DNA from: Cupriavidus nantongensis
Lineage (GTDB): Bacteria > Pseudomonadota > Gammaproteobacteria > Burkholderiales > Burkholderiaceae
Assembly: GCF_001598055.1 (NCBI RefSeq)
Contig: NZ_CP014845.1
Location: forward strand, 1,426,001-1,490,000
Direction: 5' to 3'
DNA length: 64,000 nt
Shown here: one piece after another, positions 1-64,000 of the stretch
How positions within the stretch are numbered: the stretch's first letter is position 1
How the letters are laid out: every line of letters begins with the position of its first letter
Made by a program: the position numbers and the translations under genes
The notes under the pieces: generated by a model
Databases searched by the model: none
Seen by the model: the letters and a program-made list of their open reading frames with translations, nothing else
Told to the model about the DNA's origin: nothing

Positions 1-357
1 AGTACCGAGATCCATATCTCGGCCCCCGGCCACGCGCTGGTTGGTGGCGACAAGGCCGCGTCAGTGCGCGACAACAGCGATGTCGACGACAGCGGCCTGC
101 CCGATCAGGCCAAGGATGCGATCAAGCGCCTGCGCGAACTGCGCGCACAGCTGGAGCGCAAGCTGCAGGAGCTGGAGGAGGCGAAGAATGCCACCACCGG
201 CACGCCGGACCAGAAGCGCATCCGCATCGCGGTGCTGCAGCAGGAAATCGCCAGCCTGGGTAGTGCCATCACCACCACGACCGCGACGCTGAACCAGGCC
301 ATTCGCGAACTCTCGGCAGAGCAGCAAATGCTGGCCGGCAGCCTGGCAATGCGCTAG
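1..357 (+). CDS. C-terminal part of a coiled-coil protein (possibly FlxA-like), 5' end outside window
   Basis: The frame is open from the first base, so the true start lies upstream. The visible 118 residues hold a charged heptad-rich helix (LRELRAQLERKLQELEE), a short linker with TGTPDQKR, then a second helix beginning IAVLQQEIASL, and the protein ends in SLAMR. This helix, TPDQK turn, helix pattern resembles FlxA-like proteins, which have two antiparallel coiled-coil helices. I cannot confirm the family from this fragment. An internal GTG at 64 could be taken as a start, but coding continues upstream of it. No signal peptide or catalytic motif is visible. Confidence 0.6.
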   Translation, partial: STEIHISAPGHALVGGDKAASVRDNSDVDDSGLPDQAKDAIKRLRELRAQLERKLQELEEAKNATTGTPDQKRIRIAVLQQEIASLGSAITTTTATLNQAIRELSAEQQMLAGSLAMR

Positions 358-371
358 CACGCCAGGCGGCA

Positions 372-414
372 TCGCTCAGTCGCGGCGTCGCTCAGCCGCT
401 GCTTCGCTCAGTCG
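372..414. repeat. Three imperfect copies of TCGCTCAGtCGC
   Basis: Copies lie at 372-383, 388-399 and 403-414, with short GC-rich spacers. The last copy covers the stop codon of the minus-strand lipoprotein. The array sits between two converging genes. No function is evident; replication slippage is the simplest origin. Confidence 0.5.
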
Positions 415-1061
415 CGATAGGCCCACAAATCCACCACGCGGCCGCCGTCGTCCGCGATCAGGCGGAATGCGGCCGGCTGGTAGTCGGTATCGATGGCAAG
501 CACGCCGGTGGCATTGGCGGGCAGCGTGCCGCAGGCCGACGTCGACAGCTTCAGGCTCAGCGTATTCGGCATGGCCTGCGCGGCGAGCGTGCCCGACAGC
601 TGGCATGCCGAAGCGCCGGGCGCGATCTTGCCTTCCCCGGTGACGGTGAAGGTGGCGCTGGCGCCGGTGGGCAGCACCGTGGTGTAGGTACCGGCCACGC
701 TGGCAAGCTCGACGCTCGCGGCGGGCACCGCCGCCTGGCTCAGCAGCCTGACGCTGGCGGACGCGTCCGCGCCCGGTGCGGCAACCCAGCTGCCGCCCTT
801 GTCGCGGCGGTAGATGGCGGTGGCCTTGTCTTCGGCATCGGCCAGGGCCAGGTAGCGGCTGCCGTCCGTGCCGGCGTAGTACTTGCCGACGGTCGGGTTG
901 TCGGCATCGCCCACGCTGACGACATAGGCGCCGGGCTCCAGGTCGGTGACCGACAGGGTTGCGGTGGCGGGCGGTGCGCCGTTGTCGGGCGCGTCGTTGC
1001 CGCCGCAAGCGGCCAGCCCCAGCGCGGCTGCCAGGGGGAACAGGGAAATAACGCGTTTCAT
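408..1061 (-). CDS. Predicted outer-membrane-type lipoprotein of unknown function
   Basis: The product is 217 residues. It starts MKRVISLFPLAAALGLAACG, a type II signal peptide whose lipobox LAAC would place the acylated Cys at about residue 19. An upstream Met five codons earlier exists, but the chosen start gives a standard lipoprotein leader. The mature part is Ala/Gly-rich with predicted beta strands and two further Cys (in ACQL and SACGT) that could form a disulfide. It lies 11 bases downstream of the SurE-like gene on the same strand and is very likely co-transcribed with it. I do not recognise the family. Confidence 0.75.
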   Translation of the reverse strand: MKRVISLFPLAAALGLAACGGNDAPDNGAPPATATLSVTDLEPGAYVVSVGDADNPTVGKYYAGTDGSRYLALADAEDKATAIYRRDKGGSWVAAPGADASASVRLLSQAAVPAASVELASVAGTYTTVLPTGASATFTVTGEGKIAPGASACQLSGTLAAQAMPNTLSLKLSTSACGTLPANATGVLAIDTDYQPAAFRLIADDGGRVVDLWAYRD

Positions 1062-1072
1062 CGGGACCTGCC

Positions 1073-2026
1073 TCACTGGCCGAACAGTTCACCCAGGCGC
1101 AGGCGCAGCCATTGCTGGCCGGCGGGACGCTGGTCGAAGCCGATCTGCATGGCGGTGACGGCCGTCTTGGTCTTGTAGACCACGGACTCGTCCTCGGCCT
1201 GCGCGGCGGTCGGCGTGCCGCTGCCGGCGCCGATGCCGAGCCCGTACGGCGCCGTGCCGCTGAACTTCAGCGCATAGGCGTCGAAGGTGCCATGCCGCGA
1301 GAACGCGAACGGCGTGGCCGCCGTCGGCGCGTTCGGGAAGTTGACGTTCAGCGCCAGTCCCGCCGGCAGCAGCGGGCCGCCGTTGGCCTTGGCTTGCAGC
1401 GTGCCGAGCAGCTTGGTGGTCAGCTGCGCCACCACGCCGGACACCGGGCTCGCCAGGCCGGCATTGTCGACCGAGTCCGTGCCCGCGCTCAGCGCGATCG
1501 ACGGAATGCCGCGCGCCGCGCCGAACTGCGCATTGCTGACGGTGCCCGAGCTGTTGACGATGCGCCCGACGTTCTGGCCTTCGTTGGGACCGGACAGCAC
1601 CAGGTCCGGGGCCTTGCCCCAGCGTGCCGGCGCCAGCACGTCCAGGCCGTACATGGTCGCCATCACGGGCGTGCCATGGGCGTAGTGGTAGTCACCATTG
1701 GTGTAGCCCGCCTTGGTGAAGGGCCCCACCGCCGGCTCACCGGTTTTAGCCGCGCCGTTGTGGCAACCGCCCTCGGCCTCGACCTGGGTCTTGTCGTTGT
1801 CCGGCACGATGACCGTGGTGCTGTACATCACGATGCCCGCGCCGCGGCCGCTCTGGCCGGTGCAGGGTACGCTGACGATGACGTTGTGGCCGGCGCCCTT
1901 GAGCGCGTCGTACAGCGCCTTCAGGTTGCTGGTCAGGCCGTCGTCGTTGGTCAGCAGGATGTTCAGGGCGAAGGCAGGACTCGCCGAGGCGGCCAGCAAG
2001 GCCGCGGCGATCAGGCGGGATTTCAT
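1073..2026 (-). CDS. Exported SurE-type 5'/3'-nucleotidase (acid phosphatase family)
   Basis: The SurE fold is recognisable from NILLTNDDG right after the leader (metal-binding Asp pair), then VSVPCTGQSGRGAGI, and LVLSGPNEGQNVG, which is this family's version of the conserved SGxNxGxN loop. SurE enzymes dephosphorylate nucleoside monophosphates. The start at 2026 gives MKSRLIAAALLAASASPAFA, a cleavable signal peptide, so this copy is predicted to act in the periplasm, unlike cytoplasmic E. coli SurE. An in-frame Met 20 codons upstream would bury the leader and is less likely. The protein is 317 residues, longer than cytosolic SurE (about 250). It is first in a two-gene unit with the lipoprotein downstream. 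Confidence 0.85.
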   Translation of the reverse strand: MKSRLIAAALLAASASPAFALNILLTNDDGLTSNLKALYDALKGAGHNVIVSVPCTGQSGRGAGIVMYSTTVIVPDNDKTQVEAEGGCHNGAAKTGEPAVGPFTKAGYTNGDYHYAHGTPVMATMYGLDVLAPARWGKAPDLVLSGPNEGQNVGRIVNSSGTVSNAQFGAARGIPSIALSAGTDSVDNAGLASPVSGVVAQLTTKLLGTLQAKANGGPLLPAGLALNVNFPNAPTAATPFAFSRHGTFDAYALKFSGTAPYGLGIGAGSGTPTAAQAEDESVVYKTKTAVTAMQIGFDQRPAGQQWLRLRLGELFGQ

Positions 2027-2480
2027 GTCAGTGGCAGGTCTGGGTGGTTCGGGAATGCGGGCGAAGCGTGCCCGCGCGGCAGGCAAGTTACTGCGGGCAG
2101 CCCGGTGAGGCTGGCGGGGCGCACGCGCCGGCAGCGCCGATGTAGGTGGCGCGGGCCGGGCGCAGCGCCCTGGGGTCGTCCGTGGTGGACGGACGCTACC
2201 TTAACCGCGCTTCATGACAGTTGCGTGAACAACAAAGGGCGCGATGCGCGCTGCGGGGTGTCTGGCCGGTGGCTGGCCGGGTATCGAGGCGCGGTACCGC
2301 GGCTGGGAGCGGGATCCCCACCAGCGACCCGGAGCCGGGGCGGAGCAGGGACAGGAGTGGAACTTGATCAGACAGGCCCAGGCTGGCTTAGGCCGCGCCA
2401 GCTGGGCCTGCGACAGGGCGATTGCTGCGCGCGCTCGCCTATCGCGTGGAACGTGGAAGGTTTTGCTTGAAGGTGCCAGG
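2027..2480. other. Intergenic stretch upstream of the SurE-like gene; possible Pho half-site
   Basis: No supported gene lies here; a 96-codon minus-strand frame at 2201-2491 has no recognisable content. Reading the minus strand, CTGTCATGAAG occurs at 2210-2220, which matches one half of a Pho box (CTGTCAT plus spacer). The adjoining half is poor, so PhoB control is only a suggestion. The stretch also holds the 3' flank of the CsgG-like gene. Confidence 0.35.
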
Positions 2481-3305
2481 TTACGAGCCAACCTTGAGCT
2501 GGCCGCCGCGGCCCAGCCCGCCCTTCACTTCCTGGGCCTTGTAGTTGCGCAGCGAGACCACCATGTTGTTGTAGGCGTCCATGAATGCCGCCACGGTGGC
2601 CTTGCCTTCAGGCGTGCGCGAGAAACCGCCCAGCCCGCCGGCCGCACCGCCGCCCAGCGCGCCGAAGGCGGCACCGATATTGGTTGCCGTGGAGTTGCCT
2701 TCCGAGATGGACAGCTGCACGCCGGACCGGATGTCGAACATGGTCAGGGTTACGACCGATGCCTTGCTTTGCATGGCGCCGCCGACCAGTGCGCCGACCG
2801 CACCGAACAGACCGCCCACACCGGCGGCCAACTGGCCCGTGGAGTCGTTGTCGATGATGATTGCCGGCTCCATGTAGTAGTCGGCCGCGACGCGCTGTCC
2901 CTTCTGCTGGCGCGAACCGGCGCGGAACTCGCCGGAATTGCGCTGCTTGTCGGTAATGTTCGAAAGCTTGCTTTCGGTGCGGTTGTTGCCGACCGAGGTG
3001 ATCACGAAGCAGTTCGACTGCTGCACCGCCAGGCGGATCAGTGGCTCGATGGTAGTGACTTTGGTGGCTGCGCCGAAGCTCGCATACCATTCCTTGCCCC
3101 GGCCATCATCGACGGCCAGCGTGCCCAGCGGCTTGTCGCAGCGCTCCAGCGTCGGATTGGCATTCACGCTGGTGGCCCCGCCCGCCGCGCCGGTGGCGGC
3201 CGTCGGTGCCGTGCCGGTGCTGATGATGCCGCCCCCGCTGGCGCAGCCAGCCAGGATCAGGGATGTGGCCAGGCCGGCCACGCGCAGAGAAGTCTTGTTC
3301 GGCAT
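2481..3305 (-). CDS. CsgG/HfaB-family lipoprotein
   Basis: The leader MPNKTSLRVAGLATSLILAGCASGGG is a lipoprotein signal with lipobox LAGC. After a low-complexity Thr/Ala linker come CsgG-like elements: PLIRLAVQQSNCFVI, ADYYMEPAIIIDND, a Gly-rich hydrophobic hairpin (AAGVGGLFGAVGALVGG) and VVTLTMFDIRSG. CsgG relatives form or assist outer-membrane export channels (curli, holdfast), and many family members are uncharacterised envelope lipoproteins. At 274 residues the length fits. AGGAACG precedes the ATG. It follows the Sel1 lipoprotein gene by 54 bases on the same strand, so the two are probably an operon. No curlin subunit gene is nearby, so curli export is not implied. Confidence 0.8.
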   Translation of the reverse strand: MPNKTSLRVAGLATSLILAGCASGGGIISTGTAPTAATGAAGGATSVNANPTLERCDKPLGTLAVDDGRGKEWYASFGAATKVTTIEPLIRLAVQQSNCFVITSVGNNRTESKLSNITDKQRNSGEFRAGSRQQKGQRVAADYYMEPAIIIDNDSTGQLAAGVGGLFGAVGALVGGAMQSKASVVTLTMFDIRSGVQLSISEGNSTATNIGAAFGALGGGAAGGLGGFSRTPEGKATVAAFMDAYNNMVVSLRNYKAQEVKGGLGRGGQLKVGS

Positions 3306-3359
3306 GAAAACGCGTTCCTGTTGACGGAAGTAATTAGAAAAATCGGAGGATGGGCGGGC

Positions 3360-3956
3360 TTAGCGGGGCTGCCAGCCGGCGCGGTCCCATACCCAGTAGT
3401 ACGGATAGCTGCTGTACCAGGCCAGCCAGGATTTGCGGTAGGCTTCGCGCACCTGGTACAGGCTCTGCTCGTCCTTCTTGGCTGCTTGCGCTTGCGGCAG
3501 CAGGTCCCGTGCCTCCTTGCTGCCTTTCGCTGCAGCGCGCGTCAGCCACGCCTCGGCTTCAGCAGGGTCCGAGCCCATTTCCTCAAAGCCCATCAGGTAG
3601 ATTCGCCCAAGCGCCAGCTGGGCCTGCATATGGCCGTTGTCGCCGGCCTTGCGCAACCATTGGAGGGCCTGATAGCTGTTGCGCTCCACGCCATCGCCAC
3701 GCAGCAGGCGCAGGCCGAGGTCGTAGGCCGCGTTCGCATCGCGCTCAGCCACCGCTGCCAGCGCCTGCATACGGTGGTCGGCATCCGCTGGTGCAGCCTG
3801 CCCTGTGGCGACACGGCGATCCTGCTCGGTGCAGGTGTTGCCTTGGCACAGGCGTACGGTTTGCGACTGGGGGGACAACTGGTCTGCTGGCGATTGCGCG
3901 GCGCATGCTGCAAGGCCAACAACCATCGAAAGCATCAGAAACGTAATATTTCTCAT
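3360..3956 (-). CDS. Sel1-repeat lipoprotein
   Basis: With the start at 3956 the product is MRNITFLMLSMVVGLAACAAQ..., a lipoprotein leader with lipobox LAAC. An upstream Met seven codons earlier lacks a ribosome site, whereas CAGGAC sits 10 bases before this ATG. Residues 75-150 contain two Sel1/TPR-like repeats (AAYDLGLRLLRGDGVERNSYQALQ... and AQLALGRIYLMGFEEMGSDP...). The C-terminus is aromatic (WLAWYSSYPYYWVWDRAGW). Sel1 proteins mediate protein-protein contacts in the envelope. It is first in the presumed operon with the CsgG-like lipoprotein, so a joint role is likely but unproven. Confidence 0.8.
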   Translation of the reverse strand: MRNITFLMLSMVVGLAACAAQSPADQLSPQSQTVRLCQGNTCTEQDRRVATGQAAPADADHRMQALAAVAERDANAAYDLGLRLLRGDGVERNSYQALQWLRKAGDNGHMQAQLALGRIYLMGFEEMGSDPAEAEAWLTRAAAKGSKEARDLLPQAQAAKKDEQSLYQVREAYRKSWLAWYSSYPYYWVWDRAGWQPR

Positions 3957-4229
3957 AAACGGAATGTCCTGATACATCTACATTTTCTGGAACCTACAAT
4001 ATTCTATTGTAACAAAATGTACGCAGTCTAGCCCCGCTGCACTAATGCCGCATAAATGCCGCACTAATGCCGCTCTCCTGGAAAGATGCCTTGCCGGACT
4101 CCGACGCAAGACCTGAATTTCCGGCCAGTACGGGATTGGCAGGAACTTGCTACATTGCTGACTACTGGCGAAAACAGCCCCAGGCAGCTGCCCCGCTCAC
4201 CGAAAACCGACAGACAAGGGAGACATCGA

Positions 4230-5366
4230 ATGCACACCGCACTTCAACTTCGTTCGCAAATCAAGAGCAGCGGTGAACTCGAGCTATCGCTAGAGAGCAT
4301 CGACACGCCGCATCCTGGCCCGGATGAAGTGCTCATCCGCATTGAAGCCTCTCCTCTCAACCCGTCCGATCTCGGCCTGCTGTTCGGTGCGGCTGACATG
4401 AGCACGGCCAGGGCCAGCGGCACGGCCGAGCGCCCCATCGTCACCGCGCGCGTTCCGGAAGCCGCGATGCGCAGCATGGCGGGCCGCCTGGATGTGTCCA
4501 TGCCGGTTGGCAATGAGGGCGCGGGCGTGGTCGTCGATGCAGGCTCGTCCCCTGCGGCGCAAGCCTTGATGGGCAAGACCGTGGCTGCCATCGGCGGCGC
4601 GATGTACTCGCAGTACCGCTGCATTCCCGCAGACCAGTGCCTGGTCCTGCCCGAAGGCGCTACGCCTGCTGACGGTGCGTCGTCATTCGTCAACCCGCTC
4701 ACCGCACTGGGCATGGTCGAGACCATGCGGCGCGAAGGACATAGCGCCCTGGTGCACACCGCCGCGGCCTCCAACCTGGGCCAGATGCTCAATCAGATCT
4801 GTCTCAAGGATGGCATCAAGCTGGTGAACATCGTGCGCAAGCAGGAGCAGGCGGACCTGCTCAAGGCACAAGGTGCGGTCCACGTCTGCAACTCCGCGTC
4901 GCCCACGTTCATGCAGGAGCTCACCGAGGCACTCGTCGCCACTGGCGCAACGATCGCGTTCGACGCCACGGGCGGCGGCAAGCTCGCCGGCCAGATCCTC
5001 ACCTGCATGGAAGCGGCCTTGAACAAGACGGCCCGCGAATACAGCCGCTATGGCTCGACCACCCATAAGCAGGTCTACCTCTACGGCGGCCTGGACACAA
5101 GCCCGACCGAGTTCAACCGCAACTTCGGCATGGCGTGGGGCATGGGCGGCTGGCTGCTATTCCCGTTCCTGCAGAAGATCGGGCGCGAGCGGGCCAACGC
5201 GCTGAAGCAACGCGTGGTGGCGGAGCTGAAGACCACCTTTGCCAGCCACTACTCGAAAGAGATCTCGCTGGCCGAGGTGCTGGACCTGGATGTGATCGCC
5301 GTCTACAACAAGCGCGCGACGGGGGAGAAGTACCTGATCAACCCGAACAAGGGCCTGGCCAGGTAA
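4230..5366 (+). CDS. MDR-family zinc-type alcohol dehydrogenase-like oxidoreductase
   Basis: The protein is 378 residues. The N-terminal GroES-like part reads PDEVLIRIEASPLNPSDLGLL and VGNEGAGVVVDAG. The cofactor domain carries ALVHTAAASNLGQMLNQICL, where the quinone-reductase signature normally lies, and FDATGGGKLAGQIL. It resembles quinone oxidoreductase/enoyl reductase members of the medium-chain reductase superfamily, and the substrate cannot be told. The start at 4230 is supported by AAGGGAGA 6-13 bases upstream; the frame is open further upstream but without a ribosome site. It stands alone between the envelope genes and the accessory island. Confidence 0.85.
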   Translation: MHTALQLRSQIKSSGELELSLESIDTPHPGPDEVLIRIEASPLNPSDLGLLFGAADMSTARASGTAERPIVTARVPEAAMRSMAGRLDVSMPVGNEGAGVVVDAGSSPAAQALMGKTVAAIGGAMYSQYRCIPADQCLVLPEGATPADGASSFVNPLTALGMVETMRREGHSALVHTAAASNLGQMLNQICLKDGIKLVNIVRKQEQADLLKAQGAVHVCNSASPTFMQELTEALVATGATIAFDATGGGKLAGQILTCMEAALNKTAREYSRYGSTTHKQVYLYGGLDTSPTEFNRNFGMAWGMGGWLLFPFLQKIGRERANALKQRVVAELKTTFASHYSKEISLAEVLDLDVIAVYNKRATGEKYLINPNKGLAR

Positions 5367-5367
5367 A

Positions 5368-5700
5368 TCACCCGGGGCGCCTGCGCGCCCACCGTGTCAA
5401 GAACCAGCCGCTGCGCAACAGCCAGCGGCGCGGTGCGGCTGGCAATGCGTGAGCGCCTTCCAGTTCCGCGGCGGTGTGGAAGCTCGCTCGGGTGCTGCCC
5501 TGGCAGTCGTCGCGCACCAGCACGCGCAGGGGCAAGTCCAGCGCAACGCTGGGTGCCGCGAGCATCAACGGCGTTCCCCGCTTGGCGTTGCCAGGGATCA
5601 GGACCTGCGTCGGCGGCATCTGGCTGCTGCCAGTGATGCCGTGGCCGTCTCTGACCGACCCGGTGCAGGCGTTCGAGCATCGTCGGCCTATGTCTGCTGT
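5368..5700 (-). pseudogene. Decayed DUF302-domain gene with frameshifts
   Basis: On the minus strand, 5619 down to about 5430 encodes MPPTQVLIPGNAKRGTPLM followed by LAAPSVALDLPLRVLVRDD, the hallmark central part of DUF302 proteins (usually PPTxVLIFGNPKAGTPLM, then APxxALDLPLKxLV). The upstream part appears in two other frames (TMLERLHRV, then VRDGHGITG), with about ten residues missing before the conserved block. After HALPA the family-like C-terminus (SRTAPLAVAQRLVLDTVG) continues in another frame. At least two frameshifts and one deletion are needed to explain this. The gene is dead or nearly so and marks the edge of the island. Confidence 0.6.
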
Positions 5701-5841
5701 GCAGCGATTGCGGTCCTACGACGGTTATGGGCGAGCGGCCGGAATGCGTCACCAACCGGCCATTGATCCAGCACCTGACCTTTGGTGGTGGGGCACCGGT
5801 TAAAGGATGCTCCGCCAGCGCAGCACTCAGAGCAGTTGCAC

Positions 5842-8798
5842 CTACAGTACGACGCCATCTTTGGCAGACCATTGGGAAAAGGTCCGATGGATGTGTGCGT
5901 GAGTTTGAAAGACTCGCTGTCTGCCCTCATTAGGGAGCAAGTCGTACCCATCCATCTTCTTCAGCCAGTCACGTTCGCCCCAGTTGCACCAGACGAGGAC
6001 CTGGCGCGTCTCCTTCAGATACCGGCGAAGCAGATCCGCCCGGACGTAGAGCAGCTTGTGCTTGTCGCCAAAATAGCCTTCGCCTGCTTGTCTGTAGAGC
6101 GTTGCGGGATGGCCGCTTGCATCGAAGAAGTCGATTTCGCGGTTGCTGCAGGAGAGGCCAAGACGCTGGATCAGGCTTGGCGCCGGTATGTGAAAACCCG
6201 AGAAGGTGTTCTGCGCGGAGTGGTAGGACTCCCAGCCAAACTGGATGGATGGCAGCTCAAGTCGGACACCCGGAATATGGCGGGTGGTGGGGACGTCGAA
6301 TTCAATGACGGAAGCTTCTTCGTCGCCCGTTGTAGTGCCTGACATCGAGGCGATCTTGATGGTGAGAGACCGCTTCTCACCGGCGCTGTAGTCACGCTCG
6401 TACTCATCGAACGCCTCCGCAATCTGCCGGCGGTATAGGCCATTGCGCTTGAGAAGATGCCGCGCAAAGTTGTGGCGGTGGCTTGGCTCTCCTGCGAACA
6501 GATAGTGCTCGTCGGCTCCCTCTGGGATCTTCTGGTTACCCGGGTAGTCGATGGACAGGAACCTCGACCGGAGCGTGTCCACATCCTTCTTGGCCACAAA
6601 CACTCCGCGCAGGAAGGCAAAGAGTTCACGGTCGTGCGAGCTGTCAGCTCCTTGGACAAAGCCTTCGACGAGCACCCATTCACCCCGATGCCCATTGATC
6701 TCGGGGACCACCAAAAGCGAGTGCCAGTTTGGCGTGAACCCGCCTGCGACCCAGTCCTCCGTGGTCGCGGCGGGCGAACCGAAGAGGTCCGGCAAGGGAG
6801 GCGTCCAATCGGGTGGCGCCTTGGGGAAAGTGGGATCTACACCGCAATCGGAAGTCCGGCTACCCTGACGCCAATCCGGGAGCTTCCGGTTCGCATCGCG
6901 CTCTCCCCACATCTCGAAGTACGCGATCCAGGAATACTTCTTACCGTAGCGGTCAACTTTATGTTCGTTGCGAGCGTTCCAAGAGTTCCGCCCAATCTCC
7001 GACTCGACGTGCTCGAACCGCTTGTCCCGATACCCCAGGTCGAACATGCGCCGCTCGATCTTTGACCGTACCCGCACGTAGTCTGGCTTCGTATAGTCAT
7101 AGTTTGCCCTGTTGGGAATCAGTCGACCGATTGTGTAGTTGCCGAAGTCCATTTGGATGGCGTGGCCAATCGCATCCTTGACTGCGTCATCAGGCGTTCC
7201 ATTGCTGGTGAATGGCGACGGGGTATTCGGGAATGGTCGGCTGAGGTAGCGGCCTGACGTCTTCGGCAGCTTGACGCACCTTGCTCGCCGCGCGACCTCG
7301 ATAATCCCAAGCGCGTAATCCCGCATGAGCGTGTGGTGCGTCGCGTGGCGCGCACGAGGCGCGAACATCTGAAGGTAGAGCTTCTTGGCCAGGTCCCCAA
7401 GGAGCGGCCTGAACGAAGCTGCCTTTTTGGAATCGACCAGCGACAGGGCCGTCCCGTAGGCGGCCGCAAGTACTCGCTCAGGGAGATACGGATCGTTAAA
7501 TTCTAGGCATGCCACCGCGTGCGAGAACAGTAAGTCCGGATGTTGCTCTCCGATCAGAACGAGTGCCTTGGTTGCAAGGTCGCGATCACTGCGAACAACT
7601 GTGGGCAGGACCAGGGAGAACAACACCACGAGCTCGGCGGCCACAGCCCTAGTCATGTTCACTGTGTCGAGCTTCTCCGCCCAGGTCAGCAGCCTATGAA
7701 TGGTCGGTGAGGCATACCTTCGTCGCAGGTATTCGGACCAGCACAGGTCGCGGTCAGCCATTGGATAACGCGACAGAAACTTGTACAGCCGCTTGGCATG
7801 GTAGGGATGGCTCGGTTTCGTCGCGACGGCCGCCAACGCATCCACGACGCGCTCCCAGGCGCGGGAACTTGCGCCCAAGTATTGATTGATGACCTTCTGC
7901 GTCCCCTCGGTGAACGCGGTCGGACTTCTCCAGAACAGGCCATCGACAAACGGCTCGAAATAGGCGTTAAGATCTTGTGCTTCCCGTGGCAGCGAGAAAA
8001 AGAGCTCGCGTTGGCTGGTAGGAAGCCTGCTCCCAACGCGCTCGGGGAACTCCGTGATCAATGCTTGGGCCCATCCCGGCTCCGCATAGTGGCCGAAGTT
8101 CCGATCGGTTAGCCGAAAGACCTTCGCGAGCGGAGAGGTGGCTGCGAAGCTGTCCTTGATGGCAGCAGGCGACGACGGATCCAGGTATGCCTTTAGCAGG
8201 TGCCTGGCGATCAAATGGTCGCTGAACCGCTGGTAAGGCAATCGGTACACCACCCGGGACTTGTGCTGTCCGTCCCTCGTGGAATACCAGATGGCGTCCT
8301 CTTCGATTAGCCCGTTCGTACGCATCGCCTCCAGAAGCTGGCGCCGTTGAGCGGGTCGTAACGAAGGCCTGCTCGCGGCGACGATGCGGTCTGCCTCTGA
8401 CGGGAGGACATAACCGCGGAGTTTCGCTGCCATGCAGGGTGCGAAACCGGCAATCCGCTTGTCGACGAACTTGTCGTCACCCTTCAGCAAGATCCAGCAT
8501 CCCTTGTCCTGCAGCCCGAACTCGTGTTCGATTTGTTGCCCAACGCGATTGACGAATGATTCCAACACGAACGTCATGCCGCGCTGTCCGGAGGCGATGC
8601 CTGCGAAGCCCTTTGCCAGCTTTTTGCCCGACAGGCTCTGCAGCGACTGGCAGATGAGTTTCAAGGTGAGAGGGCGCGAAAACTCGCGGTCCAACAGCGG
8701 AACCTCCGGCAACGGCAGCTGATAGTACTGAAAGAAGGCGGCCTGCGCATCGAACTCCTGGTCGTCGAAGCCGTAATGCTGAAGGCGATGAAATTTCT
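5842..8798 (-). pseudogene. C-terminal fragment of a large STAND-type NTPase, cut off by the IS5-type element
   Basis: This is the downstream 985 codons of a gene that began at 11067. It picks up in frame at EKFHRLQHYGFDDQEF right next to the IS end. The region has a long helical part (residues about 330-800 of the reconstructed protein), then a conserved block near residue 925 with YDYTKPDYVRV and RYGKKYSWIAYFE. I associate that block with large defence-type P-loop NTPases of the Avs/STAND kind. A final mixed segment of about 300 residues has no domain I recognise. Without the ATPase half it should not function. The apparent longer frame on this strand, reaching 9840, is antisense to the transposase and is not real coding. 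Confidence 0.75.
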
Positions 8799-8821
8799 CT
8801 AGCAGGCCGCTGAAATACCTC
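8799..8821. repeat. Left end of IS5-type element: CTAG target duplication and inverted repeat
   Basis: CTAG at 8799-8802 is the target duplication and fits the YTAR target preference of IS5 relatives. The inverted repeat begins at 8803 with CAGGCCGCTGAAATAC. It matches the opposite end in 13 of the first 16 positions. Confidence 0.8.
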
Positions 8822-10136
8822 CGGTGGACGTCAGCGCGACAACTGGCTGAAGCGTTGATTTGAGGAACCCATCCAACTCCACTTTCATGCGCGGCGCAGA
8901 TACCTTCACGGAAAGTTTGTTCACTATGCGGAGGCTGGATGATTTCGTGCCGAAGTCCCACCCGCTGCGCTCGATCCGCGCCATGGCCAACCAGGCGCTG
9001 GTAAAGATGGACCGGTTGTTCGCACAGATGTACGAGGACGATATCAAGGGTGGCCAGCCCAGCATCGCGCCGGAGAAGTTGCTGCGGGCCATGCTGCTGC
9101 AGGTGCTCTACAGCGTTCGCTCCGAACGCCAACTCATGGAGCAGACGCAGTACAACCTGCTGTTTCGCTGGTTCATCGGGCTGTCGATGGACGACACCGT
9201 TTGGGTGCCCACGGTCTTCACCAAGAACCGCGAGCGGCTGATCAAGCATGATGCGGTGATCCAGTTTTTCAACGAGGTGCTGGCCATCGCGCAGAAGAAG
9301 AACTGGCTGTCGGGCGAGCACTTCAGCGTGGACGGCACGCTGATTCAGGCGTGGGCAGGCCACAAGAGCTTCGTGCGCAAGGACGGCGGCGACGACAAGG
9401 ACGACAACGACGGCGCCAACTTCAAAGGTCGCACGCGCAGCAACGAGACGCACGAGTCCAAGACCGATCCCGATGCCAAGCTGTACCGCAAGGGCAAAAC
9501 TGCGAGTGAACTTCGCTATATGGGTCATACCCTGAGCGACAACCGTCACGGCCTGGTGGTGAGCGCCATGGTGACCAATGCGGACGGACATGCTGAGCGC
9601 GAGGCCGCGAAGGTGATGCTCAACGATGCCCGACAGGTGACGGACGACCCGAACACCGAAATCACGGTGGGTGCAGACAAGGGCTACGACGCGCAAGAGT
9701 TCATTCAAGCCTGCCTGGAACTGAAGGTGACGCCCCACGTGGCACAGAACACCTCGGGGCGCCGCTCGGCCGTTCCTGATGCCATTGCTTGCAGCGCCGG
9801 GTATGCCGTTTCGCAGCAAAAGCGCAAGCTGATCGAACAAGGCTTCGGATGGGTCAAGACTGTCGGGCGCATGCGCCAGGTGATGGTGCGTGGACTGAAG
9901 CGAGTCGACCAGATGTTCGTGCTGAGCATGGCCGCCTACAACCTCGTGCGCATGCGCTCACTGGGACAAATCCGTCCGCAGTTGCAGTAATCGCGGTAAT
10001 GAGGCCGGAATCGGGCGCCAAACCGCCGAAAAAATCGATGTAGGGACGTCCCGCTTCCAGATTGTGAAAAATCGCAAGCCTACTGCCTTGCAGGGGGAAG
10101 CCTCGCCTCTTGTACGGGGAGTACTTCAGCAACCTG
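8803..10136 (+). mobile_element. IS5-family insertion sequence, 1,334 bp, complete
   Basis: The element is bounded by inverted repeats (CAGGCCGCTGAAATAC on the left; the complement of the right end reads CAGGTTGCTGAAGTAC) and flanked by a direct CTAG at 8799-8802 and 10137-10140. It carries one intact transposase gene. It sits inside a minus-strand NTPase gene, and deleting the element plus one CTAG restores that frame exactly, which independently confirms both boundaries. The intact ends and transposase suggest a fairly recent insertion that could still be mobile. Confidence 0.88.
8887..9990 (+). CDS. IS5-family transposase (DDE)
   Basis: The 367-residue product starts MRGADTFTESLFTMRRLDDF, typical for this IS5 branch. 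The DUF772-like N-terminal domain contains KLLRAMLLQVLYSVRSERQL and NLLFRWFIGL. The catalytic core shows DGTLIQAWAGHKS (first Asp), GADKGYDAQEF (second Asp) and EQGFGWVKTVGRMRQ (Glu region with the Y-R-E-K type signature). A TTG nine codons upstream keeps the frame open, but the family usually begins at MRG. The gene lies antisense to the NTPase gene it interrupts. Confidence 0.92.
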   Translation: MRGADTFTESLFTMRRLDDFVPKSHPLRSIRAMANQALVKMDRLFAQMYEDDIKGGQPSIAPEKLLRAMLLQVLYSVRSERQLMEQTQYNLLFRWFIGLSMDDTVWVPTVFTKNRERLIKHDAVIQFFNEVLAIAQKKNWLSGEHFSVDGTLIQAWAGHKSFVRKDGGDDKDDNDGANFKGRTRSNETHESKTDPDAKLYRKGKTASELRYMGHTLSDNRHGLVVSAMVTNADGHAEREAAKVMLNDARQVTDDPNTEITVGADKGYDAQEFIQACLELKVTPHVAQNTSGRRSAVPDAIACSAGYAVSQQKRKLIEQGFGWVKTVGRMRQVMVRGLKRVDQMFVLSMAAYNLVRMRSLGQIRPQLQ

Positions 10137-10140
10137 CTAG
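10118..10140. repeat. Right end of IS5-type element: inverted repeat and CTAG duplication
   Basis: GTACTTCAGCAACCTG at 10121-10136 is the right inverted repeat, read outward. It is followed by the second CTAG copy at 10137-10140. Confidence 0.8.
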
Positions 10141-11067
10141 GTCCGACTTCTCAATGGCTATGGCCTCAAATGGAGTCCGGCATGTCACGACCACCCCGAT
10201 GTTGGGGTGGTCGGCGACGAGTGAGATCAGGGTACTGATCGCCTGTCGCCACTCGCGCCGACGTCCCTCATTGACGCCGTCGACGACGAAAACAGTGCGG
10301 CCCCTTGCCCCTTGTCCGGCACCCGAAAGCTCGGCGAACTTGTCCTCGACCGAAGTCGCCTCGCCGAGGCGCGCGCAAATATCCGCAAGCACGTCGCCTT
10401 CGAAGTTCTTCGCCAGCACCAAGACTGTGGGAGCTTCACGGGCAAGGCGCTCACTGGTGACATCGCACAGCAGGTGGGTCTTGCCCGTGCCCCATTCACC
10501 ACCGATGAGCAGGAGCGGATCAGAGAGCAGCTTGAACGACGGGCTGCCCGCGTATTCCGCCTCATCCCGAACAATGCGCAGGCAGCGGCCAATCGCATCC
10601 AAGTTCGCGCGCACGCTGTTGTGCGCGGAAGAGTAGCTCCCGTCGTCCGGGGCAAGCTTGGCTTCCTCGGCCCGCCAATGGGCGATATCCTGCATCAAGC
10701 GGGCGTCGATCTCAGACAGCTGGTCGGCCCATTCATAGCCCGCAGTGGCATCGCGCGAACGCAGGCGATCCATCATCGCCGGAAGCGATGCGCCAGCGGC
10801 GTCAACCAAATGCTCGATCTCCGCGGGTCTTTGGCTATGATGCTTGGCGCGCTTCCAGGCTTCGGCGAACTCGTCGAGGACCGACCGGAAGCGCGTTTGC
10901 GCAGCATCGCCACATGCAACGTTGTCGATGGCGGTAGACAACGCGGCAATCCGAAGATTAGGCGCGCTCGGATCGATGCCGGGCGTATACCTTTGGCCCG
11001 CTTGACGTATTTGATCCCTGCAAAGATTGACCAGTACCGCTGAAAGTGATGGCGGATCAGAGGGCAT
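10138..11067 (-). pseudogene. N-terminal fragment of the STAND-type NTPase (P-loop half)
   Basis: The first 310 codons of the interrupted gene. Translation would now run three codons into the IS and stop at 10126. The N-terminal 150 residues are helical and include GQRYTPGIDPS. The P-loop is GGEWGTGKTHLL (about 189-200), the Walker B-like segment is TVFVVDGVNEG (about 258-268), and VVVTCRTP follows as a sensor-type Arg strand. These together indicate a STAND/NACHT-like ATPase. The start at 11067 is fixed by a TGA two codons upstream, and no strong ribosome site is visible. Joined to the fragment ending at 5842, the intact protein would be 1,295 residues. No nuclease, protease or TIR effector is visible at this end. 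Confidence 0.75.
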
Positions 11068-11587
11068 AGTTCACTGTGTAGTAGCTAGAAGGTATCGCAA
11101 TCCAGGAGGAGGCCTGGTCGAACGCCCCTCTACTTCGCCGCTAGCTTGTCTGGGATACGGGACTTGCCAGTGGGGCGGAAGGGCGACGCGTGGACGCCGG
11201 GTCTTCGAATCATTTGTCTCGAGGCTAGTTTCGCGGGCATAGCGGGCGCTCAGGGTGCTGGCTCGTAGGACTGCTTGCAGCCTGAAACGGTCAAGCTGCC
11301 CGGCCAGGCTCGAAGGGCTGTCCGGTATAGGCAGAAGATTGAAGTTCACCAACGGCTGCTTTGCCACTGCTATTGCGTGACGGCCAGGATGGGGAAATGT
11401 ATGGTGGGGCCGTCTGGATGATCCCACTTGGAGAATCACCTGTCGGGTGGCGCTTGTGCGTAGCAACGGTGTTCGATGCCATTCGCGGGCCGGAACCTCT
11501 CGTGGGTGTGATGTCTGTAAAGAACACCACATCATTAAGCGATGTTGTCCATGGTGGGCGACTTGGCCGTGCGTGACGTTCAAGGTT
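11068..11587. other. 520-base gap between HNH gene and STAND gene, no supported gene
   Basis: Several short frames exist on both strands, but none has a ribosome site plus recognisable content. One minus-strand frame contains FFTDITPTRGSG, faintly like a phytanoyl-dioxygenase strand, too little to call. The stretch probably carries the promoter of the STAND gene. No retron-type reverse transcriptase fits in this space. Confidence 0.4.
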
Positions 11588-12322
11588 TTAATTTTCAGTG
11601 CTTGCTTTGGCAGCCTCTCGACGACGCCGGAGCACCTTTATGATTGCGTCCTTCACATCATTTGCTCGATGCTGGTCTAGCACAGAGATCGCGCCGACAA
11701 GCATGGACAGCGCGCCTCCCCGCGCCTCTAGCCGCTCCGCGAGCGCACGCCGCTCGATCTGTCCAACATCGTTCAGCTTGAGACTACGAATTGTCCGTCT
11801 TCCCTCCGGAGACTGGCCTTCGAAAACCCAACCGCGCACGAGCAAAATGTGCTGTGAATAATTGTGAAAGTGCGGATTGACCCAGCTGAAATTGGCCGGA
11901 GCCACCGGGAACGCATCGCCGGACGTGAGAGCAATGCTGAGCACAGGACATCGAGCCGGCGCGGGCCCCACGAAGGTTCTGGTCATGAACCTGTATCTGC
12001 GGTTCCAAGACAAGAAATATGCGTTCTTCCGGATATTGCAGGTCCCACAAGAAAGCGCAAGGTTCCTGATCTCGTATGCAAATTGAGGAAATGTCGCCTT
12101 GTCGACAAAATGCTCAAGATGAGTCGCGTAGTCGTCGTACAGGTGACGTCTGCAAAAGCAGCAGCGTCCCAACTGCGCCGTCCTGAGCGCAATCTTCAGC
12201 CCGGCGCGGAATTCGATCGCGACTTTCGCCCTGGATTCCCATGTAAGGCCGACCAACGCCGCAGCTGTGGTCCCGGCAGGATAGCCAAGGGTCGGAACGA
12301 TTCTGTCAAATCCGATGTTCAC
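11588..12322 (-). CDS. HNH-type endonuclease, Septu PtuB-like
   Basis: The 244-residue protein carries an HNH zinc fold. CCFCRRH at 54-60 gives the first metal-binding pair, THLEHFVDK at 67-75 the catalytic His region, the conserved Asn is N87, and LSCGTCNIRKN at 90-100 gives the second Cys pair and the CN motif. The GTG start at 12322 overlaps the TGA of the upstream ATPase frame as GTGA, so the two are translationally coupled. An overlapping ATPase plus HNH pair is the architecture of Septu (PtuA/PtuB), in which PtuB is the nuclease. Retron-associated PtuAB is the alternative, but no reverse transcriptase is visible. The nuclease frame itself is intact. Confidence 0.75.
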   Translation of the reverse strand: MNIGFDRIVPTLGYPAGTTAAALVGLTWESRAKVAIEFRAGLKIALRTAQLGRCCFCRRHLYDDYATHLEHFVDKATFPQFAYEIRNLALSCGTCNIRKNAYFLSWNRRYRFMTRTFVGPAPARCPVLSIALTSGDAFPVAPANFSWVNPHFHNYSQHILLVRGWVFEGQSPEGRRTIRSLKLNDVGQIERRALAERLEARGGALSMLVGAISVLDQHRANDVKDAIIKVLRRRREAAKASTEN

Positions 12323-13686
12323 CGCTGAGGTCCTTCGTCTAGGAGCGCCTCAATGACATCGGCCATTGGATCGCTTGGAGTGAGTGCGTCACGGATCGAC
12401 CTAAGCTTCGGCATCAATCCTTGGAACTCCGCATTCTCGAAGTCGCCTCGCTCGATCAAAGACACGGCTCGCTGGACCGTGTCCACGACGAGCCTGTTCC
12501 TGCTGGAGCCAACGCCGAATTGGGAAAGAAGCAACTCGTCAGACGATGCACCGTAGGACGCGACACTGGTCTGCGGCGCATCGCTACTCATGTCAACAAT
12601 AGAACTGCCCTCCGGAGCGGCCCCCACGATGAGTGGCTAGTGTGTGCATACGATGAGATGCCCCTCCGTCTTCATCGCGCCTGCACACACGTCGAATACC
12701 GTCGCCATCAGCTCCCGCTGCCATTGCGGGTGGAGGTTGTTCTCGGGCTCGTCTATCAGCAGGACAGCCTTGTCCTCGAGCCCGAAGCCAATTGCCAGGA
12801 TGCTGGAGAACATGTGATACTCACCTGAGCTTAATTCCATTGCTGAAAAGCCAGAATCGTCCCTTGCCGATTTAACAGTGACATCCACTAGTCGCACGAG
12901 GTCCGTGAGCAATCCCAGTCGTAGCACGTTGGGCGCGATGCCTTGGCAGTGCGCCCCCGTCTCATTAAGCTCGACCGCAAGGCGCCGCTTCCCGTTGTTC
13001 ACAAAGAATTGCAGCGCCAAAAACTCGTCGTAGCCGAATTCCTGTAGCAGCCACTGCGCCGTGGCGTAGGAAATGTGCGGGCGATCTGCGGCTGTCTTGC
13101 GAGTGCTGTCGGACTCAGGTCGTATGCCTTGCACGATCCCAAGCAAGTCACCCATCGGGCCTCGTGCCTTCTTTGACACACCACGCTGGGCCTCCAAGAT
13201 GTACTTTACGGATGGTCGAATTCCCGCGTGCCGATGTGCAACGCTAAAGAATTCCCATCTGCAACGCTCTGCCCTAGCAGGGTCGAGCGCAAAAGCCAGC
13301 ATGGTCTCCAGCGGTGCCTTCTTGCTAAGCAGGTTGCTGATGACTCTTTGACCAACGTACGTGTAATTTGGGACGTCAAACGGACTGCGAGTTCCTCCCG
13401 GCAGTTCCTTCTGTGGAAACCGGTCAGCCACCGAACCTGATACACAAAGCACCTGATCCCGACCCGGATTCCGTACAGACGACGCCTCTTCTCGAGCGTT
13501 GCGTTCCACCACCGCCAGCCCAGACACGATCCCCTTCAGCAGCGTGCTCTTGTGTGAGCCGTTACGACCTGTAATGAAGGTTGTCGCAAAGTTGGTTGAC
13601 CTAGGTCGATCTGACTCAAGCAACAAGTCAACCGACCTGACCTGATTGTCCCAAGTATGGAATGCCGCAGAGTGAATAACCGCCAT
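12319..13686 (-). pseudogene. Septu PtuA-like AAA15/ABC-type ATPase with an in-frame amber codon
   Basis: Reading 455 codons from 13686 gives a complete AAA15-type ATPase. Walker A-like FITGRNGSHKSTLL is at 37-50, the ABC signature LSSGEYHMF near 283, Walker B VLLIDEPENNLHPQWQ near 304, and HLIVCTH at 343-349. The next codon, 12637-12639, is TAG. The same frame then continues PLIVGAAPEGSS to a proper stop at 12319, which overlaps the HNH start. THxP should be THSP, so one TCG to TAG change accounts for it. The product ends at 349 residues and loses 106. GGGAGG precedes the ATG. The Walker A has His where Gly is usual (GSHKS). The C-terminal part could be re-initiated at the GTG at 12627, but not as a working ATPase. 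Confidence 0.8.
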
Positions 13687-13708
13687 GCTACCCCGCCTCC
13701 CAATTCTA

Positions 13709-13746
13709 AGTATGCCACGCGCACATTAGTATGCCACGTGCACATA
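13709..13746. repeat. Two tandem 19-base repeats upstream of the Septu-like operon
   Basis: AGTATGCCACGCGCACATT (13709-13727) and AGTATGCCACGTGCACATA (13728-13746) differ at two positions. They end 22 bases before the ATPase start codon. On the coding strand each unit ends in CATACT, a plausible -10 element, so the array may be the operator or a doubled promoter of the operon. Confidence 0.6.
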
Positions 13747-14649
13747 AGCGTGAGCGTCTTTGACGCTCAGCCCTTGGCGGTTTCGATCGCCAGGGCAGCA
13801 ACTTTGGAATACCCCATCATCCAAGGCTCTATCAGTCCTGCTTGTACGAGATCACTTCCGTGGCAAGCCGGTGACCGTGTGAGGAGGTGCTGGTCACCCG
13901 GCAGCAAAGTTGAACGGGCTTTCGGACATCGACTTGAGCAAGTCGAAGGACAGACCCCGCATGCGGAACAGACATTCAATTGCAAATGCCAGCTTTCCGC
14001 TCATGGCCGATAGGCGCCCCCCACCAGCCAAGACTCCCTCCGCCCCAACCTTAGAGCAGGCGCCGACGATACATGGCTTCAGCAACGTTCCGGACAACAT
14101 TGCGCTCGCGCTCTAACCTGCATACCTGACCAGTATGTCAAAATTCGTTTCTGAATGATCTGATCCATTGCCGCTCCGGCGTGGGTGTTCGAGAATGGTT
14201 TGTCGCCAATCCAATGGCGATCAGGTTTAGCAGCCTGCATACCACACACGGACAGCGCCGCACGAGCGGCGCTGTCCGTCGCGCCATCGAACGTCCACAC
14301 CTGCGGGCGGGCCTTGGCAGGGGAGCCTCAGGGCTCGCCGGTTGAGTGGTGCCGGTCTGCTGATATGACTCCCCGTGTCAATCGAGATTGGTTGGTTCAG
14401 TTTCACTTTCCCATATTGGTCCCAATTTCCTGAGGGCGACGTAGCAGTAAGTCTCGACGGTGGATCACGCTGATATCCGCGGGTTGGTTACCGCATTACA
14501 GAGGTCCGCCCAATGAGCCGGCCGCTATCTAACGTCGCAAGTCGGATGCAATCCGTTGCCTAGCAGACCCGCGGGTTGCTCGTGTGCCGGGCTACGCCGC
14601 CTTCAGGAAACTGGCCTCACAGTAGTGTCAGATAGGTTGATGGCCTAGG
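13747..14649. other. 900-base stretch without a supported gene
   Basis: Short frames are present on both strands but none is convincing. A minus-strand frame at 13894-14100 reads CSKVGAEGVLAGGG and SGKLAFAIE, faintly like the L-asparaginase II core, and may be a remnant. A strong hairpin lies at 14248-14279. The stretch from about 14560 to 14649 probably includes the right end of the IS110-type element, whose exact border cannot be read because this family lacks terminal inverted repeats. Confidence 0.4.
14248..14279. terminator. Strong 13-bp hairpin, possible terminator
   Basis: ACGGACAGCGCCG and its exact complement flank a six-base loop (CACGAG). There is no T-run on either side, so it may be a terminator-like structure or an element remnant rather than a classical intrinsic terminator. 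Confidence 0.45.
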
Positions 14650-15780
14650 TTACGCTTCCCGCGCTTCGTTCGGTACGGCAAGCGACATCGCGAGCTGGCT
14701 GATATCCCATATGAATCCGCTCAGTTCGCGGGCCACTGCGACCACCGCAATGTTCGGGTTCTTGCCGCGGGCGGCAAGTTTCCGATAGCGCCGGCACAGT
14801 CGAACCTGAGCGTCCCAAGAGCGGTCAACGATGGCCTTTGGGATGCCTTCGTGCCGGCGTTGGATCTGGGGACTCACGCGTGCGGGGTGCCGGTAGCTCC
14901 AGGCGGCTTCTATCAATAGCTTTCTTGCATAGCTATTGCCGTTCTTTGTGATGCTGCCCTGGCGCCGCTTTTCTCCCGATGAGTGTTCAGCGGGCGTCAC
15001 GCCGAGCCAGGCCATCAGTTGGCGCGGATGGGCAAAGCGTGAGAGATCGCCCAGCTCGGCGAGGATGCCTATCGCCGTAGTGAATTGCACGCCGCGCATG
15101 GTCTGCAAGCCCAATACGGCCGGGTAGAAGCGCCAGTTGACCACTGCTTCGCGCAAGGCCTCTTTGAGACGGCTGCACTGTGCGAGCCGATCCTCGATGG
15201 CACGTCGATATTCGTCAAAGGCAAGTTGTTGCCACACGGTGTCGAACACAAAGGCACTGATCCAGCGCCGGTGCGCCGGTCCCCAGTCGGCTCTGCCGGT
15301 GTAGCGAACACCGTGCGAGAGCAGAAAGGCCTTCAGCCTTTGTCGGGCGCGCTTCAGGTCGTCTTTGGCGCTGACCCACGCGCGTGACAAATCCCGGAAC
15401 GCTTCGTCTTCCACGCTGGGCACGTACACCGCCGAGAGATCGCCGGCGCGCAGCGATCGCACGAGCTTGACCGCATCGCGTCGATCGGTCTTGATGCGTT
15501 CACCAGGCTTTTTCGGGATCAACGACGGCGCACACACCATGCAGTCGAATCCCTTTTGTGTGAGCTCGCGGTAAAGACCATAGCCGCAAGGGCCTGCCTC
15601 GTAGACGATTCGGATGTGGCGCGCTTTGGACTGCAGGCGCTTGCACAAGCGGTCGGTATCAGCCTTCGATGTACCGATCTTGCCAAGCTGTTCCACCTCA
15701 GCCATGCCGAGTGCGTACGCGACCGTGATCGAGTCCTTATGGACGTCCAGACCGACATACAAAGTGATATCGTTTTCCAT
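14650..15780 (-). CDS. IS110-family transposase (DEDD recombinase)
   Basis: The 376-residue product starts [17 protein letters not shown]. The RuvC-like DEDD core is visible: D in GLDVHKD, E in [13 protein letters not shown], and D/D in [12 protein letters not shown]. The C-terminal Transposase_20 domain carries [34 protein letters not shown] and [16 protein letters not shown], with the catalytic Ser expected there. An earlier Met 15 codons upstream has no family support. The gene is intact. IS110-group elements act with a structured RNA encoded in the flank upstream of the gene, here above 15780. Confidence 0.92.
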
Positions 15781-15989
15781 GCTGGCCTCCGCGCTGGAAA
15801 TCGCCGGGTGTGGCACTGTCCACACCGTGCGGCTCTGGCAGTCATGCTAACCCGCGTTTGATTCCTCGCGGCGGGCCAGCCCTCCTTGCCCTTGCTCCAG
15901 GGGAGTCATACTGACTAACCCTGCCCTGTGCTCGCCCACCCGATTAGCAGCGGACGACGGGCCTCCACCCCTTTAGTTCGGAGGTCATT
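15781..15989 (-). ncRNA. Candidate IS110 left end and bridge RNA region
   Basis: In IS110-group elements the non-coding end upstream of the transposase encodes the bridge RNA that pairs with target and donor DNA. Here that end is the 150-200 bases above 15780, before the next gene's ribosome site at about 15979. A 7-bp hairpin (GGTGTGG, loop CACTGT, CCACACC) lies at 15807-15826. The exact RNA ends and guide loops are not resolved. Location is inferred from the family; only the hairpin is seen. Confidence 0.35.
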
Positions 15990-16316
15990 ATGCAAAGCAA
16001 CACCCCGGCTCCCCAAGAGCCCACCCTTTCCCAAAAAGCTCAACTGGCCGAGAACCTGGCCAAAGTGGACCGCGCCCAGGCCCGCCCCCACGCCAAAGCC
16101 GCTCCGCCCCCGCCCAGCAAAGCCGTCACCCTGGAGGAGCAAATCCTCGAGGCCACTAACGACATCCTGCGCGTCAGCGCCGGCCTTCAGTCCTTCCTGA
16201 CCTTGCTGGACCTGCAGAGCGACACCATCCCCCAAGGCATCGGCCTCCACGCCCTGCTTTTGCCGCTCAAGCAACAGCTTGACGAGAGCGCAGATCGCCT
16301 GCAGGCACTGGTCTGA
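15990..16316 (+). CDS. DUF1484-like small protein
   Basis: The product is 108 residues, preceded by CGGAGGTC six bases before the ATG. The N-terminal half is Pro/Ala-rich with a charged helix. The C-terminal half reads ILRVSAGLQSFLTLLDLQSD and HALLLPLKQQLDESADRL, the pattern I know from DUF1484 proteins of Ralstonia and Cupriavidus. No function is established. It has no signal peptide or membrane segment. It lies between the IS110 element and a bidirectional hairpin, facing dnaE2. Confidence 0.65.
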   Translation: MQSNTPAPQEPTLSQKAQLAENLAKVDRAQARPHAKAAPPPPSKAVTLEEQILEATNDILRVSAGLQSFLTLLDLQSDTIPQGIGLHALLLPLKQQLDESADRLQALV

Positions 16317-16364
16317 CCAGGGAGAGCCAGCTTACCCGCCCGACGGATGAGCAGCGCTGAAAAA

Positions 16365-16399
16365 CAAACGGCGCGAGCCAACTAGTCTCGCGCCGTTTG
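16365..16399. terminator. Bidirectional intrinsic terminator between converging genes
   Basis: A perfect 13-bp stem (CAAACGGCGCGAG / CTCGCGCCGTTTG) surrounds a nine-base loop at 16378-16386. It ends in AAA/TTT on the two flanks. It lies between the plus-strand DUF1484-like gene and the minus-strand dnaE2, and serves both. Confidence 0.75.
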
Positions 16400-16425
16400 C
16401 ATCTCCGTCATTGGCGCCGTGCGTC

Positions 16426-19400
16426 TCAATGAAAATCCCGGCTCCCCACCAGCAGCCGCCCCAGCATCGGGCTCAGGTCCACCAGTTCCTTGGCCACCAG
16501 GTGGCGCACGTCGCCCTGGCGCTGCCAGGTGCCGACCACGCCCAGCAGCGTGGCGCCCAGCACCTCCTTGCGCTGGCGCTCGACCAGGTCGGGCCACAGG
16601 ATCAGGTTGATGCTGCCGGTCTCGTCTTCGATGGTGGCGAAGATGGTGCCGCTGGCGGTGGACGGGCGCTGGCGCACGGTGACGATGCCGCAGGCGCGCA
16701 CGCGGCGGCCGTTGGCGCAGCGTTCGAGCTGGCTGGCGGTGACAAAGCGCATCGCCGCCAGCTTGTGCCGCAGCAGCGCCAGCGGGTGCGACTTGAGCGA
16801 CAACCCCAGGCTGGCATAGTCCGCGGTCACGTCTTCGCCGAGGCGCGGCGCGGGCAGCGCAAGCGCGGCTTCGGCTGGCGGCGCCTGGTACAGCAGGTCG
16901 CGGTGCGCGGCATGCGCGGCCGCGGCGCGGGCCTGCCAGCGGGCCTGGCGGCGGTTGCCGGCGAGCGGCGCGAGCGCGTCGGCGGCGGCCAGCACGTCGA
17001 TGTCGTGGCGGTCCAGGCCGGCGCGCAGCGCCAGGTCTTCGACGCTGTCGAAGGCACGCTGCGCGCGCGCGGCCTCGATGCGCAGCGCGGCGGCCTCGCG
17101 CATGCCCTTGACCCGGCCCAGGCCCAGGCGCACGCGCGGGTGCGGCGGCCGATCCTGCCGAGTGCTGAACGCATTGGCCGCATTGGCCACATTTGCCGCC
17201 TCGGACTCCGGCACCGGCTCCAGCGTGCTGTCCCAGCGGCTGATGGTCACATCCACCGGCAGCACCTGCACATCATGGCGGCGCGCGTCCTGCACCAGCT
17301 GCGAGGGTGAATAGAAACCCATCGGCTGGCTGTTCAGCAGCGCGCACAGGAAGGCCGCCGGATGGTGGCGCTTGAGCCATGAACTCACGTACACCAGCTT
17401 GGCAAAGCTGGCCGCATGGCTTTCGGGGAAGCCGTATTCGCCAAACCCCTCGATCTGCTTACAGATCGCCAGCGCGAAGGATTCCGGATAGCCCTTGCCG
17501 GTCAGCGCGCGCACCAGCGCGTCCTGGTGCTTGCGCAGGTCGCCGCGCCGCCGCCACGCCGCCATCGAGCGGCGCAACTGGTCCGCCTGCCCGGGCGAGA
17601 AACCCGCCGCGTCGATCGCCAGCTGCATCACCTGCTCCTGGAAGATCGGCACGCCCAGCGTGCGGCCCAGCACTTTCTCGATCACCTGGTTGAAGTAGAC
17701 CGGCGGCTTGCCCGTGCGGCGGAAAGCCTCGCGCCGCTTCAGGTACGGATGCACCATGCCGCCCTGGATCGGGCCGGGCCGTACGATCGCTACTTCCACC
17801 ACCAGGTCGTAGTATTCGCGCGGCTGCAGCCGCGGCAGCATCGATTGCTGTGCGCGCGACTCGATCTGGAACACGCCGATGGTGTCGGCCTTGCAGATCA
17901 TGTCGTAGGTCGGCTTGTCTTCCTTCGGAATATCCTCCATGCGCGCCGGCAGCCCCGCGCGCGCCGGGTCGATGCTGGGGTTGGGGATCATCTCCAGCGC
18001 GCGCCGGATCGCCGACAGCATGCCCAGCGCCAGCACATCGACCTTGAGCAGCCCCAGCGACTCCAGGTCGTCCTTGTCCCACTGGATCACGCTGCGGTCG
18101 GCCATGGCCGCGTTCTCGATCGGCACCAGCCGCGACAGCTTGTGGCGCGCGATCACGAAGCCGCCCACGTGCTGCGACAGGTGGCGCGGAAAGCCGCGCA
18201 GCTGCGCGGTCAGGCTGGCCCACTGCTGCACTGCCGGGGACTCGGGATCGAGCCCGTAGCGGGCGATCTTGTCGACAAAGCCCGGCCCGCCGTCCCACCA
18301 TGCCTGGCCCTTGACCACCTGCTCGACCACGCTGGCGTCGATGCCGAGCGCGCGGCCGACGTCGCGCAGGGCGCTGCGCGAACGGTAGGTGATCAGCGAC
18401 GCCGCCAGCGCGGCGCGATGGCGGCCGTATTTGTCGTAGATGTACTGGATCACCTCTTCGCGCCGCTGGTGCTCGAAATCCACGTCGATATCGGGCGGCT
18501 CATCGCGCTCGCGCGACAGGAAGCGGCCGAACAGCAGGTTGGCCTGCTCGGGGCTGACCTCGGTCACATACAGGCAGAAGCACACCAGCGAATTGGCGGC
18601 GGAGCCACGCCCCTGGCACAGGATGCCACGCGAGCGCGCAAAGCGCACGATGTCATGCACCGTGAGGAAGAATGGCTCGTAGTGCTTTTCCTCGATCAGC
18701 GCCAGCTCTTCGTCCAGCTGCTTGTCCCACTCCGGCTGCAGGCCGTTGGGAAAGCGCTCGCGCTTGCCACGCTCGACTTCCTTGCGCAGGTACGAGATCG
18801 GGGTCTCGCCGGGCGGCACCAGTTCCTCGGGGTACTCGTAGCGCAGCGTGCCCAGCGAGAAATCGCAGGTCTGGGCAATCTTCAGCGTCTGCGCCAGCGC
18901 CTCGCGCGGGTACAGGCGCGACAGCACCTGGCGCATGCGCAGGTGCTGCTCGGCATTGGGCGCCAGCGCCATGCCGCATTCGTGCAGCGGCTGGCCCAGC
19001 CGGATCGCGGTCAGCAAGTCGGACAGCGGCTTGCGCGAGCGCACATGCATGGTGACCGCGCCGGCCGCGGCCAGCGGCACGCCGGTCTGCGCCGATACCG
19101 CTTCCAGGCGCGCGCGGTGCAAGGCATCGGCATGGCCCTGCAGTTGCTCCAGCGCGATCCAGGCACGCTCGCCGAACACGGCGCGGCACCACTCGGCCTG
19201 CTCCCGCAGCCGTTCCGGCTCGGCGCAGTAGTCGGGCAGCAGCAGCGCCACGCAGCCGGGCATGCCGCGCAGGTGGGCGACGTCGCCGGCCGGCGCGGCA
19301 AGGTCTTCGGGATGCAGCCGGTAGCTGCCCTTCTGCGCGCGCCGGCGGCCCAGCGTGATCAGCTCGCTCAGGTTACCGAAACCCTCGCGGTGCTGCGCGA

Positions 19401-19941
19401 TCAGCACCAGCCGCAGCGGCGCCTGCTCCGGGCGAGCGGCCGCGGTCAGGCTGAAGCGGCTGCCGATCAGCAGCGAGAACGCATCGGCGGCGCGCGCCAG
19501 CGCCTGCAGCCGCTGGTGGCGGCTGGCGTGGAAGCCGGGATCGTCGTCGCCGCTGCCGAAGGCATCGCCGTCGTCGAGCAGCGGTTCATCGATGCCGTCA
19601 TCAGCGCCGTCATCGGCACCTTCATCCACACCCTCGGCGCCCCGTGCCGCGCTGCGCGCCACCGCGTCGTGCAGGCGCTTGCGCAGCGTCTCGATGGCAT
19701 CGTGCGCGCGCGCGGTGCCGGCCACCGAGCATTCATCGGTCAGCGCCAGCCCGCTGTAGCCCAGGCCGAAGGCGCGCTCGATCAGCTCGCCGGGGTGCGA
19801 GGCGCCGGTCAGGAAGGTGAAGTTGGAGATGCAGTGCAGCTCCACGTAATCCGGCAACGCCGGCAGCAAACCCGGCAACGAGGCGGACATCGAAGGAGGC
19901 AACGAAGGAGGCAACGAAGGAGGCAACGGCGGCGCGCTCAT
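16426..19941 (-). CDS. dnaE2: Error-prone DNA polymerase DnaE2
   Basis: This is a 1,171-residue C-family polymerase. The PHP domain starts at YVELHCISNFTFLTGASHPGE. Polymerase motifs include GRGSAANSLVCFCLYVTEV and PDIDVDFEHQRREEVIQYIYDKYG with its acidic residues, GVPIFQEQVMQLAIDAAG and FPESHAASFAKLVYVSSWLK. The C-terminal OB domain reads RVRACGIVTVRQRPSTASGTIFATIEDE. DnaE2 carries out damage-induced translesion synthesis with ImuA and ImuB. The start at 19941 overlaps the imuB stop as ATGA, and the frame open above it is imuB antisense-frame noise. The N-terminus holds a PPSL repeat encoded by a 12-base tandem array; M18 is an alternative start. Confidence 0.95.
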   Translation of the reverse strand: MSAPPLPPSLPPSLPPSMSASLPGLLPALPDYVELHCISNFTFLTGASHPGELIERAFGLGYSGLALTDECSVAGTARAHDAIETLRKRLHDAVARSAARGAEGVDEGADDGADDGIDEPLLDDGDAFGSGDDDPGFHASRHQRLQALARAADAFSLLIGSRFSLTAAARPEQAPLRLVLIAQHREGFGNLSELITLGRRRAQKGSYRLHPEDLAAPAGDVAHLRGMPGCVALLLPDYCAEPERLREQAEWCRAVFGERAWIALEQLQGHADALHRARLEAVSAQTGVPLAAAGAVTMHVRSRKPLSDLLTAIRLGQPLHECGMALAPNAEQHLRMRQVLSRLYPREALAQTLKIAQTCDFSLGTLRYEYPEELVPPGETPISYLRKEVERGKRERFPNGLQPEWDKQLDEELALIEEKHYEPFFLTVHDIVRFARSRGILCQGRGSAANSLVCFCLYVTEVSPEQANLLFGRFLSRERDEPPDIDVDFEHQRREEVIQYIYDKYGRHRAALAASLITYRSRSALRDVGRALGIDASVVEQVVKGQAWWDGGPGFVDKIARYGLDPESPAVQQWASLTAQLRGFPRHLSQHVGGFVIARHKLSRLVPIENAAMADRSVIQWDKDDLESLGLLKVDVLALGMLSAIRRALEMIPNPSIDPARAGLPARMEDIPKEDKPTYDMICKADTIGVFQIESRAQQSMLPRLQPREYYDLVVEVAIVRPGPIQGGMVHPYLKRREAFRRTGKPPVYFNQVIEKVLGRTLGVPIFQEQVMQLAIDAAGFSPGQADQLRRSMAAWRRRGDLRKHQDALVRALTGKGYPESFALAICKQIEGFGEYGFPESHAASFAKLVYVSSWLKRHHPAAFLCALLNSQPMGFYSPSQLVQDARRHDVQVLPVDVTISRWDSTLEPVPESEAANVANAANAFSTRQDRPPHPRVRLGLGRVKGMREAAALRIEAARAQRAFDSVEDLALRAGLDRHDIDVLAAADALAPLAGNRRQARWQARAAAAHAAHRDLLYQAPPAEAALALPAPRLGEDVTADYASLGLSLKSHPLALLRHKLAAMRFVTASQLERCANGRRVRACGIVTVRQRPSTASGTIFATIEDETGSINLILWPDLVERQRKEVLGATLLGVVGTWQRQGDVRHLVAKELVDLSPMLGRLLVGSRDFH
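19891..19926. repeat. Three perfect 12-base tandem repeats at the start of dnaE2
   Basis: CGAAGGAGGCAA is repeated at 19891-19902, 19903-19914 and 19915-19926. On the coding strand it encodes consecutive four-residue Pro-Pro-Ser-Leu units. Copy-number change would keep the frame and only alter linker length. Confidence 0.8.
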
Positions 19942-21500
19942 GCGAACAACCCATGCAGGAACCAGCGGTATTCGCCGCCATCGTCGTGCGCGCCATGGCC
20001 CGGACGCTCGCGGAAGATCCAGCAGCGCAGGCCGTCGGCGCGCTCGGCGATAAAGTAGTCGCGCGTGGCCAGGGCCCCGTCCCACCAGCCGGCCTCGATG
20101 CGCTCGGGCCGGCTCAGCAGCGCCAGCGGGCCGCCGTGGCAGGGCCGGTGGCGCTGCACCGGCAGCGGCAGCGGTTGCGGCAGCAGCCACAGCGGGCGCT
20201 CCGGCTGCGGCCCGGGCAGGCTGGCGGGCTTGCCAGCGGGCTCGTCGACCGGGCACCAGCGGTTGGCGCGCTCGGGCCGGTGGTCGGCCAGCGGGCGCGG
20301 CTGCAGCACGTTGTCGCGGCCCAGCCGCGCCATCAGCGTATCGAGCAGGCGGCCCAGGTCTTCCGGCGTGCCGCCGGGCTCGGGGAACAGCGCCTCGCTT
20401 TGCGGCACGCACGCGGCCATGGCCTCTACGCGCAGCGCCAGGCCGGTCACGGGGGCATGGAAGCTGAGCTGGTCGAGCTTTTCGCGCAGCAGCCGCGACA
20501 GGTGCGCGGGATCGCGGCTGGGCTGGGCCAGGCCCAGCGGCACCGGGGTGCCTTCGGTGGCCGCGCCGCGCCGGTAGCGTTCATGTTCCAGCACCAGCAC
20601 GCAGCGCGTGACGCCGGCCTGCTGCACCGCCAGCCAGCCCGCCAGCGCCAGCAGCAGCCGCTGCGCGCCGGCCAGCACGGCTTCGGCGGATTCGATCCGG
20701 CCCGGCAGGTCCATGCGCTGCGCAAACGCCGGCGGCGCCACAAACCAGACAAAGCGTGCCGGCGCCTCGCCATAGGCCTGGTCCAGCCGCGCCAGCAGCG
20801 CCGGGCCCAGCCGGCGCGTCAGGCCCGCGCGCGGCAGGCGCCGCACCTCGCCCAGCGTGCGGCAGCCGATGCCGTCCAGCCAGGCCGGATCGGCCAGCGT
20901 GTGCAGCACTTCCACCGGCAGGCGGTCGAGCAGCCGGTGCAGGCGCGCCATGCCCACCGCCCGGCGGCCGGGCCGCACCACGCCGCGCCGCGTGCGCCGC
21001 AGCGGCTGGCGCGCCAGCCATGCGGCACCGTGCGCGGTCGGACCACACCCCACCTGGGCCACGGTGCCCAGCTGGCGCACGCAGGCACGCACCGCGCGGC
21101 ACAGCGCGCGATGGCCGCCGAACAGGCGCAGGCTGGCGCTGACATCGAGCATCAGCGTGGCCGACTCCGGCTCCTCGTCGACGGTCACGCCCGGCGTGAA
21201 ACGCAGCAGCGCCAGTGCCACCGCTTCCATCAGCGCGACTTCGGCAGCCGGGTCGCGCTCCAGCTGCACGATATCGGCCGACAGCGCCTGCACGCCGCCG
21301 CGGCGCATGCCATAGCGCACGCCCAGCTGCATCGCCGGGCCATTGGCCAGCACCACTTGTTCGCGCGCCATCACCGCCACCGGCAGCGCATGGTGCAGGG
21401 TGGCGGCAGGCGGGCTCGCGGCGGGCGCCAGCTCAGGCCAGTTGGGCTGCAGGGCGTCCAGGGGCAGGCGCGGCAGGTGCACCGCGATCCAGTACGGCAT
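19938..21500 (-). CDS. imuB: ImuB, catalytically inactive Y-family polymerase homologue
   Basis: The 520-residue protein starts MPYWIAVHLPRLPLDALQPNW. The Y-family N-terminus is there, but the catalytic acidic residue usually found in the first strand is absent, as in other ImuB proteins. Further Y-family parts are SATLMLDVSASLRLFGGHRAL and VARLPxxx-like helix-hairpin segments (GCRTLGEVRRLPRAGLTRRLG). QSEALFPEP may be a beta-clamp binding motif. The C-terminal ImuB domain ends YFIAERADGLRCWIFRERP and EYRWFLHGLFA. ImuB bridges ImuA, DnaE2 and the clamp. It overlaps imuA by 68 bases and dnaE2 by four, so the three are one transcript. Confidence 0.92.
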   Translation of the reverse strand: MPYWIAVHLPRLPLDALQPNWPELAPAASPPAATLHHALPVAVMAREQVVLANGPAMQLGVRYGMRRGGVQALSADIVQLERDPAAEVALMEAVALALLRFTPGVTVDEEPESATLMLDVSASLRLFGGHRALCRAVRACVRQLGTVAQVGCGPTAHGAAWLARQPLRRTRRGVVRPGRRAVGMARLHRLLDRLPVEVLHTLADPAWLDGIGCRTLGEVRRLPRAGLTRRLGPALLARLDQAYGEAPARFVWFVAPPAFAQRMDLPGRIESAEAVLAGAQRLLLALAGWLAVQQAGVTRCVLVLEHERYRRGAATEGTPVPLGLAQPSRDPAHLSRLLREKLDQLSFHAPVTGLALRVEAMAACVPQSEALFPEPGGTPEDLGRLLDTLMARLGRDNVLQPRPLADHRPERANRWCPVDEPAGKPASLPGPQPERPLWLLPQPLPLPVQRHRPCHGGPLALLSRPERIEAGWWDGALATRDYFIAERADGLRCWIFRERPGHGAHDDGGEYRWFLHGLFA

Positions 21501-22353
21501 CGGAAGAAAGCTGAGAAGACTGCGCCAGCGGTTCGGGCACGGCGGGCATCGCCACAGTTGCCCCTGCGGGGACCGGCCAGGCGGCCGCGCGCGTGGCCGC
21601 CGCCATGCCGTCCAGGCGCAGCAGCAGCGGCGTGTCCCGCACCGGCCCGCGGCGCTTGTGGAAGGTGATCGACAACACGTTGCCGGGCAGCGGTGCCAGC
21701 AGCAGCCGCAGCACCGCGGGCGACGACTCGCGCAGCGCCGCGGCCGGGCGCAGCGCCCAGGCCACCGCGTCGCCGGCCTGCGCCAGCACCTGCAGCCGCC
21801 GCAGCGCCTCGGGGCGCGCCGCCGGCAGCCACACCAGCACGCCGCCAAAGGCCTGGCTGCGCAGCACCTGTTCGGCGGCCCACAGCATGTCGGCCTGCTG
21901 CGCGGCCCTGGCCGCCTCGGCCGGAGCCCGCACCCAGTAGCACTGCCGCGCCGGCAGCCCGGCCGCGGCCAGCCCCATCGCATTGGGCAGGTAAGGCGGC
22001 GCCACCAGCGCAATGCGCCGCCCCGCCCCGGCCAGCGTGCGCAGGGCCGGCAGCAGCAGGCGCATTTCCCCCGCGCCGCCCTGCGTGGTCAGCAGTTCGG
22101 TCAGGCCGCCGGCCGGCCAGCCGCCGCCGGGCAGTTCCGCCGACAGCGCGTCATACCCGGTCGGGCACACCGCGGCCCCGCCGGCGCGGCCCAGCTGGCC
22201 GGCCCGCCACAGCCCGGGATAGCGCTGCTCGAGCGCCGACAGCGCCTGCTGGCGCTCGGCCGCGGCCGGCCGGGCAGGCCCGGAGTCTGCCGGCGCAGGG
22301 AAAAGCAGACCCTCCGCCGCCCTTGGCGGGGCTGCGTGCAATGGCGCAGTCAT
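21433..22353 (-). CDS. imuA: ImuA, translesion synthesis accessory protein (RecA-like)
   Basis: The 306-residue protein has the ImuA/SulA-like RecA fold: PGGGWPAGGLTELLTTQGGAGEMRLLLPAL in the region of the P-loop, IALVAPPYLPNAMGLAAAGL, QCYWVRAPAEAARAAQQADMLWAAEQVLRS and LVWLPAARPEALRRLQVLA. ImuA works with ImuB and DnaE2 in SOS mutagenesis. It is first in the operon and lies 53 bases below a LexA box. The C-terminus (from about residue 280) is a low-complexity Ala/Pro tail that runs into the imuB start. No strong ribosome site precedes the ATG. Confidence 0.9.
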   Translation of the reverse strand: MTAPLHAAPPRAAEGLLFPAPADSGPARPAAAERQQALSALEQRYPGLWRAGQLGRAGGAAVCPTGYDALSAELPGGGWPAGGLTELLTTQGGAGEMRLLLPALRTLAGAGRRIALVAPPYLPNAMGLAAAGLPARQCYWVRAPAEAARAAQQADMLWAAEQVLRSQAFGGVLVWLPAARPEALRRLQVLAQAGDAVAWALRPAAALRESSPAVLRLLLAPLPGNVLSITFHKRRGPVRDTPLLLRLDGMAAATRAAAWPVPAGATVAMPAVPEPLAQSSQLSSDAVLDRGAPAAPAPGRPAAQLA

Positions 22354-22406
22354 GTGAGGTTAGCGTCGCTCGCCGGCAGGGCGAGGATTTAGGATATTTA
22401 CGATAA

Positions 22407-22422
22407 CTGTATATTTATACAG
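22407..22422. promoter_or_regulatory. LexA (SOS) box upstream of imuA
   Basis: CTGTATATTTATACAG matches the CTGT-N8-ACAG LexA consensus perfectly, with flanking AA and TA. It lies 53 bases above the imuA start codon. LexA repression and SOS induction of imuA-imuB-dnaE2 is the known arrangement for this cassette. Confidence 0.9.
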
Positions 22423-22543
22423 TATCGATGACAAGGCAAGGGGTAACGGCAGGAGGTGGAGGCAGCGGCACTGCGGAGCGTCTCGACGATGCGCCGGCGC
22501 TTTCGCGCACGCTGGCCTTTGGCCGCAGACGCTGCCATGCACT

Positions 22544-22633
22544 ATCATTCAATAGAATGATTTTTATTAGAAAAAGCTTCTATCGAATGATAAACACGAG
22601 GTCGATAACACAGGTATCATTCTAAAGAATGAT
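22544..22633. promoter_or_regulatory. Array of HipB-type operators upstream of hipBA
   Basis: Two perfect palindromes share the arms ATCATTC/GAATGAT around four bases: 22544-22561 (spacer AATA) and 22616-22633 (spacer TAAA). A third, imperfect site lies at 22574-22591 with the right arm GAATGAT conserved. Centre spacings are about 30 and 42 bases. The position directly before hipB fits autorepression by the HipB/HipA complex, and no other regulator gene is next to it. Confidence 0.75.
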
Positions 22634-22653
22634 TTTTCTCATTGACTAATGCT

Positions 22654-22941
22654 ATGTCATTAATCTCCCAATGCCGCCAGTTGCGGGAAGCCAGGGGCAA
22701 GAGCCTGGGCGAACTCGGCCGCATCCTCGGCATGGCGGCGCAAAACCTGTCGGCCATCCTGCTCGGCAAGAAGGACAGCCGCGCTTCCACGCTGGAAGCG
22801 CTGGCCGCCGCGCTCGATGCGCAGTGGGTGCTGGTGCCCAACGAACGCCTCGCCGAAGTCCGCCAGGTGCTGGAAGGCAAGGGCAGCGGTCCCGACCGCG
22901 GCGCCCGCGCCGCGCTCGATATCTTCCTGGATCAGGAATGA
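22654..22941 (+). CDS. hipB: HipB-like antitoxin, XRE-family repressor
   Basis: The 95-residue protein holds an XRE helix-turn-helix: CRQLREARGKSLGELGRILGMAAQNLSAILLGKKDSRASTLEAL (cro/C1 type, residues about 7-50). HipB neutralises HipA and represses the operon. The ATG at 22654 is chosen; a TTG four codons earlier also keeps the frame, and neither has a good ribosome site. The last operator palindrome ends 20 bases before the start. The stop overlaps the hipA start as ATGA. Confidence 0.88.
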   Translation: MSLISQCRQLREARGKSLGELGRILGMAAQNLSAILLGKKDSRASTLEALAAALDAQWVLVPNERLAEVRQVLEGKGSGPDRGARAALDIFLDQE

Positions 22942-24257
22942 GCTACGACCTGCACCCCCGCTTTCTGGAGGTTCGGCTATATGACCGGCTGTGCGGCTAC
23001 CTGTGCGAGGCCGGCGGCAATGTCCGCTTCGTGCCCGCCGATGAATTCCGCGGCGACACCGACCGCCCCACGCTGAGCCTGTCGATCACCGTGCCAACCG
23101 AAGCCGGCCGCCGCGCCACCGCCGAGGTGCTGGACAACCCCTTCCATCCCGCGGTCTACAACACCGGCCATGAACTGCCGCCCTACTTTGCCGGCCTGCT
23201 GCCCGAAGGCGAGCTGCGCAAGCGGCTGGAAGCCACCCGCAGCAACCCTGAAGACAAGGACGACTTCGGCATCCTGGCCTCCGCCGGCAACGACCTGCCC
23301 GGGGCGGTGGTGGTGCGGCCGGCGGAGATCGGCGCCCTGCCCGCCTATGCCCGCGCCTATGGCGTGACCGGCGGCGCCGACAACCTCGAGATCGCCGTGG
23401 TCGAGGGTGCCACGCAAGGGGCCGCGTCGGTGTCCGGGGTGCAGAACAAGCTGGCGCTGTCGACGGTGCAGGACGGCAAGCGCTACACGCTGCCGAGCCA
23501 CGGCAAGCTGTCCGACATCATCGCCAAGCTGCCGGCCAGGAACGACGACGCGCAGGTGTTCAACGAATCGGTCTCGATGCAGCTGGCGGCCGCCGCCGGC
23601 GTGCATGTCGCGGCCACGCGCGTGCTGCCCATGTCGACCATCGCGGTGGAGGGACTGGCCGAGGCTTTGGGCGAGGACCTGCACTACCTTGCCGTCGACC
23701 GCTTCGACCGCTCCCCGTCCGGGCGCGTCCATGCCGAGGACGGCTGCCAGATGCTGGGCCGCATGCCGGCGCGCAAGTACGCCAGCATCGACGGCTACGT
23801 GCAACTGGTGGCCACGCTGTACCGCCTGAGCCCGAGCGGGGTCGAGCATGTGCGGCAGTTCTTCCTGCGCCAGGCGGTCAATACGCTGATCGGCAACAGC
23901 GACGCGCACCTGAAGAACTTCTCGGTGATCTACCCCAACGGCGTGCTGCCGGTGCTGTCGCCGGCGTACGACATCGTCTGCGTGGCCGCGCTGCCCGGCT
24001 TTGCCTCGTACGGCCAGAACGTCGCCATCGACCGGCTGCAGCGCGAGGAAACCCTGGCCATGTACGAGGCGATCGCCGAGAAAGCCGGCGTGCCGCGCCG
24101 CATCGCCACCGCCGCGGTCAGGGAAGCGGTGGCGCTGGCGCATGCGCGCTGGCCGCGCCTGCTGGACGAGCTCGACGCCCCGCCGGCCATCCGCGAGGTC
24201 GTCACCGATCGCCTGGCGACGCTGCCGCTGGCGCGCGCCGCGCGCGCGGGCCGGTAA
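22938..24257 (+). CDS. hipA: HipA-like serine/threonine kinase toxin
   Basis: The 439-residue protein has the HipA N-terminal domain (DNPFHPAVYNTGHELPPYFAGLLPEGELRKRL) and kinase domain. The SGVQNKLAL segment is the usual phosphate-loop/autophosphorylation region. NTLIGNSDAHLKNFSVIY carries the catalytic N-D-H-K-N loop, and LSPAYDIVCVA the metal-binding Asp. HipA kinases inactivate aminoacyl-tRNA synthetases (GltX in E. coli) and induce growth arrest; the target here is not known. It is coupled to hipB by an ATGA overlap. The gene looks intact. Confidence 0.92.
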   Translation: MSYDLHPRFLEVRLYDRLCGYLCEAGGNVRFVPADEFRGDTDRPTLSLSITVPTEAGRRATAEVLDNPFHPAVYNTGHELPPYFAGLLPEGELRKRLEATRSNPEDKDDFGILASAGNDLPGAVVVRPAEIGALPAYARAYGVTGGADNLEIAVVEGATQGAASVSGVQNKLALSTVQDGKRYTLPSHGKLSDIIAKLPARNDDAQVFNESVSMQLAAAAGVHVAATRVLPMSTIAVEGLAEALGEDLHYLAVDRFDRSPSGRVHAEDGCQMLGRMPARKYASIDGYVQLVATLYRLSPSGVEHVRQFFLRQAVNTLIGNSDAHLKNFSVIYPNGVLPVLSPAYDIVCVAALPGFASYGQNVAIDRLQREETLAMYEAIAEKAGVPRRIATAAVREAVALAHARWPRLLDELDAPPAIREVVTDRLATLPLARAARAGR

Positions 24258-24332
24258 GTATCCGCGCCGCGTGGCGACACCTGAAGCGCCGCCATCGCGG
24301 ATAATGCGCCATCCACCCCTCGACCTCGCCCC

Positions 24333-25241
24333 ATGTCCGCCAGCAGCCCCAGCCCCCGACGCATCGACTGGACCACCCTGTTCCTGCTGACCTTTCCCCC
24401 GCTCAGCTGGGCCGGCAATGCCATCGTGGGCCGGCTTGCCGCCGGCACGGTGCCGCCGGTCGCGCTGAACTGGGCGCGCTGGGTGCTGGCCGGCATGCTG
24501 CTGGCACCGTTTGCGTGGCGCGGCGTGGTTGAGCACCGCGCGGTGCTGCGCCGGCACGCGGGCGTGATCACCGCCATGGGCATCCTGTCGATCGCCAGCT
24601 ATAACGCGCTGCAGTACCTGGCGCTGACCAGCTCGACGCCGATCAACGTGACGCTGATCGGCGCGTCCACGCCGCTGTTTCTGATCGTGATCGGCGCGCT
24701 GTGCTTCGGCGAACGGGTCAAGCCCTGGCATGTCGCCGGCGCACTGCTGTGCATGGTCGGCGTGACCTTCGTGCTGGTGCGCGGCGAACTGGCGCGGCTG
24801 GCGCAGCTGGACCTGGTGCCCGGCGACCTGTTCATGCTGGCGGCCACCATTGCCTGGAGCGCCTACACCTGGCTGCTGCGCAAGCAGCGTCCCGCGCTGC
24901 CCCTGCCGGTGCTGCTGTTCGCGCAGATCGTCACCGGCGTGCTGGCCAGCGCGCCGGTGACGGCATGGGAACTGCTGACGCTGGAGCAGCCGCTGCAATG
25001 GAACGGCAAGGTCGCGGGCATCCTGCTCTATGTGGCGACCATCCCGTCGCTGCTGGCCTACTTTGCCTGGGACCGCGCCATCGCGCGCGCGGGCGCGCAG
25101 CTGCCGGTGTTCTTCATCACGCTGACGCCGGTCTTTGCCGCGCTGCTGTCGACGGTGCTGCTGGGCGACTGGCCGCGCTGGTACCACGGCGTCGGCCTGG
25201 CGGCGATCGCGGCCGGGATCTGGCTGGCGCAGCGGCGCTGA
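24333..25241 (+). CDS. EamA/DMT-superfamily transporter
   Basis: The 302-residue protein has about ten hydrophobic segments in two EamA halves: FPPLSWAGNAIVGRLAAG with ALNWARWVLAGML in the first, and DLFMLAATIAWSAYTWLLRKQ with VFFITLTPVFAALLSTVLLGD in the second. The GERVKPWHVAGALLCMVGV segment is typical of the end of repeat one. DMT family members export amino acids, metabolites or drugs; the substrate is unknown. The gene stands alone, converging on the paoC-like gene across a tandem repeat. Confidence 0.88.
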   Translation: MSASSPSPRRIDWTTLFLLTFPPLSWAGNAIVGRLAAGTVPPVALNWARWVLAGMLLAPFAWRGVVEHRAVLRRHAGVITAMGILSIASYNALQYLALTSSTPINVTLIGASTPLFLIVIGALCFGERVKPWHVAGALLCMVGVTFVLVRGELARLAQLDLVPGDLFMLAATIAWSAYTWLLRKQRPALPLPVLLFAQIVTGVLASAPVTAWELLTLEQPLQWNGKVAGILLYVATIPSLLAYFAWDRAIARAGAQLPVFFITLTPVFAALLSTVLLGDWPRWYHGVGLAAIAAGIWLAQRR

Positions 25242-25255
25242 CGCGCCGGGCTCCG

Positions 25256-25330
25256 CTCAGCGCGCCCCCTCAGCGCGCCCCCTCAGCGCGCCCCCTCAGC
25301 GCGCCCCCTCAGCCGCCACCTCAGCGCGCC
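25256..25330. repeat. 13-base tandem repeat between converging genes
   Basis: Four perfect copies of CTCAGCGCGCCCC run from 25256 to 25307. A degenerate unit and a partial copy follow to about 25330. The last unit includes the stop codon of the minus-strand paoC-like gene, whose C-terminus reads VMAR. Confidence 0.85.
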
Positions 25331-27597
25331 ATGACCTTATCCGGCGTCATCGGCGTGCTGCGCAGCCGCCTGCCGGTGGCGTGATAGATCGCATTGCTGA
25401 TCGCGGCGGCAACGCCCACCAGGCCGATTTCGCCCACGCCCTTGGCGCCCAGGCTGCTGACCACGCGGTCGTCCTCGTCGACGAAGATCACGTCCAGGTC
25501 CTGGATATCGGCGTGCGAGGCGATGTGGTACTCGGCAATATTGCGGTTCATGAAGCGGCCGAGCGCATGGTCGCTGTGCGTTTCCTCGTGCAGCGCCTGG
25601 CCGATGCCCCACACCATGCCGCCGAGGATCTGGCTGCGCGCCGTCCTGGGGTTGATGATGCGGCCCGCCGCCACCGCGCTGACCACGCGCGTCACGCGCA
25701 CGGTGCCCAGCGCCTCGTCGACGCGCACCTCGCAGAACACGGCCGAATGCGCGGCGCGCGTGTATTGCTTCTGCTTGATCAGATTGGGCAATTGCAGGAA
25801 CGATGCCTCGATCTGCTCGCGCCGGGCCGCGGCCAGGATGCCGGTCAGTTCCAACGACACGCCGGGGCTGGCGCGCAGGCTGACCCGGCCGTGCTCGAAC
25901 ACCAGGTCTTCGTAGCGCGCCTGCTCGAAGCCTGAACCTTGTATGCGCCGCGCCATGTGCCACAGCATCCGCCGCAGCTTGTCGCACACGCCGTCGACCG
26001 CGCTGCCGACCGTCGCCACGTGCGACGAGCCACCTTCGACGGGCGCCACCGGCAAGTCCGAATCCCCCAGCACGAACCTCACCTGCTCCAGCGGCAGGCC
26101 CAGCGACGCGGCGGCGATCTGGCTCATCACCGTCAGCGTGCCGGTGCCGATGTCGGTGGCGGCGCTGGCTACCTCGAGCCGGCCGTCGGCGTGGAACACC
26201 GCGCGGGCGCGGCTGAACATCTGCAGCGCGTCCCAGGTGCCGCTGGCCATGCCCCAGCCGATCAGCTCGCGGCCATCGCGCATCGAACGCGGCTGCGGCG
26301 GCCGCCCGGCCCAGCCGAACCGTTGCGCGCCTTGCGCGTAGCACTCGCGCAGTGCCTTGCTCGAGAACGGCAGGCCGCTGGCGCCGTCGCGCTCGGCGTA
26401 GTTTTTCAGCCGCAGCGCGAGCGGATCCATCCCCACCGCATAGGACAACTCGTCCATCGCCACCTCGATCGCATGCACGCCGTGCGCGGCGCCCGGCGCG
26501 CGCATGTCGGCCGGGGTGGGCTGGTCCAGGTCGACCAGCTGATAGTCCTGCCGGCTGTTCTCGGACGCATAGAGCTGCGTGGACCAGTTGACCACCACTT
26601 CGACGTAGTGCTCCATGCGCGAGGTCTCGGCCACGGCTTCATGGATCAGGCTCATCAGCCTGCCCTCGGCATCGGCGCCCAGCCGCACGCGCTGCCAGGT
26701 CTCGGGCCGGTGGCAGAAGGTGAACATCTGCGGCCGCGTCAGCACCACCCGCACCGAGCGCTCCAGCGCCAGCGCCGCCATCACCGCCAGGATCAGCTGG
26801 TACTGCGGCCGCAGCCCCGAACCGAACGCGCCACCCACGTATTCATTGCGCACCGTGACCTTGCGCTTGGGCAGCCCGAACACGCGCGACACCATCCAGC
26901 GCGAATTCTGCGAGCCCTGGGTCTTGTCGTAGATGGTCAGGTGGCCGTCGCCGCCGCGGACCACCGTGGTGGCGTGCATCTCCATCGGGTTGTGGTGTTC
27001 CACGCCGCTGTAGAACTCGGCGTCGACCTGATAGGGAGCGCGCGCGAAGGCGGCGTCGGCATCGCCGCGCGCCCTGGGCGGGCCGGAGTAGCCCGCCTTG
27101 AAGCGCATCGGCTTGCCGGCGCGGCCGAGGTGGTCCAGCAGGCTGGTCTCGTGCTGCCACGCCTGGTAGCGCACGCGCACCAGCGTGGCGGCATGGCGCG
27201 CCGCTTCGAAGGTCTCGGCCACGACCAGCGCGACGGGCTGGCCGCTGTACCAGATGCGCGCGTCGTGCAGCGGCTTGAACGGCGAACCGGCGGGCGCGAC
27301 CATGTCCTTGTAGAACAGGTCGAGCGAACGCATGCGCGGGCGGCGCTCATGGGTCAGCACCTCGAGCACGCCCGGCACCGCCAGCGCCGCGCTGCAATCG
27401 ATCGACACGATACGTCCGCGCGCAATGGTGCTGTTCACCACCACCCCGTGCGCGAGGTCGAAGGCCGGATGCTCGGCGTAGCGCGCGGTGCCGGTGACCT
27501 TGGCCACGCCATCGAGGCGCGGCACCGGCGTGCCGATGCCGACCGGGCCCGTGCCGGGCCGTGCGCGCGGCGTACATTGCGGGAGCGGATCGTTCAT
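25321..27597 (-). CDS. PaoC-like molybdenum-cofactor subunit of aldehyde oxidoreductase (xanthine dehydrogenase family)
   Basis: The 758-residue large subunit starts MNDPLPQCTPRARPG at 27597, where its ATG overlaps the stop of the FAD subunit. Family segments include IGTPVPRLDGVAKVTGTARYAEH, YVGGAFGSGLRPQYQLILA, EVASAATDIGTGTLTVMSQIAA and SSLGAKGVGEIGLVGVAAAISNAIYH, whose Glu is the catalytic base. It oxidises aldehydes or N-heterocycles with water as oxygen donor. The three-gene order 2Fe-2S, FAD, Mo matches E. coli paoABC. No XdhC/PaoD-type maturation gene is visible within this operon. The substrate cannot be assigned. Confidence 0.9.
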   Translation of the reverse strand: MNDPLPQCTPRARPGTGPVGIGTPVPRLDGVAKVTGTARYAEHPAFDLAHGVVVNSTIARGRIVSIDCSAALAVPGVLEVLTHERRPRMRSLDLFYKDMVAPAGSPFKPLHDARIWYSGQPVALVVAETFEAARHAATLVRVRYQAWQHETSLLDHLGRAGKPMRFKAGYSGPPRARGDADAAFARAPYQVDAEFYSGVEHHNPMEMHATTVVRGGDGHLTIYDKTQGSQNSRWMVSRVFGLPKRKVTVRNEYVGGAFGSGLRPQYQLILAVMAALALERSVRVVLTRPQMFTFCHRPETWQRVRLGADAEGRLMSLIHEAVAETSRMEHYVEVVVNWSTQLYASENSRQDYQLVDLDQPTPADMRAPGAAHGVHAIEVAMDELSYAVGMDPLALRLKNYAERDGASGLPFSSKALRECYAQGAQRFGWAGRPPQPRSMRDGRELIGWGMASGTWDALQMFSRARAVFHADGRLEVASAATDIGTGTLTVMSQIAAASLGLPLEQVRFVLGDSDLPVAPVEGGSSHVATVGSAVDGVCDKLRRMLWHMARRIQGSGFEQARYEDLVFEHGRVSLRASPGVSLELTGILAAARREQIEASFLQLPNLIKQKQYTRAAHSAVFCEVRVDEALGTVRVTRVVSAVAAGRIINPRTARSQILGGMVWGIGQALHEETHSDHALGRFMNRNIAEYHIASHADIQDLDVIFVDEDDRVVSSLGAKGVGEIGLVGVAAAISNAIYHATGRRLRSTPMTPDKVMAR

Positions 27598-28694
27598 GGC
27601 TGCTCCTCCTCGCCGAAGGCGTCTTCGCCGGTATTGCTCAGCACGCCGGCGACTGCCATTTCCAGCGCGCGCACGATCGCACGCTCGGCCAGCGCGATCT
27701 TGAAGCTGTTGCCGGGCAGGCTCTCGGGCACGGCCGGCCCGCCCCAGGCGCGCGCGTCGCGCAGCAGGAAGCGGGCCGCCGAAGCAAAGTGTTCCGCGCT
27801 GGCGGGCCGGCCCTGCAGCAGCGCCTCGGCCTCGGGATCGCGCCACGGCTTGTGGGCCACGCCACCCAGCGCCAGCCGCGCGGCGCGCACGGTGCCATCG
27901 TCGGCGAGATCCAGCGCGGCGGCCACCGACACCAGCGCGAACGCAAACGACGCGCGCTCGCGGATCTTCAGGTAGCAGGCATGACGCGCGAACCCGGCGG
28001 CGGGCGGCAGCACGATATGGGTAATCAGTTCGTCGGGGCGCAGCGTGGTGTCGATATGCGGCCGGTCCTCCGGCAGCCGATGGAATTCATCGAACGGAAT
28101 CTCGCGGCGGCCGCTCGCCGATGCCACGTGCACCACCGCGCCCAGCGCCGCCAGTGCCACGCACATGTCCGACGGGTGCGTGGCGACGCAATGCTCGCTG
28201 GCGCCGAGGATGGCATGCTGGCGCGCCAGCCCGGCCGCCGCCGGGCAGCCGCTGCCGGGCTCGCGCTTGTTGCAGGGCACGCCCGGATCATAGAAGTAAT
28301 AGCAGCGCGTGCGCTGCAGCAGGTTGCCGCCGTTGGTCGCCATATTGCGGATCTGCGCCGAGGCCCCGGCCAGGATCGCCGCGCGCAGCAGCGGATACTG
28401 CGCGCGCACCAGCGGGTGCTGCGCGGTATCGGCGTTGCTGGCCAGCGCACCGAGCCTGAGCCCGCCCTCCGCCGTGGCCTCGATCATCCGCAGCGGCAGC
28501 TGCCTGACATCGACCAGCGCGGCCGGATGCATCATGCCGCCCTTCACCAGGTCGATCAGGTTGGTGCCGGCAGCCAGGAAGTGCGGCGCGTGGTCGTCGC
28601 CAAGGCTTAGCTCGCCGGCGTCCCGCTGCGCCGCGGCGATCGCCTGCAGCGCCGCTTCCACCGTGGCCGCGCGCTCATAGCGGAACGGGTTCAT
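27594..28694 (-). CDS. PaoB-like FAD-binding subunit of aldehyde oxidoreductase
   Basis: The 366-residue subunit has a CO-dehydrogenase flavoprotein fold: HFLAAGTNLIDLVKGG near residue 40 (FAD pyrophosphate loop) and ASAQIRNMATNGGNLLQRTRC. The insert RTRCYYFYDPGVPC followed by KREPGSGC carries extra cysteines, as in PaoB, where they bind an additional 4Fe-4S cluster. C-terminal ASFAFALVSVAAALD is typical of the CO_deh_flav_C domain. It overlaps both neighbours by ATGA, so the three subunits are translationally coupled. Confidence 0.9.
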   Translation of the reverse strand: MNPFRYERAATVEAALQAIAAAQRDAGELSLGDDHAPHFLAAGTNLIDLVKGGMMHPAALVDVRQLPLRMIEATAEGGLRLGALASNADTAQHPLVRAQYPLLRAAILAGASAQIRNMATNGGNLLQRTRCYYFYDPGVPCNKREPGSGCPAAAGLARQHAILGASEHCVATHPSDMCVALAALGAVVHVASASGRREIPFDEFHRLPEDRPHIDTTLRPDELITHIVLPPAAGFARHACYLKIRERASFAFALVSVAAALDLADDGTVRAARLALGGVAHKPWRDPEAEALLQGRPASAEHFASAARFLLRDARAWGGPAVPESLPGNSFKIALAERAIVRALEMAVAGVLSNTGEDAFGEEEQP

Positions 28695-29233
28695 GATGGC
28701 TCCTGGTCGCGCTCGGTCAGCCCGGCGACTTCGGCGATCGCCTCGACGATCTGCGCATACGCGCCGCAGCGGCACAGGTTGCCGCTCATGCGCTCGCGGA
28801 GCTCCTGCCGGCTTGCCGGCGGATGCTCGTTCAGCAGGCCCAGCGCCGAGCACAGCTGTCCCGGCGTGCAATAGCCGCACTGGAACGCGTCGTGGTCGAT
28901 AAAAGCCTGCTGCAGCGGATGCAGCGCGCCCGTGTCGCGATCGGCCAGCCCCTCCACGGTGGTGATATCGGCGCCGTCATAGGACACCGCCAGGCACAGG
29001 CACGACTTGATGCGCCTGCCGCCGACCAGCACCGTGCAGGCGCCGCATTGGCCGTGGTCGCAGCCCTTCTTGGTGCCGGTGAGCTGCAGTTGCTCGCGCA
29101 GCAGGTCCAGCAGGATCACCCACGGGGCCAGCAGCAGCTCGTGGGTGATGCCGTTGATGTGCAGCGTGGTGGGGATCTGTTGCAGTGCGCCGGCCTCGGA
29201 TGCCGGGGGAGCAAGCGGGTCTTCCAGTGCCAT
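28691..29233 (-). CDS. PaoA-like 2Fe-2S subunit of aldehyde oxidoreductase
   Basis: The N-terminal plant-type ferredoxin domain shows GTKKGCDHGQCGACTVLVGG and IKSCLCLA, and the second cluster domain FQCGYCTPGQLCSA and MSGNLCRCGAYAQIVEAI. The ATG at 29233 is chosen because GGAGG lies eight bases upstream; Met codons at 29290 and 29323 have none. With this start there is no twin-arginine leader, whereas E. coli PaoA is exported by Tat, so the complex may be cytoplasmic here. It is first in the operon. Confidence 0.85.
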   Translation of the reverse strand: MALEDPLAPPASEAGALQQIPTTLHINGITHELLLAPWVILLDLLREQLQLTGTKKGCDHGQCGACTVLVGGRRIKSCLCLAVSYDGADITTVEGLADRDTGALHPLQQAFIDHDAFQCGYCTPGQLCSALGLLNEHPPASRQELRERMSGNLCRCGAYAQIVEAIAEVAGLTERDQEPS

Positions 29234-29390
29234 GGGCGCCTCCGCTGGTTCACGTTCTGGGGAGAAGTGAACGAAGGCAGCAAGCGTCATGCCATCGGCT
29301 TCGACGGGTTCACCACGTTGCATCCGGCGAGCGGCACGTGCTGCCGTGATGGCCGGCTTTGCAGATATTGCCGCCGGCGCCGTGCATGAA

Positions 29391-29591
29391 TTACCGCAGT
29401 GCCGATCGACCGCACCGGCAGCAGCGCGCTATGCACCAGCGCCGCGTGCAGCGTGCCGCGCACTTGCCGGCTATGCCTGCTCCCCGACCCCGAGCGGGCG
29501 CGTGCTGCCGCTGTCTAGTCTGGACGATGCCCAGCAAAGTCCGGTCGGACTTGAGCCAGAAGTAGTAGTCGATATGCGCACCGGCCTTCAT
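29391..29591 (-). pseudogene. Possible truncated DsbA/HCCA-isomerase-like gene coupled to the MHS transporter
   Basis: An ATG at 29591 overlaps the transporter stop as ATGA. The first 25 residues (MKAGAHIDYYFWLKSDRTLL) resemble the N-terminus of 2-hydroxychromene-2-carboxylate isomerase/DsbA-fold proteins. The expected Ser-Pro-type active site and Tyr-Leu-Gly turn are altered, and after about residue 30 the sequence becomes Arg/Cys-rich without family content. It looks like a gene stub. The rest of the 29234-29587 stretch, up to the paoA-like gene, holds nothing I can identify. Confidence 0.3.
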
Positions 29592-30910
29592 ACCCGTCCA
29601 CCCTTTGCCAGCGGGACCGCATGCCTGGCCACGTTGGCATCGCGCATCAGTGCCGTGCTGACGAAGGCGATCACGCTAAGCGCACCCAGGTACCAGACGA
29701 TGTATGCGGGATCGCCGCCGCCATGATTCAACAGCGACGTGGCCACGATGGGCGCCAGGCCCCCGCCGATCGCACCGGACACCTGCACCGCGATCGAGAT
29801 GCCGCTATAGCGGACCTCGGGCGGAAACTGGGCTGAGAACAGGCTGCCTTCAGGGCCGTACAGGCAGGCATAGACGAGACCGATCGCAATCGCCATGGCA
29901 ATCGTGACATGGCCTGCATCGAGCGTTTGCAGCAGCGCGAAGAACTGCGGCGCAAAGACCAGGATCCCCACGGTGCCGGCCATGAATACCCACTTGAAGC
30001 TGAAGCGGTCACCCAGGATGCCGAACAGCGGCATGGTGAACATCGCGACCGCGGCGCCCCACACCGTGGCATCGAGCATCACGGTCTTGGCTATGCCGAG
30101 CGTGCCCGTGGCGTAGGCCAGGGCAAAGGTCACCACGGTGTAGAACCACGTGACTTCTGCCAGGCGGCCGCCGACCACGGTCAGGACCTGGCGCGGATAG
30201 CGGCGCAGCACCACCAGCGCCGGCATCTCGACCTTGTCGCCAGACTTTTTCATCTGCTCGAAGTCCGGCGATTCGCTCACCTTCGCACGGATGAACCAGC
30301 CTACCGCCAGCAGCACCACGCTCGCCAGGAACGGCACGCGCCATCCCCACGTCAGCATGTCCTGCTCCGGCAGCGTCGCGACCATGCCCATCGCCAGCGA
30401 GGACAGGATCAGGCCTGGTGCCACCCCTGCCTGCGGCAGGCTGCCAAAGAAGCCCTTCTTGCCTTCGGGTGCGTGCTCGACGGCCATCAGCACCGCACCG
30501 CCCCACTCGCCCCCGACCGCGACGCCCTGCAGGAAGCGCAGCAGCACGAGCGCGACCGCAGCCCAGTAGCCGATGCTGTCATAGGACGGGATCAGGCCGA
30601 TCAGGATGGTCGGGATGCCCATCATGAACAGCGTGATCAGCAGCATGGACTTGCGTCCGACCCGATCGCCGAAATGGCCGAAGACGATGCCACCCAGCGG
30701 GCGCGCGAAGAAGCCGACCGAGTAGGTGGCAAACGCCGCCAGGGTCCCGGTCAGCGGATCGAAAGAGGGAAAGAAAATCTTGTTGAAGATCAGGGCCGCG
30801 GCGGTGCCGTAGAGGAAGAAGTCATACCATTCGATGGTCGTGCCCATCATGCTGGCCAGGCCCGCCGTGATGTAGTGGCGGCGCGAGCGCGTGCCTTGTT
30901 GCGTGGTCAT
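29588..30910 (-). CDS. MHS-family metabolite:H+ symporter (MFS)
   Basis: The 440-residue transporter has 12 predicted membrane segments. The family signature is clear: ASMMGTTIEWYDFFLYGTAAAL at the first helix, PLGGIVFGHFGDRVGRKSML (the GxxxDRxGRK loop) and RFLQGVAVGGEWGGAVLMAVEHAP. MHS carriers import organic acids such as citrate, 4-methyl-o-phthalate or shikimate. It follows the class II aldolase gene by 42 bases on the same strand, which suggests uptake of the aldolase pathway's substrate. Confidence 0.9.
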   Translation of the reverse strand: MTTQQGTRSRRHYITAGLASMMGTTIEWYDFFLYGTAAALIFNKIFFPSFDPLTGTLAAFATYSVGFFARPLGGIVFGHFGDRVGRKSMLLITLFMMGIPTILIGLIPSYDSIGYWAAVALVLLRFLQGVAVGGEWGGAVLMAVEHAPEGKKGFFGSLPQAGVAPGLILSSLAMGMVATLPEQDMLTWGWRVPFLASVVLLAVGWFIRAKVSESPDFEQMKKSGDKVEMPALVVLRRYPRQVLTVVGGRLAEVTWFYTVVTFALAYATGTLGIAKTVMLDATVWGAAVAMFTMPLFGILGDRFSFKWVFMAGTVGILVFAPQFFALLQTLDAGHVTIAMAIAIGLVYACLYGPEGSLFSAQFPPEVRYSGISIAVQVSGAIGGGLAPIVATSLLNHGGGDPAYIVWYLGALSVIAFVSTALMRDANVARHAVPLAKGGRV

Positions 30911-30952
30911 CGTCTTGTCTCCTTGTCTGTTCTGATGCGTGCTGCCTGTGCG

Positions 30953-31732
30953 TCACGGCTTGACGTACGGCGCGATGCCGTGCGTCTGGCGCGCCCAGTA
31001 CGCGAACGTGGAGTTGACGATGGACGGCTTCAGCAGGTAGTCGCGAGCCTCCCTGGCCAGTTCGTCATCGACCGGCGTGAGCGCGCCGAAAGCCTGCGCG
31101 CGGATCTGCATTCGGGCAGCGCGCTCGAGATAGACGGACAGGTAGGTCGCCTCTTCGCAGGTCTTGCCTGCGGTCAGATAGCCATGGTGCGCGAGGATGA
31201 TCGCGCGCTTGTCACCGAGCGCTTCCGAGATGATCACGCCCTCCTGGTCTGCGATCGGAACTCCCGGCCAGTCGCCGAGGAACGCGCAGTCGTTATGCAG
31301 GGGGGTCATGTCCATCTGCGCGATGACCAGGGGCTGGCGCGCGGCAGCGAGCGCGCTGGCCCACGGCGAATGGGTATGGATGATGGCGTTGACGTCCGGC
31401 CGGGCGTCGTAGACCCACAGGTGGAAACGCGTCGCCGGATTGGCCATGCCGCCGCCGCTCAACGTGTTGAGATCGCGGTCGACCTCGATAAAGTCCGCCG
31501 GCGTCGCTTCGTCGAAGCCGAGCCCGAAACGCAGCGTCCAGTAAGCGCCCGGTCGTTCGGAGCGGACACTGATCTGGCCCGCCAGGCCGGCTTCCTGCTC
31601 CGTCATGGCCAGGATGCGGCAGGCATAGGCCATGGTCTCCTGCGTGGTGCGCGACTGGCTCGGCAGGTGCTTCGCCATGTCGCTGGACGCGCGCTGGTCG
31701 AAATACGACTTGTCTCTGAGGGGGGCGTTCAT
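30953..31732 (-). CDS. Class II aldolase/adducin-family protein
   Basis: The 259-residue protein shows the zinc-binding and active-site segments of the fold: AYACRILAMTEQEAGLAGQISVR, NPATRFHLWVYDARPDVNAIIHTHSPWASALAA (first His pair) and AIILAHHGYLTAGKTCEEATYL (second His pair). The family includes fuculose- and ribulose-phosphate aldolases/epimerases and decarboxylases; members of this non-phosphate type are often of unknown substrate. It lies between a LysR gene upstream and the MHS transporter downstream on one strand. Confidence 0.85.
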   Translation of the reverse strand: MNAPLRDKSYFDQRASSDMAKHLPSQSRTTQETMAYACRILAMTEQEAGLAGQISVRSERPGAYWTLRFGLGFDEATPADFIEVDRDLNTLSGGGMANPATRFHLWVYDARPDVNAIIHTHSPWASALAAARQPLVIAQMDMTPLHNDCAFLGDWPGVPIADQEGVIISEALGDKRAIILAHHGYLTAGKTCEEATYLSVYLERAARMQIRAQAFGALTPVDDELAREARDYLLKPSIVNSTFAYWARQTHGIAPYVKP

Positions 31733-31847
31733 ACTGGTCTTCTCCGGGTTTTCCCTGCGACGAGAGGTCGAAAGGATCGGGATCCAGTATGGGATTGGGG
31801 TTCCAGCCGAGCTACGGAGCCGGCCTCATAGCAGCTATGTCATGGCT

Positions 31848-32741
31848 TCACGTGTCCAGCGCCCTGGCAACCTGGAGCGCACATGACAGCAGCGCGGCGG
31901 CCAGCGGCAAGGGTTGGCGCTCGGGATGCGCCACCGCCACCATGCGCCGTTTCAACAGCGGCGTACGGATCTTCACCTTGCACAGGCCATACTCGGCCAG
32001 CAGCTTGTCAGGCAGCCGGCTCGGCAGGATGCAGGACCCTACTCCGGCGGAAACCAGCTTGAGCATGGCATCCACCGTTTCCGCCTCCGCGACATAGGAC
32101 CCCTTCAGGCCGGCGCTATCGAGCATGCGTCGCAATGCATAGCCATGCGGGAAGGTAACCAGGCGCAAGTTGCGCCCGGCCAGGTCGACGCCGGCATCGT
32201 CCGCTGCCGGGGCCATGGTGCCTTGCTCCACCAGGCACATCGTATCGTCGAAGAGTGGATAAACCGCCAGCGAGGCCGTGTCCACCGCGGTATCGTAGGC
32301 CACGCCCAGATCCGCCTTGCCGCTTTCCACCAGCGCAACCACCTCCGGCGAGCTGCGCCCCATCATCGACAGGTTGACGCCGGGATGCGCACTGACGAAA
32401 CTCGCCACCACATCGCCGATGAAGTAGTAGCTGACGGTGTGGACCAGGGCCAGCCTGACCGTCCCTTCGGTACTGCCATGCGCGTCCCGGATCATGTCCA
32501 CGGCGTGATCGATGGCGCGATAGGGCCCTTCGATCGCTTCCTGCAGCTTTTGCCCGGCCTCCGTCAGGGCAACGCCGCGCCCCGTTCGCGTAAACAACGC
32601 CTTGCCAAGGTGGGCTTCGAGCGCGGCCAGTTGCTTGCTGACACCGGACTGCGTCTGGTTCAGGTCATCCGCAGCCTTCGACAGCGACTTCAGCGAGGCA
32701 ATACGCAAAAAGCTGCGCAGCAGGCGGTCTGGCGTTTCCAT
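31848..32741 (-). CDS. LysR-family regulator, likely of the aldolase/MHS operon
   Basis: With the start at 32741 the product is METPDRLLRSFLRIASLKSLSKAADDLNQTQSGVSKQLAALE..., a LysR helix-turn-helix at residues 5-60. The effector domain follows (VRLALVHTVSYYFIGDVVASFVSAHPGVNLSMM). Longer starts at 32768 and 32825 are possible; no clear ribosome site decides. It precedes the aldolase gene by 115 bases on the same strand, so it probably controls that pair. Confidence 0.85.
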   Translation of the reverse strand: METPDRLLRSFLRIASLKSLSKAADDLNQTQSGVSKQLAALEAHLGKALFTRTGRGVALTEAGQKLQEAIEGPYRAIDHAVDMIRDAHGSTEGTVRLALVHTVSYYFIGDVVASFVSAHPGVNLSMMGRSSPEVVALVESGKADLGVAYDTAVDTASLAVYPLFDDTMCLVEQGTMAPAADDAGVDLAGRNLRLVTFPHGYALRRMLDSAGLKGSYVAEAETVDAMLKLVSAGVGSCILPSRLPDKLLAEYGLCKVKIRTPLLKRRMVAVAHPERQPLPLAAALLSCALQVARALDT

Positions 32742-32895
32742 GTCGGGGGCAGGTAGTTTTGCTGCCATTCTGCATGGGGCGTAGGCCTGGCCGCAACCAC
32801 GCCGCGGCGCCGGTGCGGCGCCCATGCAGGATTTCCTGCCCCTTGGGCTAACTTGACCTCACGTCGCGCCGGCGACCACCGCCGGCGCGACCGCG

Positions 32896-35800
32896 TCAAG
32901 CCGCATCCCGCCGCGCCGCTCCCCGATATTGCGCCAGCAGCGCCTCGCGCCGCACCGCCGCCGCGGCCATGCTGGCCTCCTTCACGTGACCGTAGCCACG
33001 GATATCGTCCGGCAGCGCGGCCAGCGCCAGCGCGGTGTCGACGTTGTCCGCGCTCAGTGAACCCGCGAACTCTTCGACCATGGCCAGGTAGTCGCTGACC
33101 AGCGCGCGCTCGGCGCGGCGCTCGGCGGTCTTGCCGAACACATCCAGCGCGGTGCCGCGCAGGCCCTTCAGGCGCGCCAGCAGGCGGAATGCCGTCATGG
33201 TGCGCGGACCGAAGCGACGCTTGAGCAGATGGCCCTTGGCGTCGGTCCTGGCCAGCAGCGGCGGCGCCAGCCAGAAATTGAGCTGGTAGTCGCGGCCGGG
33301 CTCGCCTTCGAACTGCGCGCGCAGCTTGTCGAGGAAGGCGGGGTCGGTGTACAGGCGCGCCACCTCGTACTCGTCCTTGTACGCCATCAGCTTGGCCAGG
33401 TTGCGGGCCACGGCCTCGGTCAGCGGCAGCTTGCGATCGATGCCCAGTTGCTGCTCCGCGGCGCGGATGCGCGCGACAGCGTCGCGATAGCGCGCGGCAT
33501 AGGCGGCGTTCTGGTAATCGGTCAGCATCGCCTCGCGCTTGCGGATCAGCGCGTCGAGCGTCTGCGGCATCGCCACGACCTGCGCGCTGGCGGCGGCCGG
33601 CGCAACCGGTGCCCCAGGTAGCAGCGCCCTGACCGCGGCCTCGCCGTGGTGGGCGAGATAACGGCCCCATTCGAAGGCGAGACGGTTCTTGTCGACCGAG
33701 ACCCCGTTGAGTTCGATCGCGCGCACCAGGCTGGCGTGCTGCAGCGGGATCCAGCCCTTCTGCCAGGCATAGCCCAGCAGCAGCGGGTTGGAATAGATCG
33801 CGTCGGCGAGCAGGGTCACCGCCCAGGCGCTGGCGTCGAAGAAGGCGCAGGCCTCGCCCACGCTGGCGCGCAGGTCCTGCTCGGCGCTGGCGCCGGGGAA
33901 CTTCCACTTCGGGTTCTTGATGAACTCCGCGGTGGGGGTGTTGGCGCTGTTGACCACGGCGGCGGTCAGGCCGTGCCGGACCTTGGACAGCACTTCGGCG
34001 GAGGCCGAGACGATGGCGTCGCCGCCGATCACCAGGCGCGCCTCGCCGGTGGCGATGCGGGTCGCGTGCAGGTGATCCGGAGCGGACGCGATCTGCACGT
34101 GGCTGATCACCGCCCCGCCCTTCTGCGCCAGGCCGGCCATGTCGAGCACGGTCACGCCCTTGCGCTCCAGGTGCGACGCCATGCCCAGCAGCCCGCCGAT
34201 GGTGACCACGCCGGTGCCGCCGACGCCCGTGACCAGCACGCCGTACGGCCGCTCCAAAGCCGGCAGCAGCGGCTGCGGCAGCGCCGCGAAATCGGCGCCG
34301 CTGCCCTTGCCGGCCGCCGCCGCGGGCTTGCGCACCTGCGCGCCCTCGGCGGTGACAAAGCTGGGGCAGAAGCCGTTGACGCAGGAGAAGTCCTTGTTGC
34401 ACGACGACTGGTTGATGCGGCGCTTGGTGCCGAGCTCGGTCTCGAGCGGCTCCACCGACAGGCAGTTGGACTTGGCCGAGCAATCGCCGCAGCCTTCGCA
34501 CACCGCGTCGTTGATAAAGGCGCGTTTGGCCGGATCCGGATAGGTGCCGCGCTTGCGGCGGCGGCGCTTCTCGGTGGCGCAGGTCTGGTCGTAGATCAGG
34601 ATGGTGACGCCTTCGGTGTCGCGCAGCTCCAGCTGCACGGCATCGAGCTGGTCGCGATGGAGCACCGCCACGCCGGACGGCAGCATCGCGCCATCGCCGT
34701 ACTTGGCGGGCTCGTCGGTGACCACCACCAGCTTCTTCGCGCCCTCGGCCAGCACCTGGTGCGCGATCTGCGGTACCGTCAGCACGCCGTCGATCGGCTG
34801 ACCGCCGGTCATCGCCACGGCATCGTTGAACAGGATCTTGTAGGTGATATTGGCCCTGGCCGCGATCGACGCGCGGATCGCCAGCAGCCCCGAGTGGAAG
34901 TACGTGCCGTCGCCCAGGTTGGCGAACACGTGCTTGTCGTCGGTGAAGTGCATCTGCCCGGTCCACGCCACGCCCTCGCCGCCCATCTGGCTGAAGGTCT
35001 CGGTATTGCGGTCCATCCACAAGGTCATGTAGTGGCAGCCGATGCCGGCCAGCGCGCGCGAGCCTTCCGGCACGCGCGTCGAGGTATTGTGCGGGCAGCC
35101 CGAGCAGAACCACGGCTTGCGCTCCACCGCGATGCGCGGCTGCGCCGCTTCGCGCTCCTTGGCCTCGATCAGCGCCACGCGCGCGGCGATGCGCGTGGGC
35201 ACCTCGGCCGGCAGGTCGAAGCGTTCCAGCCGGCGTGCGATGGCCTTGGCGATCAGCGCCGGCGACAGCTCGTAATGCGCCGGCAGCAGCCAGTCGCCGC
35301 GCGGCACCGACCACTCGCCGCCGTCGTTGCCGCGCTGGTCGAACTTGCCGAAGACCTTGGGTCGCACATCCTCGCGCCAGTTGTACAGCTCTTCCTTCAG
35401 CGCGTATTCGAGGATCTGGCGCTTCTCTTCGACCACCAGGATTTCTTCCAGGCCGGTGGCGAATTCGCGCGCGCCGTGCGCCTCCAGCGGCCACACGCAG
35501 CCCACCTTGTAGACGCGGATGCCGATGCGCGCGCAGGTGTCGTCATCCAGGCCCAGGTCCACCAGCGCCTGGCGCACGTCCAGGTAGGCCTTGCCGGCGG
35601 TCATGATGCCGAAGCGCGCGTTGGGCGAATCCAGCACCACGCGGTTCAGGCGGTTGGCACGCACGTAGGCCAGCGCCGCATACCACTTGTGGTCGAGCAG
35701 CCGCGCTTCCTGTTCCAGCGGCGAATCGGGCCAGCGGATATTGAGGCCGCCCGCCGGCATGGCAAAGTCCTGCGGCAGCGCGACCTGCACGCGGCTGGGG

Positions 35801-36474
35801 TCGATCTCGACCGAGGCGGTCGACTCGACCACGTCGGTGACGCACTTCATCGCCACCCACAGGCCCGAATAGCGGCTCATGGCCCAGCCGTGCAGGCCGT
35901 AGTCCAGGTATTCCTGCACGTTGGCGGGGTACAGCACCGGGATGCCGGCCGCCTGCAGCACATGCTCGGACTGGTGCGCCACGGTTGAGGACTTGGCGGC
36001 ATGGTCGTCGCCGGCCAGCAGCAGCACGCCGCCGTGCTTCGACGAACCCGCCGAGTTGGCATGCTTGAGCACGTCGATGGAGCGGTCGACGCCGGGCCCC
36101 TTGCCATACCACATCGAAAACACGCCATCGCGCCTGGCGCCGGGGAACAGGTTGACCTGCTGGCTGCCCCACACCGCGGTGGCGGCCAGGTCTTCGTTGA
36201 CGCCCGGCTGGAACACCACGTCGCTGGCCGCGAGATGCTGCTTGGCCTTCCACAGCGCCTGGTCGACGCCCCCCAGCGGCGAGCCGCGGTAGCCCGAGAT
36301 AAAGCCCGCGGTATTGAGCCCGGCGGCGCGGTCGCGCGCCTTCTGCAGCATCGGCAGGCGCACCAGCGCCTGCACGCCGCTCAGGTAGACGCGGCCCTGG
36401 TCCAGGGTGTACTTGTCGTCCAGGCTGGCGCTGGCCAGGGCTTCCAGCAAGGCGGGATTGAGCGGGGCATTCAC
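32896..36474 (-). CDS. Single-chain indolepyruvate ferredoxin oxidoreductase
   Basis: This 1,192-residue enzyme fuses all parts of a 2-oxoacid:ferredoxin oxidoreductase. The N-terminal pyrimidine-binding part has GFISGYRGSPLGGVDQAL. The TPP part has WFCSGCPHNTST and FANLGDGTYFHSGLLAIRAS. The iron-sulfur part is CEGCGDCSAKSNC with SSCNKDFSCVNGFCPSF, and the gamma domain has VTGVGGTGVVTIGGLLGMA. Such enzymes oxidatively decarboxylate aryl-pyruvates (from aromatic amino acids) to acyl-CoA. The divergent LysR gene starts 131 bases away and is the likely regulator. Confidence 0.92.
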   Translation of the reverse strand: MNAPLNPALLEALASASLDDKYTLDQGRVYLSGVQALVRLPMLQKARDRAAGLNTAGFISGYRGSPLGGVDQALWKAKQHLAASDVVFQPGVNEDLAATAVWGSQQVNLFPGARRDGVFSMWYGKGPGVDRSIDVLKHANSAGSSKHGGVLLLAGDDHAAKSSTVAHQSEHVLQAAGIPVLYPANVQEYLDYGLHGWAMSRYSGLWVAMKCVTDVVESTASVEIDPSRVQVALPQDFAMPAGGLNIRWPDSPLEQEARLLDHKWYAALAYVRANRLNRVVLDSPNARFGIMTAGKAYLDVRQALVDLGLDDDTCARIGIRVYKVGCVWPLEAHGAREFATGLEEILVVEEKRQILEYALKEELYNWREDVRPKVFGKFDQRGNDGGEWSVPRGDWLLPAHYELSPALIAKAIARRLERFDLPAEVPTRIAARVALIEAKEREAAQPRIAVERKPWFCSGCPHNTSTRVPEGSRALAGIGCHYMTLWMDRNTETFSQMGGEGVAWTGQMHFTDDKHVFANLGDGTYFHSGLLAIRASIAARANITYKILFNDAVAMTGGQPIDGVLTVPQIAHQVLAEGAKKLVVVTDEPAKYGDGAMLPSGVAVLHRDQLDAVQLELRDTEGVTILIYDQTCATEKRRRRKRGTYPDPAKRAFINDAVCEGCGDCSAKSNCLSVEPLETELGTKRRINQSSCNKDFSCVNGFCPSFVTAEGAQVRKPAAAAGKGSGADFAALPQPLLPALERPYGVLVTGVGGTGVVTIGGLLGMASHLERKGVTVLDMAGLAQKGGAVISHVQIASAPDHLHATRIATGEARLVIGGDAIVSASAEVLSKVRHGLTAAVVNSANTPTAEFIKNPKWKFPGASAEQDLRASVGEACAFFDASAWAVTLLADAIYSNPLLLGYAWQKGWIPLQHASLVRAIELNGVSVDKNRLAFEWGRYLAHHGEAAVRALLPGAPVAPAAASAQVVAMPQTLDALIRKREAMLTDYQNAAYAARYRDAVARIRAAEQQLGIDRKLPLTEAVARNLAKLMAYKDEYEVARLYTDPAFLDKLRAQFEGEPGRDYQLNFWLAPPLLARTDAKGHLLKRRFGPRTMTAFRLLARLKGLRGTALDVFGKTAERRAERALVSDYLAMVEEFAGSLSADNVDTALALAALPDDIRGYGHVKEASMAAAAVRREALLAQYRGAARRDAA

Positions 36475-36575
36475 GATGTGGGTCTCCGGTGCTTTGTTCT
36501 GGGTGCTTTTTTTGCTGTCCGGAGCAGTGTAGGAATGGCCGCGTTCATCGTAAAATCATCAATTCCAACACCTGA

Positions 36576-36592
36576 TATCTGCAAAACGGATA
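36576..36592. promoter_or_regulatory. Putative LysR-type operator between the oxidoreductase and its LysR gene
   Basis: TATCTGCAAAACGGATA is an imperfect dyad (TATC.G / C.GATA) with T-N11-A character. It lies in the 131-base divergent promoter region, 14 bases before the LysR start. Binding is inferred. Confidence 0.5.
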
Positions 36593-36605
36593 CCTCGGAG
36601 ACACC

Positions 36606-37541
36606 ATGTTCAAGGCGCGCGAAGGGTCGGAAAGGCTGGCCAAGGAAGTCACGCTGCGGCAGTTCCGCTATTTCGTCGCGGCGGCGGAAACCGGGCAGTT
36701 CTCGATGGCGGCGACCGCCGAGCACGTGTCGCAGTCGGCGGTGACCAATGCCGTGCTGGCGCTGGAGCAGCGCCTGGGCGTGCGCCTGTTCGAGCGGCGG
36801 CCGCACGGGGTGACACTGACGGCCGAAGGCCATCTGTTCTTCCAGCATGCGCGCCAGATCCTGGACTCGGTCGAAGACGCGCTGCGCGAGCCGCGCTTCC
36901 AGGTGCACGGGCTGCAGGGCAGCGTGCGGCTGGCGGCGTCATATACGGTATTGGGATACTTCCTGCCAGGATTGCTGGCGCGCTTCCGCACCAACTATCC
37001 GGATATCGAACTGGACCTGCTCGACATGGACCGCCCCGACATCGAGCGCGCCGTGCTGGCGGGCGAGATCGAGTTCGGCATCGCGCTGCTGTCCAACCTG
37101 GAGAAACCCCAGCGCTTCCAGCGCCATACGCTGATGCGGTCGCGGCGCCAGCTATGGACCTCGGCCAGCCATCCGCTGCTGGAGGTGGAGCGGCCTTCGC
37201 TGCGCGATATCGCGGCGTATCCGTACCTGCTCATCACCGTCGACGAGGCCGAGGACTCGACCCTGCGCTACTGGCGCAGCCACCGGCTCGCGCCCAATAT
37301 CGCCTTCCGCACCGGCTCGATGGAAGCGCTGCGCGGGCTGGTGGCGCATGGCTTCGGCGTCACCGTGCTGTCCGACATGGTGTATCGGCCCTGGTCGCTG
37401 GAAGGCAAGCAGATCGAAGCCCGGCCGATTGCCAATGCGGTACCCGACATGGAGGTCGGCATGCTGTGGCAGCCTGGCCGCAAGCTGGGCAAACCCGCCG
37501 ATGCGCTGCGCGAATTCCTGATCCACGCTTGCGGCAGCTGA
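36606..37541 (+). CDS. LysR-family regulator divergent from indolepyruvate ferredoxin oxidoreductase
   Basis: The 311-residue protein has the HTH at about 15-75 (LRQFRYFVAAAETGQFSMAATAEHVSQSAVTNAVLALEQRLG) and a LysR substrate domain starting VRLAASYTVLGYFLPGLLARF. A CGGAG ribosome site lies seven bases before the ATG. Its orientation, back to back with the oxidoreductase gene, suggests it controls that gene in response to an aromatic keto acid or relative; the effector is not known. Confidence 0.88.
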   Translation: MFKAREGSERLAKEVTLRQFRYFVAAAETGQFSMAATAEHVSQSAVTNAVLALEQRLGVRLFERRPHGVTLTAEGHLFFQHARQILDSVEDALREPRFQVHGLQGSVRLAASYTVLGYFLPGLLARFRTNYPDIELDLLDMDRPDIERAVLAGEIEFGIALLSNLEKPQRFQRHTLMRSRRQLWTSASHPLLEVERPSLRDIAAYPYLLITVDEAEDSTLRYWRSHRLAPNIAFRTGSMEALRGLVAHGFGVTVLSDMVYRPWSLEGKQIEARPIANAVPDMEVGMLWQPGRKLGKPADALREFLIHACGS

Positions 37542-37559
37542 AGCGCGCAAGCGTGTGGC

Positions 37560-37579
37560 GGGCCGGCTTGCCCCGGCCC
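37560..37579. terminator. Hairpin between converging LysR and Bug genes
   Basis: GGGCCGG and CCGGCCC flank a six-base loop (CTTGCC). There is no T-run. Its place between two stop codons 45 bases apart makes a bidirectional terminator likely. Confidence 0.45.
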
Positions 37580-37586
37580 GGAGCCC

Positions 37587-38573
37587 TTAGTTCAGCGTGG
37601 CGCCAGCCTGCTTTACGATGCGCGCATGCTTGTCCAGCTCGCTCCTGAAGAACGGCACCGCCGCGTCGGCGCCGGTGCCCGTCACCACCAGCCCTTGCGC
37701 CGACAGTTGCTCTTGCACCTCGCGTTCGCGCAGCGTGGCCTGGATCTTCGCCTGCAGGTCCTGCACACCAGGCTTCGGCATGCCCGCGGGACCGACGATC
37801 GCCAGCCACGCGTCGAAGCTGTAGCGCGGCACGCCCGATTCCGCCAGCGTTGGCACCTCCGGCAGCGCCGGCACCCGCTGCGCGGTGGACACGGCGATCG
37901 CCCGCAGCTTGCCCGCCTTGATCAGCGGCAGCACCGCCGGCACGGTCAGGAAGCCCATCTGCACCTGGCCGCCGACCAGGTCGGTGGTGTAGTTGCCGGC
38001 CCCTTTGTACGGCACGTGGCGGATGTCCACCCTGGCCTCGCTGGCCAGCAGCTGGCCGGCCAGGTGCAGCACCGTGCCGTTGCCCGACGAGCCGTAGTTC
38101 AGTTCGCCCGGCTTCGACTTCAGCAGCGCGAGCAGTTCCCTGGTGTTGTGCGCGCTCACCGCGGGATTGACCACCAGCACCAGCGGCAGCGTGCCGATCA
38201 CGGTGATCGGCGTGATGTCCTGCAGCGCGTCATACGGCAGGCTCTTGTAGATAAACGGGTTGATGACGTGGTTCGACGAGATCAGGCCCAGCGTCGAACC
38301 GTCTTTCGGCGCGCGCACGATCTGCTGGGTGCCCGGCACGCCGCCGGCGCCGGCGATATTCTCGACCACCACCGACTGGCCCAGCTGCTTGCCCAGCGGC
38401 TGGCTCAGCGCGCGGGCCACGGCATCGGCCTGTGAGCCGGGCTGGGTCGGCACGATCAGCCTGAGCGGCTTGCCGTCCTGCGCATGGGCTGGAACGGCCT
38501 GGCCGCCAAGCATTGCCAGCGTGGTCAGGGCCGCAAGCGCCTTGCACGCCTGTCGAAACAGCGAGGTCTGCAT
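37587..38573 (-). CDS. Bug/TctC-family periplasmic substrate-binding receptor
   Basis: The 328-residue protein starts MQTSLFRQACKALAALTTLA and has a signal peptide cut near AHAQDGK. Bug-family segments are RLIVPTQPGSQADAVARAL, VVVENIAGAGGVPGTQQIVRA, LNYGSSGNGTVLHLAGQLL and VRHVPYKGAGNYTTDLVGGQVQ-like stretches. Receptors of this type bind carboxylates, often for tripartite tricarboxylate transport, but no tctA/tctB membrane genes are in the window. The neighbouring LysR gene (38690-39601) on the same strand may regulate it. An in-frame upstream extension lacks a leader and is not used. Confidence 0.88.
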   Translation of the reverse strand: MQTSLFRQACKALAALTTLAMLGGQAVPAHAQDGKPLRLIVPTQPGSQADAVARALSQPLGKQLGQSVVVENIAGAGGVPGTQQIVRAPKDGSTLGLISSNHVINPFIYKSLPYDALQDITPITVIGTLPLVLVVNPAVSAHNTRELLALLKSKPGELNYGSSGNGTVLHLAGQLLASEARVDIRHVPYKGAGNYTTDLVGGQVQMGFLTVPAVLPLIKAGKLRAIAVSTAQRVPALPEVPTLAESGVPRYSFDAWLAIVGPAGMPKPGVQDLQAKIQATLREREVQEQLSAQGLVVTGTGADAAVPFFRSELDKHARIVKQAGATLN

Positions 38574-38689
38574 GGTTTGTCTCCGTGGGTCGAATCGACC
38601 GTCAATCGCACCGTGGACGGTGGCTTTGGCACGGAGTGTAGGGTTGCGACGCCGCGGTGGCCGAGTGCTAATCCGCTGCACCGGGTATC

Positions 38690-39601
38690 TCAGCCCGGCA
38701 TAGCGTCGGTTCCCGCCTTTGGCTGCAGCGCCTCGATCATCGCGGCAATCGCCCGCAGCCGCGGCTGCTTGTATGGTGCATAGATGCGCAGCTGGCGCTG
38801 GCGCCACGGTTCATCCAGCGGCACGCGCACAAAGCGCCGCGTTCCGGCATAGGCCGCTCCGGCACTGGCCGGCAGCACCGCGATGCCCAGCCCCGCCTCC
38901 ACCATGCGGCAGGCGGCCTCGAAACTGGAGACCGCCACGCCCTGGTTGAACGGCAGCCGCAGGTTGGCCGCCTGCTCGCGCAGGTCCTGGTCGAGCGCGC
39001 CGCCCGGCTGCACCACCACCAGCGGATGTTCCAGCACCTCGGCATAGCGCATGCGCTTGCGCCGGGCCAGCGCATGCGACGACGGCACCACCACATTGAG
39101 CGGATCGCTGCCAAAGGCCCACGATTCCAGCCCGCCCGGCGTCTTGGCCGCGACGCCGATGCCGACGTCGGCGCGGTCATCCAGGCAGGCACGTAGTGTT
39201 TCCGCAGTCGAGCGCTCATACAGCGCGATCTCGACCAGCGGATGCGCCGCCTTGAACGCATGCAGGCGCTCCGGCAAGAAACCGATGATCGCCGACGGGC
39301 TGGCCGACACCCGCACCACGCCGGCGACCCGGTCACCCAGATCCTGCACCTCGCGCGCAAAGCTGGCGATGTCCTCGTTCAGCTTGCGGCCCAGTTCCAG
39401 CGCGCGGGCGCCGGCATCGGTCAGCACCACGCCGGCGGGCGAGCGCACGAACAGCACCACCCCCAGGCTGCGCTCCAGCTCCGCGATGCGCCGGCTCAGC
39501 GCCGATTGCGCGATATGCTCGGTTTCGGCCGCGCGCTTGATCGAGCCCTCGCGGGCCGCGGCCAGGAACAGCTGGATATTGACGGGATCGATTCGGTGCA
39601 T
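38690..39601 (-). CDS. LysR-family regulator divergent from the aconitase-like gene
   Basis: The 303-residue protein starts MHRIDPVNIQLFLAAAREGSIKRAAETEHIAQSALSRRIAELE, a standard LysR HTH, then VRVSASPSAIIGFLPERLHAFKAAHP. It lies 183 bases from the divergent aconitase-family gene and 116 bases upstream of a Bug receptor gene on its own strand. The likely regulon is hydratase plus receptor, which would link uptake and use of a small di- or tricarboxylate. Confidence 0.88.
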   Translation of the reverse strand: MHRIDPVNIQLFLAAAREGSIKRAAETEHIAQSALSRRIAELERSLGVVLFVRSPAGVVLTDAGARALELGRKLNEDIASFAREVQDLGDRVAGVVRVSASPSAIIGFLPERLHAFKAAHPLVEIALYERSTAETLRACLDDRADVGIGVAAKTPGGLESWAFGSDPLNVVVPSSHALARRKRMRYAEVLEHPLVVVQPGGALDQDLREQAANLRLPFNQGVAVSSFEAACRMVEAGLGIAVLPASAGAAYAGTRRFVRVPLDEPWRQRQLRIYAPYKQPRLRAIAAMIEALQPKAGTDAMPG

Positions 39602-39784
39602 GGGTCAGTGCGCCCGCGTGGGCAGGCCGGAATGTCGCCCGATACTAACCTTGCGGCGGGCGTCGCGCATGATCTACGGGTTTACCCGGATATGCCTGGC
39701 GCAGATAGCCGCGATGCCGCATCAGCGCTTCGTTCGCGCGCGCAGGGCCGGTAGAGTTGCGCCGAAATGCCTTCGGAGACCTGC

Positions 39785-41761
39785 ATGAGCGCCATCGCGG
39801 CCACGGCCCGCATCCTGTTCCTTGCCGACTCGGCGTCGGCCATGACGGCACAGCTGCAGGGGCAGCCGATGACGCTGGCCACCGCCGGCGCGTTGCGCGA
39901 CGACGTTTCGACGGACGAAATCACGCCGGTGCCGATCCTGACGCACTATGACGACGCGCTCGGCCGCTTTCCCTATACCGGCTACAAGGTCGAAGGCGTG
40001 TGCCCGGTCCATGCCGGCGCGATCCGCGACGGCGGCTTTGCCGTGACCGTTGCCGGCAACCGCTACGGCAAGGGTTCGTCGCGCGAGCATAGTCCGGCGG
40101 CGGAGAAGCTGGCCGGCATCCGCCTCGTCATCGCCCGCAGCTTTGAGCGCATCTATCGCCAGAATGCCGACAACATCGGCCTGTTCACCTCGACCGACTT
40201 CAGCCTGCTCGCCCGGCTGGAGCAAGGCGAGCCCATCGACGCGGACACGCTGGTGGCCGGACGCGACGCCCTCGCCGCCGCCATCCTGCGGCATGGCGGG
40301 CTGCTCAGGTTCGGCCAGGCGTACCTGAGCGACGTGGAACCCGCGCCGTCCGGACTCCCCACCGGCCCGCAGACCCTGTTCGAAAAAATCGTGCAGCGGC
40401 ATCTGCTGGCCACGCCGGTGACGCCGGAGCGCGCGGTCGCGGGCGACGGCATTTTCGTGCGGGCCGACTGGCGCTTTATCCACGAGTACTACACCGGCAT
40501 GTGCGCCCACATGCTGCACGCGGCGTTCGGCAAGCCGCTGCAGCTCAGGGATGCGGACCGCATCGTGGTGTTCGAGGACCACACCTCGTATGTCGGCGAA
40601 AGCCCGGCCCACGTGCGCGGCGGCCTGGTCGACAACGTCGCCCGCATGTGCGCGGCGCAACGCGACTTCGTGCGCGACTACCAGCTGCGGTGCCATCGCA
40701 CGCTGACCGAGGACGAGTCCCGCGGGGCCGCGGTCGCCCGGGCGGCCGGCATCTCGCACGCCATGATGGCCGAGCGCTATGCCCTGCCCGGGCAAGTCGT
40801 GGTCGGCACCGATTCCCACACCCCGCACAGCGGCGCGCTGGGCTGCGTGGCGTTCGGCGTCGGCACCACCGACATGGCCAATGCCTTCGTGACCGGCGCG
40901 GTGCGCATGACCCTGCCGCAATGCATCCGGGTGCGCCTGGATGGCGCGCTGGCGCCGGGCGTCACCGCCAAGGACGTGGTGCTGCATCTTCTGGCCCGGG
41001 CCGACATCAAGGCCGGCGCGGGCGTCGGCAAGGTGTTCGAGTTCACCGGCCCGGTGGTCGGCGCGATGTCGATCGACGAGCGCGCCACGCTGACCAATAT
41101 GTGCGCCGAGCTGGGCGGCTTCACCGGCATCGTCGCGCCCGATGCGCAGACCGTGCGCTTCCTGAAGGAACGGCGCGGCATCGATTTCGAGATCGAGCCC
41201 TGGATGCGCAGCGACGACGGCGCCGCGTTCGCCGCCACGCTCGACATCGACTGCGGCACGCTCGAACCCATGGTGGCCCGCCCCGGCGATCCGGGCAACG
41301 GCATGCCGCTCGCCGCGCTGACGCAGCGGGTGCCGGTGGACATTGCCTACGGCGGCTCCTGCACGGCGGGCAAGCGCGAAGACTTCGACCGATACCACGA
41401 GGTGCTGCACTGGGCCGTGCAGCGCGGCTTGCGCCTGGCGCCGCAGGTCACGCTCTACCTGCAGTTCGGCACCACCGACGTGCGCGATTATTGCATTCGC
41501 CGGGGCTACCTGGAGACGTTCCAGGCGATTGGCGCGCGCATCCTTCAACCGTCCTGCGGCGCCTGCGCCAACTGCGGACCGGGATCGTCGGAGCGGCCCG
41601 AGCAGGTGACGGTCAGCTCGATCAACCGCAACTTCCCCGGGCGCTCCGGCCCGGGACAGGTCTGGCTGGCCAGCCCGCCAACGGTGGCCGCCAGTGCGAT
41701 CTGCGGGGAGCTGGTGTCGTTCGAGGATTTGCAGCGGCGCCATGCCGCAGGCGCGGCGTAG
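39785..41761 (+). CDS. Aconitase/isopropylmalate dehydratase-family hydratase with swapped domain order
   Basis: The 658-residue protein begins with the swivel (LeuD-like) domain: DVSTDEITPVPILTHYDD and GNRYGKGSSREHSPAAEKLAG with IARSFERIYRQNADNIGL, residues about 40-180. The catalytic (LeuC-like) domain follows: VVGTDSHTPHSGALGCVAFG, DIAYGGSCTAGKREDF and LQPSCGACANCGPG, which supply the three 4Fe-4S cysteines. In aconitase the order is the reverse. The ATG at 39785 has CGGAG eight bases upstream. It should hydrate/dehydrate a hydroxy-acid; the substrate is unknown, with citraconate- or dimethylmalate-type acids as possibilities. Confidence 0.88.
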   Translation: MSAIAATARILFLADSASAMTAQLQGQPMTLATAGALRDDVSTDEITPVPILTHYDDALGRFPYTGYKVEGVCPVHAGAIRDGGFAVTVAGNRYGKGSSREHSPAAEKLAGIRLVIARSFERIYRQNADNIGLFTSTDFSLLARLEQGEPIDADTLVAGRDALAAAILRHGGLLRFGQAYLSDVEPAPSGLPTGPQTLFEKIVQRHLLATPVTPERAVAGDGIFVRADWRFIHEYYTGMCAHMLHAAFGKPLQLRDADRIVVFEDHTSYVGESPAHVRGGLVDNVARMCAAQRDFVRDYQLRCHRTLTEDESRGAAVARAAGISHAMMAERYALPGQVVVGTDSHTPHSGALGCVAFGVGTTDMANAFVTGAVRMTLPQCIRVRLDGALAPGVTAKDVVLHLLARADIKAGAGVGKVFEFTGPVVGAMSIDERATLTNMCAELGGFTGIVAPDAQTVRFLKERRGIDFEIEPWMRSDDGAAFAATLDIDCGTLEPMVARPGDPGNGMPLAALTQRVPVDIAYGGSCTAGKREDFDRYHEVLHWAVQRGLRLAPQVTLYLQFGTTDVRDYCIRRGYLETFQAIGARILQPSCGACANCGPGSSERPEQVTVSSINRNFPGRSGPGQVWLASPPTVAASAICGELVSFEDLQRRHAAGAA

Positions 41762-41794
41762 GCAGACTTCGTCCTGGCGGCACGGCTGGCGGCG

Positions 41795-42907
41795 CTAGCC
41801 AGCCGGCCCCGCATTCGCATAGTCCATGCCGAAGTCCGCCAGGCAGTGCAGGTTCTGCGCCCGGATTGCATCCGTCATGAAGTCGACGAACACGCGGATG
41901 CGCGACGGCAGGTGCTGCCGGCTCAGGTAGCAGAGATAGTGGCCGCGATCGTCCGGCGCATGCCGGCCCAGCGCGGTGACCAGCGCGCCGCGGGCGATCA
42001 GGTCGCACACCTGGTAGCCCGCCATCTGCGCCAGACCCATGCCGTCCAGCACTGCCGCCAGCACCAGGTCGGGGTCGTTGAAGGTCAGCCTTGCGGTGGG
42101 CAGGACCTTGCGCAGGTGCCCGTCGACCTTGAACTCCCATTCCAGCACGCGCGCGCCGCCGACCCGGGTATGGATGCATTCATGCCTGGCAAGATCGTCC
42201 AGTGCCAGCGGCAAGCCGTGCCGCGCGGCATACGCCGGCGACGCGCACACCGCCATCTGCATCGGGATCAGTTGCCTGGCGATGATGCTGGAATCCTCGA
42301 TTCGCCCGTTGCGGAATGCCACATCGATCTTGTCCGCAGTGAAATCCGGCGGGCGGTCGTCCAGCAGCAGGTCGAGCGAGATCTCCGGATAGGCGGCCGA
42401 GAACCGCGTCAGCAGCGGCGCCACCACCTTGCGCCCAAAGCCGGTTGCCGCGCTGATGCGCAGCAGGCCCCTCGGCGGGCCCTGGCGCAGCGCCAGCATA
42501 TCGTTCATGGCTGCGACGATCTGCGCCACGCCCTGGTGGCAGTTCTCGAAGAAGCGCTCGCCCTCGCTGGTCATCCGGGTGGAGCGCGTGGTGCGCAGGA
42601 ACAGCCGCGTGCTCAGTTGCGCTTCCAGCTTCTGCACATTGCGGCTGACCGCGGAGCGGCCGATGCCCAGCCGCTCGCCCGCCCTGGAGAAACTGCCTTC
42701 GGTGGCGACCGCCATGAAGGCAATGATGCCGGCGTAGCTGGCGGCGAAGCTGGCGGAAAGGCCGTCCGCGCGGTCGGGTGCGCCGCGGCGGAAGTCCTGC
42801 CGGGCCTGCTGTTCCCGTTGCAGCGGGCCGGCGGGCTCCATGTCGGCGCCGGCGCGGTTGGCGGGGAATGCCGGACGAAGCTCGGGGACGACGATGTCCA
42901 TGTCCAT
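41795..42907 (-). CDS. LysR-family regulator
   Basis: The HTH is AGIIAFMAVATEGSFSRAGERLGIGRSAVSRNVQKLEAQL, followed by a LysR domain with LLRISAATGFGRKVVAPLLTRF. It is unusual in having about 55 residues before the HTH when started at 42907 (MDMDIVVPELRPAFP). AAAGG precedes that ATG. A start nearer the HTH is possible but no good candidate is visible. It is divergent from the GlxA-type gene with 278 bases between, and converges on the aconitase-like gene. Confidence 0.82.
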   Translation of the reverse strand: MDMDIVVPELRPAFPANRAGADMEPAGPLQREQQARQDFRRGAPDRADGLSASFAASYAGIIAFMAVATEGSFSRAGERLGIGRSAVSRNVQKLEAQLSTRLFLRTTRSTRMTSEGERFFENCHQGVAQIVAAMNDMLALRQGPPRGLLRISAATGFGRKVVAPLLTRFSAAYPEISLDLLLDDRPPDFTADKIDVAFRNGRIEDSSIIARQLIPMQMAVCASPAYAARHGLPLALDDLARHECIHTRVGGARVLEWEFKVDGHLRKVLPTARLTFNDPDLVLAAVLDGMGLAQMAGYQVCDLIARGALVTALGRHAPDDRGHYLCYLSRQHLPSRIRVFVDFMTDAIRAQNLHCLADFGMDYANAGPAG

Positions 42908-43185
42908 GCCTTTCGGCGCAATGCCAGAATTCAGCGCCACATTAGGTGGGGCATAACCATGCCGGGATCTTAATGACACGTAGCGGGCCGGGTAAATGCC
43001 AGATGCCCCTCGATTTCTGCCAGCCGCCCGCCGCGACACCCGACAATGCAGACATGGCGCGGCGCCGGACCTTCACCGCAGCCGCTTCGTGAAGCAGGCG
43101 TCGCACGCCGCGCGACAGCGGCCATCGCGCCTTGCCGCGCAGCGCGCGCCTGGCATAACATCGACCGACTTTCGCGATCCCTGCC

Positions 43186-44214
43186 ATGGCCCCTTCCGCA
43201 TCCGCGCCCGCCGCACACGACTCTGCCCTGCCGTTCGACCACCACCCGCGCGGCCTGCTGTTCGTCGCCTTTCCCGGCATGAGCGTGTTGGACCTCACGG
43301 GCCCGCAGACCGCGTTCTGGGCGGCGTCGCGCTACGCGCGCGAACGCGGCCTGGCCGGCTACCAGATACATCTGGCCAGCGAGCATGGCGGCCTGACCGC
43401 CTCGGCCGAAGGCACGTCCATGGATACCCAGCCGCTTGCGGCCATCGACCTGCGGCGTATCGACACCATTGTCCTGCCCGGCGCACCCGGGATGCTCACC
43501 CTGCTGGACTGCGCCACCTCCCTGGTCGCCTGGTTGAAGCAAGCCGCCGCCCAGGTGCCCCGCGTCGCCTCGGTCTGCAGCGGCGCCTTCCTGCTGGCGC
43601 AGGCGGGCCTGCTCGACGGCAAGCGCGCGGCCACGCACTGGGCCATGCACGACGCGTTCCGCGCGCGCTTTCCCGCGGTCACGCTGGACCAGGATGCCAT
43701 CTTCGTGCGCCAGGACCGGATCTGGACCTCGGCCGGCGTGACCACCGGCATCGACATGGCGCTGGCGCTTGTCGAAGACGACTACGGCCACGACATCTCG
43801 CTGAGCGCGGCGCGGGAACTGGCGGTGTTCATCAAGCGACCCGGCGGCCAGCCCCAGCTCAGCGAAATGCTGCTGACGCAGAGCCGGCAGGTGCCATTGT
43901 TCGAGGCCCTCCATCTCTGGATCGTCGAGAACCTGTCGCGGGAAATCCTGTCGGTGGAGCAACTTGCCGAGCAGGCCGGCATGAGCCCGCGCAACTTTGC
44001 GCGGGTGTACAAGCAGCAGACCGGCCGCACGCCCGCCAAGGGGGTAGAGCATTTCAGGCTGGAAGCCGCACGGCGGCTGCTGCAGGACCCGCACCGGCCG
44101 GTCGACCAGATCGCCAGGCAGTGCGGCTTCGGCAGCGAAGAACGGATGCGACTGACATTCCAGCGCCACCTTGGCATCTCGCCGAGCGCGTACCGCGCCG
44201 GGGTTACCGGCTGA
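43186..44214 (+). CDS. GlxA-type AraC regulator with DJ-1/PfpI domain
   Basis: The 342-residue protein joins a DJ-1/PfpI-like domain (LLFVAFPGMSVLDLTGPQTAFWAA, then DTIVLPGAPG and VASVCSGAFLLAQAGLLDGKRAATHW with the nucleophile-position Cys) to a C-terminal AraC HTH (ILSVEQLAEQAGMSPRNFARVYKQQTGRTP and VDQIARQCGFGSEERMRLTFQRHLGISPSAYR). Such regulators often sense small metabolites. It is followed 143 bases later by the NmrA-like reductase and Ohr genes on the same strand, which are plausible targets. Confidence 0.9.
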   Translation: MAPSASAPAAHDSALPFDHHPRGLLFVAFPGMSVLDLTGPQTAFWAASRYARERGLAGYQIHLASEHGGLTASAEGTSMDTQPLAAIDLRRIDTIVLPGAPGMLTLLDCATSLVAWLKQAAAQVPRVASVCSGAFLLAQAGLLDGKRAATHWAMHDAFRARFPAVTLDQDAIFVRQDRIWTSAGVTTGIDMALALVEDDYGHDISLSAARELAVFIKRPGGQPQLSEMLLTQSRQVPLFEALHLWIVENLSREILSVEQLAEQAGMSPRNFARVYKQQTGRTPAKGVEHFRLEAARRLLQDPHRPVDQIARQCGFGSEERMRLTFQRHLGISPSAYRAGVTG

Positions 44215-44357
44215 AAGCCTCCATCCAGCAGCCTGGCAATTGGTGCCGGACGGGAAACAGCATGCATCCGTCCGCGGCGCTACCGCGCCGAACCTCGTTC
44301 ACCTAGCATGGGACATGGGTCGACGGCCCATCCCTTCCAACCGAACCGAGGTGCGTG

Positions 44358-45116
44358 ATGAAGATCGTTGTGATTGGCGGTACCGGACTGATCGGCAGCA
44401 AGGTCGTGGCCCGGCTTGCCGCGCAGGGCCATGAAGTGGTGGCGGCATCGCCACAGACGGGCGTGAATGCGCTGACCGGAGAAGGCCTCGGGCAGGCGCT
44501 TGCCGGCGCGAAGGTGGTCGTGGACGTGGCCAATTCCCCGTCGTTCGCCGACGATGCCGTGCTGCATTTCTTCGAGACCTCGGGCCGCAACCTGGCGGCG
44601 GCGGAGAAAGCCGCAGGGGTCAGGCACCATGTGGCGCTGTCGGTGGTCGGCACCGACAAGCTTGCCCAAAGCGGCTACTTCCGCGGCAAGATCGCGCAGG
44701 AAGCGCTGATCCGCAATGCCGGCATCCCCTACACCATCGTCCGTTCCACGCAGTTCCTCGAATTTCTCGGCGGCATCGCCGAATCCGGCGCCGACGGCGA
44801 CGCGATCCGCCTGTCGTCCGCATCGATCCAGCCGATCGCTTCCGACGACGTGGCCGAGGCCGTGGCCGACCAGGCCCTTGCCGATCCCGCCAACGGCATC
44901 GTCGATATCGCCGGGCCGCAGCGCTTTGCGCTGAGCGAGCTGGTGCAACGCTATCTCGAAGCCACCGATGATCCGCGCAAGGTGGTCGTCGACGCCGGGG
45001 CGCGATATTTCGGCGCCGAGCTGGACGATGGCACGCTGGTCCCCGAGGGCCCCGCGCGACTGGGCAAGACCAGCTTCGAGGCATGGCTGCGACAGCGCCA
45101 GCAAGCGCACGCCTGA
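44358..45116 (+). CDS. NmrA/SDR-like NAD(P)-binding protein
   Basis: The 252-residue protein begins MKIVVIGGTGLIGSKVVARL, a GGTGxIG dinucleotide-binding loop. VRHHVALSVVGTD and the following Tyr (SGYFRGKIAQEALIRNAGIPYTIVRSTQFLEF) match the atypical SDR (NmrA-like) pattern. It lacks a standard YxxxK triad in the usual context, so it may be a redox sensor or an oxidoreductase. GAGGTG precedes the ATG; a GTG one codon upstream is also in frame. It lies 15 bases before the Ohr-type gene. Confidence 0.85.
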   Translation: MKIVVIGGTGLIGSKVVARLAAQGHEVVAASPQTGVNALTGEGLGQALAGAKVVVDVANSPSFADDAVLHFFETSGRNLAAAEKAAGVRHHVALSVVGTDKLAQSGYFRGKIAQEALIRNAGIPYTIVRSTQFLEFLGGIAESGADGDAIRLSSASIQPIASDDVAEAVADQALADPANGIVDIAGPQRFALSELVQRYLEATDDPRKVVVDAGARYFGAELDDGTLVPEGPARLGKTSFEAWLRQRQQAHA

Positions 45117-45131
45117 TCCCAGGGCTGGCCC

Positions 45132-45632
45132 ATGGCGAACCGGAAGCTGCAGGCCCCGCCGTTGACCCTGCTCGACAAATATCGCGGGCCCCGCTTCGAT
45201 CCGCTCTACACCACCTCCGTCACCGTCACGGGCGGCGAAACCGGACACGGGCGCGCCTCAGGCGTGGCCCGCTCCGATGACGGCAACCTCATCATCGACC
45301 TGCGGCTGCCGGCCGCGCTGGGAGGTCCGGGCAACGGCACCAACCCGGAACAGCTGTTCGCCGCGGGCTATGCCGCGTGCTTCCACGGCGCCCTGCACCT
45401 GCTGGCCCGGCGCGCCGGCCTCCACATCGACAACATCGCCGTGGAAGTCGAAGTCGCCTTCGGCCGCGACCCGGTGGACGGCGCCTATGCGCTGTCCGCG
45501 GACGTCCGCGTCAGGATGCCGGGCGTGGCCCGGGCGCTGGCCGAAGAACTGGTGCGCAATACCGAGCGCTTCTGCCCCTATGTGAAGATGGCCCGGCAAG
45601 GCATTGCCAGCGTCGTGGTGGTGGTGGACTGA
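45132..45632 (+). CDS. Ohr-type organic hydroperoxide reductase (OsmC family)
   Basis: The 166-residue protein has both redox cysteines of Ohr: C83 in FAAGYAACFHGAL and C148 in ERFCPYVKMARQG. GGPGNGTNPEQLFAAGYAACF is the family signature. Ohr reduces organic hydroperoxides with lipoylated protein as the electron donor. The N-terminus is about 20 residues longer than usual (MANRKLQAPPLTLLDKYRG). No OhrR gene is adjacent, so regulation is likely shared with the upstream NmrA-like gene. Confidence 0.9.
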   Translation: MANRKLQAPPLTLLDKYRGPRFDPLYTTSVTVTGGETGHGRASGVARSDDGNLIIDLRLPAALGGPGNGTNPEQLFAAGYAACFHGALHLLARRAGLHIDNIAVEVEVAFGRDPVDGAYALSADVRVRMPGVARALAEELVRNTERFCPYVKMARQGIASVVVVVD

Positions 45633-45663
45633 GCCCGGCCGCCACTACTTTCGGCAGCCCCTT

Positions 45664-46404
45664 TCACGGCTGCGACAGCGCAAACTCATAATCCGAAGTA
45701 TCCAGCCTGGAAACGCGGTACTCGATGCGCTCGTTCTGGTAGGACGATGCCACGCGCAAAATCTTCAGCATCGCGGTGCCGATGGGGACGCCCAGCAGTT
45801 CATGGTCTTCCTCGTCGGCCAGCGCGGCGCGCAGGCGCTCTTCGGTGCGGATGATGTTGATGCCGAAGACGTCCTGGTAGAAGTTGTAGAGCGTGTTCGG
45901 CCGCTCGCGCAGCAGCTTCTCGGTCAGCGTCCTGAAGCGTTCCGCCGGGACCGTGATGGCGTCGATCATGACCGGGCGCCCTTCCAGCGACAACACGTTG
46001 GTGAAGCGGAACACGGCTTCGCCCAGCGGCAGCCCCAGCGCCGCGGCCTCTTCCTTGTCGGCCTTGGCGCGGCGGAACTTTGCCAGCTTTACCGTGGGGA
46101 ACTCGCGGTAGCCGTCCTGGCGCACGATGCGGAAGAAGCGGAAGAAATGGTCTTCCTGCCGGTGCGTCGCGACGAAGGTGCCCCGCCCCTGGTGGCGGAT
46201 CATGATGTTCTCGGCCACCAGTTCGTCGATGGCCTTGCGCAGCGTGCCGATGGAGACGCCGAAGCGCTCGATCAGCTTGCGCTCAGACGGAATCGCCTCG
46301 CCCGGTTTCCACTCGCCCTCGGCCAGGGCGGCCAGGATGGCGTGCTTGACGTCCTTGTACAGCACGCCGCCTATGGCTGCGCCGGCATCGAATCTGGAAC
46401 CCAC
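45664..46404 (-). CDS. GntR-family (HutC type) regulator of the sulfolactate-like operon
   Basis: The 246-residue protein starts MGSRFDAGAAIGGVLYKDVKHAILAAL and has a winged helix at about 15-80 (PGEAIPSERKLIERFGVSIGTLRKAIDELVAENIMIRHQGRGTFV). A UTRA effector domain follows (MIDAITVPAERFRTL and RVASSYQNERIEYRVSRL). It is the last gene of a minus-strand run that starts with the suyA-like gene, after a 115-base gap that may hold its own promoter. It probably represses the operon in the absence of substrate. Confidence 0.88.
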   Translation of the reverse strand: MGSRFDAGAAIGGVLYKDVKHAILAALAEGEWKPGEAIPSERKLIERFGVSIGTLRKAIDELVAENIMIRHQGRGTFVATHRQEDHFFRFFRIVRQDGYREFPTVKLAKFRRAKADKEEAAALGLPLGEAVFRFTNVLSLEGRPVMIDAITVPAERFRTLTEKLLRERPNTLYNFYQDVFGINIIRTEERLRAALADEEDHELLGVPIGTAMLKILRVASSYQNERIEYRVSRLDTSDYEFALSQP

Positions 46405-46456
46405 GTTAGTGTCCTTTGCAACGCCGCCTGCGGGGCGGCCGGCCGATCCATGACTG

Positions 46457-46468
46457 ACTCATATAGAT
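46457..46468. promoter_or_regulatory. Candidate GntR operator before the regulator gene
   Basis: ACTCATATAGAT resembles the left part of the palindrome upstream of the suyA-like gene (ACTCATATATAT). Sharing between the regulator's own leader and the operon promoter suggests binding by the GntR protein. This is inferred from similarity only. Confidence 0.4.
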
Positions 46469-46519
46469 AAGACGAATCATACTAAAGCCGGCCGCGGCGG
46501 CATGACGCGGCGCTATCCG

Positions 46520-47539
46520 CTATTCGACGCGGATGTGCTTCTCTTCGATCAGCCGGGCCCAGCGCGTCACCTCGCCGCTGAAGTAGTCGGCAAACGCTGG
46601 CCCGCCGGCAGCAGGGCTGAAGCCCGCGCTGACGATGCGCCCGCGCACCGACTCGGTGGCCAGCATGCGCGCGACCGAGGCGGCCACCTTGTCGACGATC
46701 GGCCGGGGCGTGCCGGCCGGCATCATCAGGCCGGTCCAGTTCTCGACGATCAGCTCCGGATAGCCGGCCTCGGCCACGGTGGGCACGTCGGGCAGCAGCG
46801 GGTGGCGCTCACGCGTGGTCACGGCCAGCGCGCGCAGCTTGCCGCCTTTCACATAGGCGAGCGACTCGGGGAAGTTGGAGAACACCACGTCGATCTGGCC
46901 GCCGATCAGGTCGGTCATCGACGGCGCGCCGCCCTTGTACGGCACATGGGTGAAGCTGGTGCGGGTCTGGCTTTCGAACAGCGCCAGCGTCAGGTGCGGC
47001 GGCGTGCCATTGCCGCTCGAGCCGGCGTTCAGCTTGGATTTCTGCGCCGCCGCGGCCAGGTCCTTCATCGATTTGATCGGCGAGCTGGCCGGCACCACCA
47101 CCATCATCGGCGACGAGGCGATGCGCGCCACCGGCACCAGGTCTTTCTGCATGCTGAACGGCAGCTTGGGGAACAAGGTCACGTTGGACGCGTGCGTCAG
47201 CGTCACCGCCAGCCAGGTATAGCCGTCGGGTGGTGCCTTGGCGACCTGCTCGGCGCCGATATTGGCATTGCCGCCTGGCCGGTTGTCCACCACGATAGGC
47301 TTCTTCCACTCTTCGGAGAGCTGGTGGCCGACCATGCGCGCCATGATGTCGGTCAGGCCGCCGGCCGCGAATGGCACCACGTACCGTATCGGCTTGCCCG
47401 GAAAGTCCGCGGCGGCATCGCTGCCGCCCTGCGCCGCGGCAGGCCGGGGCGCCAGCGCAGCGAGGGCCGATACAACTGACAAGGCAAGCAGCACGCGGTT
47501 CAGGTGCCTGCGCGCGCCGCACATCAAGCGTCGATCCAT
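46520..47539 (-). CDS. Bug/TctC-family receptor in the sulfolactate-like operon
   Basis: The 339-residue protein starts MDRRLMCGARRHLNRVLLALSVVSALAAL with a signal peptide cut near AAAQGG. Bug segments are IRYVVPFAAGGLTDIMARMV, PIVVDNRPGGNANIGAEQVAKAPPDGYTWL and FTHVPYKGGAPSMTDLIGGQIDVVF. It lies 57 bases downstream of the Ldh2-type dehydrogenase on the same strand. Its ligand is likely the substrate of that pathway. No TctA/TctB permease genes are present locally. Confidence 0.88.
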   Translation of the reverse strand: MDRRLMCGARRHLNRVLLALSVVSALAALAPRPAAAQGGSDAAADFPGKPIRYVVPFAAGGLTDIMARMVGHQLSEEWKKPIVVDNRPGGNANIGAEQVAKAPPDGYTWLAVTLTHASNVTLFPKLPFSMQKDLVPVARIASSPMMVVVPASSPIKSMKDLAAAAQKSKLNAGSSGNGTPPHLTLALFESQTRTSFTHVPYKGGAPSMTDLIGGQIDVVFSNFPESLAYVKGGKLRALAVTTRERHPLLPDVPTVAEAGYPELIVENWTGLMMPAGTPRPIVDKVAASVARMLATESVRGRIVSAGFSPAAGGPAFADYFSGEVTRWARLIEEKHIRVE

Positions 47540-47596
47540 GGTTTGTCTCCGGTAGTTATGGCCGGCCCATCTGAGCGTGGGTCCGTTGTGAGGAAA

Positions 47597-48619
47597 TCAA
47601 TGCGGGGCGCCGGCCTCCTCGCCCGCAAGCGATTGCAGTTCGCGCCAGAGCGCGTCGGGCACGTCAATGCCATGCGCGGCCGCCCGCGCCTGCGAGGTTT
47701 CGCGGCGGGCGCCCGGCACGCGCGTGCCTTCGTCGTCCAGCATCGCCTCCAGTAGCGCTTCGACGCGCTCGGCGTAGACCTGCGAGCCGGCGAAGGCGCC
47801 AGGGTCAAGCACGAAGAACAGCTGGCCGATGCGCGGACGGTTGCCGGCATCGCTGAAGAAGGAATCGGCCTCGGCGCCGAACTGCGCGCCGGCCAGCGAC
47901 GTCACCAGCAGCTCCACCAGCAACGCCAGCATCGCGCCCTTGACGCCGCCCGCCGGCAGCATCGAGCCGCGCAGCGCGGCCTGGGCGTCGGTGGTCGGCT
48001 GGCCGGCCTCATCCAGCGCCCATCCGAGCGGAATCGGCTTGCCCTGCTTCGCCGCCACCATGATCTTGCCGCGCGCGACTTCCGACAGCGACAGGTCGAT
48101 CACCGCCGGCGCGCAGCCCTGCCGCGGGAATACCGCCGCAATCGGGTTGGTGCCGAACAGCGGCCGCTTGCCGCCCCACGCCGGCATCGCCGCGGGCGAA
48201 TTGCCCATGGCGATGCCGACCATGCCGGCGCGCGCCACCGCTTCCAGCGGCAGCGCCGCGGCGCCGAAGTGATGGCTGTTGGTGACCGCGGCCACGCCGA
48301 CGCCGGTTGCGCGCGCGCGTGCCATGGCTTCGGCGATGGCCAGCTCGCACGCCGCGAAGGCAAAGCCGCAGCGCGCGTCGACCAGCACCGCGCTGGCACG
48401 CGTGCCCTGTACCGCCGGCTCGGCATTGCCGTCGACCCGGTCATGGCGCAGGTGCGCCACGTACATCGGCACGCGCGAGACCCCGTGCGACGGCAGTCCC
48501 GCGGCATCGGCCCGCACCAGCGCCGCCGCCGTCGCCCGCGCCTGCAGCGCGCTGGCCCCGGCCCGGCGCAGGCACGCGGCGGCCACGCGCTCCAGTTCCT
48601 GCAACGCAATCCGGCTCAT
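47597..48619 (-). CDS. Ldh2-family dehydrogenase, (R)-sulfolactate dehydrogenase (ComC)-like
   Basis: The 340-residue protein belongs to the malate/L-lactate dehydrogenase-2 (Ldh2) family: AALVRADAAGLPSHGVSRVPMYV, VAAVTNSHHFGAAAL with the catalytic His, MGNSPAAMPAWGGKRPLFGTNPIAAVFP and VKGAMLALLVELL. ComC-type members interconvert sulfopyruvate and (R)-sulfolactate. The start at 48619 overlaps the upstream stop by ATGA. Placed next to the SuyAB-like and D-hydroxyacid dehydrogenase genes, it fits a sulfolactate-epimerising pair, but malate-type activity cannot be excluded by sequence. Confidence 0.82.
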   Translation of the reverse strand: MSRIALQELERVAAACLRRAGASALQARATAAALVRADAAGLPSHGVSRVPMYVAHLRHDRVDGNAEPAVQGTRASAVLVDARCGFAFAACELAIAEAMARARATGVGVAAVTNSHHFGAAALPLEAVARAGMVGIAMGNSPAAMPAWGGKRPLFGTNPIAAVFPRQGCAPAVIDLSLSEVARGKIMVAAKQGKPIPLGWALDEAGQPTTDAQAALRGSMLPAGGVKGAMLALLVELLVTSLAGAQFGAEADSFFSDAGNRPRIGQLFFVLDPGAFAGSQVYAERVEALLEAMLDDEGTRVPGARRETSQARAAAHGIDVPDALWRELQSLAGEEAGAPH

Positions 48620-49554
48620 GGCATCTGCTCCAGCGATTGCCGCACCTCGCGCGCGATCATCATCGATACGCGCGCATTGGCTTCGCGCGTCACGCCACCG
48701 ACATGCGGTGTCAGGATCAGGTTGGGCACGCCGCGCAGCACGCTGCCCGCTGGCAGCGGCTCGCTGTCGAACACGTCCAGCGCGGCGCCGGCCAGGTGCC
48801 CGGCCCGCAGCGCATCGGCAAGCGCTGCCTCGTCGACCACGCCACCGCGCGCGGTATTGATCAGCACCGCGCCGGACTTCATCGCCGCCAGGCGGCCGAC
48901 ATCGATCAGGTTGCGCGTGGCCGCCACCAGCGGCACATGAAGGCTGACCGCGTCCGCCTGCGCCAGCAGCGCGTCGAGCGGCACGCAGGCCACCCCGGTA
49001 GCGGTCCAGACCGGATCGTCGGCCGGCAGCATCGGATCGCTGGCAATGACCTCCATGCCGAAGGCGCGCGCCAGCGCCGCGGTCTGCCGGCCGATGTCGC
49101 CAAAGCCGATCAGGCCCAGCGTCTTGCCCAGCGCCTCCCGGCCCTCCGACAGCCGTGCCCGCGGCCACTGGCCGTCCGCCACCTCAGCGTTGGACAGGTA
49201 GGCGCCGCGCAGCAGCACGGCGGCCGTGGTCACCACGTACTCCGCCACCGAGCGCGCATTGGCCCCGGCCGCGGGAATCACGCGGATGCCGCGTTCGCGG
49301 CAGGCGGCGACATCGATATTGTCCAGCCCCACGCCGAGCCGTCCCACCACCCGCAAGGCCGGCGCGCTCGCCAGCAGCGCCGCGTCCACCTGGGTGCGGT
49401 TGCGCACCACCAGCGCGTGCGCCCCGCCCAGGACCTCGAGCAGCTCGCCACGCCTGTCCACCCAGCCCGGCTCGTAGCGCAGGTCGAAGCCGGCGCTCAG
49501 CGCCTGCACCGCGGCCGGGTCCATGAACTCGCTGATGCAGATGCGCTTCATCAT
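48616..49554 (-). CDS. D-2-hydroxyacid dehydrogenase, (S)-sulfolactate dehydrogenase (SlcC)-like
   Basis: The 312-residue enzyme has the NAD-binding fold [19 protein letters not shown], the catalytic Arg in [16 protein letters not shown], Glu in [10 protein letters not shown] and His in [11 protein letters not shown]. It belongs to the phosphoglycerate-dehydrogenase-like superfamily. SlcC oxidises (S)-sulfolactate to sulfopyruvate. It overlaps suyB-like upstream and the Ldh2-type gene downstream, each by ATGA, so all three are made in step. The (S)-specific assignment rests on context. Confidence 0.8.
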
Positions 49555-50726
49555 GCCGACTCGTGGATGCGGGTCAGCACGAACTCGCGATGGCCGAGCG
49601 CCTCGGCCGCGGTCCAGCGGCCGTTGATGGTGGCCAGCATGCACTCCAGCAGCTTGTCGCCGGTCTGGTCCAGCGTCTGCTCGCGCTGCAGCAGGCCCGA
49701 GCAATCGACGTCCATGTGCTCGCTCATCAGGCGCACGGTGCGGGGATTGGCGCACAGCTTGATCACCGGCACGATCGGGTTGCCGATCACGTTGCCCTGC
49801 CCGGTCGGGAAGAAATGGACCACATAGCCGGCCGCCGCGCACAGCGTGACCATCTCGGCCGCGGCCGAAGACGAGTCCATGAACCACAGCCCCGGATGCG
49901 TCGGCGCCTCGGCCTTGTCGAGCACGCCATCGACGGTGCACTTCTTGCCGATCTTCTGGATATTGCCCAGCGCCTTTTCTTCGATGGTGGTCAGGCCGCC
50001 GGCGATATTGCCCTTGGTCGGCTGCGACTCGGACAGGTCGGAGGTCTTCCAGCGGTCGATCATGCCCTGGTAGCGCTCGAACATCGCCATGAACTGATGG
50101 CGCACGTCGTCGTTGGCACAGCGCGCCGCGACGATATGCTCGCCGCCGGTCAGCTCGGAGGTCTCGCCGAACACCAGCGTGGTGCCCAGCGGATGCAGCT
50201 TGTCGAAGGCGTTGCCGACGGTCGGGTTGGCGCCGCAGCCCGAGGTGGTGTCCGATTCGCCGCACTTGGTCGACACCCACAGCTCGTTGATCGGGCACTC
50301 CACGCGGTGCAGCGCGGTGGCGTACTGCACGAACTCGCGCGCGGCCTTCGAGGCGCGCATGATGGTGTCGTGGTCGCCGTGCCCTTCGATGCCGAAGCCG
50401 ACCACCGGCTTGCCGGTCTGGGCGATGCCATCGACCACTTTCTTGGTCCAGCCTTCCTCGATGCCGATCACTACCACCGCGGCGACGTTGGGGTTGCTGC
50501 CCGCGCCGATCAGCGTGCGGAAATGCAGGTCCAGGTCCGGCCCGAACTGCAGGCGGCCGTACGGATGGGGAATCGCCATGGTGCCCTTGATCGCGGCGGC
50601 GACGGCCTCGGCGGCGGCGTTGGACAGGTCGTCCAGCGGCAGGATGATGACGTGGTTGCGCACGCCGACGCGGCCGTTGTCACGGCGGTAGCCCCAGAAG
50701 GTGGTGTTTTGGTCGATCACGGACAT
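49551..50726 (-). CDS. suyB: UxaA-family lyase, (2R)-sulfolactate sulfo-lyase beta subunit (SuyB)-like
   Basis: The 391-residue protein has the altronate-dehydratase C-terminal fold: [59 protein letters not shown], and [49 protein letters not shown]. With a separate small subunit of 93 residues just upstream, the split arrangement and sizes match SuyAB, which cleaves sulfolactate to pyruvate and sulfite. An altronate or related acid dehydratase is the alternative. Confidence 0.75.
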
Positions 50727-50796
50727 GACGTGGATCCTTGGATAAGCGATGGAAGCGGAATGAAGGCGGATGGAACGCAGGCGCGGCGCGCCCGGC

Positions 50797-51078
50797 TTAC
50801 CAGCGCTTGGTCTTGATGTTGTGGACGTGGGCGTGCTGGCCGGCCTTGATCGGCGCCACCACCTTGCCGATGTCGATGCCGTACTTGTAGACCGTGTCGT
50901 TCACTTCCATGTCGCGCAGCGCCACCTTGTGGCCGATGGGAATCGGCTGCAGCGCGGTCACCGTCACGATCTTGTCTTCGTCCATGATCCAGGCATTGAG
51001 CTGGGTGCCGGGCTGGATCCCTTCCACCACGGCTACCGCGACGGTGTCCTTGGCGTCATGAAGCACTACGTGAATCAT
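50797..51078 (-). CDS. suyA: UxaA N-domain protein, sulfolactate sulfo-lyase alpha subunit (SuyA)-like
   Basis: The 93-residue protein is a stand-alone SAF domain: [42 protein letters not shown], and a C-terminus in [10 protein letters not shown], which I recall as the SuyA ending. AGAGGAG sits seven bases before the ATG. It lies 70 bases upstream of the SuyB-like gene and is first in the operon, below a clear promoter. Confidence 0.78.
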
Positions 51079-51113
51079 CGTTGTCTCCTCTGTGTGGGTC
51101 GTGCGTGAAAGTC

Positions 51114-51161
51114 ATGGTAGGTGGTGGATTCATCCATGTCAACCAACTCATATATATGAAT
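51114..51161 (-). promoter_or_regulatory. Promoter of the suyA-like operon with upstream palindrome
   Basis: On the minus strand TTGACA (51137-51142) and TACCAT (51114-51119) are 17 bases apart, a good sigma70-type promoter. Just upstream of the -35, TCATATATATGA at 51148-51159 is a perfect 12-base palindrome. It may be the GntR site or an AT-rich activator element. Confidence 0.6.
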
Positions 51162-51351
51162 TTCAACTGACGATACCGGTTCCGGCGCATATGGAAAAGG
51201 GGTGGCGGGGGAGCGCATCAGGCACATATGACCGCGGCAGTAGGGCCGATGAGTGACAATATCGGCCCTGCACGTCAGGGAGCGGGACGGTCCAAGCCGG
51301 AAGACGTGCCGCGGCCTGACGGTGTGTTTAACCTCGAAACGGAGACCTGAC

Positions 51352-52326
51352 TTGACGATGAAAAACCGATTTGCCGTGGGCCTGCTGGCATCGGCAGCAT
51401 TTCTTGCAGCCTCGACCGCCAACGCGCAAGACCCCTGGCCCGCAAAGACCATCCGCTTCGTCGTGCCTTTCGCCGCGGGCGGCGCCAATGACTTGATGGC
51501 GCGCGCGGCCGCCGAGGGCGCCGGCAAGGCGCTGGGCCAGACCGTGCTGGTCGAGAACCGGCCCGGCGCGGGCGGCACCGTGGGCGCCGACGTGGTGGCC
51601 CGCAGCGCGCCGGACGGCTACACCTTCCTGATCAGCGCCGCCGGCGTCATCTCCAACAGCATGATCAAGAAGTCGATGCCGTTCCGGGACGACGCGCTGG
51701 TGCCGGTGGTGATGATCGGGTTGGCACCATCGGTGATCGTGGTGCCGAAGAACGCGCCCTACAAGGACCTGCGCGACTTCGTCGAGGCCTCGAAGAAAGG
51801 CAGCGGCTTCAATTTCGCCACCGCCGGCACCGGCAGCACTCCGCACTTCGTCGCGGAACTCCTCAACGTGAAGTACGGCGCAAGGCTGCAGCCGGTGCCC
51901 TACAAGAGCGGGTCGGAAAGCACCACGGCCGTGCTGGGCGGCCAGGTGGAAGGCACCTCCGAGGCCAGCATCATCGCGTTGCCGCATATCGTGCATGACG
52001 GCAAGTTCAAGCCGCTGGCCACCACGTGGACGCAGCGGATCTCGGCCTACCCGCAACTTTCCACCGCGGTGGAGCAAGGCTTCGCCGACCTGCAGATTGC
52101 GCACTGGGCCGGCGTCCATGCGCCCAAGGGCACGCCCGACGCCATCCTCGACAAGGTCGCCGCGGCGGTCGACAAGGCCATGAAAGACCCCGCCGCCGCT
52201 GCCAAGCTGAAGCAGGTGGGCATCGAGCCGATCGGCGGCACGCGCGCGGACTTCATCAAGTTCGTCGACGCGGAACGCCGGCGCCTGGGCGAGATCGTCA
52301 GGGCGGCGAAGATGCAGGAGAAGTAG
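51352..52326 (+). CDS. Bug/TctC-family receptor divergent from the sulfolactate-like operon
   Basis: The protein starts MTMKNRFAVGLLASAAFLAA with a signal peptide cut near ANAQDPW. Bug segments: IRFVVPFAAGGANDLMARAAAEG, VLVENRPGAGGTVGADVVARSAPDGYTFL and LQPVPYKSGSESTTAVLGGQ. A TTG at 51352 is preferred because GGAG ends seven bases before it; the ATG two codons later has an overly long spacing of 13. It is divergent from suyA and could bind sulfolactate or an unrelated acid. Confidence 0.85.
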   Translation: MTMKNRFAVGLLASAAFLAASTANAQDPWPAKTIRFVVPFAAGGANDLMARAAAEGAGKALGQTVLVENRPGAGGTVGADVVARSAPDGYTFLISAAGVISNSMIKKSMPFRDDALVPVVMIGLAPSVIVVPKNAPYKDLRDFVEASKKGSGFNFATAGTGSTPHFVAELLNVKYGARLQPVPYKSGSESTTAVLGGQVEGTSEASIIALPHIVHDGKFKPLATTWTQRISAYPQLSTAVEQGFADLQIAHWAGVHAPKGTPDAILDKVAAAVDKAMKDPAAAAKLKQVGIEPIGGTRADFIKFVDAERRRLGEIVRAAKMQEK

Positions 52327-53290
52327 GCGGGGTTGCTGCCTTGCCATGGCTAGGCGGGGGCACTTTGCGGCGGCCCCAGTTCTCAGCCTGCCGCTCCAGG
52401 TGCTGGCGAATGAAGTCCATCAGCGTGCGCGTGGCCAGGGTCGGAAAACGGTTGGGCGCGGTCAGCATGTAGACGCTGTCGCCCACGCCTTCGGCTTCGC
52501 ATTCGGCCAGCACCTCGCGCATCTGCCCCGATTGCAGTTGGCGCCAGACCGCATAGCGCGGCAGCAGGGCCACGCCCAGCCCGCCCATGACCGATTCGAA
52601 CAGGAACGGATAGTCGCCTGACTGGATCCGGGGAGACACCCGCAAGGTCATCGGCGTGCCGGCCAGCCATACCTTCAACGTGAAGCGGCGCCCCAGCGAT
52701 GCCGGCGCAATCATGTCGCATCGTTCGAGGTCGGCCACCGTGCGTACCGGCCCGTGGCGGTCCAGAAACGATGCCGATGCGCACAGGCACCAGCCCACCT
52801 CGCAGATGCGCCGCGCCACATGGTCGTCGGGCGGCTGCGAGGTGATCTTCAGCGCCACGTCGACCTCGGCCGGGATCAGGTCGCCAATGTTGTCGTTGAT
52901 CACCACGCGCAGCGAAATCTGCGGATAGCTGCGTGCAAATTCCAGCAGCAGCGGCGTCAGATAGAGGTGGCCCAGTCCGGTAGGCAGGCGGATCCGCACA
53001 TCGCCGCGCACCACCTTGCCAAGGCTGTCGATGGCGGTATTGGCGGACTGCAGCTCATCCAGCACGCGCAAGCCATGCGCATACAGCAGCCGTCCCGCTT
53101 CGGTCAGTTCGACATGGCGCGTGGTGCGGCGCATCAGCTGCGCGCCCAGATGCTGCTCCAGCAGCTTAAGGCGGCGCGACACGTTCGAGCGCGTCATGCC
53201 GCTGCGCTGCGCCGCCGCCGTCAGCGTACGCGACTCGACCATGGTGACGAAGAGCCGCACCAGGTTGAGATCGAAATCATTGTCAATCAT
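52298..53290 (-). CDS. LysR-family regulator overlapping the Bug gene end
   Basis: The 330-residue protein starts MIDNDFDLNLVRLFVTMVESRTLTAAAQRSGMTRSNVSRRLKLLEQHLG. The effector domain shows DVRIRLPTGLGHLYLTPLLLEFARSYP. Its last codons overlap the 3' end of the converging Bug gene by 29 bases; the C-terminal tail (KVPPPSHGKAATPPTSP) is probably non-essential. The CoA-transferase gene starts 91 bases away on the other strand, so this is its likely regulator. Confidence 0.85.
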   Translation of the reverse strand: MIDNDFDLNLVRLFVTMVESRTLTAAAQRSGMTRSNVSRRLKLLEQHLGAQLMRRTTRHVELTEAGRLLYAHGLRVLDELQSANTAIDSLGKVVRGDVRIRLPTGLGHLYLTPLLLEFARSYPQISLRVVINDNIGDLIPAEVDVALKITSQPPDDHVARRICEVGWCLCASASFLDRHGPVRTVADLERCDMIAPASLGRRFTLKVWLAGTPMTLRVSPRIQSGDYPFLFESVMGGLGVALLPRYAVWRQLQSGQMREVLAECEAEGVGDSVYMLTAPNRFPTLATRTLMDFIRQHLERQAENWGRRKVPPPSHGKAATPPTSPASSPP

Positions 53291-53380
53291 CAGTCAACAC
53301 CATTGGCACAAATCGAGGGATTGTTTCGGCGGGAGGCCAACCCTAGCATAAAGCTCGTGTTTATCCCTGCCGACGAGCTC

Positions 53381-54604
53381 ATGCCCCCACCCTCCACTAG
53401 CAGCCCGGACCACACCGACCTGCCCTTTGCTGGCCTGCGCGTGCTGGACATCAGCCAGGGCATTGCAGGTCCGTATTGCGCTCACATCCTGTGGCAGCAA
53501 GGCGCTGAAGTCATCAAGATCGAGCCGCCGGCGGGCGACTGGGGCCGCAAGGTCGGTGTCGTGCGCGGCGATACCAGTGCGCTGACGCTGGCCTATAACG
53601 GCGGAAAGCGCAGCGCCTGCATCGATGCCACCACCGACACCGGCAAGGCAGTGCTGCTGGACCTGGCGCTGCAGGCCGACGTGGTGGTGCAGAACTTTCG
53701 CCCGCAGGTGGCCGAAAGGCTGGGCGTGGGCTATGCCACGCTGGCCGAGCAACGTCCCGCGCTGGTCTATGTGTCGATCAGCGGCTATGGCCCGGACGGT
53801 CCGTATGCCGACTATCCGGCGTCGGACTCTGTCATGCAGGCGGACTCCGGACTGATGTTCGCCAACCGGAACGCCGATGGCAGCGCGCGCCGCATCGGCA
53901 TGCTGCTGGCCGATGCCGCCACCGGACTTTATGCCGCGCAGGCGTGCGCCGCGGCACTGTGCCGACGCTTTCGCAGCGGGCGCGGCGGCCATGTCGAGCT
54001 GAACCTGTTCGAGGCCTGCTGCGCGCTGCAGGCCAACAACCTGCTCGAGCATGCCATCGGCGGCCCGTCCGCCGCGGGGCCAGTGAGTGCGCCCAACGGA
54101 GTCTATGCCACCCGCGACGGCAGTCTGACGCTGCTGGCGCTGAACGACGCGCAGTTTGGCAAGCTGTGCCGGGCGCTGGACCATGCCGACTGGCTCGAAG
54201 ACCCGCGCTTCGCCGACAACGCCGCGCGCATGGTCCACGCCGCGCTGCTCAACCAGCTGGTCGCGCGCCGTATTGCCACGCGCACCACCGCGCAATGGCA
54301 GGACACCCTCAGCCGGCATGACGTGCTGCACGCCCCGGTACGCACCTATGACGACGTGCTCGCGCATCCGCAGGCGGCGCATCGGCAAACCTTCCAGGCC
54401 ATCGCGCAGCCCGGGCTGGCGCCGCTGCCCTTTGCCGGCATCCCGGCGCGCGGCTTGCGCCGGGATGCCGGCCCGGCGCCGGCCAACGGCGAACATACCG
54501 TAGAGATCCTGCGCGAGGCGGGATTCAGCCAGCTGGCCATCGACGACTGGCTGCGCCAGGGCGTGGCGCTGCAGGCCCCAGCGGCCAGGGCAGGTGTCCA
54601 ATGA
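53381..54604 (+). CDS. Class III CoA-transferase (CaiB/BaiF family)
   Basis: The 407-residue protein has FAGLRVLDISQGIAGPYCAHILWQQGAEVIKIEPPAGDWGR at the N-terminus, then LVYVSISGYGPDGPYADYPASDSVMQADSGLMFAN, whose Asp in ASDSVMQADSG is the acyl-anhydride residue. Family III enzymes move CoA between carboxylic acids. Its stop overlaps the next gene as ATGA. With the quinone reductase and the Bug receptor downstream it makes a three-gene unit for uptake and activation of an organic acid. Confidence 0.88.
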   Translation: MPPPSTSSPDHTDLPFAGLRVLDISQGIAGPYCAHILWQQGAEVIKIEPPAGDWGRKVGVVRGDTSALTLAYNGGKRSACIDATTDTGKAVLLDLALQADVVVQNFRPQVAERLGVGYATLAEQRPALVYVSISGYGPDGPYADYPASDSVMQADSGLMFANRNADGSARRIGMLLADAATGLYAAQACAAALCRRFRSGRGGHVELNLFEACCALQANNLLEHAIGGPSAAGPVSAPNGVYATRDGSLTLLALNDAQFGKLCRALDHADWLEDPRFADNAARMVHAALLNQLVARRIATRTTAQWQDTLSRHDVLHAPVRTYDDVLAHPQAAHRQTFQAIAQPGLAPLPFAGIPARGLRRDAGPAPANGEHTVEILREAGFSQLAIDDWLRQGVALQAPAARAGVQ

Positions 54605-55611
54605 AGGCGCTCGTGTGCGAACAATTTGGCAGTGTGCACGACGTCGCCGTGCAATCCATTCCCGAGCCGTCGCTGGCTGACCCGCATGCGGTCACGATCG
54701 CGGTCGAGTATGCCAGCGTAAGCCACGCTACCGGCCTGATGATTGCCGGGCAGTACCAAAGGCGCCCGCCGCTGCCTTTCGTGCCGGGGACTGAGGCTGT
54801 CGGCCGCGTGGTCGCCTGCGGGGATGCCGTCACTCGGCTGCGCCCGGGAGACCGCGTGGTGGCGATCGCGGACTGGGGCTGCTTTGCCGAACGGGTCACG
54901 GTGCCCGAATACACGGTCTATCGCGTGCCGGACGCGCTGCCCTCGTCGGTCGCGCTGCCGATTCCGATTTCGTACGGCACGGCCTATTGCGGGTTGGTGT
55001 GGCGCTGCGCGCTGCGCCCCGGCGATACCGTCCTGGTGCTGGGCGCCGGCGCGGGCGTGGGTCTGGCCGCGGTGGAGATTGCGCGCGAACTCGGTGCCAC
55101 CGTGATCGCCTGCGCCAGCACCGAGGCCAAGCGTGCCGACGCGCTGCGGCGCGGCGCCACGCACGCGGTGGCGCCAGCGGACCTGGCAAGCGCGGTCAAG
55201 GGCCGGACCGGCGGGCGCGGTGCCGACGTGGTGGTGGACCCCGTCGGTGGCGAGCTGTTCCAGCAGGCGCTGCGCGCAGCGGCGGCCAACGCCCGCATCC
55301 TCAGCATCGGCTTTGCCAGTGGCACCATCCCGCAGGCACCGGTGAACCTGCTGCTGGTCAAGAACCTGACGCTGCACGGCTTCTTCTTTGGCCGCTATAT
55401 CGGCTGGACGCCCGCCAACGAGCGCGCACAGCACGCCGCGGCGCTGCAGGACGTCATGGCAACGCTGCTCGAGTGGGCCGCGCAGGGCAAGCTGGCGCCG
55501 ACCGTGTCCGCGACGTATCCGATCACCGGCCTGGGCGACGCCTTGGCCGCACTGGAATCCCGCCAGGTGGTGGGCAAGGTAGCGATAAAAATCAAGGAGA
55601 CAGAGACGTGA
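54601..55611 (+). CDS. NADPH:quinone oxidoreductase-type MDR enzyme
   Basis: The 336-residue protein starts MKALVCEQFGSVHDVAVQSIP. The NADPH fold is TVLVLGAGAGVGLAAVEIARELGATVIACAST, and VVVDPVGGELFQQALRAAA with ILSIGFASG are typical of quinone/enoyl-CoA reductase members. No zinc-binding residues are seen. It is coupled upstream to the CoA-transferase and downstream to a Bug receptor (GTGA). Confidence 0.88.
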   Translation: MKALVCEQFGSVHDVAVQSIPEPSLADPHAVTIAVEYASVSHATGLMIAGQYQRRPPLPFVPGTEAVGRVVACGDAVTRLRPGDRVVAIADWGCFAERVTVPEYTVYRVPDALPSSVALPIPISYGTAYCGLVWRCALRPGDTVLVLGAGAGVGLAAVEIARELGATVIACASTEAKRADALRRGATHAVAPADLASAVKGRTGGRGADVVVDPVGGELFQQALRAAAANARILSIGFASGTIPQAPVNLLLVKNLTLHGFFFGRYIGWTPANERAQHAAALQDVMATLLEWAAQGKLAPTVSATYPITGLGDALAALESRQVVGKVAIKIKETET

Positions 55612-56612
55612 ACACCCGATATCCGAAAACACATACGATATGGACGCGGCTGCGCGCGGCGCTGGTGCTGTCGGCCGCGAGCGCGCTGCTGCCCGCTGCT
55701 GCCGGCGCGGAGGAATTTCCGCAACACCCTCTGCGCATGGTGCTGCCCTACCCGGCCGGCGGGCCCACCGACCTGCTGGCGCGCGTGGTGGCGGTCAAGA
55801 TGGGCGAAAGCCTGGGCCAGGGCGTGGTAGTCGACAATAAGCCCGGCGCCAGCGGCATGATCGGCGCCGAAGCCGTGGCGCGCGCGGCCCCGGACGGCTA
55901 CACCATCCTCGCCAATGCCTCGCTGCATGTGATCAATCCCAGCATCCAGCCGAAGATGCGCTATGACGCGTTCAAGGACTTCGTGCCGGTCACGCAGCTG
56001 GCCGACGTACCGCTGGTGCTGGTGGTCAACAACGCCTCGCCGGTGAAGACCGTGCAGGACCTGATTGCCTATGCCAGGCGCGAGGGCGGCGCGCTCAACT
56101 TCGGCTCGGCGGGCAATGCCTCGGCGCAGCACCTCGCCGGCGAATCGTTCAAGCTGGCGGCCAGGGTGCCGATGCAGCATGTTCCATACAAGGGCAGCGC
56201 CCCGGCACTGACGGACCTGATGGGCGGCCAGATCCAGCTGATGTTCGACTCCATGCCGTCGGCCATGCCCTTCATCAAGTCCGGCAAACTGCGCGCCGTG
56301 GCTGTCACCACGCCGCGCCGTGCGAGCGCGCTTCCGGACATTCCGACCGTCGCCGAATCCGGCCTGCCTGGCTTCGACATCAGTACCTGGTATGGGCTGT
56401 GGGCACCGCGCGGGACCCCGCCGGCAGTGGTTGAAAAGCTCGCCTCGCACGCGGCTGCGGCGCTGAAACGGCCTGATGTACGGCAGCAATATGCCGACAT
56501 GGGCGCGGAGCCGGTCGGCTCTTCACCGGCCGACTTTGCGCGCTACAACGCTGCCGAAGGCCGGAAATGGGCCGAGATCGTGCGCCGCTCGGGGGCGAAG
56601 GCAGACCAATAG
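55608..56612 (+). CDS. Bug/TctC-family receptor coupled to the quinone reductase gene
   Basis: The GTG start at 55608 overlaps the previous stop (GTGA). The leader VNTRYPKTHTIWTRLRAALVLSAASALL is a signal peptide with likely cleavage near AGAEE. Bug segments: LRMVLPYPAGGPTDLLARVVAV, VVVDNKPGASGMIGAEAVARAAPDGYTIL, QHVPYKGSAPALTDLMGGQIQLMF. Direct coupling with catabolic enzymes supports import of their substrate. Confidence 0.88.
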   Translation: MNTRYPKTHTIWTRLRAALVLSAASALLPAAAGAEEFPQHPLRMVLPYPAGGPTDLLARVVAVKMGESLGQGVVVDNKPGASGMIGAEAVARAAPDGYTILANASLHVINPSIQPKMRYDAFKDFVPVTQLADVPLVLVVNNASPVKTVQDLIAYARREGGALNFGSAGNASAQHLAGESFKLAARVPMQHVPYKGSAPALTDLMGGQIQLMFDSMPSAMPFIKSGKLRAVAVTTPRRASALPDIPTVAESGLPGFDISTWYGLWAPRGTPPAVVEKLASHAAAALKRPDVRQQYADMGAEPVGSSPADFARYNAAEGRKWAEIVRRSGAKADQ

Positions 56613-56669
56613 GGGACGGCCTTCGCCCTCGTCGCGGTGCTTGATGCCGCCATCGTCCACCGCCGCCCC

Positions 56670-57731
56670 TCACCGCCTGAACCACAACATCGACAACCCG
56701 CACGCCAGCGCCAGCAACACCACCGCCCCCGCGGCGAACAAGGCACCCAGCTCGGTTTCCCTGCGCTCCAGCGCAAAGCGCGCGCTGAGCTGGCGGTAGA
56801 CCTGGGTCAGGTCGGTCGCCGTGCCCGCGTGGAAGTATTCGCCGCCGGTAATGTTGGCGACCGCACGCAGCGTCGGCTCGTCGAGCTGCATGAAGTACGC
56901 AAGGCTGGACTCCGGCGCGGCCGTGACCTGCTGCGAACCGAAGCCCACGGTGTAGACGCGCACGCCACGCTGTGCCGCCATGCGCGCGGCGTCGAGCGGG
57001 TCCGGGCCGGTGGTGCGCCGCCCGTCGCTGAGCAGGATCACCGCGCCGTGGCGGTATGAGCCGGGCTGCGCCGCCTGCTGGTTCTGTTCGCGCCGGCGCG
57101 CGGCGTCGGCCGCGGCGGATTCGTCGAGCGAGGTGCCGCGCCCGGCGCGGTCGGAGCGGCTGCCGAACAGGATCACTTCGAGGTCGATGCCGTCTTCGGG
57201 AAACAGCACCGCCAGCGCCTGGAACAGGCCGCTGCCGGTGGCGGTGCCGCGCTGCAGCTGGAAGCGCTCGATCGCGTCGAGCATGTCTTGCCGGTTGTCG
57301 GTGGGCGGCAGCACCACCGCGGCAGTGCCGGCGAACGAGACGATGCCCAGCCGCACGCTGGCCGGCAGCCCCACCACGAGGTCGCGCGCGGCCTGCTGGG
57401 CGGCGCTGATGCGGTTGGGCGGCACGTCGGCGGCCTCCATGCTGCGCGAGGTATCCATCGCCAGCACCAGGGTCACGGTGTCGGCCGGCAGCGTGATGGT
57501 GGCGCTGGGCCGCGCGCACGCCAGCAATGCCGCGGTCAGCGCGAAGAAGAACAGCAACGGTGGAATGTGGCGCCGCAGGCGTTGGCGCGGGCCGAGCGCG
57601 GCGCGCGGCAATGCAAGGCTTGCATACAGCACGGCGGCCTTCTTGCGCCGCGCGAGCAGGTACAGGTAAGCGGCTGCCAGCACCGGAAGCGCCAGCAGCA
57701 ACCAGAGCATCTGCGGCCAGAGAAACTGCAT
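56670..57731 (-). CDS. VWA-domain membrane protein (BatA/BatB type), divergent copy
   Basis: The 353-residue protein starts MQFLWPQMLWLLLALPVLAAA with AAGGAGC before the ATG. Two N-terminal and one C-terminal membrane helices flank a periplasmic VWA domain with the metal site DTSRSM, and GSRSDR plus ILLSDGRRTTGPDP. It is a close relative of the protein at 60742-61812, facing the other way. Bat proteins are linked to envelope stress and MoxR chaperone systems. Confidence 0.88.
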   Translation of the reverse strand: MQFLWPQMLWLLLALPVLAAAYLYLLARRKKAAVLYASLALPRAALGPRQRLRRHIPPLLFFFALTAALLACARPSATITLPADTVTLVLAMDTSRSMEAADVPPNRISAAQQAARDLVVGLPASVRLGIVSFAGTAAVVLPPTDNRQDMLDAIERFQLQRGTATGSGLFQALAVLFPEDGIDLEVILFGSRSDRAGRGTSLDESAAADAARRREQNQQAAQPGSYRHGAVILLSDGRRTTGPDPLDAARMAAQRGVRVYTVGFGSQQVTAAPESSLAYFMQLDEPTLRAVANITGGEYFHAGTATDLTQVYRQLSARFALERRETELGALFAAGAVVLLALACGLSMLWFRR

Positions 57732-57805
57732 GCCCTGCTCCTTGGCGCGTGGGTAAGAGGATGGTACTGTATTTTTTAAGGCGGGACGGGACCTCGGGGG
57801 CTGCG

Positions 57806-58726
57806 ATGAAACGGGTGACGATCTACGGATGGGTCTCGGCGGCCGTCGCGCTGGTTCTTGCCGCCGGCGTGGGCTCGGCGTGGCTATTGCAGCCCAAGGC
57901 GCGCGCGCTGACGCAGAAGGACATCGACGCGGCCGTGCTGCACACACTCGAGACCAAGCCCCTGCCGTCGCGCACCGCCATGGCGGCCGAGGCGGTGCGT
58001 GAATCGGTGGTCGAAATCCGCAACTTCCCCGCGCCCGAGAAAACCGCCGATGCGGCGTCCGCGCCGCAGGCCGGGCGTGATCCCCCGGCCACGCCGCCCG
58101 AAGCCTCACCTTCGACGCCCCCCGCCCCGGCCGTCCCGCCCCTGCCCAATGAACGCCCGCCCGCAGACAGCGCGGAGAACAAGCCCGAATCCCGCCACAT
58201 CGGCTCCGGCGTGGTGGTGACCGAGCGCGGCGTGATCCTTACCAGTCTCCATGTGATTGCCGGAGCGCGGCGCCTGGAGCTGACCTTCCATGACGGGCAC
58301 ACGTCCGAGGCCACGGTGCTGCAGACGATTCCCGAGAAAGACCTGGCGGTGATCCAGGCCAAGTCGATACCCGACGACCTGCCCGCGGCGACACTGGGTT
58401 CCAGCCGGGACCTGATGCCCGGCTCCGAGGTGGTCGCCGTGGGCTTTCCGTTCGGCATCGGGCCGTCGGTATCCGCCGGCGTGGTGTCCGGGCTGGACCG
58501 CGAGTTCGTCGCGCCGGACAACAAGCGCAGCCTGGACAAGCTGATCCAGTTCGACGCCGCGGTCAATCCGGGCAACTCGGGCGGCCCGCTGGTGAACATG
58601 AATGGCGAGGTGGTGGGCATCGTCACCGCCATCCTCAACCCGGGCAACAGCGGCACCTTCATCGGCATCGGCTTCGCCACCACGATCGAAAGCGCCGGCG
58701 TAGCCATCGGAACTTCTCCTTTCTGA
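57806..58726 (+). CDS. HtrA-like serine protease without PDZ domain
   Basis: The 306-residue protein has an N-terminal membrane anchor (MKRVTIYGWVSAAVALVLAAGVGSAWLL), a Pro-rich linker (residues about 85-120), and a trypsin-like domain with His in LTSLHVIAGA, Asp in EKDLAVIQ and Ser in NPGNSGGPLVN. It ends shortly after IGFATTIESA, where HtrA proteins would continue into a PDZ domain. It lies 12 bases before the MoxR gene on the same strand, so periplasmic proteolysis may be part of the same system. Confidence 0.87.
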   Translation: MKRVTIYGWVSAAVALVLAAGVGSAWLLQPKARALTQKDIDAAVLHTLETKPLPSRTAMAAEAVRESVVEIRNFPAPEKTADAASAPQAGRDPPATPPEASPSTPPAPAVPPLPNERPPADSAENKPESRHIGSGVVVTERGVILTSLHVIAGARRLELTFHDGHTSEATVLQTIPEKDLAVIQAKSIPDDLPAATLGSSRDLMPGSEVVAVGFPFGIGPSVSAGVVSGLDREFVAPDNKRSLDKLIQFDAAVNPGNSGGPLVNMNGEVVGIVTAILNPGNSGTFIGIGFATTIESAGVAIGTSPF

Positions 58727-58737
58727 CGCGGGGACCT

Positions 58738-59728
<991 letters not shown>

Positions 59729-59748
<20 letters not shown>

Positions 59749-60745
59749 GCGGCGCGAGCCAGACAGCGCGCCCGGCGCCACAGCTGGCGCCGCGCCCGCT
59801 GTCGCGCTGGCCGGCGTCGGCGCCAACCAGACCGACGCGCTGCTGCGGCGCCTGGAATGGACCGTGGTCCGCCGCCTCGACGGGCTGCTGCAAGGCGACT
59901 ACCGCACGCTGTTCCGCGGCTTTGGCCTGGACCTGGCGGACCTGCGCGAATACCACCCCGGCGACGACGTGCGCCATATCGACTGGAACGTGACCGCGCG
60001 GCTGCAGACGCCGCATGTGCGCGAGTACCAGGAAGACCGCGAGGTCGCGGCCTGGTTCTTGCTGGACCTGAGCGGCTCGATCGATTTCGGCTCGGGCAGC
60101 GTGCGCAAGCGCGACCTGCTGAGCGACTTCACCACCGTGATGGCGCTGCTGCTGACGCGCTATGGCAATCGGGTGGGCGCCGTGCTCTATGGCGGCGGGA
60201 CCAATGCCGACGCCACGGTGGTGCCGGCGCGCGCCGGGCGCCGCCAGCTGCTGCACCTGCTGCACCGCTTGCGGTCCACGCCCGCCGCATCGCCGGGCGA
60301 CACCCGCCTGCGCGACCTGCTCGAGCGCGCCCGGGCGGTGGCCAGGCGGCGCTCGGTGGTGTTCGTGGTGTCGGATTTCATCAGCGCGCCGGGCTGGCAG
60401 GCATCGCTGGGCATGCTGGCGCGGCGGCATGAAGTGGTCGCGGTAAGGCTGGTCGATCCGCTCGAAACCGCGTTGCCCGACCTGGGTCTGGTGGTGCTGC
60501 AGGACGCCGAGACCGGCGAGCAGTTGTTCGTCGATACGCACGACCCGTCCTTCCGCAAGCGCTTCGCCGCCGCCGCCGAGGCGCGCGAGGCCGAGCTGCG
60601 CCACGCCTTCGCGCGCGCCGGGGTGGCGTGCCTGACGCTGTCGACCTACGCCCGGCTCGACCTGGCACTGCTGAGCTTCGCGCGCCAGCGCCGGCGCCAG
60701 CAAGGCAGCGCCAGGGCCGCCAACATTGCAGGGGGGGCCGCATGA
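59729..60745 (+). CDS. DUF58 protein of the MoxR/Bat operon
   Basis: The 338-residue protein has the DUF58 core: FRGFGLDLADLREYHPGDDVRHIDWNVTAR and AWFLLDLSGSIDFGSG, a VWA-like DxSxS site. VVFVVSDFISAP is another strand of that fold. DUF58 proteins are standard partners of MoxR ATPases. It overlaps the MoxR gene upstream and the VWA gene downstream (ATGA). Confidence 0.92.
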
Positions 60746-61812
60746 TCGATGCCATCAGCCGCCTGCCCGTGTTCAGCTTCCTGTGGCCAGGCATGCTGTG
60801 GCTGTTCGCGCTGGTCGGTGGGCTGGCGGCAGGCTATGTCTGGCTCGACCGGCGCAGGCGGCACGCAGCCGTGCATTACCCGGCGCTGAAAACCGCTGGC
60901 ATTGCCACCCGCAGCGGCAGCGGCTGGCGTCGCCACGTGGCGCCGGTGCTGATCCTGCTGGCGCTGGCGGCGCTGATCGCGGCGATCGCGCGGCCGCAGG
61001 CCGTGATGATGCTGCCTTCGCGCATCGAGACGGTGGTGATGGTGATGGACCTGTCCGGCAGCATGCGGGCCCAGGACGTCAAACCCAGCCGCCTGGGCGC
61101 CGCACAGCAGGCCGCCACCACGCTGCTGGAGGCGCAACCCGCGGGCGTCAGCGTCGGCGTGGTGGCGATGGCCGGCACCGCCGCCGTGGCGCAGGCGCCC
61201 ACCCGCGCCAGGGAGGCCGTGGCCACCGCGATCGAACGCCTGCAGCCGCAGGGCGGCACCGCGCTGGGCAACGGCATGCTGATTGCGCTGACCACGCTGC
61301 TGCCGGAGCTCACGCCCGATGCCGAGCGGCTGATGAACGACGACACGCCGCCGCCAAGACGATCGCGAGGCCTGGCCAATCCGCCCGGCGACAGCGAGCC
61401 GGTGCAGCCGGGTTCTTATACCGCCGGCGCGATCGTGCTGTTCTCCGACGGCGAAAGCAACGCCGGCCCGGCGGCGATGCGCGCGGCCCAGCTTGCCGCC
61501 GAGCACGGCGTGCGCATCTATACCGTGGGCGTGGGCACGCCCGAAGGCGTGGTGCTGTCGGTCGACGGCTGGTCGGCCCGCGTCAGGCTCGACGAGAAGG
61601 TGCTGAAGGAAGTCGCCGACGCCACCGGGGCCGAGTACTTCCGGCTGGAGGACGCCACCGAACTGAAGCGCGTATACCGCGCGCTCAACGCGCGGCTGGC
61701 GTTCGACAAGCGCAGCCAGGTCGAGATCACCGCGCTGTTCGCCGCGCTCGGCGCGCTGCTGGCGGCGTGCGCGGGGCTGCTGTCGCTGTGGTGGTTCGGG
61801 CGCGTGATGTAG
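60742..61812 (+). CDS. VWA-domain membrane protein (BatA type)
   Basis: The 356-residue protein starts MIDAISRLPVFSFLWPGMLWLFALVGG. Two N-terminal helices, a VWA domain with VVMVMDLSGSMRAQDVKPSRLG (metal site DLSGS) and IVLFSDGESNAGPAAM, and a C-terminal helix (LGALLAACAGLLSLWW). An extended frame upstream lies inside the DUF58 gene and is not used; a G-rich run precedes the ATG. It is last in the MoxR-DUF58-VWA unit. Confidence 0.9.
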   Translation: MIDAISRLPVFSFLWPGMLWLFALVGGLAAGYVWLDRRRRHAAVHYPALKTAGIATRSGSGWRRHVAPVLILLALAALIAAIARPQAVMMLPSRIETVVMVMDLSGSMRAQDVKPSRLGAAQQAATTLLEAQPAGVSVGVVAMAGTAAVAQAPTRAREAVATAIERLQPQGGTALGNGMLIALTTLLPELTPDAERLMNDDTPPPRRSRGLANPPGDSEPVQPGSYTAGAIVLFSDGESNAGPAAMRAAQLAAEHGVRIYTVGVGTPEGVVLSVDGWSARVRLDEKVLKEVADATGAEYFRLEDATELKRVYRALNARLAFDKRSQVEITALFAALGALLAACAGLLSLWWFGRVM

Positions 61813-61830
61813 CGAACGGCCGCCGGCAAA

Positions 61831-62427
61831 TTAGCGCGCAGTGCGCGGCGTGACCGAGATCGCGATCGCCTCGGTATAGACCGCCTGCACCTGCTCGCCG
61901 GCGCGAACCGCCTTCAGCTGCTTCGGGTCGGCGACATGCACGTCCACCATCCGGCCCTGCGGGCCCTTCAGCGTCACCATGCCGGTCTTGGTGTCGACCG
62001 CCACCACGTCGGCGGTAACCGTGACCTCGCGCCCGACCATGCCGCCCGGCTTGGCGCCCGGCGCGGCGCGCTGCGTGATCTCGCGCTCGCTGCTGGAGCG
62101 GATGCCGCTCTGGCGGTTCAGGCTCACCGACAAGGCCTGCGTGTATTCCGCCGTGACCGCATCGCCCACGCGCAGCTGCCCGAAGTTGCGCACATCGTCG
62201 CCCACCTGCACGTCGGTAAGCTTGCCCTGCTCGTCCTTGAGGGTGATGGTGCGCGTGGCGGCATCGATGGCCGCCACCGTGGCCGTGGCCTTGACCGTGC
62301 CGGTGGTGCGCGACGCGCCCACGCCGGAAACCGAGTCGACGCGGGTCTCGGGTTGCGCCATCGCCATGGCGGGCGCGAGCGACGCGGCGGCAAGCGCCGC
62401 CGCCACCATGAGCTTGCCGGGTTTCAT
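61831..62427 (-). CDS. Exported protein of unknown function with repeated beta segments
   Basis: The 198-residue protein starts MKPGKLMVAAALAAASLAPAMAMAQ, a signal peptide, with AGGGAGA before the ATG. Two similar halves follow: ATVAAIDAATRTITLKDEQGKLTDVQVGDDV and ADVVAVDTKTGMVTLKGPQGRMVDVHVADP, an internal duplication of a small beta domain. Each is followed by a VGDAVTAEYTQAL/VQAVYTEAIAI element. This looks like a family of periplasmic OB-like proteins, but no function is known to me. Confidence 0.78.
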   Translation of the reverse strand: MKPGKLMVAAALAAASLAPAMAMAQPETRVDSVSGVGASRTTGTVKATATVAAIDAATRTITLKDEQGKLTDVQVGDDVRNFGQLRVGDAVTAEYTQALSVSLNRQSGIRSSSEREITQRAAPGAKPGGMVGREVTVTADVVAVDTKTGMVTLKGPQGRMVDVHVADPKQLKAVRAGEQVQAVYTEAIAISVTPRTAR

Positions 62428-62568
62428 GCCGTTCTCCCTGGTTCCGAGTTTTCCATGGGCCACCGTGCGCGATGCCGGCAAGGGGCCGGGGCGCGTGATG
62501 GAAAGGCCTGTTAACCATAGCAGAGGGACAACGAAGCCGGTGGCGGCGTGCAGGCCAACTCCATATGC

Positions 62569-62892
62569 TCACAGCGGCCCCGGCAGCGTCTTCAGCCCCA
62601 GCCACAGCACGCCGATGACAACGTTGACCGGCACGCACAGCGCACCGGGCACGTAGAACAGCGCCGACAGCGCGGGCGCGGACAACATCAGCTCCACCGC
62701 GCTGCCCAGCGCGTAGAAGAACACGCCGCACCAGAGCCAGCGCCGCATGTAGGTCAGCAGCCAATGCGCGCGCGCCTGGTTGAAGTGCCAGGCGCGCGCG
62801 CGTTCGGCGCGGTTGCCGCGGCTGGCGTCCCGGAACAGCCAGCCGAAGAAGAAATAGCGGTACAGCAGGGCGCTAAAGCTCAGCTCTTGCAT
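62569..62892 (-). CDS. Small membrane protein of unknown function
   Basis: The 107-residue protein starts MQELSFSALLYRYFFFGWLFRDAS with AAAGGAG before the ATG. It has two or three hydrophobic segments (MRRWLWCGVFFYALGSAVELML and ALFYVPGALCVPVNVVIGVLWLGL) and a cytoplasmic basic stretch. The upstream in-frame extension has no ribosome site. No family recognised. Confidence 0.75.
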   Translation of the reverse strand: MQELSFSALLYRYFFFGWLFRDASRGNRAERARAWHFNQARAHWLLTYMRRWLWCGVFFYALGSAVELMLSAPALSALFYVPGALCVPVNVVIGVLWLGLKTLPGPL

Positions 62893-63082
62893 GATCACTC
62901 CTTTGGCCGCTGCCAGCCGGGGGAGTGCAGAAATCAGGCGCACTCGGGGCGCAAGCTGCAATGGCAGCGGCAGGCATACCACCAGCGTACCAAAGAAGCA
63001 GCGCTAACCCGAGCCACGGACGCGCCTGCATGGCTGGCCGCACTAAGACAGTGCAGCCGGCCGCGCGATGATCGCACGCCGA

Positions 63083-64000
63083 TCACTGCAGGCTGATATC
63101 GAGCTGCTGCACCACGCGCTTCTCGCGCTCGAACTGTTCGGCCGCGAACCTGGTGTAGTCCGCGCTGTTGAGGTGGACCGGCTCCAGGTCGATGGCCTCG
63201 AGCGAGCGCAGGTAGGCCGGATCCTGCGCCGCGCGGAAGAACGCGTCGTGCAGCTTCCTGACCACCGCCGGGTCCATGCCGCGCGGGCCGACGATGCCCA
63301 CCAGCGAGCTGGCGGTGATGTCGTAGCCCCGCTCCTTCAGCGTCGGCACATCCTTGAAGCGCGCAAAGCGCGTGTCGCCGACGATGGCCAGCGGCCGCAC
63401 CTTGCCGGCGACGGCGAACTGCCCCCAGCCCGGGTCCAGCACCGCGTCGATGTCGCCGCCCATCAGCGCCATCATTTCCTCGGCGCCGCCCTTGTAGGGC
63501 ACGAAGGTGAACTTCGCGCCGGCGGCACGGCCGAGCTTTTCCATCGAGATATGCCCCGAGCTGCCGATGCCGACCGCACCGTAGGTCACTTTGCCCGGGT
63601 TCGCCCTGGCGTAGGCAAGGAATTCTTCCAGCGTCTTCCAGCGCGCGTCGGCGCGGACCACCAGGCCATAGCGGTAGTTGGTCAGACCGATGATGTAGGT
63701 AAAGTCCCTGAGCGGGTCGTATGGCGTCTTTTGCAGGTGCGGCATGCGGAAGATATTGGCCGCGACCATCGACAGCGTGTAGCCGTTCGGCGCCGCGGTC
63801 TGGGACATCACCTGCGCCGCCAGCGTGGCGCCCGCACCGGGCTTGTTGATCGGCACCACGCGCTGGTCCAGCTCCTTGCCGGCGGCTGCCAGCAGCGTGC
63901 GCAGCGAGCCGTCGGTGGGACCGCCGGGCGGAAACGGAATCCAGAACTCGATGGGCTTGGCCGGGAAATCGCCCGCCGCCGTCGCGGCCGGCGCTGCCGC
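63083..64000 (-). CDS. Bug/TctC-family receptor, N-terminus beyond window end
   Basis: The frame is open to the window end, so start and signal peptide lie outside. Visible segments are IEFWIPFPPGGPTDGSLRTLL, VVPINKPGAGATLAAQVMSQTAAPNGYTLS, GKVTYGAVGIGSSGHISMEKL and FVPYKGGAEEMMALMGGDIDAVLDPGW. This is the fifth Bug receptor in the window; its ligand is unknown. Confidence 0.88.
   Translation of the reverse strand, partial: AAAPAATAAGDFPAKPIEFWIPFPPGGPTDGSLRTLLAAAGKELDQRVVPINKPGAGATLAAQVMSQTAAPNGYTLSMVAANIFRMPHLQKTPYDPLRDFTYIIGLTNYRYGLVVRADARWKTLEEFLAYARANPGKVTYGAVGIGSSGHISMEKLGRAAGAKFTFVPYKGGAEEMMALMGGDIDAVLDPGWGQFAVAGKVRPLAIVGDTRFARFKDVPTLKERGYDITASSLVGIVGPRGMDPAVVRKLHDAFFRAAQDPAYLRSLEAIDLEPVHLNSADYTRFAAEQFEREKRVVQQLDISLQ

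Follow-up and report, generated by a model that had tools for sequence, protein, structure and literature searches.

A recently active IS5-type element splits an acquired Avs2-like gene of Cupriavidus nantongensis whose intact relatives seem to lack a fused effector

The window analysed here, 64,000 nucleotides of Cupriavidus nantongensis DNA, is part of contig C2 of a three-contig genome of 7.14 Mb. In the plasmid collection, the DNA around the gene has its nearest matches among Cupriavidus replicons. One gene on its minus strand (5842-11067) is split by an IS5-type element flanked by a CTAG duplication, and a Septu pair lies upstream of this Avs2-like gene (Table 1). An earlier note on this DNA had proposed such a split in a STAND-type defence NTPase; the coordinates, the inverted ends and the transposase profile confirm the insertion, and the PADLOC Avs2 matches of both halves bear out the assignment and make it Avs2-like. 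Removal of the element rejoins, as had also been claimed, a frame of 1,295 codons, 309 from the N half plus 986 from the C half (5845-8802), and the junction reads Asp-Leu-Glu-Lys in two printed relatives, with the window flanks fitting the same codons. Neither half contains a stop or a frameshift. As it stands, the N half ends four residues inside the element (ORF 10126-11067, 313 aa), and the C half is open far into the antisense strand of the element from a TTG start (ORF 5842-9840, 1,332 aa); a gene caller could give the latter as one long protein.

Table 1. Coordinates of the split gene, the inserted element and the neighbouring Septu pair in the window
Feature	Coordinates	Strand	Evidence
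C-terminal half, 986 codons + stop: rest of STAND core, helical repeats, C-terminal module with YGKKYSWIAYFE block	5842-8802	-	PADLOC Avs2 6.3e-119; collinear with 23 relatives; model pLDDT 76
Target-site duplication CTAG, left copy	8799-8802	.	sequence flanks
IS5-type insertion sequence, 1,334 bp	8803-10136	+	at least 11 identical genome copies; inverted ends
IS5-family transposase, 376 aa	8860-9990	+	NF033581, 289 bits against a cut-off of 140
Target-site duplication CTAG, right copy	10137-10140	.	sequence flanks
N-terminal half, Avs2-like STAND NTPase, 309 codons: helical region, Walker A, Walker B region	10141-11067	-	PADLOC Avs2 2.5e-41; motifs conserved in alignment A2 (19 rows); model pLDDT 83
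ptuB, Septu system, HNH nuclease, open	11588-12322	-	PADLOC 1e-116; 44% identity to plasmid PtuB over nearly the whole length
ptuA, same Septu system, interrupted	12319-13686	-	in-frame stop 12637-12639; both pieces match PDLC00308

The element has the features of the IS5 family, namely a DDE transposase, inverted ends and a 4-bp YTAR duplication. Its inverted repeats are imperfect, 15 of the outer 20 bases matching between the two ends, for which a simple binomial estimate gives a chance of about 1e-5. A genome search, in which 40 of 125 first-look candidates were scored, found at least 11 full-length copies that are 100% identical, suggesting recent spread. Flanks were inspected for eight of the 11, the window's own copy included, and all eight lie between perfect 4-bp YTAR duplicates, of which six are CTAG, one is CTAA and one TTAA. 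The IS5-type element, which has recently multiplied in this genome, landed at a CTAG inside the acquired Avs2-like gene, leaving two fragments. The insertion itself is an ordinary event, and loss to a mobile element is a common fate of acquired defence genes.

Pattern-based scanning of genome contigs recovered at least 44 loci, 24 of them close (L009-L030, L051, L052) and 20 more distant (L031-L050, the sister family below), the locus counts of such scans being lower bounds; L085 from a viral collection and L056, a fragment from the plasmids, bring the close loci to 26. Both halves are present in 23 of these 26, and in all 23 they are adjacent, in the same frame and free of any element, the gap between the two half-alignments being 0 nt in 20 loci, 3 nt in two and 9 nt in one. 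All 23 thus cross the junction straight, and homologues ending or starting at the borders of the element or having other sequence between the halves, which the earlier note had named as evidence that would refute the split, were not encountered among them. In the DNA examined for L018, L052 and L056 the N part was not seen, and in L012 it is limited to residues 186-309. Of the 23, 19 are free of stops throughout the matched stretch. A single stop occurs in each of L021, L025 and L027, and L028 has lost an internal stretch, with a change of frame; all four are metagenome-assembled records, so that error is possible. L056, on a Paraburkholderia largidicola plasmid (8079-12658), is 5'-truncated, and what it has of the C half, residues 299-986, is divided in two by annotated IS66-family genes; here a fragment of a close relative is interrupted by an IS66-type element. 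An intact member of 1,292 aa lies at 5074-8952 of the viral-collection contig L085, near an ORF that looks recombinase-like (a naming by eye), and the gene may therefore travel on a mobile element. The clade is found in records labelled Pseudomonadota, Acidobacteria, Desulfobacteraceae or Desulfobulbaceae, and the loci covering most of the C half are about 61-86% identical to it. Close homologues are rare: none occurs in the 35 congeners, of which G009 alone has a distant one (about 40%), and none of 398 other genomes of the order gives a match at E<=1e-150.

The history of the region was considered by comparison with six congeners, picked from those with matches near both flanks. A segment from about 5662 to 13996, which holds both defence systems, is absent from all six: at its site G075 has about 865 bp and G014 almost nothing, other ORFs fill about 4.2-4.4 kb in G078 and G008, and in G070 and G061 window position ~2240 is nearly joined to 16421-16426. 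We therefore regard this as an acquired segment. The two pieces of ptuA are collinear with an uninterrupted PtuA of 445 aa, and since ptuA is interrupted as well, both defence systems of the one segment are broken. More widely, window ~2242-16426, next to a gene of the DNA polymerase III alpha type (16426-20412), is a variable locus at which the congener inserts differ or are missing. It also contains an IS110-type element (14362-15914, transposase 14650-15825), for which G014 and G008, joining 14361 to 15915, provide a clean empty site. In three congeners the 3' end of the polymerase gene (window 16426-16550) occurs a second time, as a copy of 114-125 bp to the left of a dehydrogenase gene (L080 4116-4229, reverse complement; L081 4061-4185; L082 3931-4055); the window is without this copy, which may mark a former insertion border.

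The Avs2-like gene is not a standard Avs2. A STAND NTPase core with Walker motifs is present, GxWGTGKTH and GxNEG are conserved in alignment A2, and the core matches Avs2 of PDB 9o4e. In four of four intact relatives the PADLOC Avs2 profiles score 509-542 bits, and NCBIfam NF041813 scores 436-467 bits, far short of the 1,000 bits set as its equivalog cut-off. Alignment to PDLC02164 begins at position 166-180 of that model in four of four intact clade members and at position 2-3 in three of three from the sister family. In the clade no effector domain was seen to precede the helical region, either by this starting point in the PADLOC model or in the upstream frames of 22 relatives; these frames stay open for at most 165 nt beyond the start used (in L012 and L021 the position used is no start codon), so that no fused domain is hidden there. 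An RYxP-like motif stands at residue 26-33 in 19 of 19 clade rows. In the window protein Walker A starts at residue 190, and the distance from motif to Walker is 164; where a sister row has both patterns, it is 151. The sister motif, which a pattern search recovers from 14 of 20 loci, falls near position 183 of alignment A4, about 155 residues further in than that of the clade, behind a domain with a QCKW motif. From the PADLOC alignments and this motif spacing, the N-terminus of the clade is probably a linker, and the whole clade seems to be without a fused effector. The literature searched, to which the original Avs2 papers did not belong, yielded no account of an Avs2 clade without effector.

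Profile and structure comparisons add some details. The five sister loci that lack the QCKW motif have short or incomplete frames. The sister N-terminal domain resembles the Avs4 N-terminus, a nuclease according to NCBIfam, weakly and in one of three proteins scanned (E 1.1e-4 and 8.4e-5), and the sister N-terminal alignment compared with chain 8dgf gave E 0.08. When the clade and sister N-terminal alignments were compared by hhalign, the NTPase part alone was aligned, which lends no independent support to equating the helical region with the linker of the sister family. For the helical N-terminus, structure searches brought up designed bundles, Avs4, ClyA-like proteins and others, matches too unspecific to be used. 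The sister family has the C-terminal module as well, so this module more probably extends the sensor than stands in for an effector. By Foldseek the global fit of the C-half model to Avs3 was poor (TM-score 0.33 by query length, rmsd 25), and PDB 9o4e was not among the structural matches listed for either half model, although the sequence search did find it.

If the effector is not fused, it might be encoded nearby. Septu as a dedicated partner, taken as a general rule, was rejected, since neither ptuA nor ptuB nor ORF 11071-11583 turned up by tblastn in the other loci searched. An all-against-all comparison of neighbouring ORFs did not reveal a conserved effector gene, no neighbour family occurring in more than four of 24 loci; the commonest are a LysR-type regulator in four and three families in three loci each. 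One of the latter is a restriction-modification protein of 1,627-1,649 aa, two of its three members having type ISP domains; to another belongs a type I restriction subunit (L016). The large protein is encoded downstream on the other strand (L014 10706-15589, L021 13261-18210, L027 10971-15887). Among 35 selected neighbours scanned, each family listed (25 of 47 PADLOC families, 25 of 36 Pfam families) was matched by one neighbour only. Several relatives adjoin other defence genes, for restriction-modification, with no constant partner. As for ORF 11071-11583, it was dismissed as an effector: neither Pfam nor PADLOC matched it, NCBIfam gave one row, at E 0.097, and it is probably no gene.

What, then, is the state of the gene in this strain? 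Between the window gene and a Burkholderia lata relative (L010) dN/dS is 0.13 for the C half and 0.18 for the N half, close to the 0.11 and 0.16 found between the intact relatives L009 and L010. Together with the frames of the halves, this upholds the view of the earlier note that the gene is otherwise intact and, the duplication being perfect, suggests a young, single lesion. The same three observations would also suit a reversible switch, in which precise excision in some cells would keep a working copy in the population in the manner of phase variation. Precise excision by such elements is rare and is no normal step of transposition. The event had indeed been called formally reversible, and on this point we part from the earlier note: neither an empty allele in near relatives nor excision was seen, the 35 congeners and, at the threshold given above, the 398 genomes of the order offer no close homologue, and the unrelated lesion in the adjacent ptuA suggests decay rather than switching. 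We consider such a switch very unlikely. It might alternatively be imagined that both fragments are made and act as a split receptor, or that translation of the C half begins within the element, considering that its frame is open from the TTG there and that Walker A and B are retained on the N fragment; however, the proteins of the relatives neither begin nor end at the borders of the element, and what would be added at the N-terminus is transposase sequence read antisense, making a two-part protein highly improbable in our judgement. With the ATPase motifs and the sensor on different fragments, we believe instead that the window gene is very probably non-functional in this strain.

For the intact relatives, we need to consider how a sensor of this kind would act. 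Passages of PMC12724215, and also of PMC12931631, describe Avs2 as recognising a viral target by its C-terminal part, with ATP-dependent oligomerisation and activation of the N-terminal toxic effector. By homology to such Avs-type sensors, the C-terminal part of the intact relatives would bind a phage protein, and ATP binding would drive oligomerisation through the STAND core. Because a fused effector domain is not detectable in the clade, the killing step would then most likely need something from another protein. Taken together, we are rather confident, on the grounds of these sequence comparisons, that a recent IS5-type insertion broke an acquired Avs2-like gene whose intact relatives would be Avs-type sensors with killing help from another protein. 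One can go further and suppose that these relatives constitute a clade of Avs2-like phage sensors that is rare and has been transferred widely, has shed a fused killing domain at its boundary while selection maintained sensor and ATPase, and acts via an effector in trans, possibly common to other defence systems, or via the helical N-terminus; this fuller scenario we put forward tentatively, as one that might well prove wrong. The helical N-terminus could also be the effector itself, a new helical-bundle effector and not a linker, consistent with the confident prediction of helices for residues 41-173 in the N-half model, the good conservation of the N half, and the helical region having been left unaligned with the sister family in the profile-profile comparison; we find this unlikely.

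The reading of the earlier note, a defence NTPase split by one IS5 insertion, thus stands, and what it missed is the absent Avs2 N-terminal effector domain and the broken ptuA next door. The point that reaches beyond the single insertion is that a whole Avs2-like clade is seemingly without a fused effector. The apparent absence of the usual killing domain in intact relatives raises the question of how such a sensor protects cells; if the clade is active, it would show that NLR-like sensors of bacteria can do without a fused effector, in the way that certain receptors of plants and animals manage with the aid of helpers.

Lastly, the locus can be placed among the systems it resembles. The inserted element shows no important difference from IS5-type elements of Cupriavidus plasmids and chromids, to which it is 87-90% identical in DNA over its whole length (records H46-H48, H52-H54, H56). 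The adjacent genes for an ATPase, PtuA, and an HNH protein, PtuB, match the Septu system in PADLOC, but in the window ptuA is broken by a stop, and in other loci the pair is unlinked to the Avs2-like gene. The best structural neighbour of the C-half model is Avs3 bound to phage terminase (PDB 8dgc), whereas sequence identity to it is low (12-14%). With Avs2 (AVAST type 2; PDLC02164, NF041813, PDB 9o4e) the clade aligns over most of its length, through the STAND NTPase core and the repeats that follow, but it is without the N-terminal domain ahead of the helical region, and its last ~425 residues are unmatched by 9o4e. The Avs2-like sister family (L031-L050) has the C-terminal half in common with the clade, at about 30-37% identity and including an invariant KVDRYGKKY, and, unlike the clade, it carries an extra N-terminal domain with the QCKW motif (15 of 20 loci).
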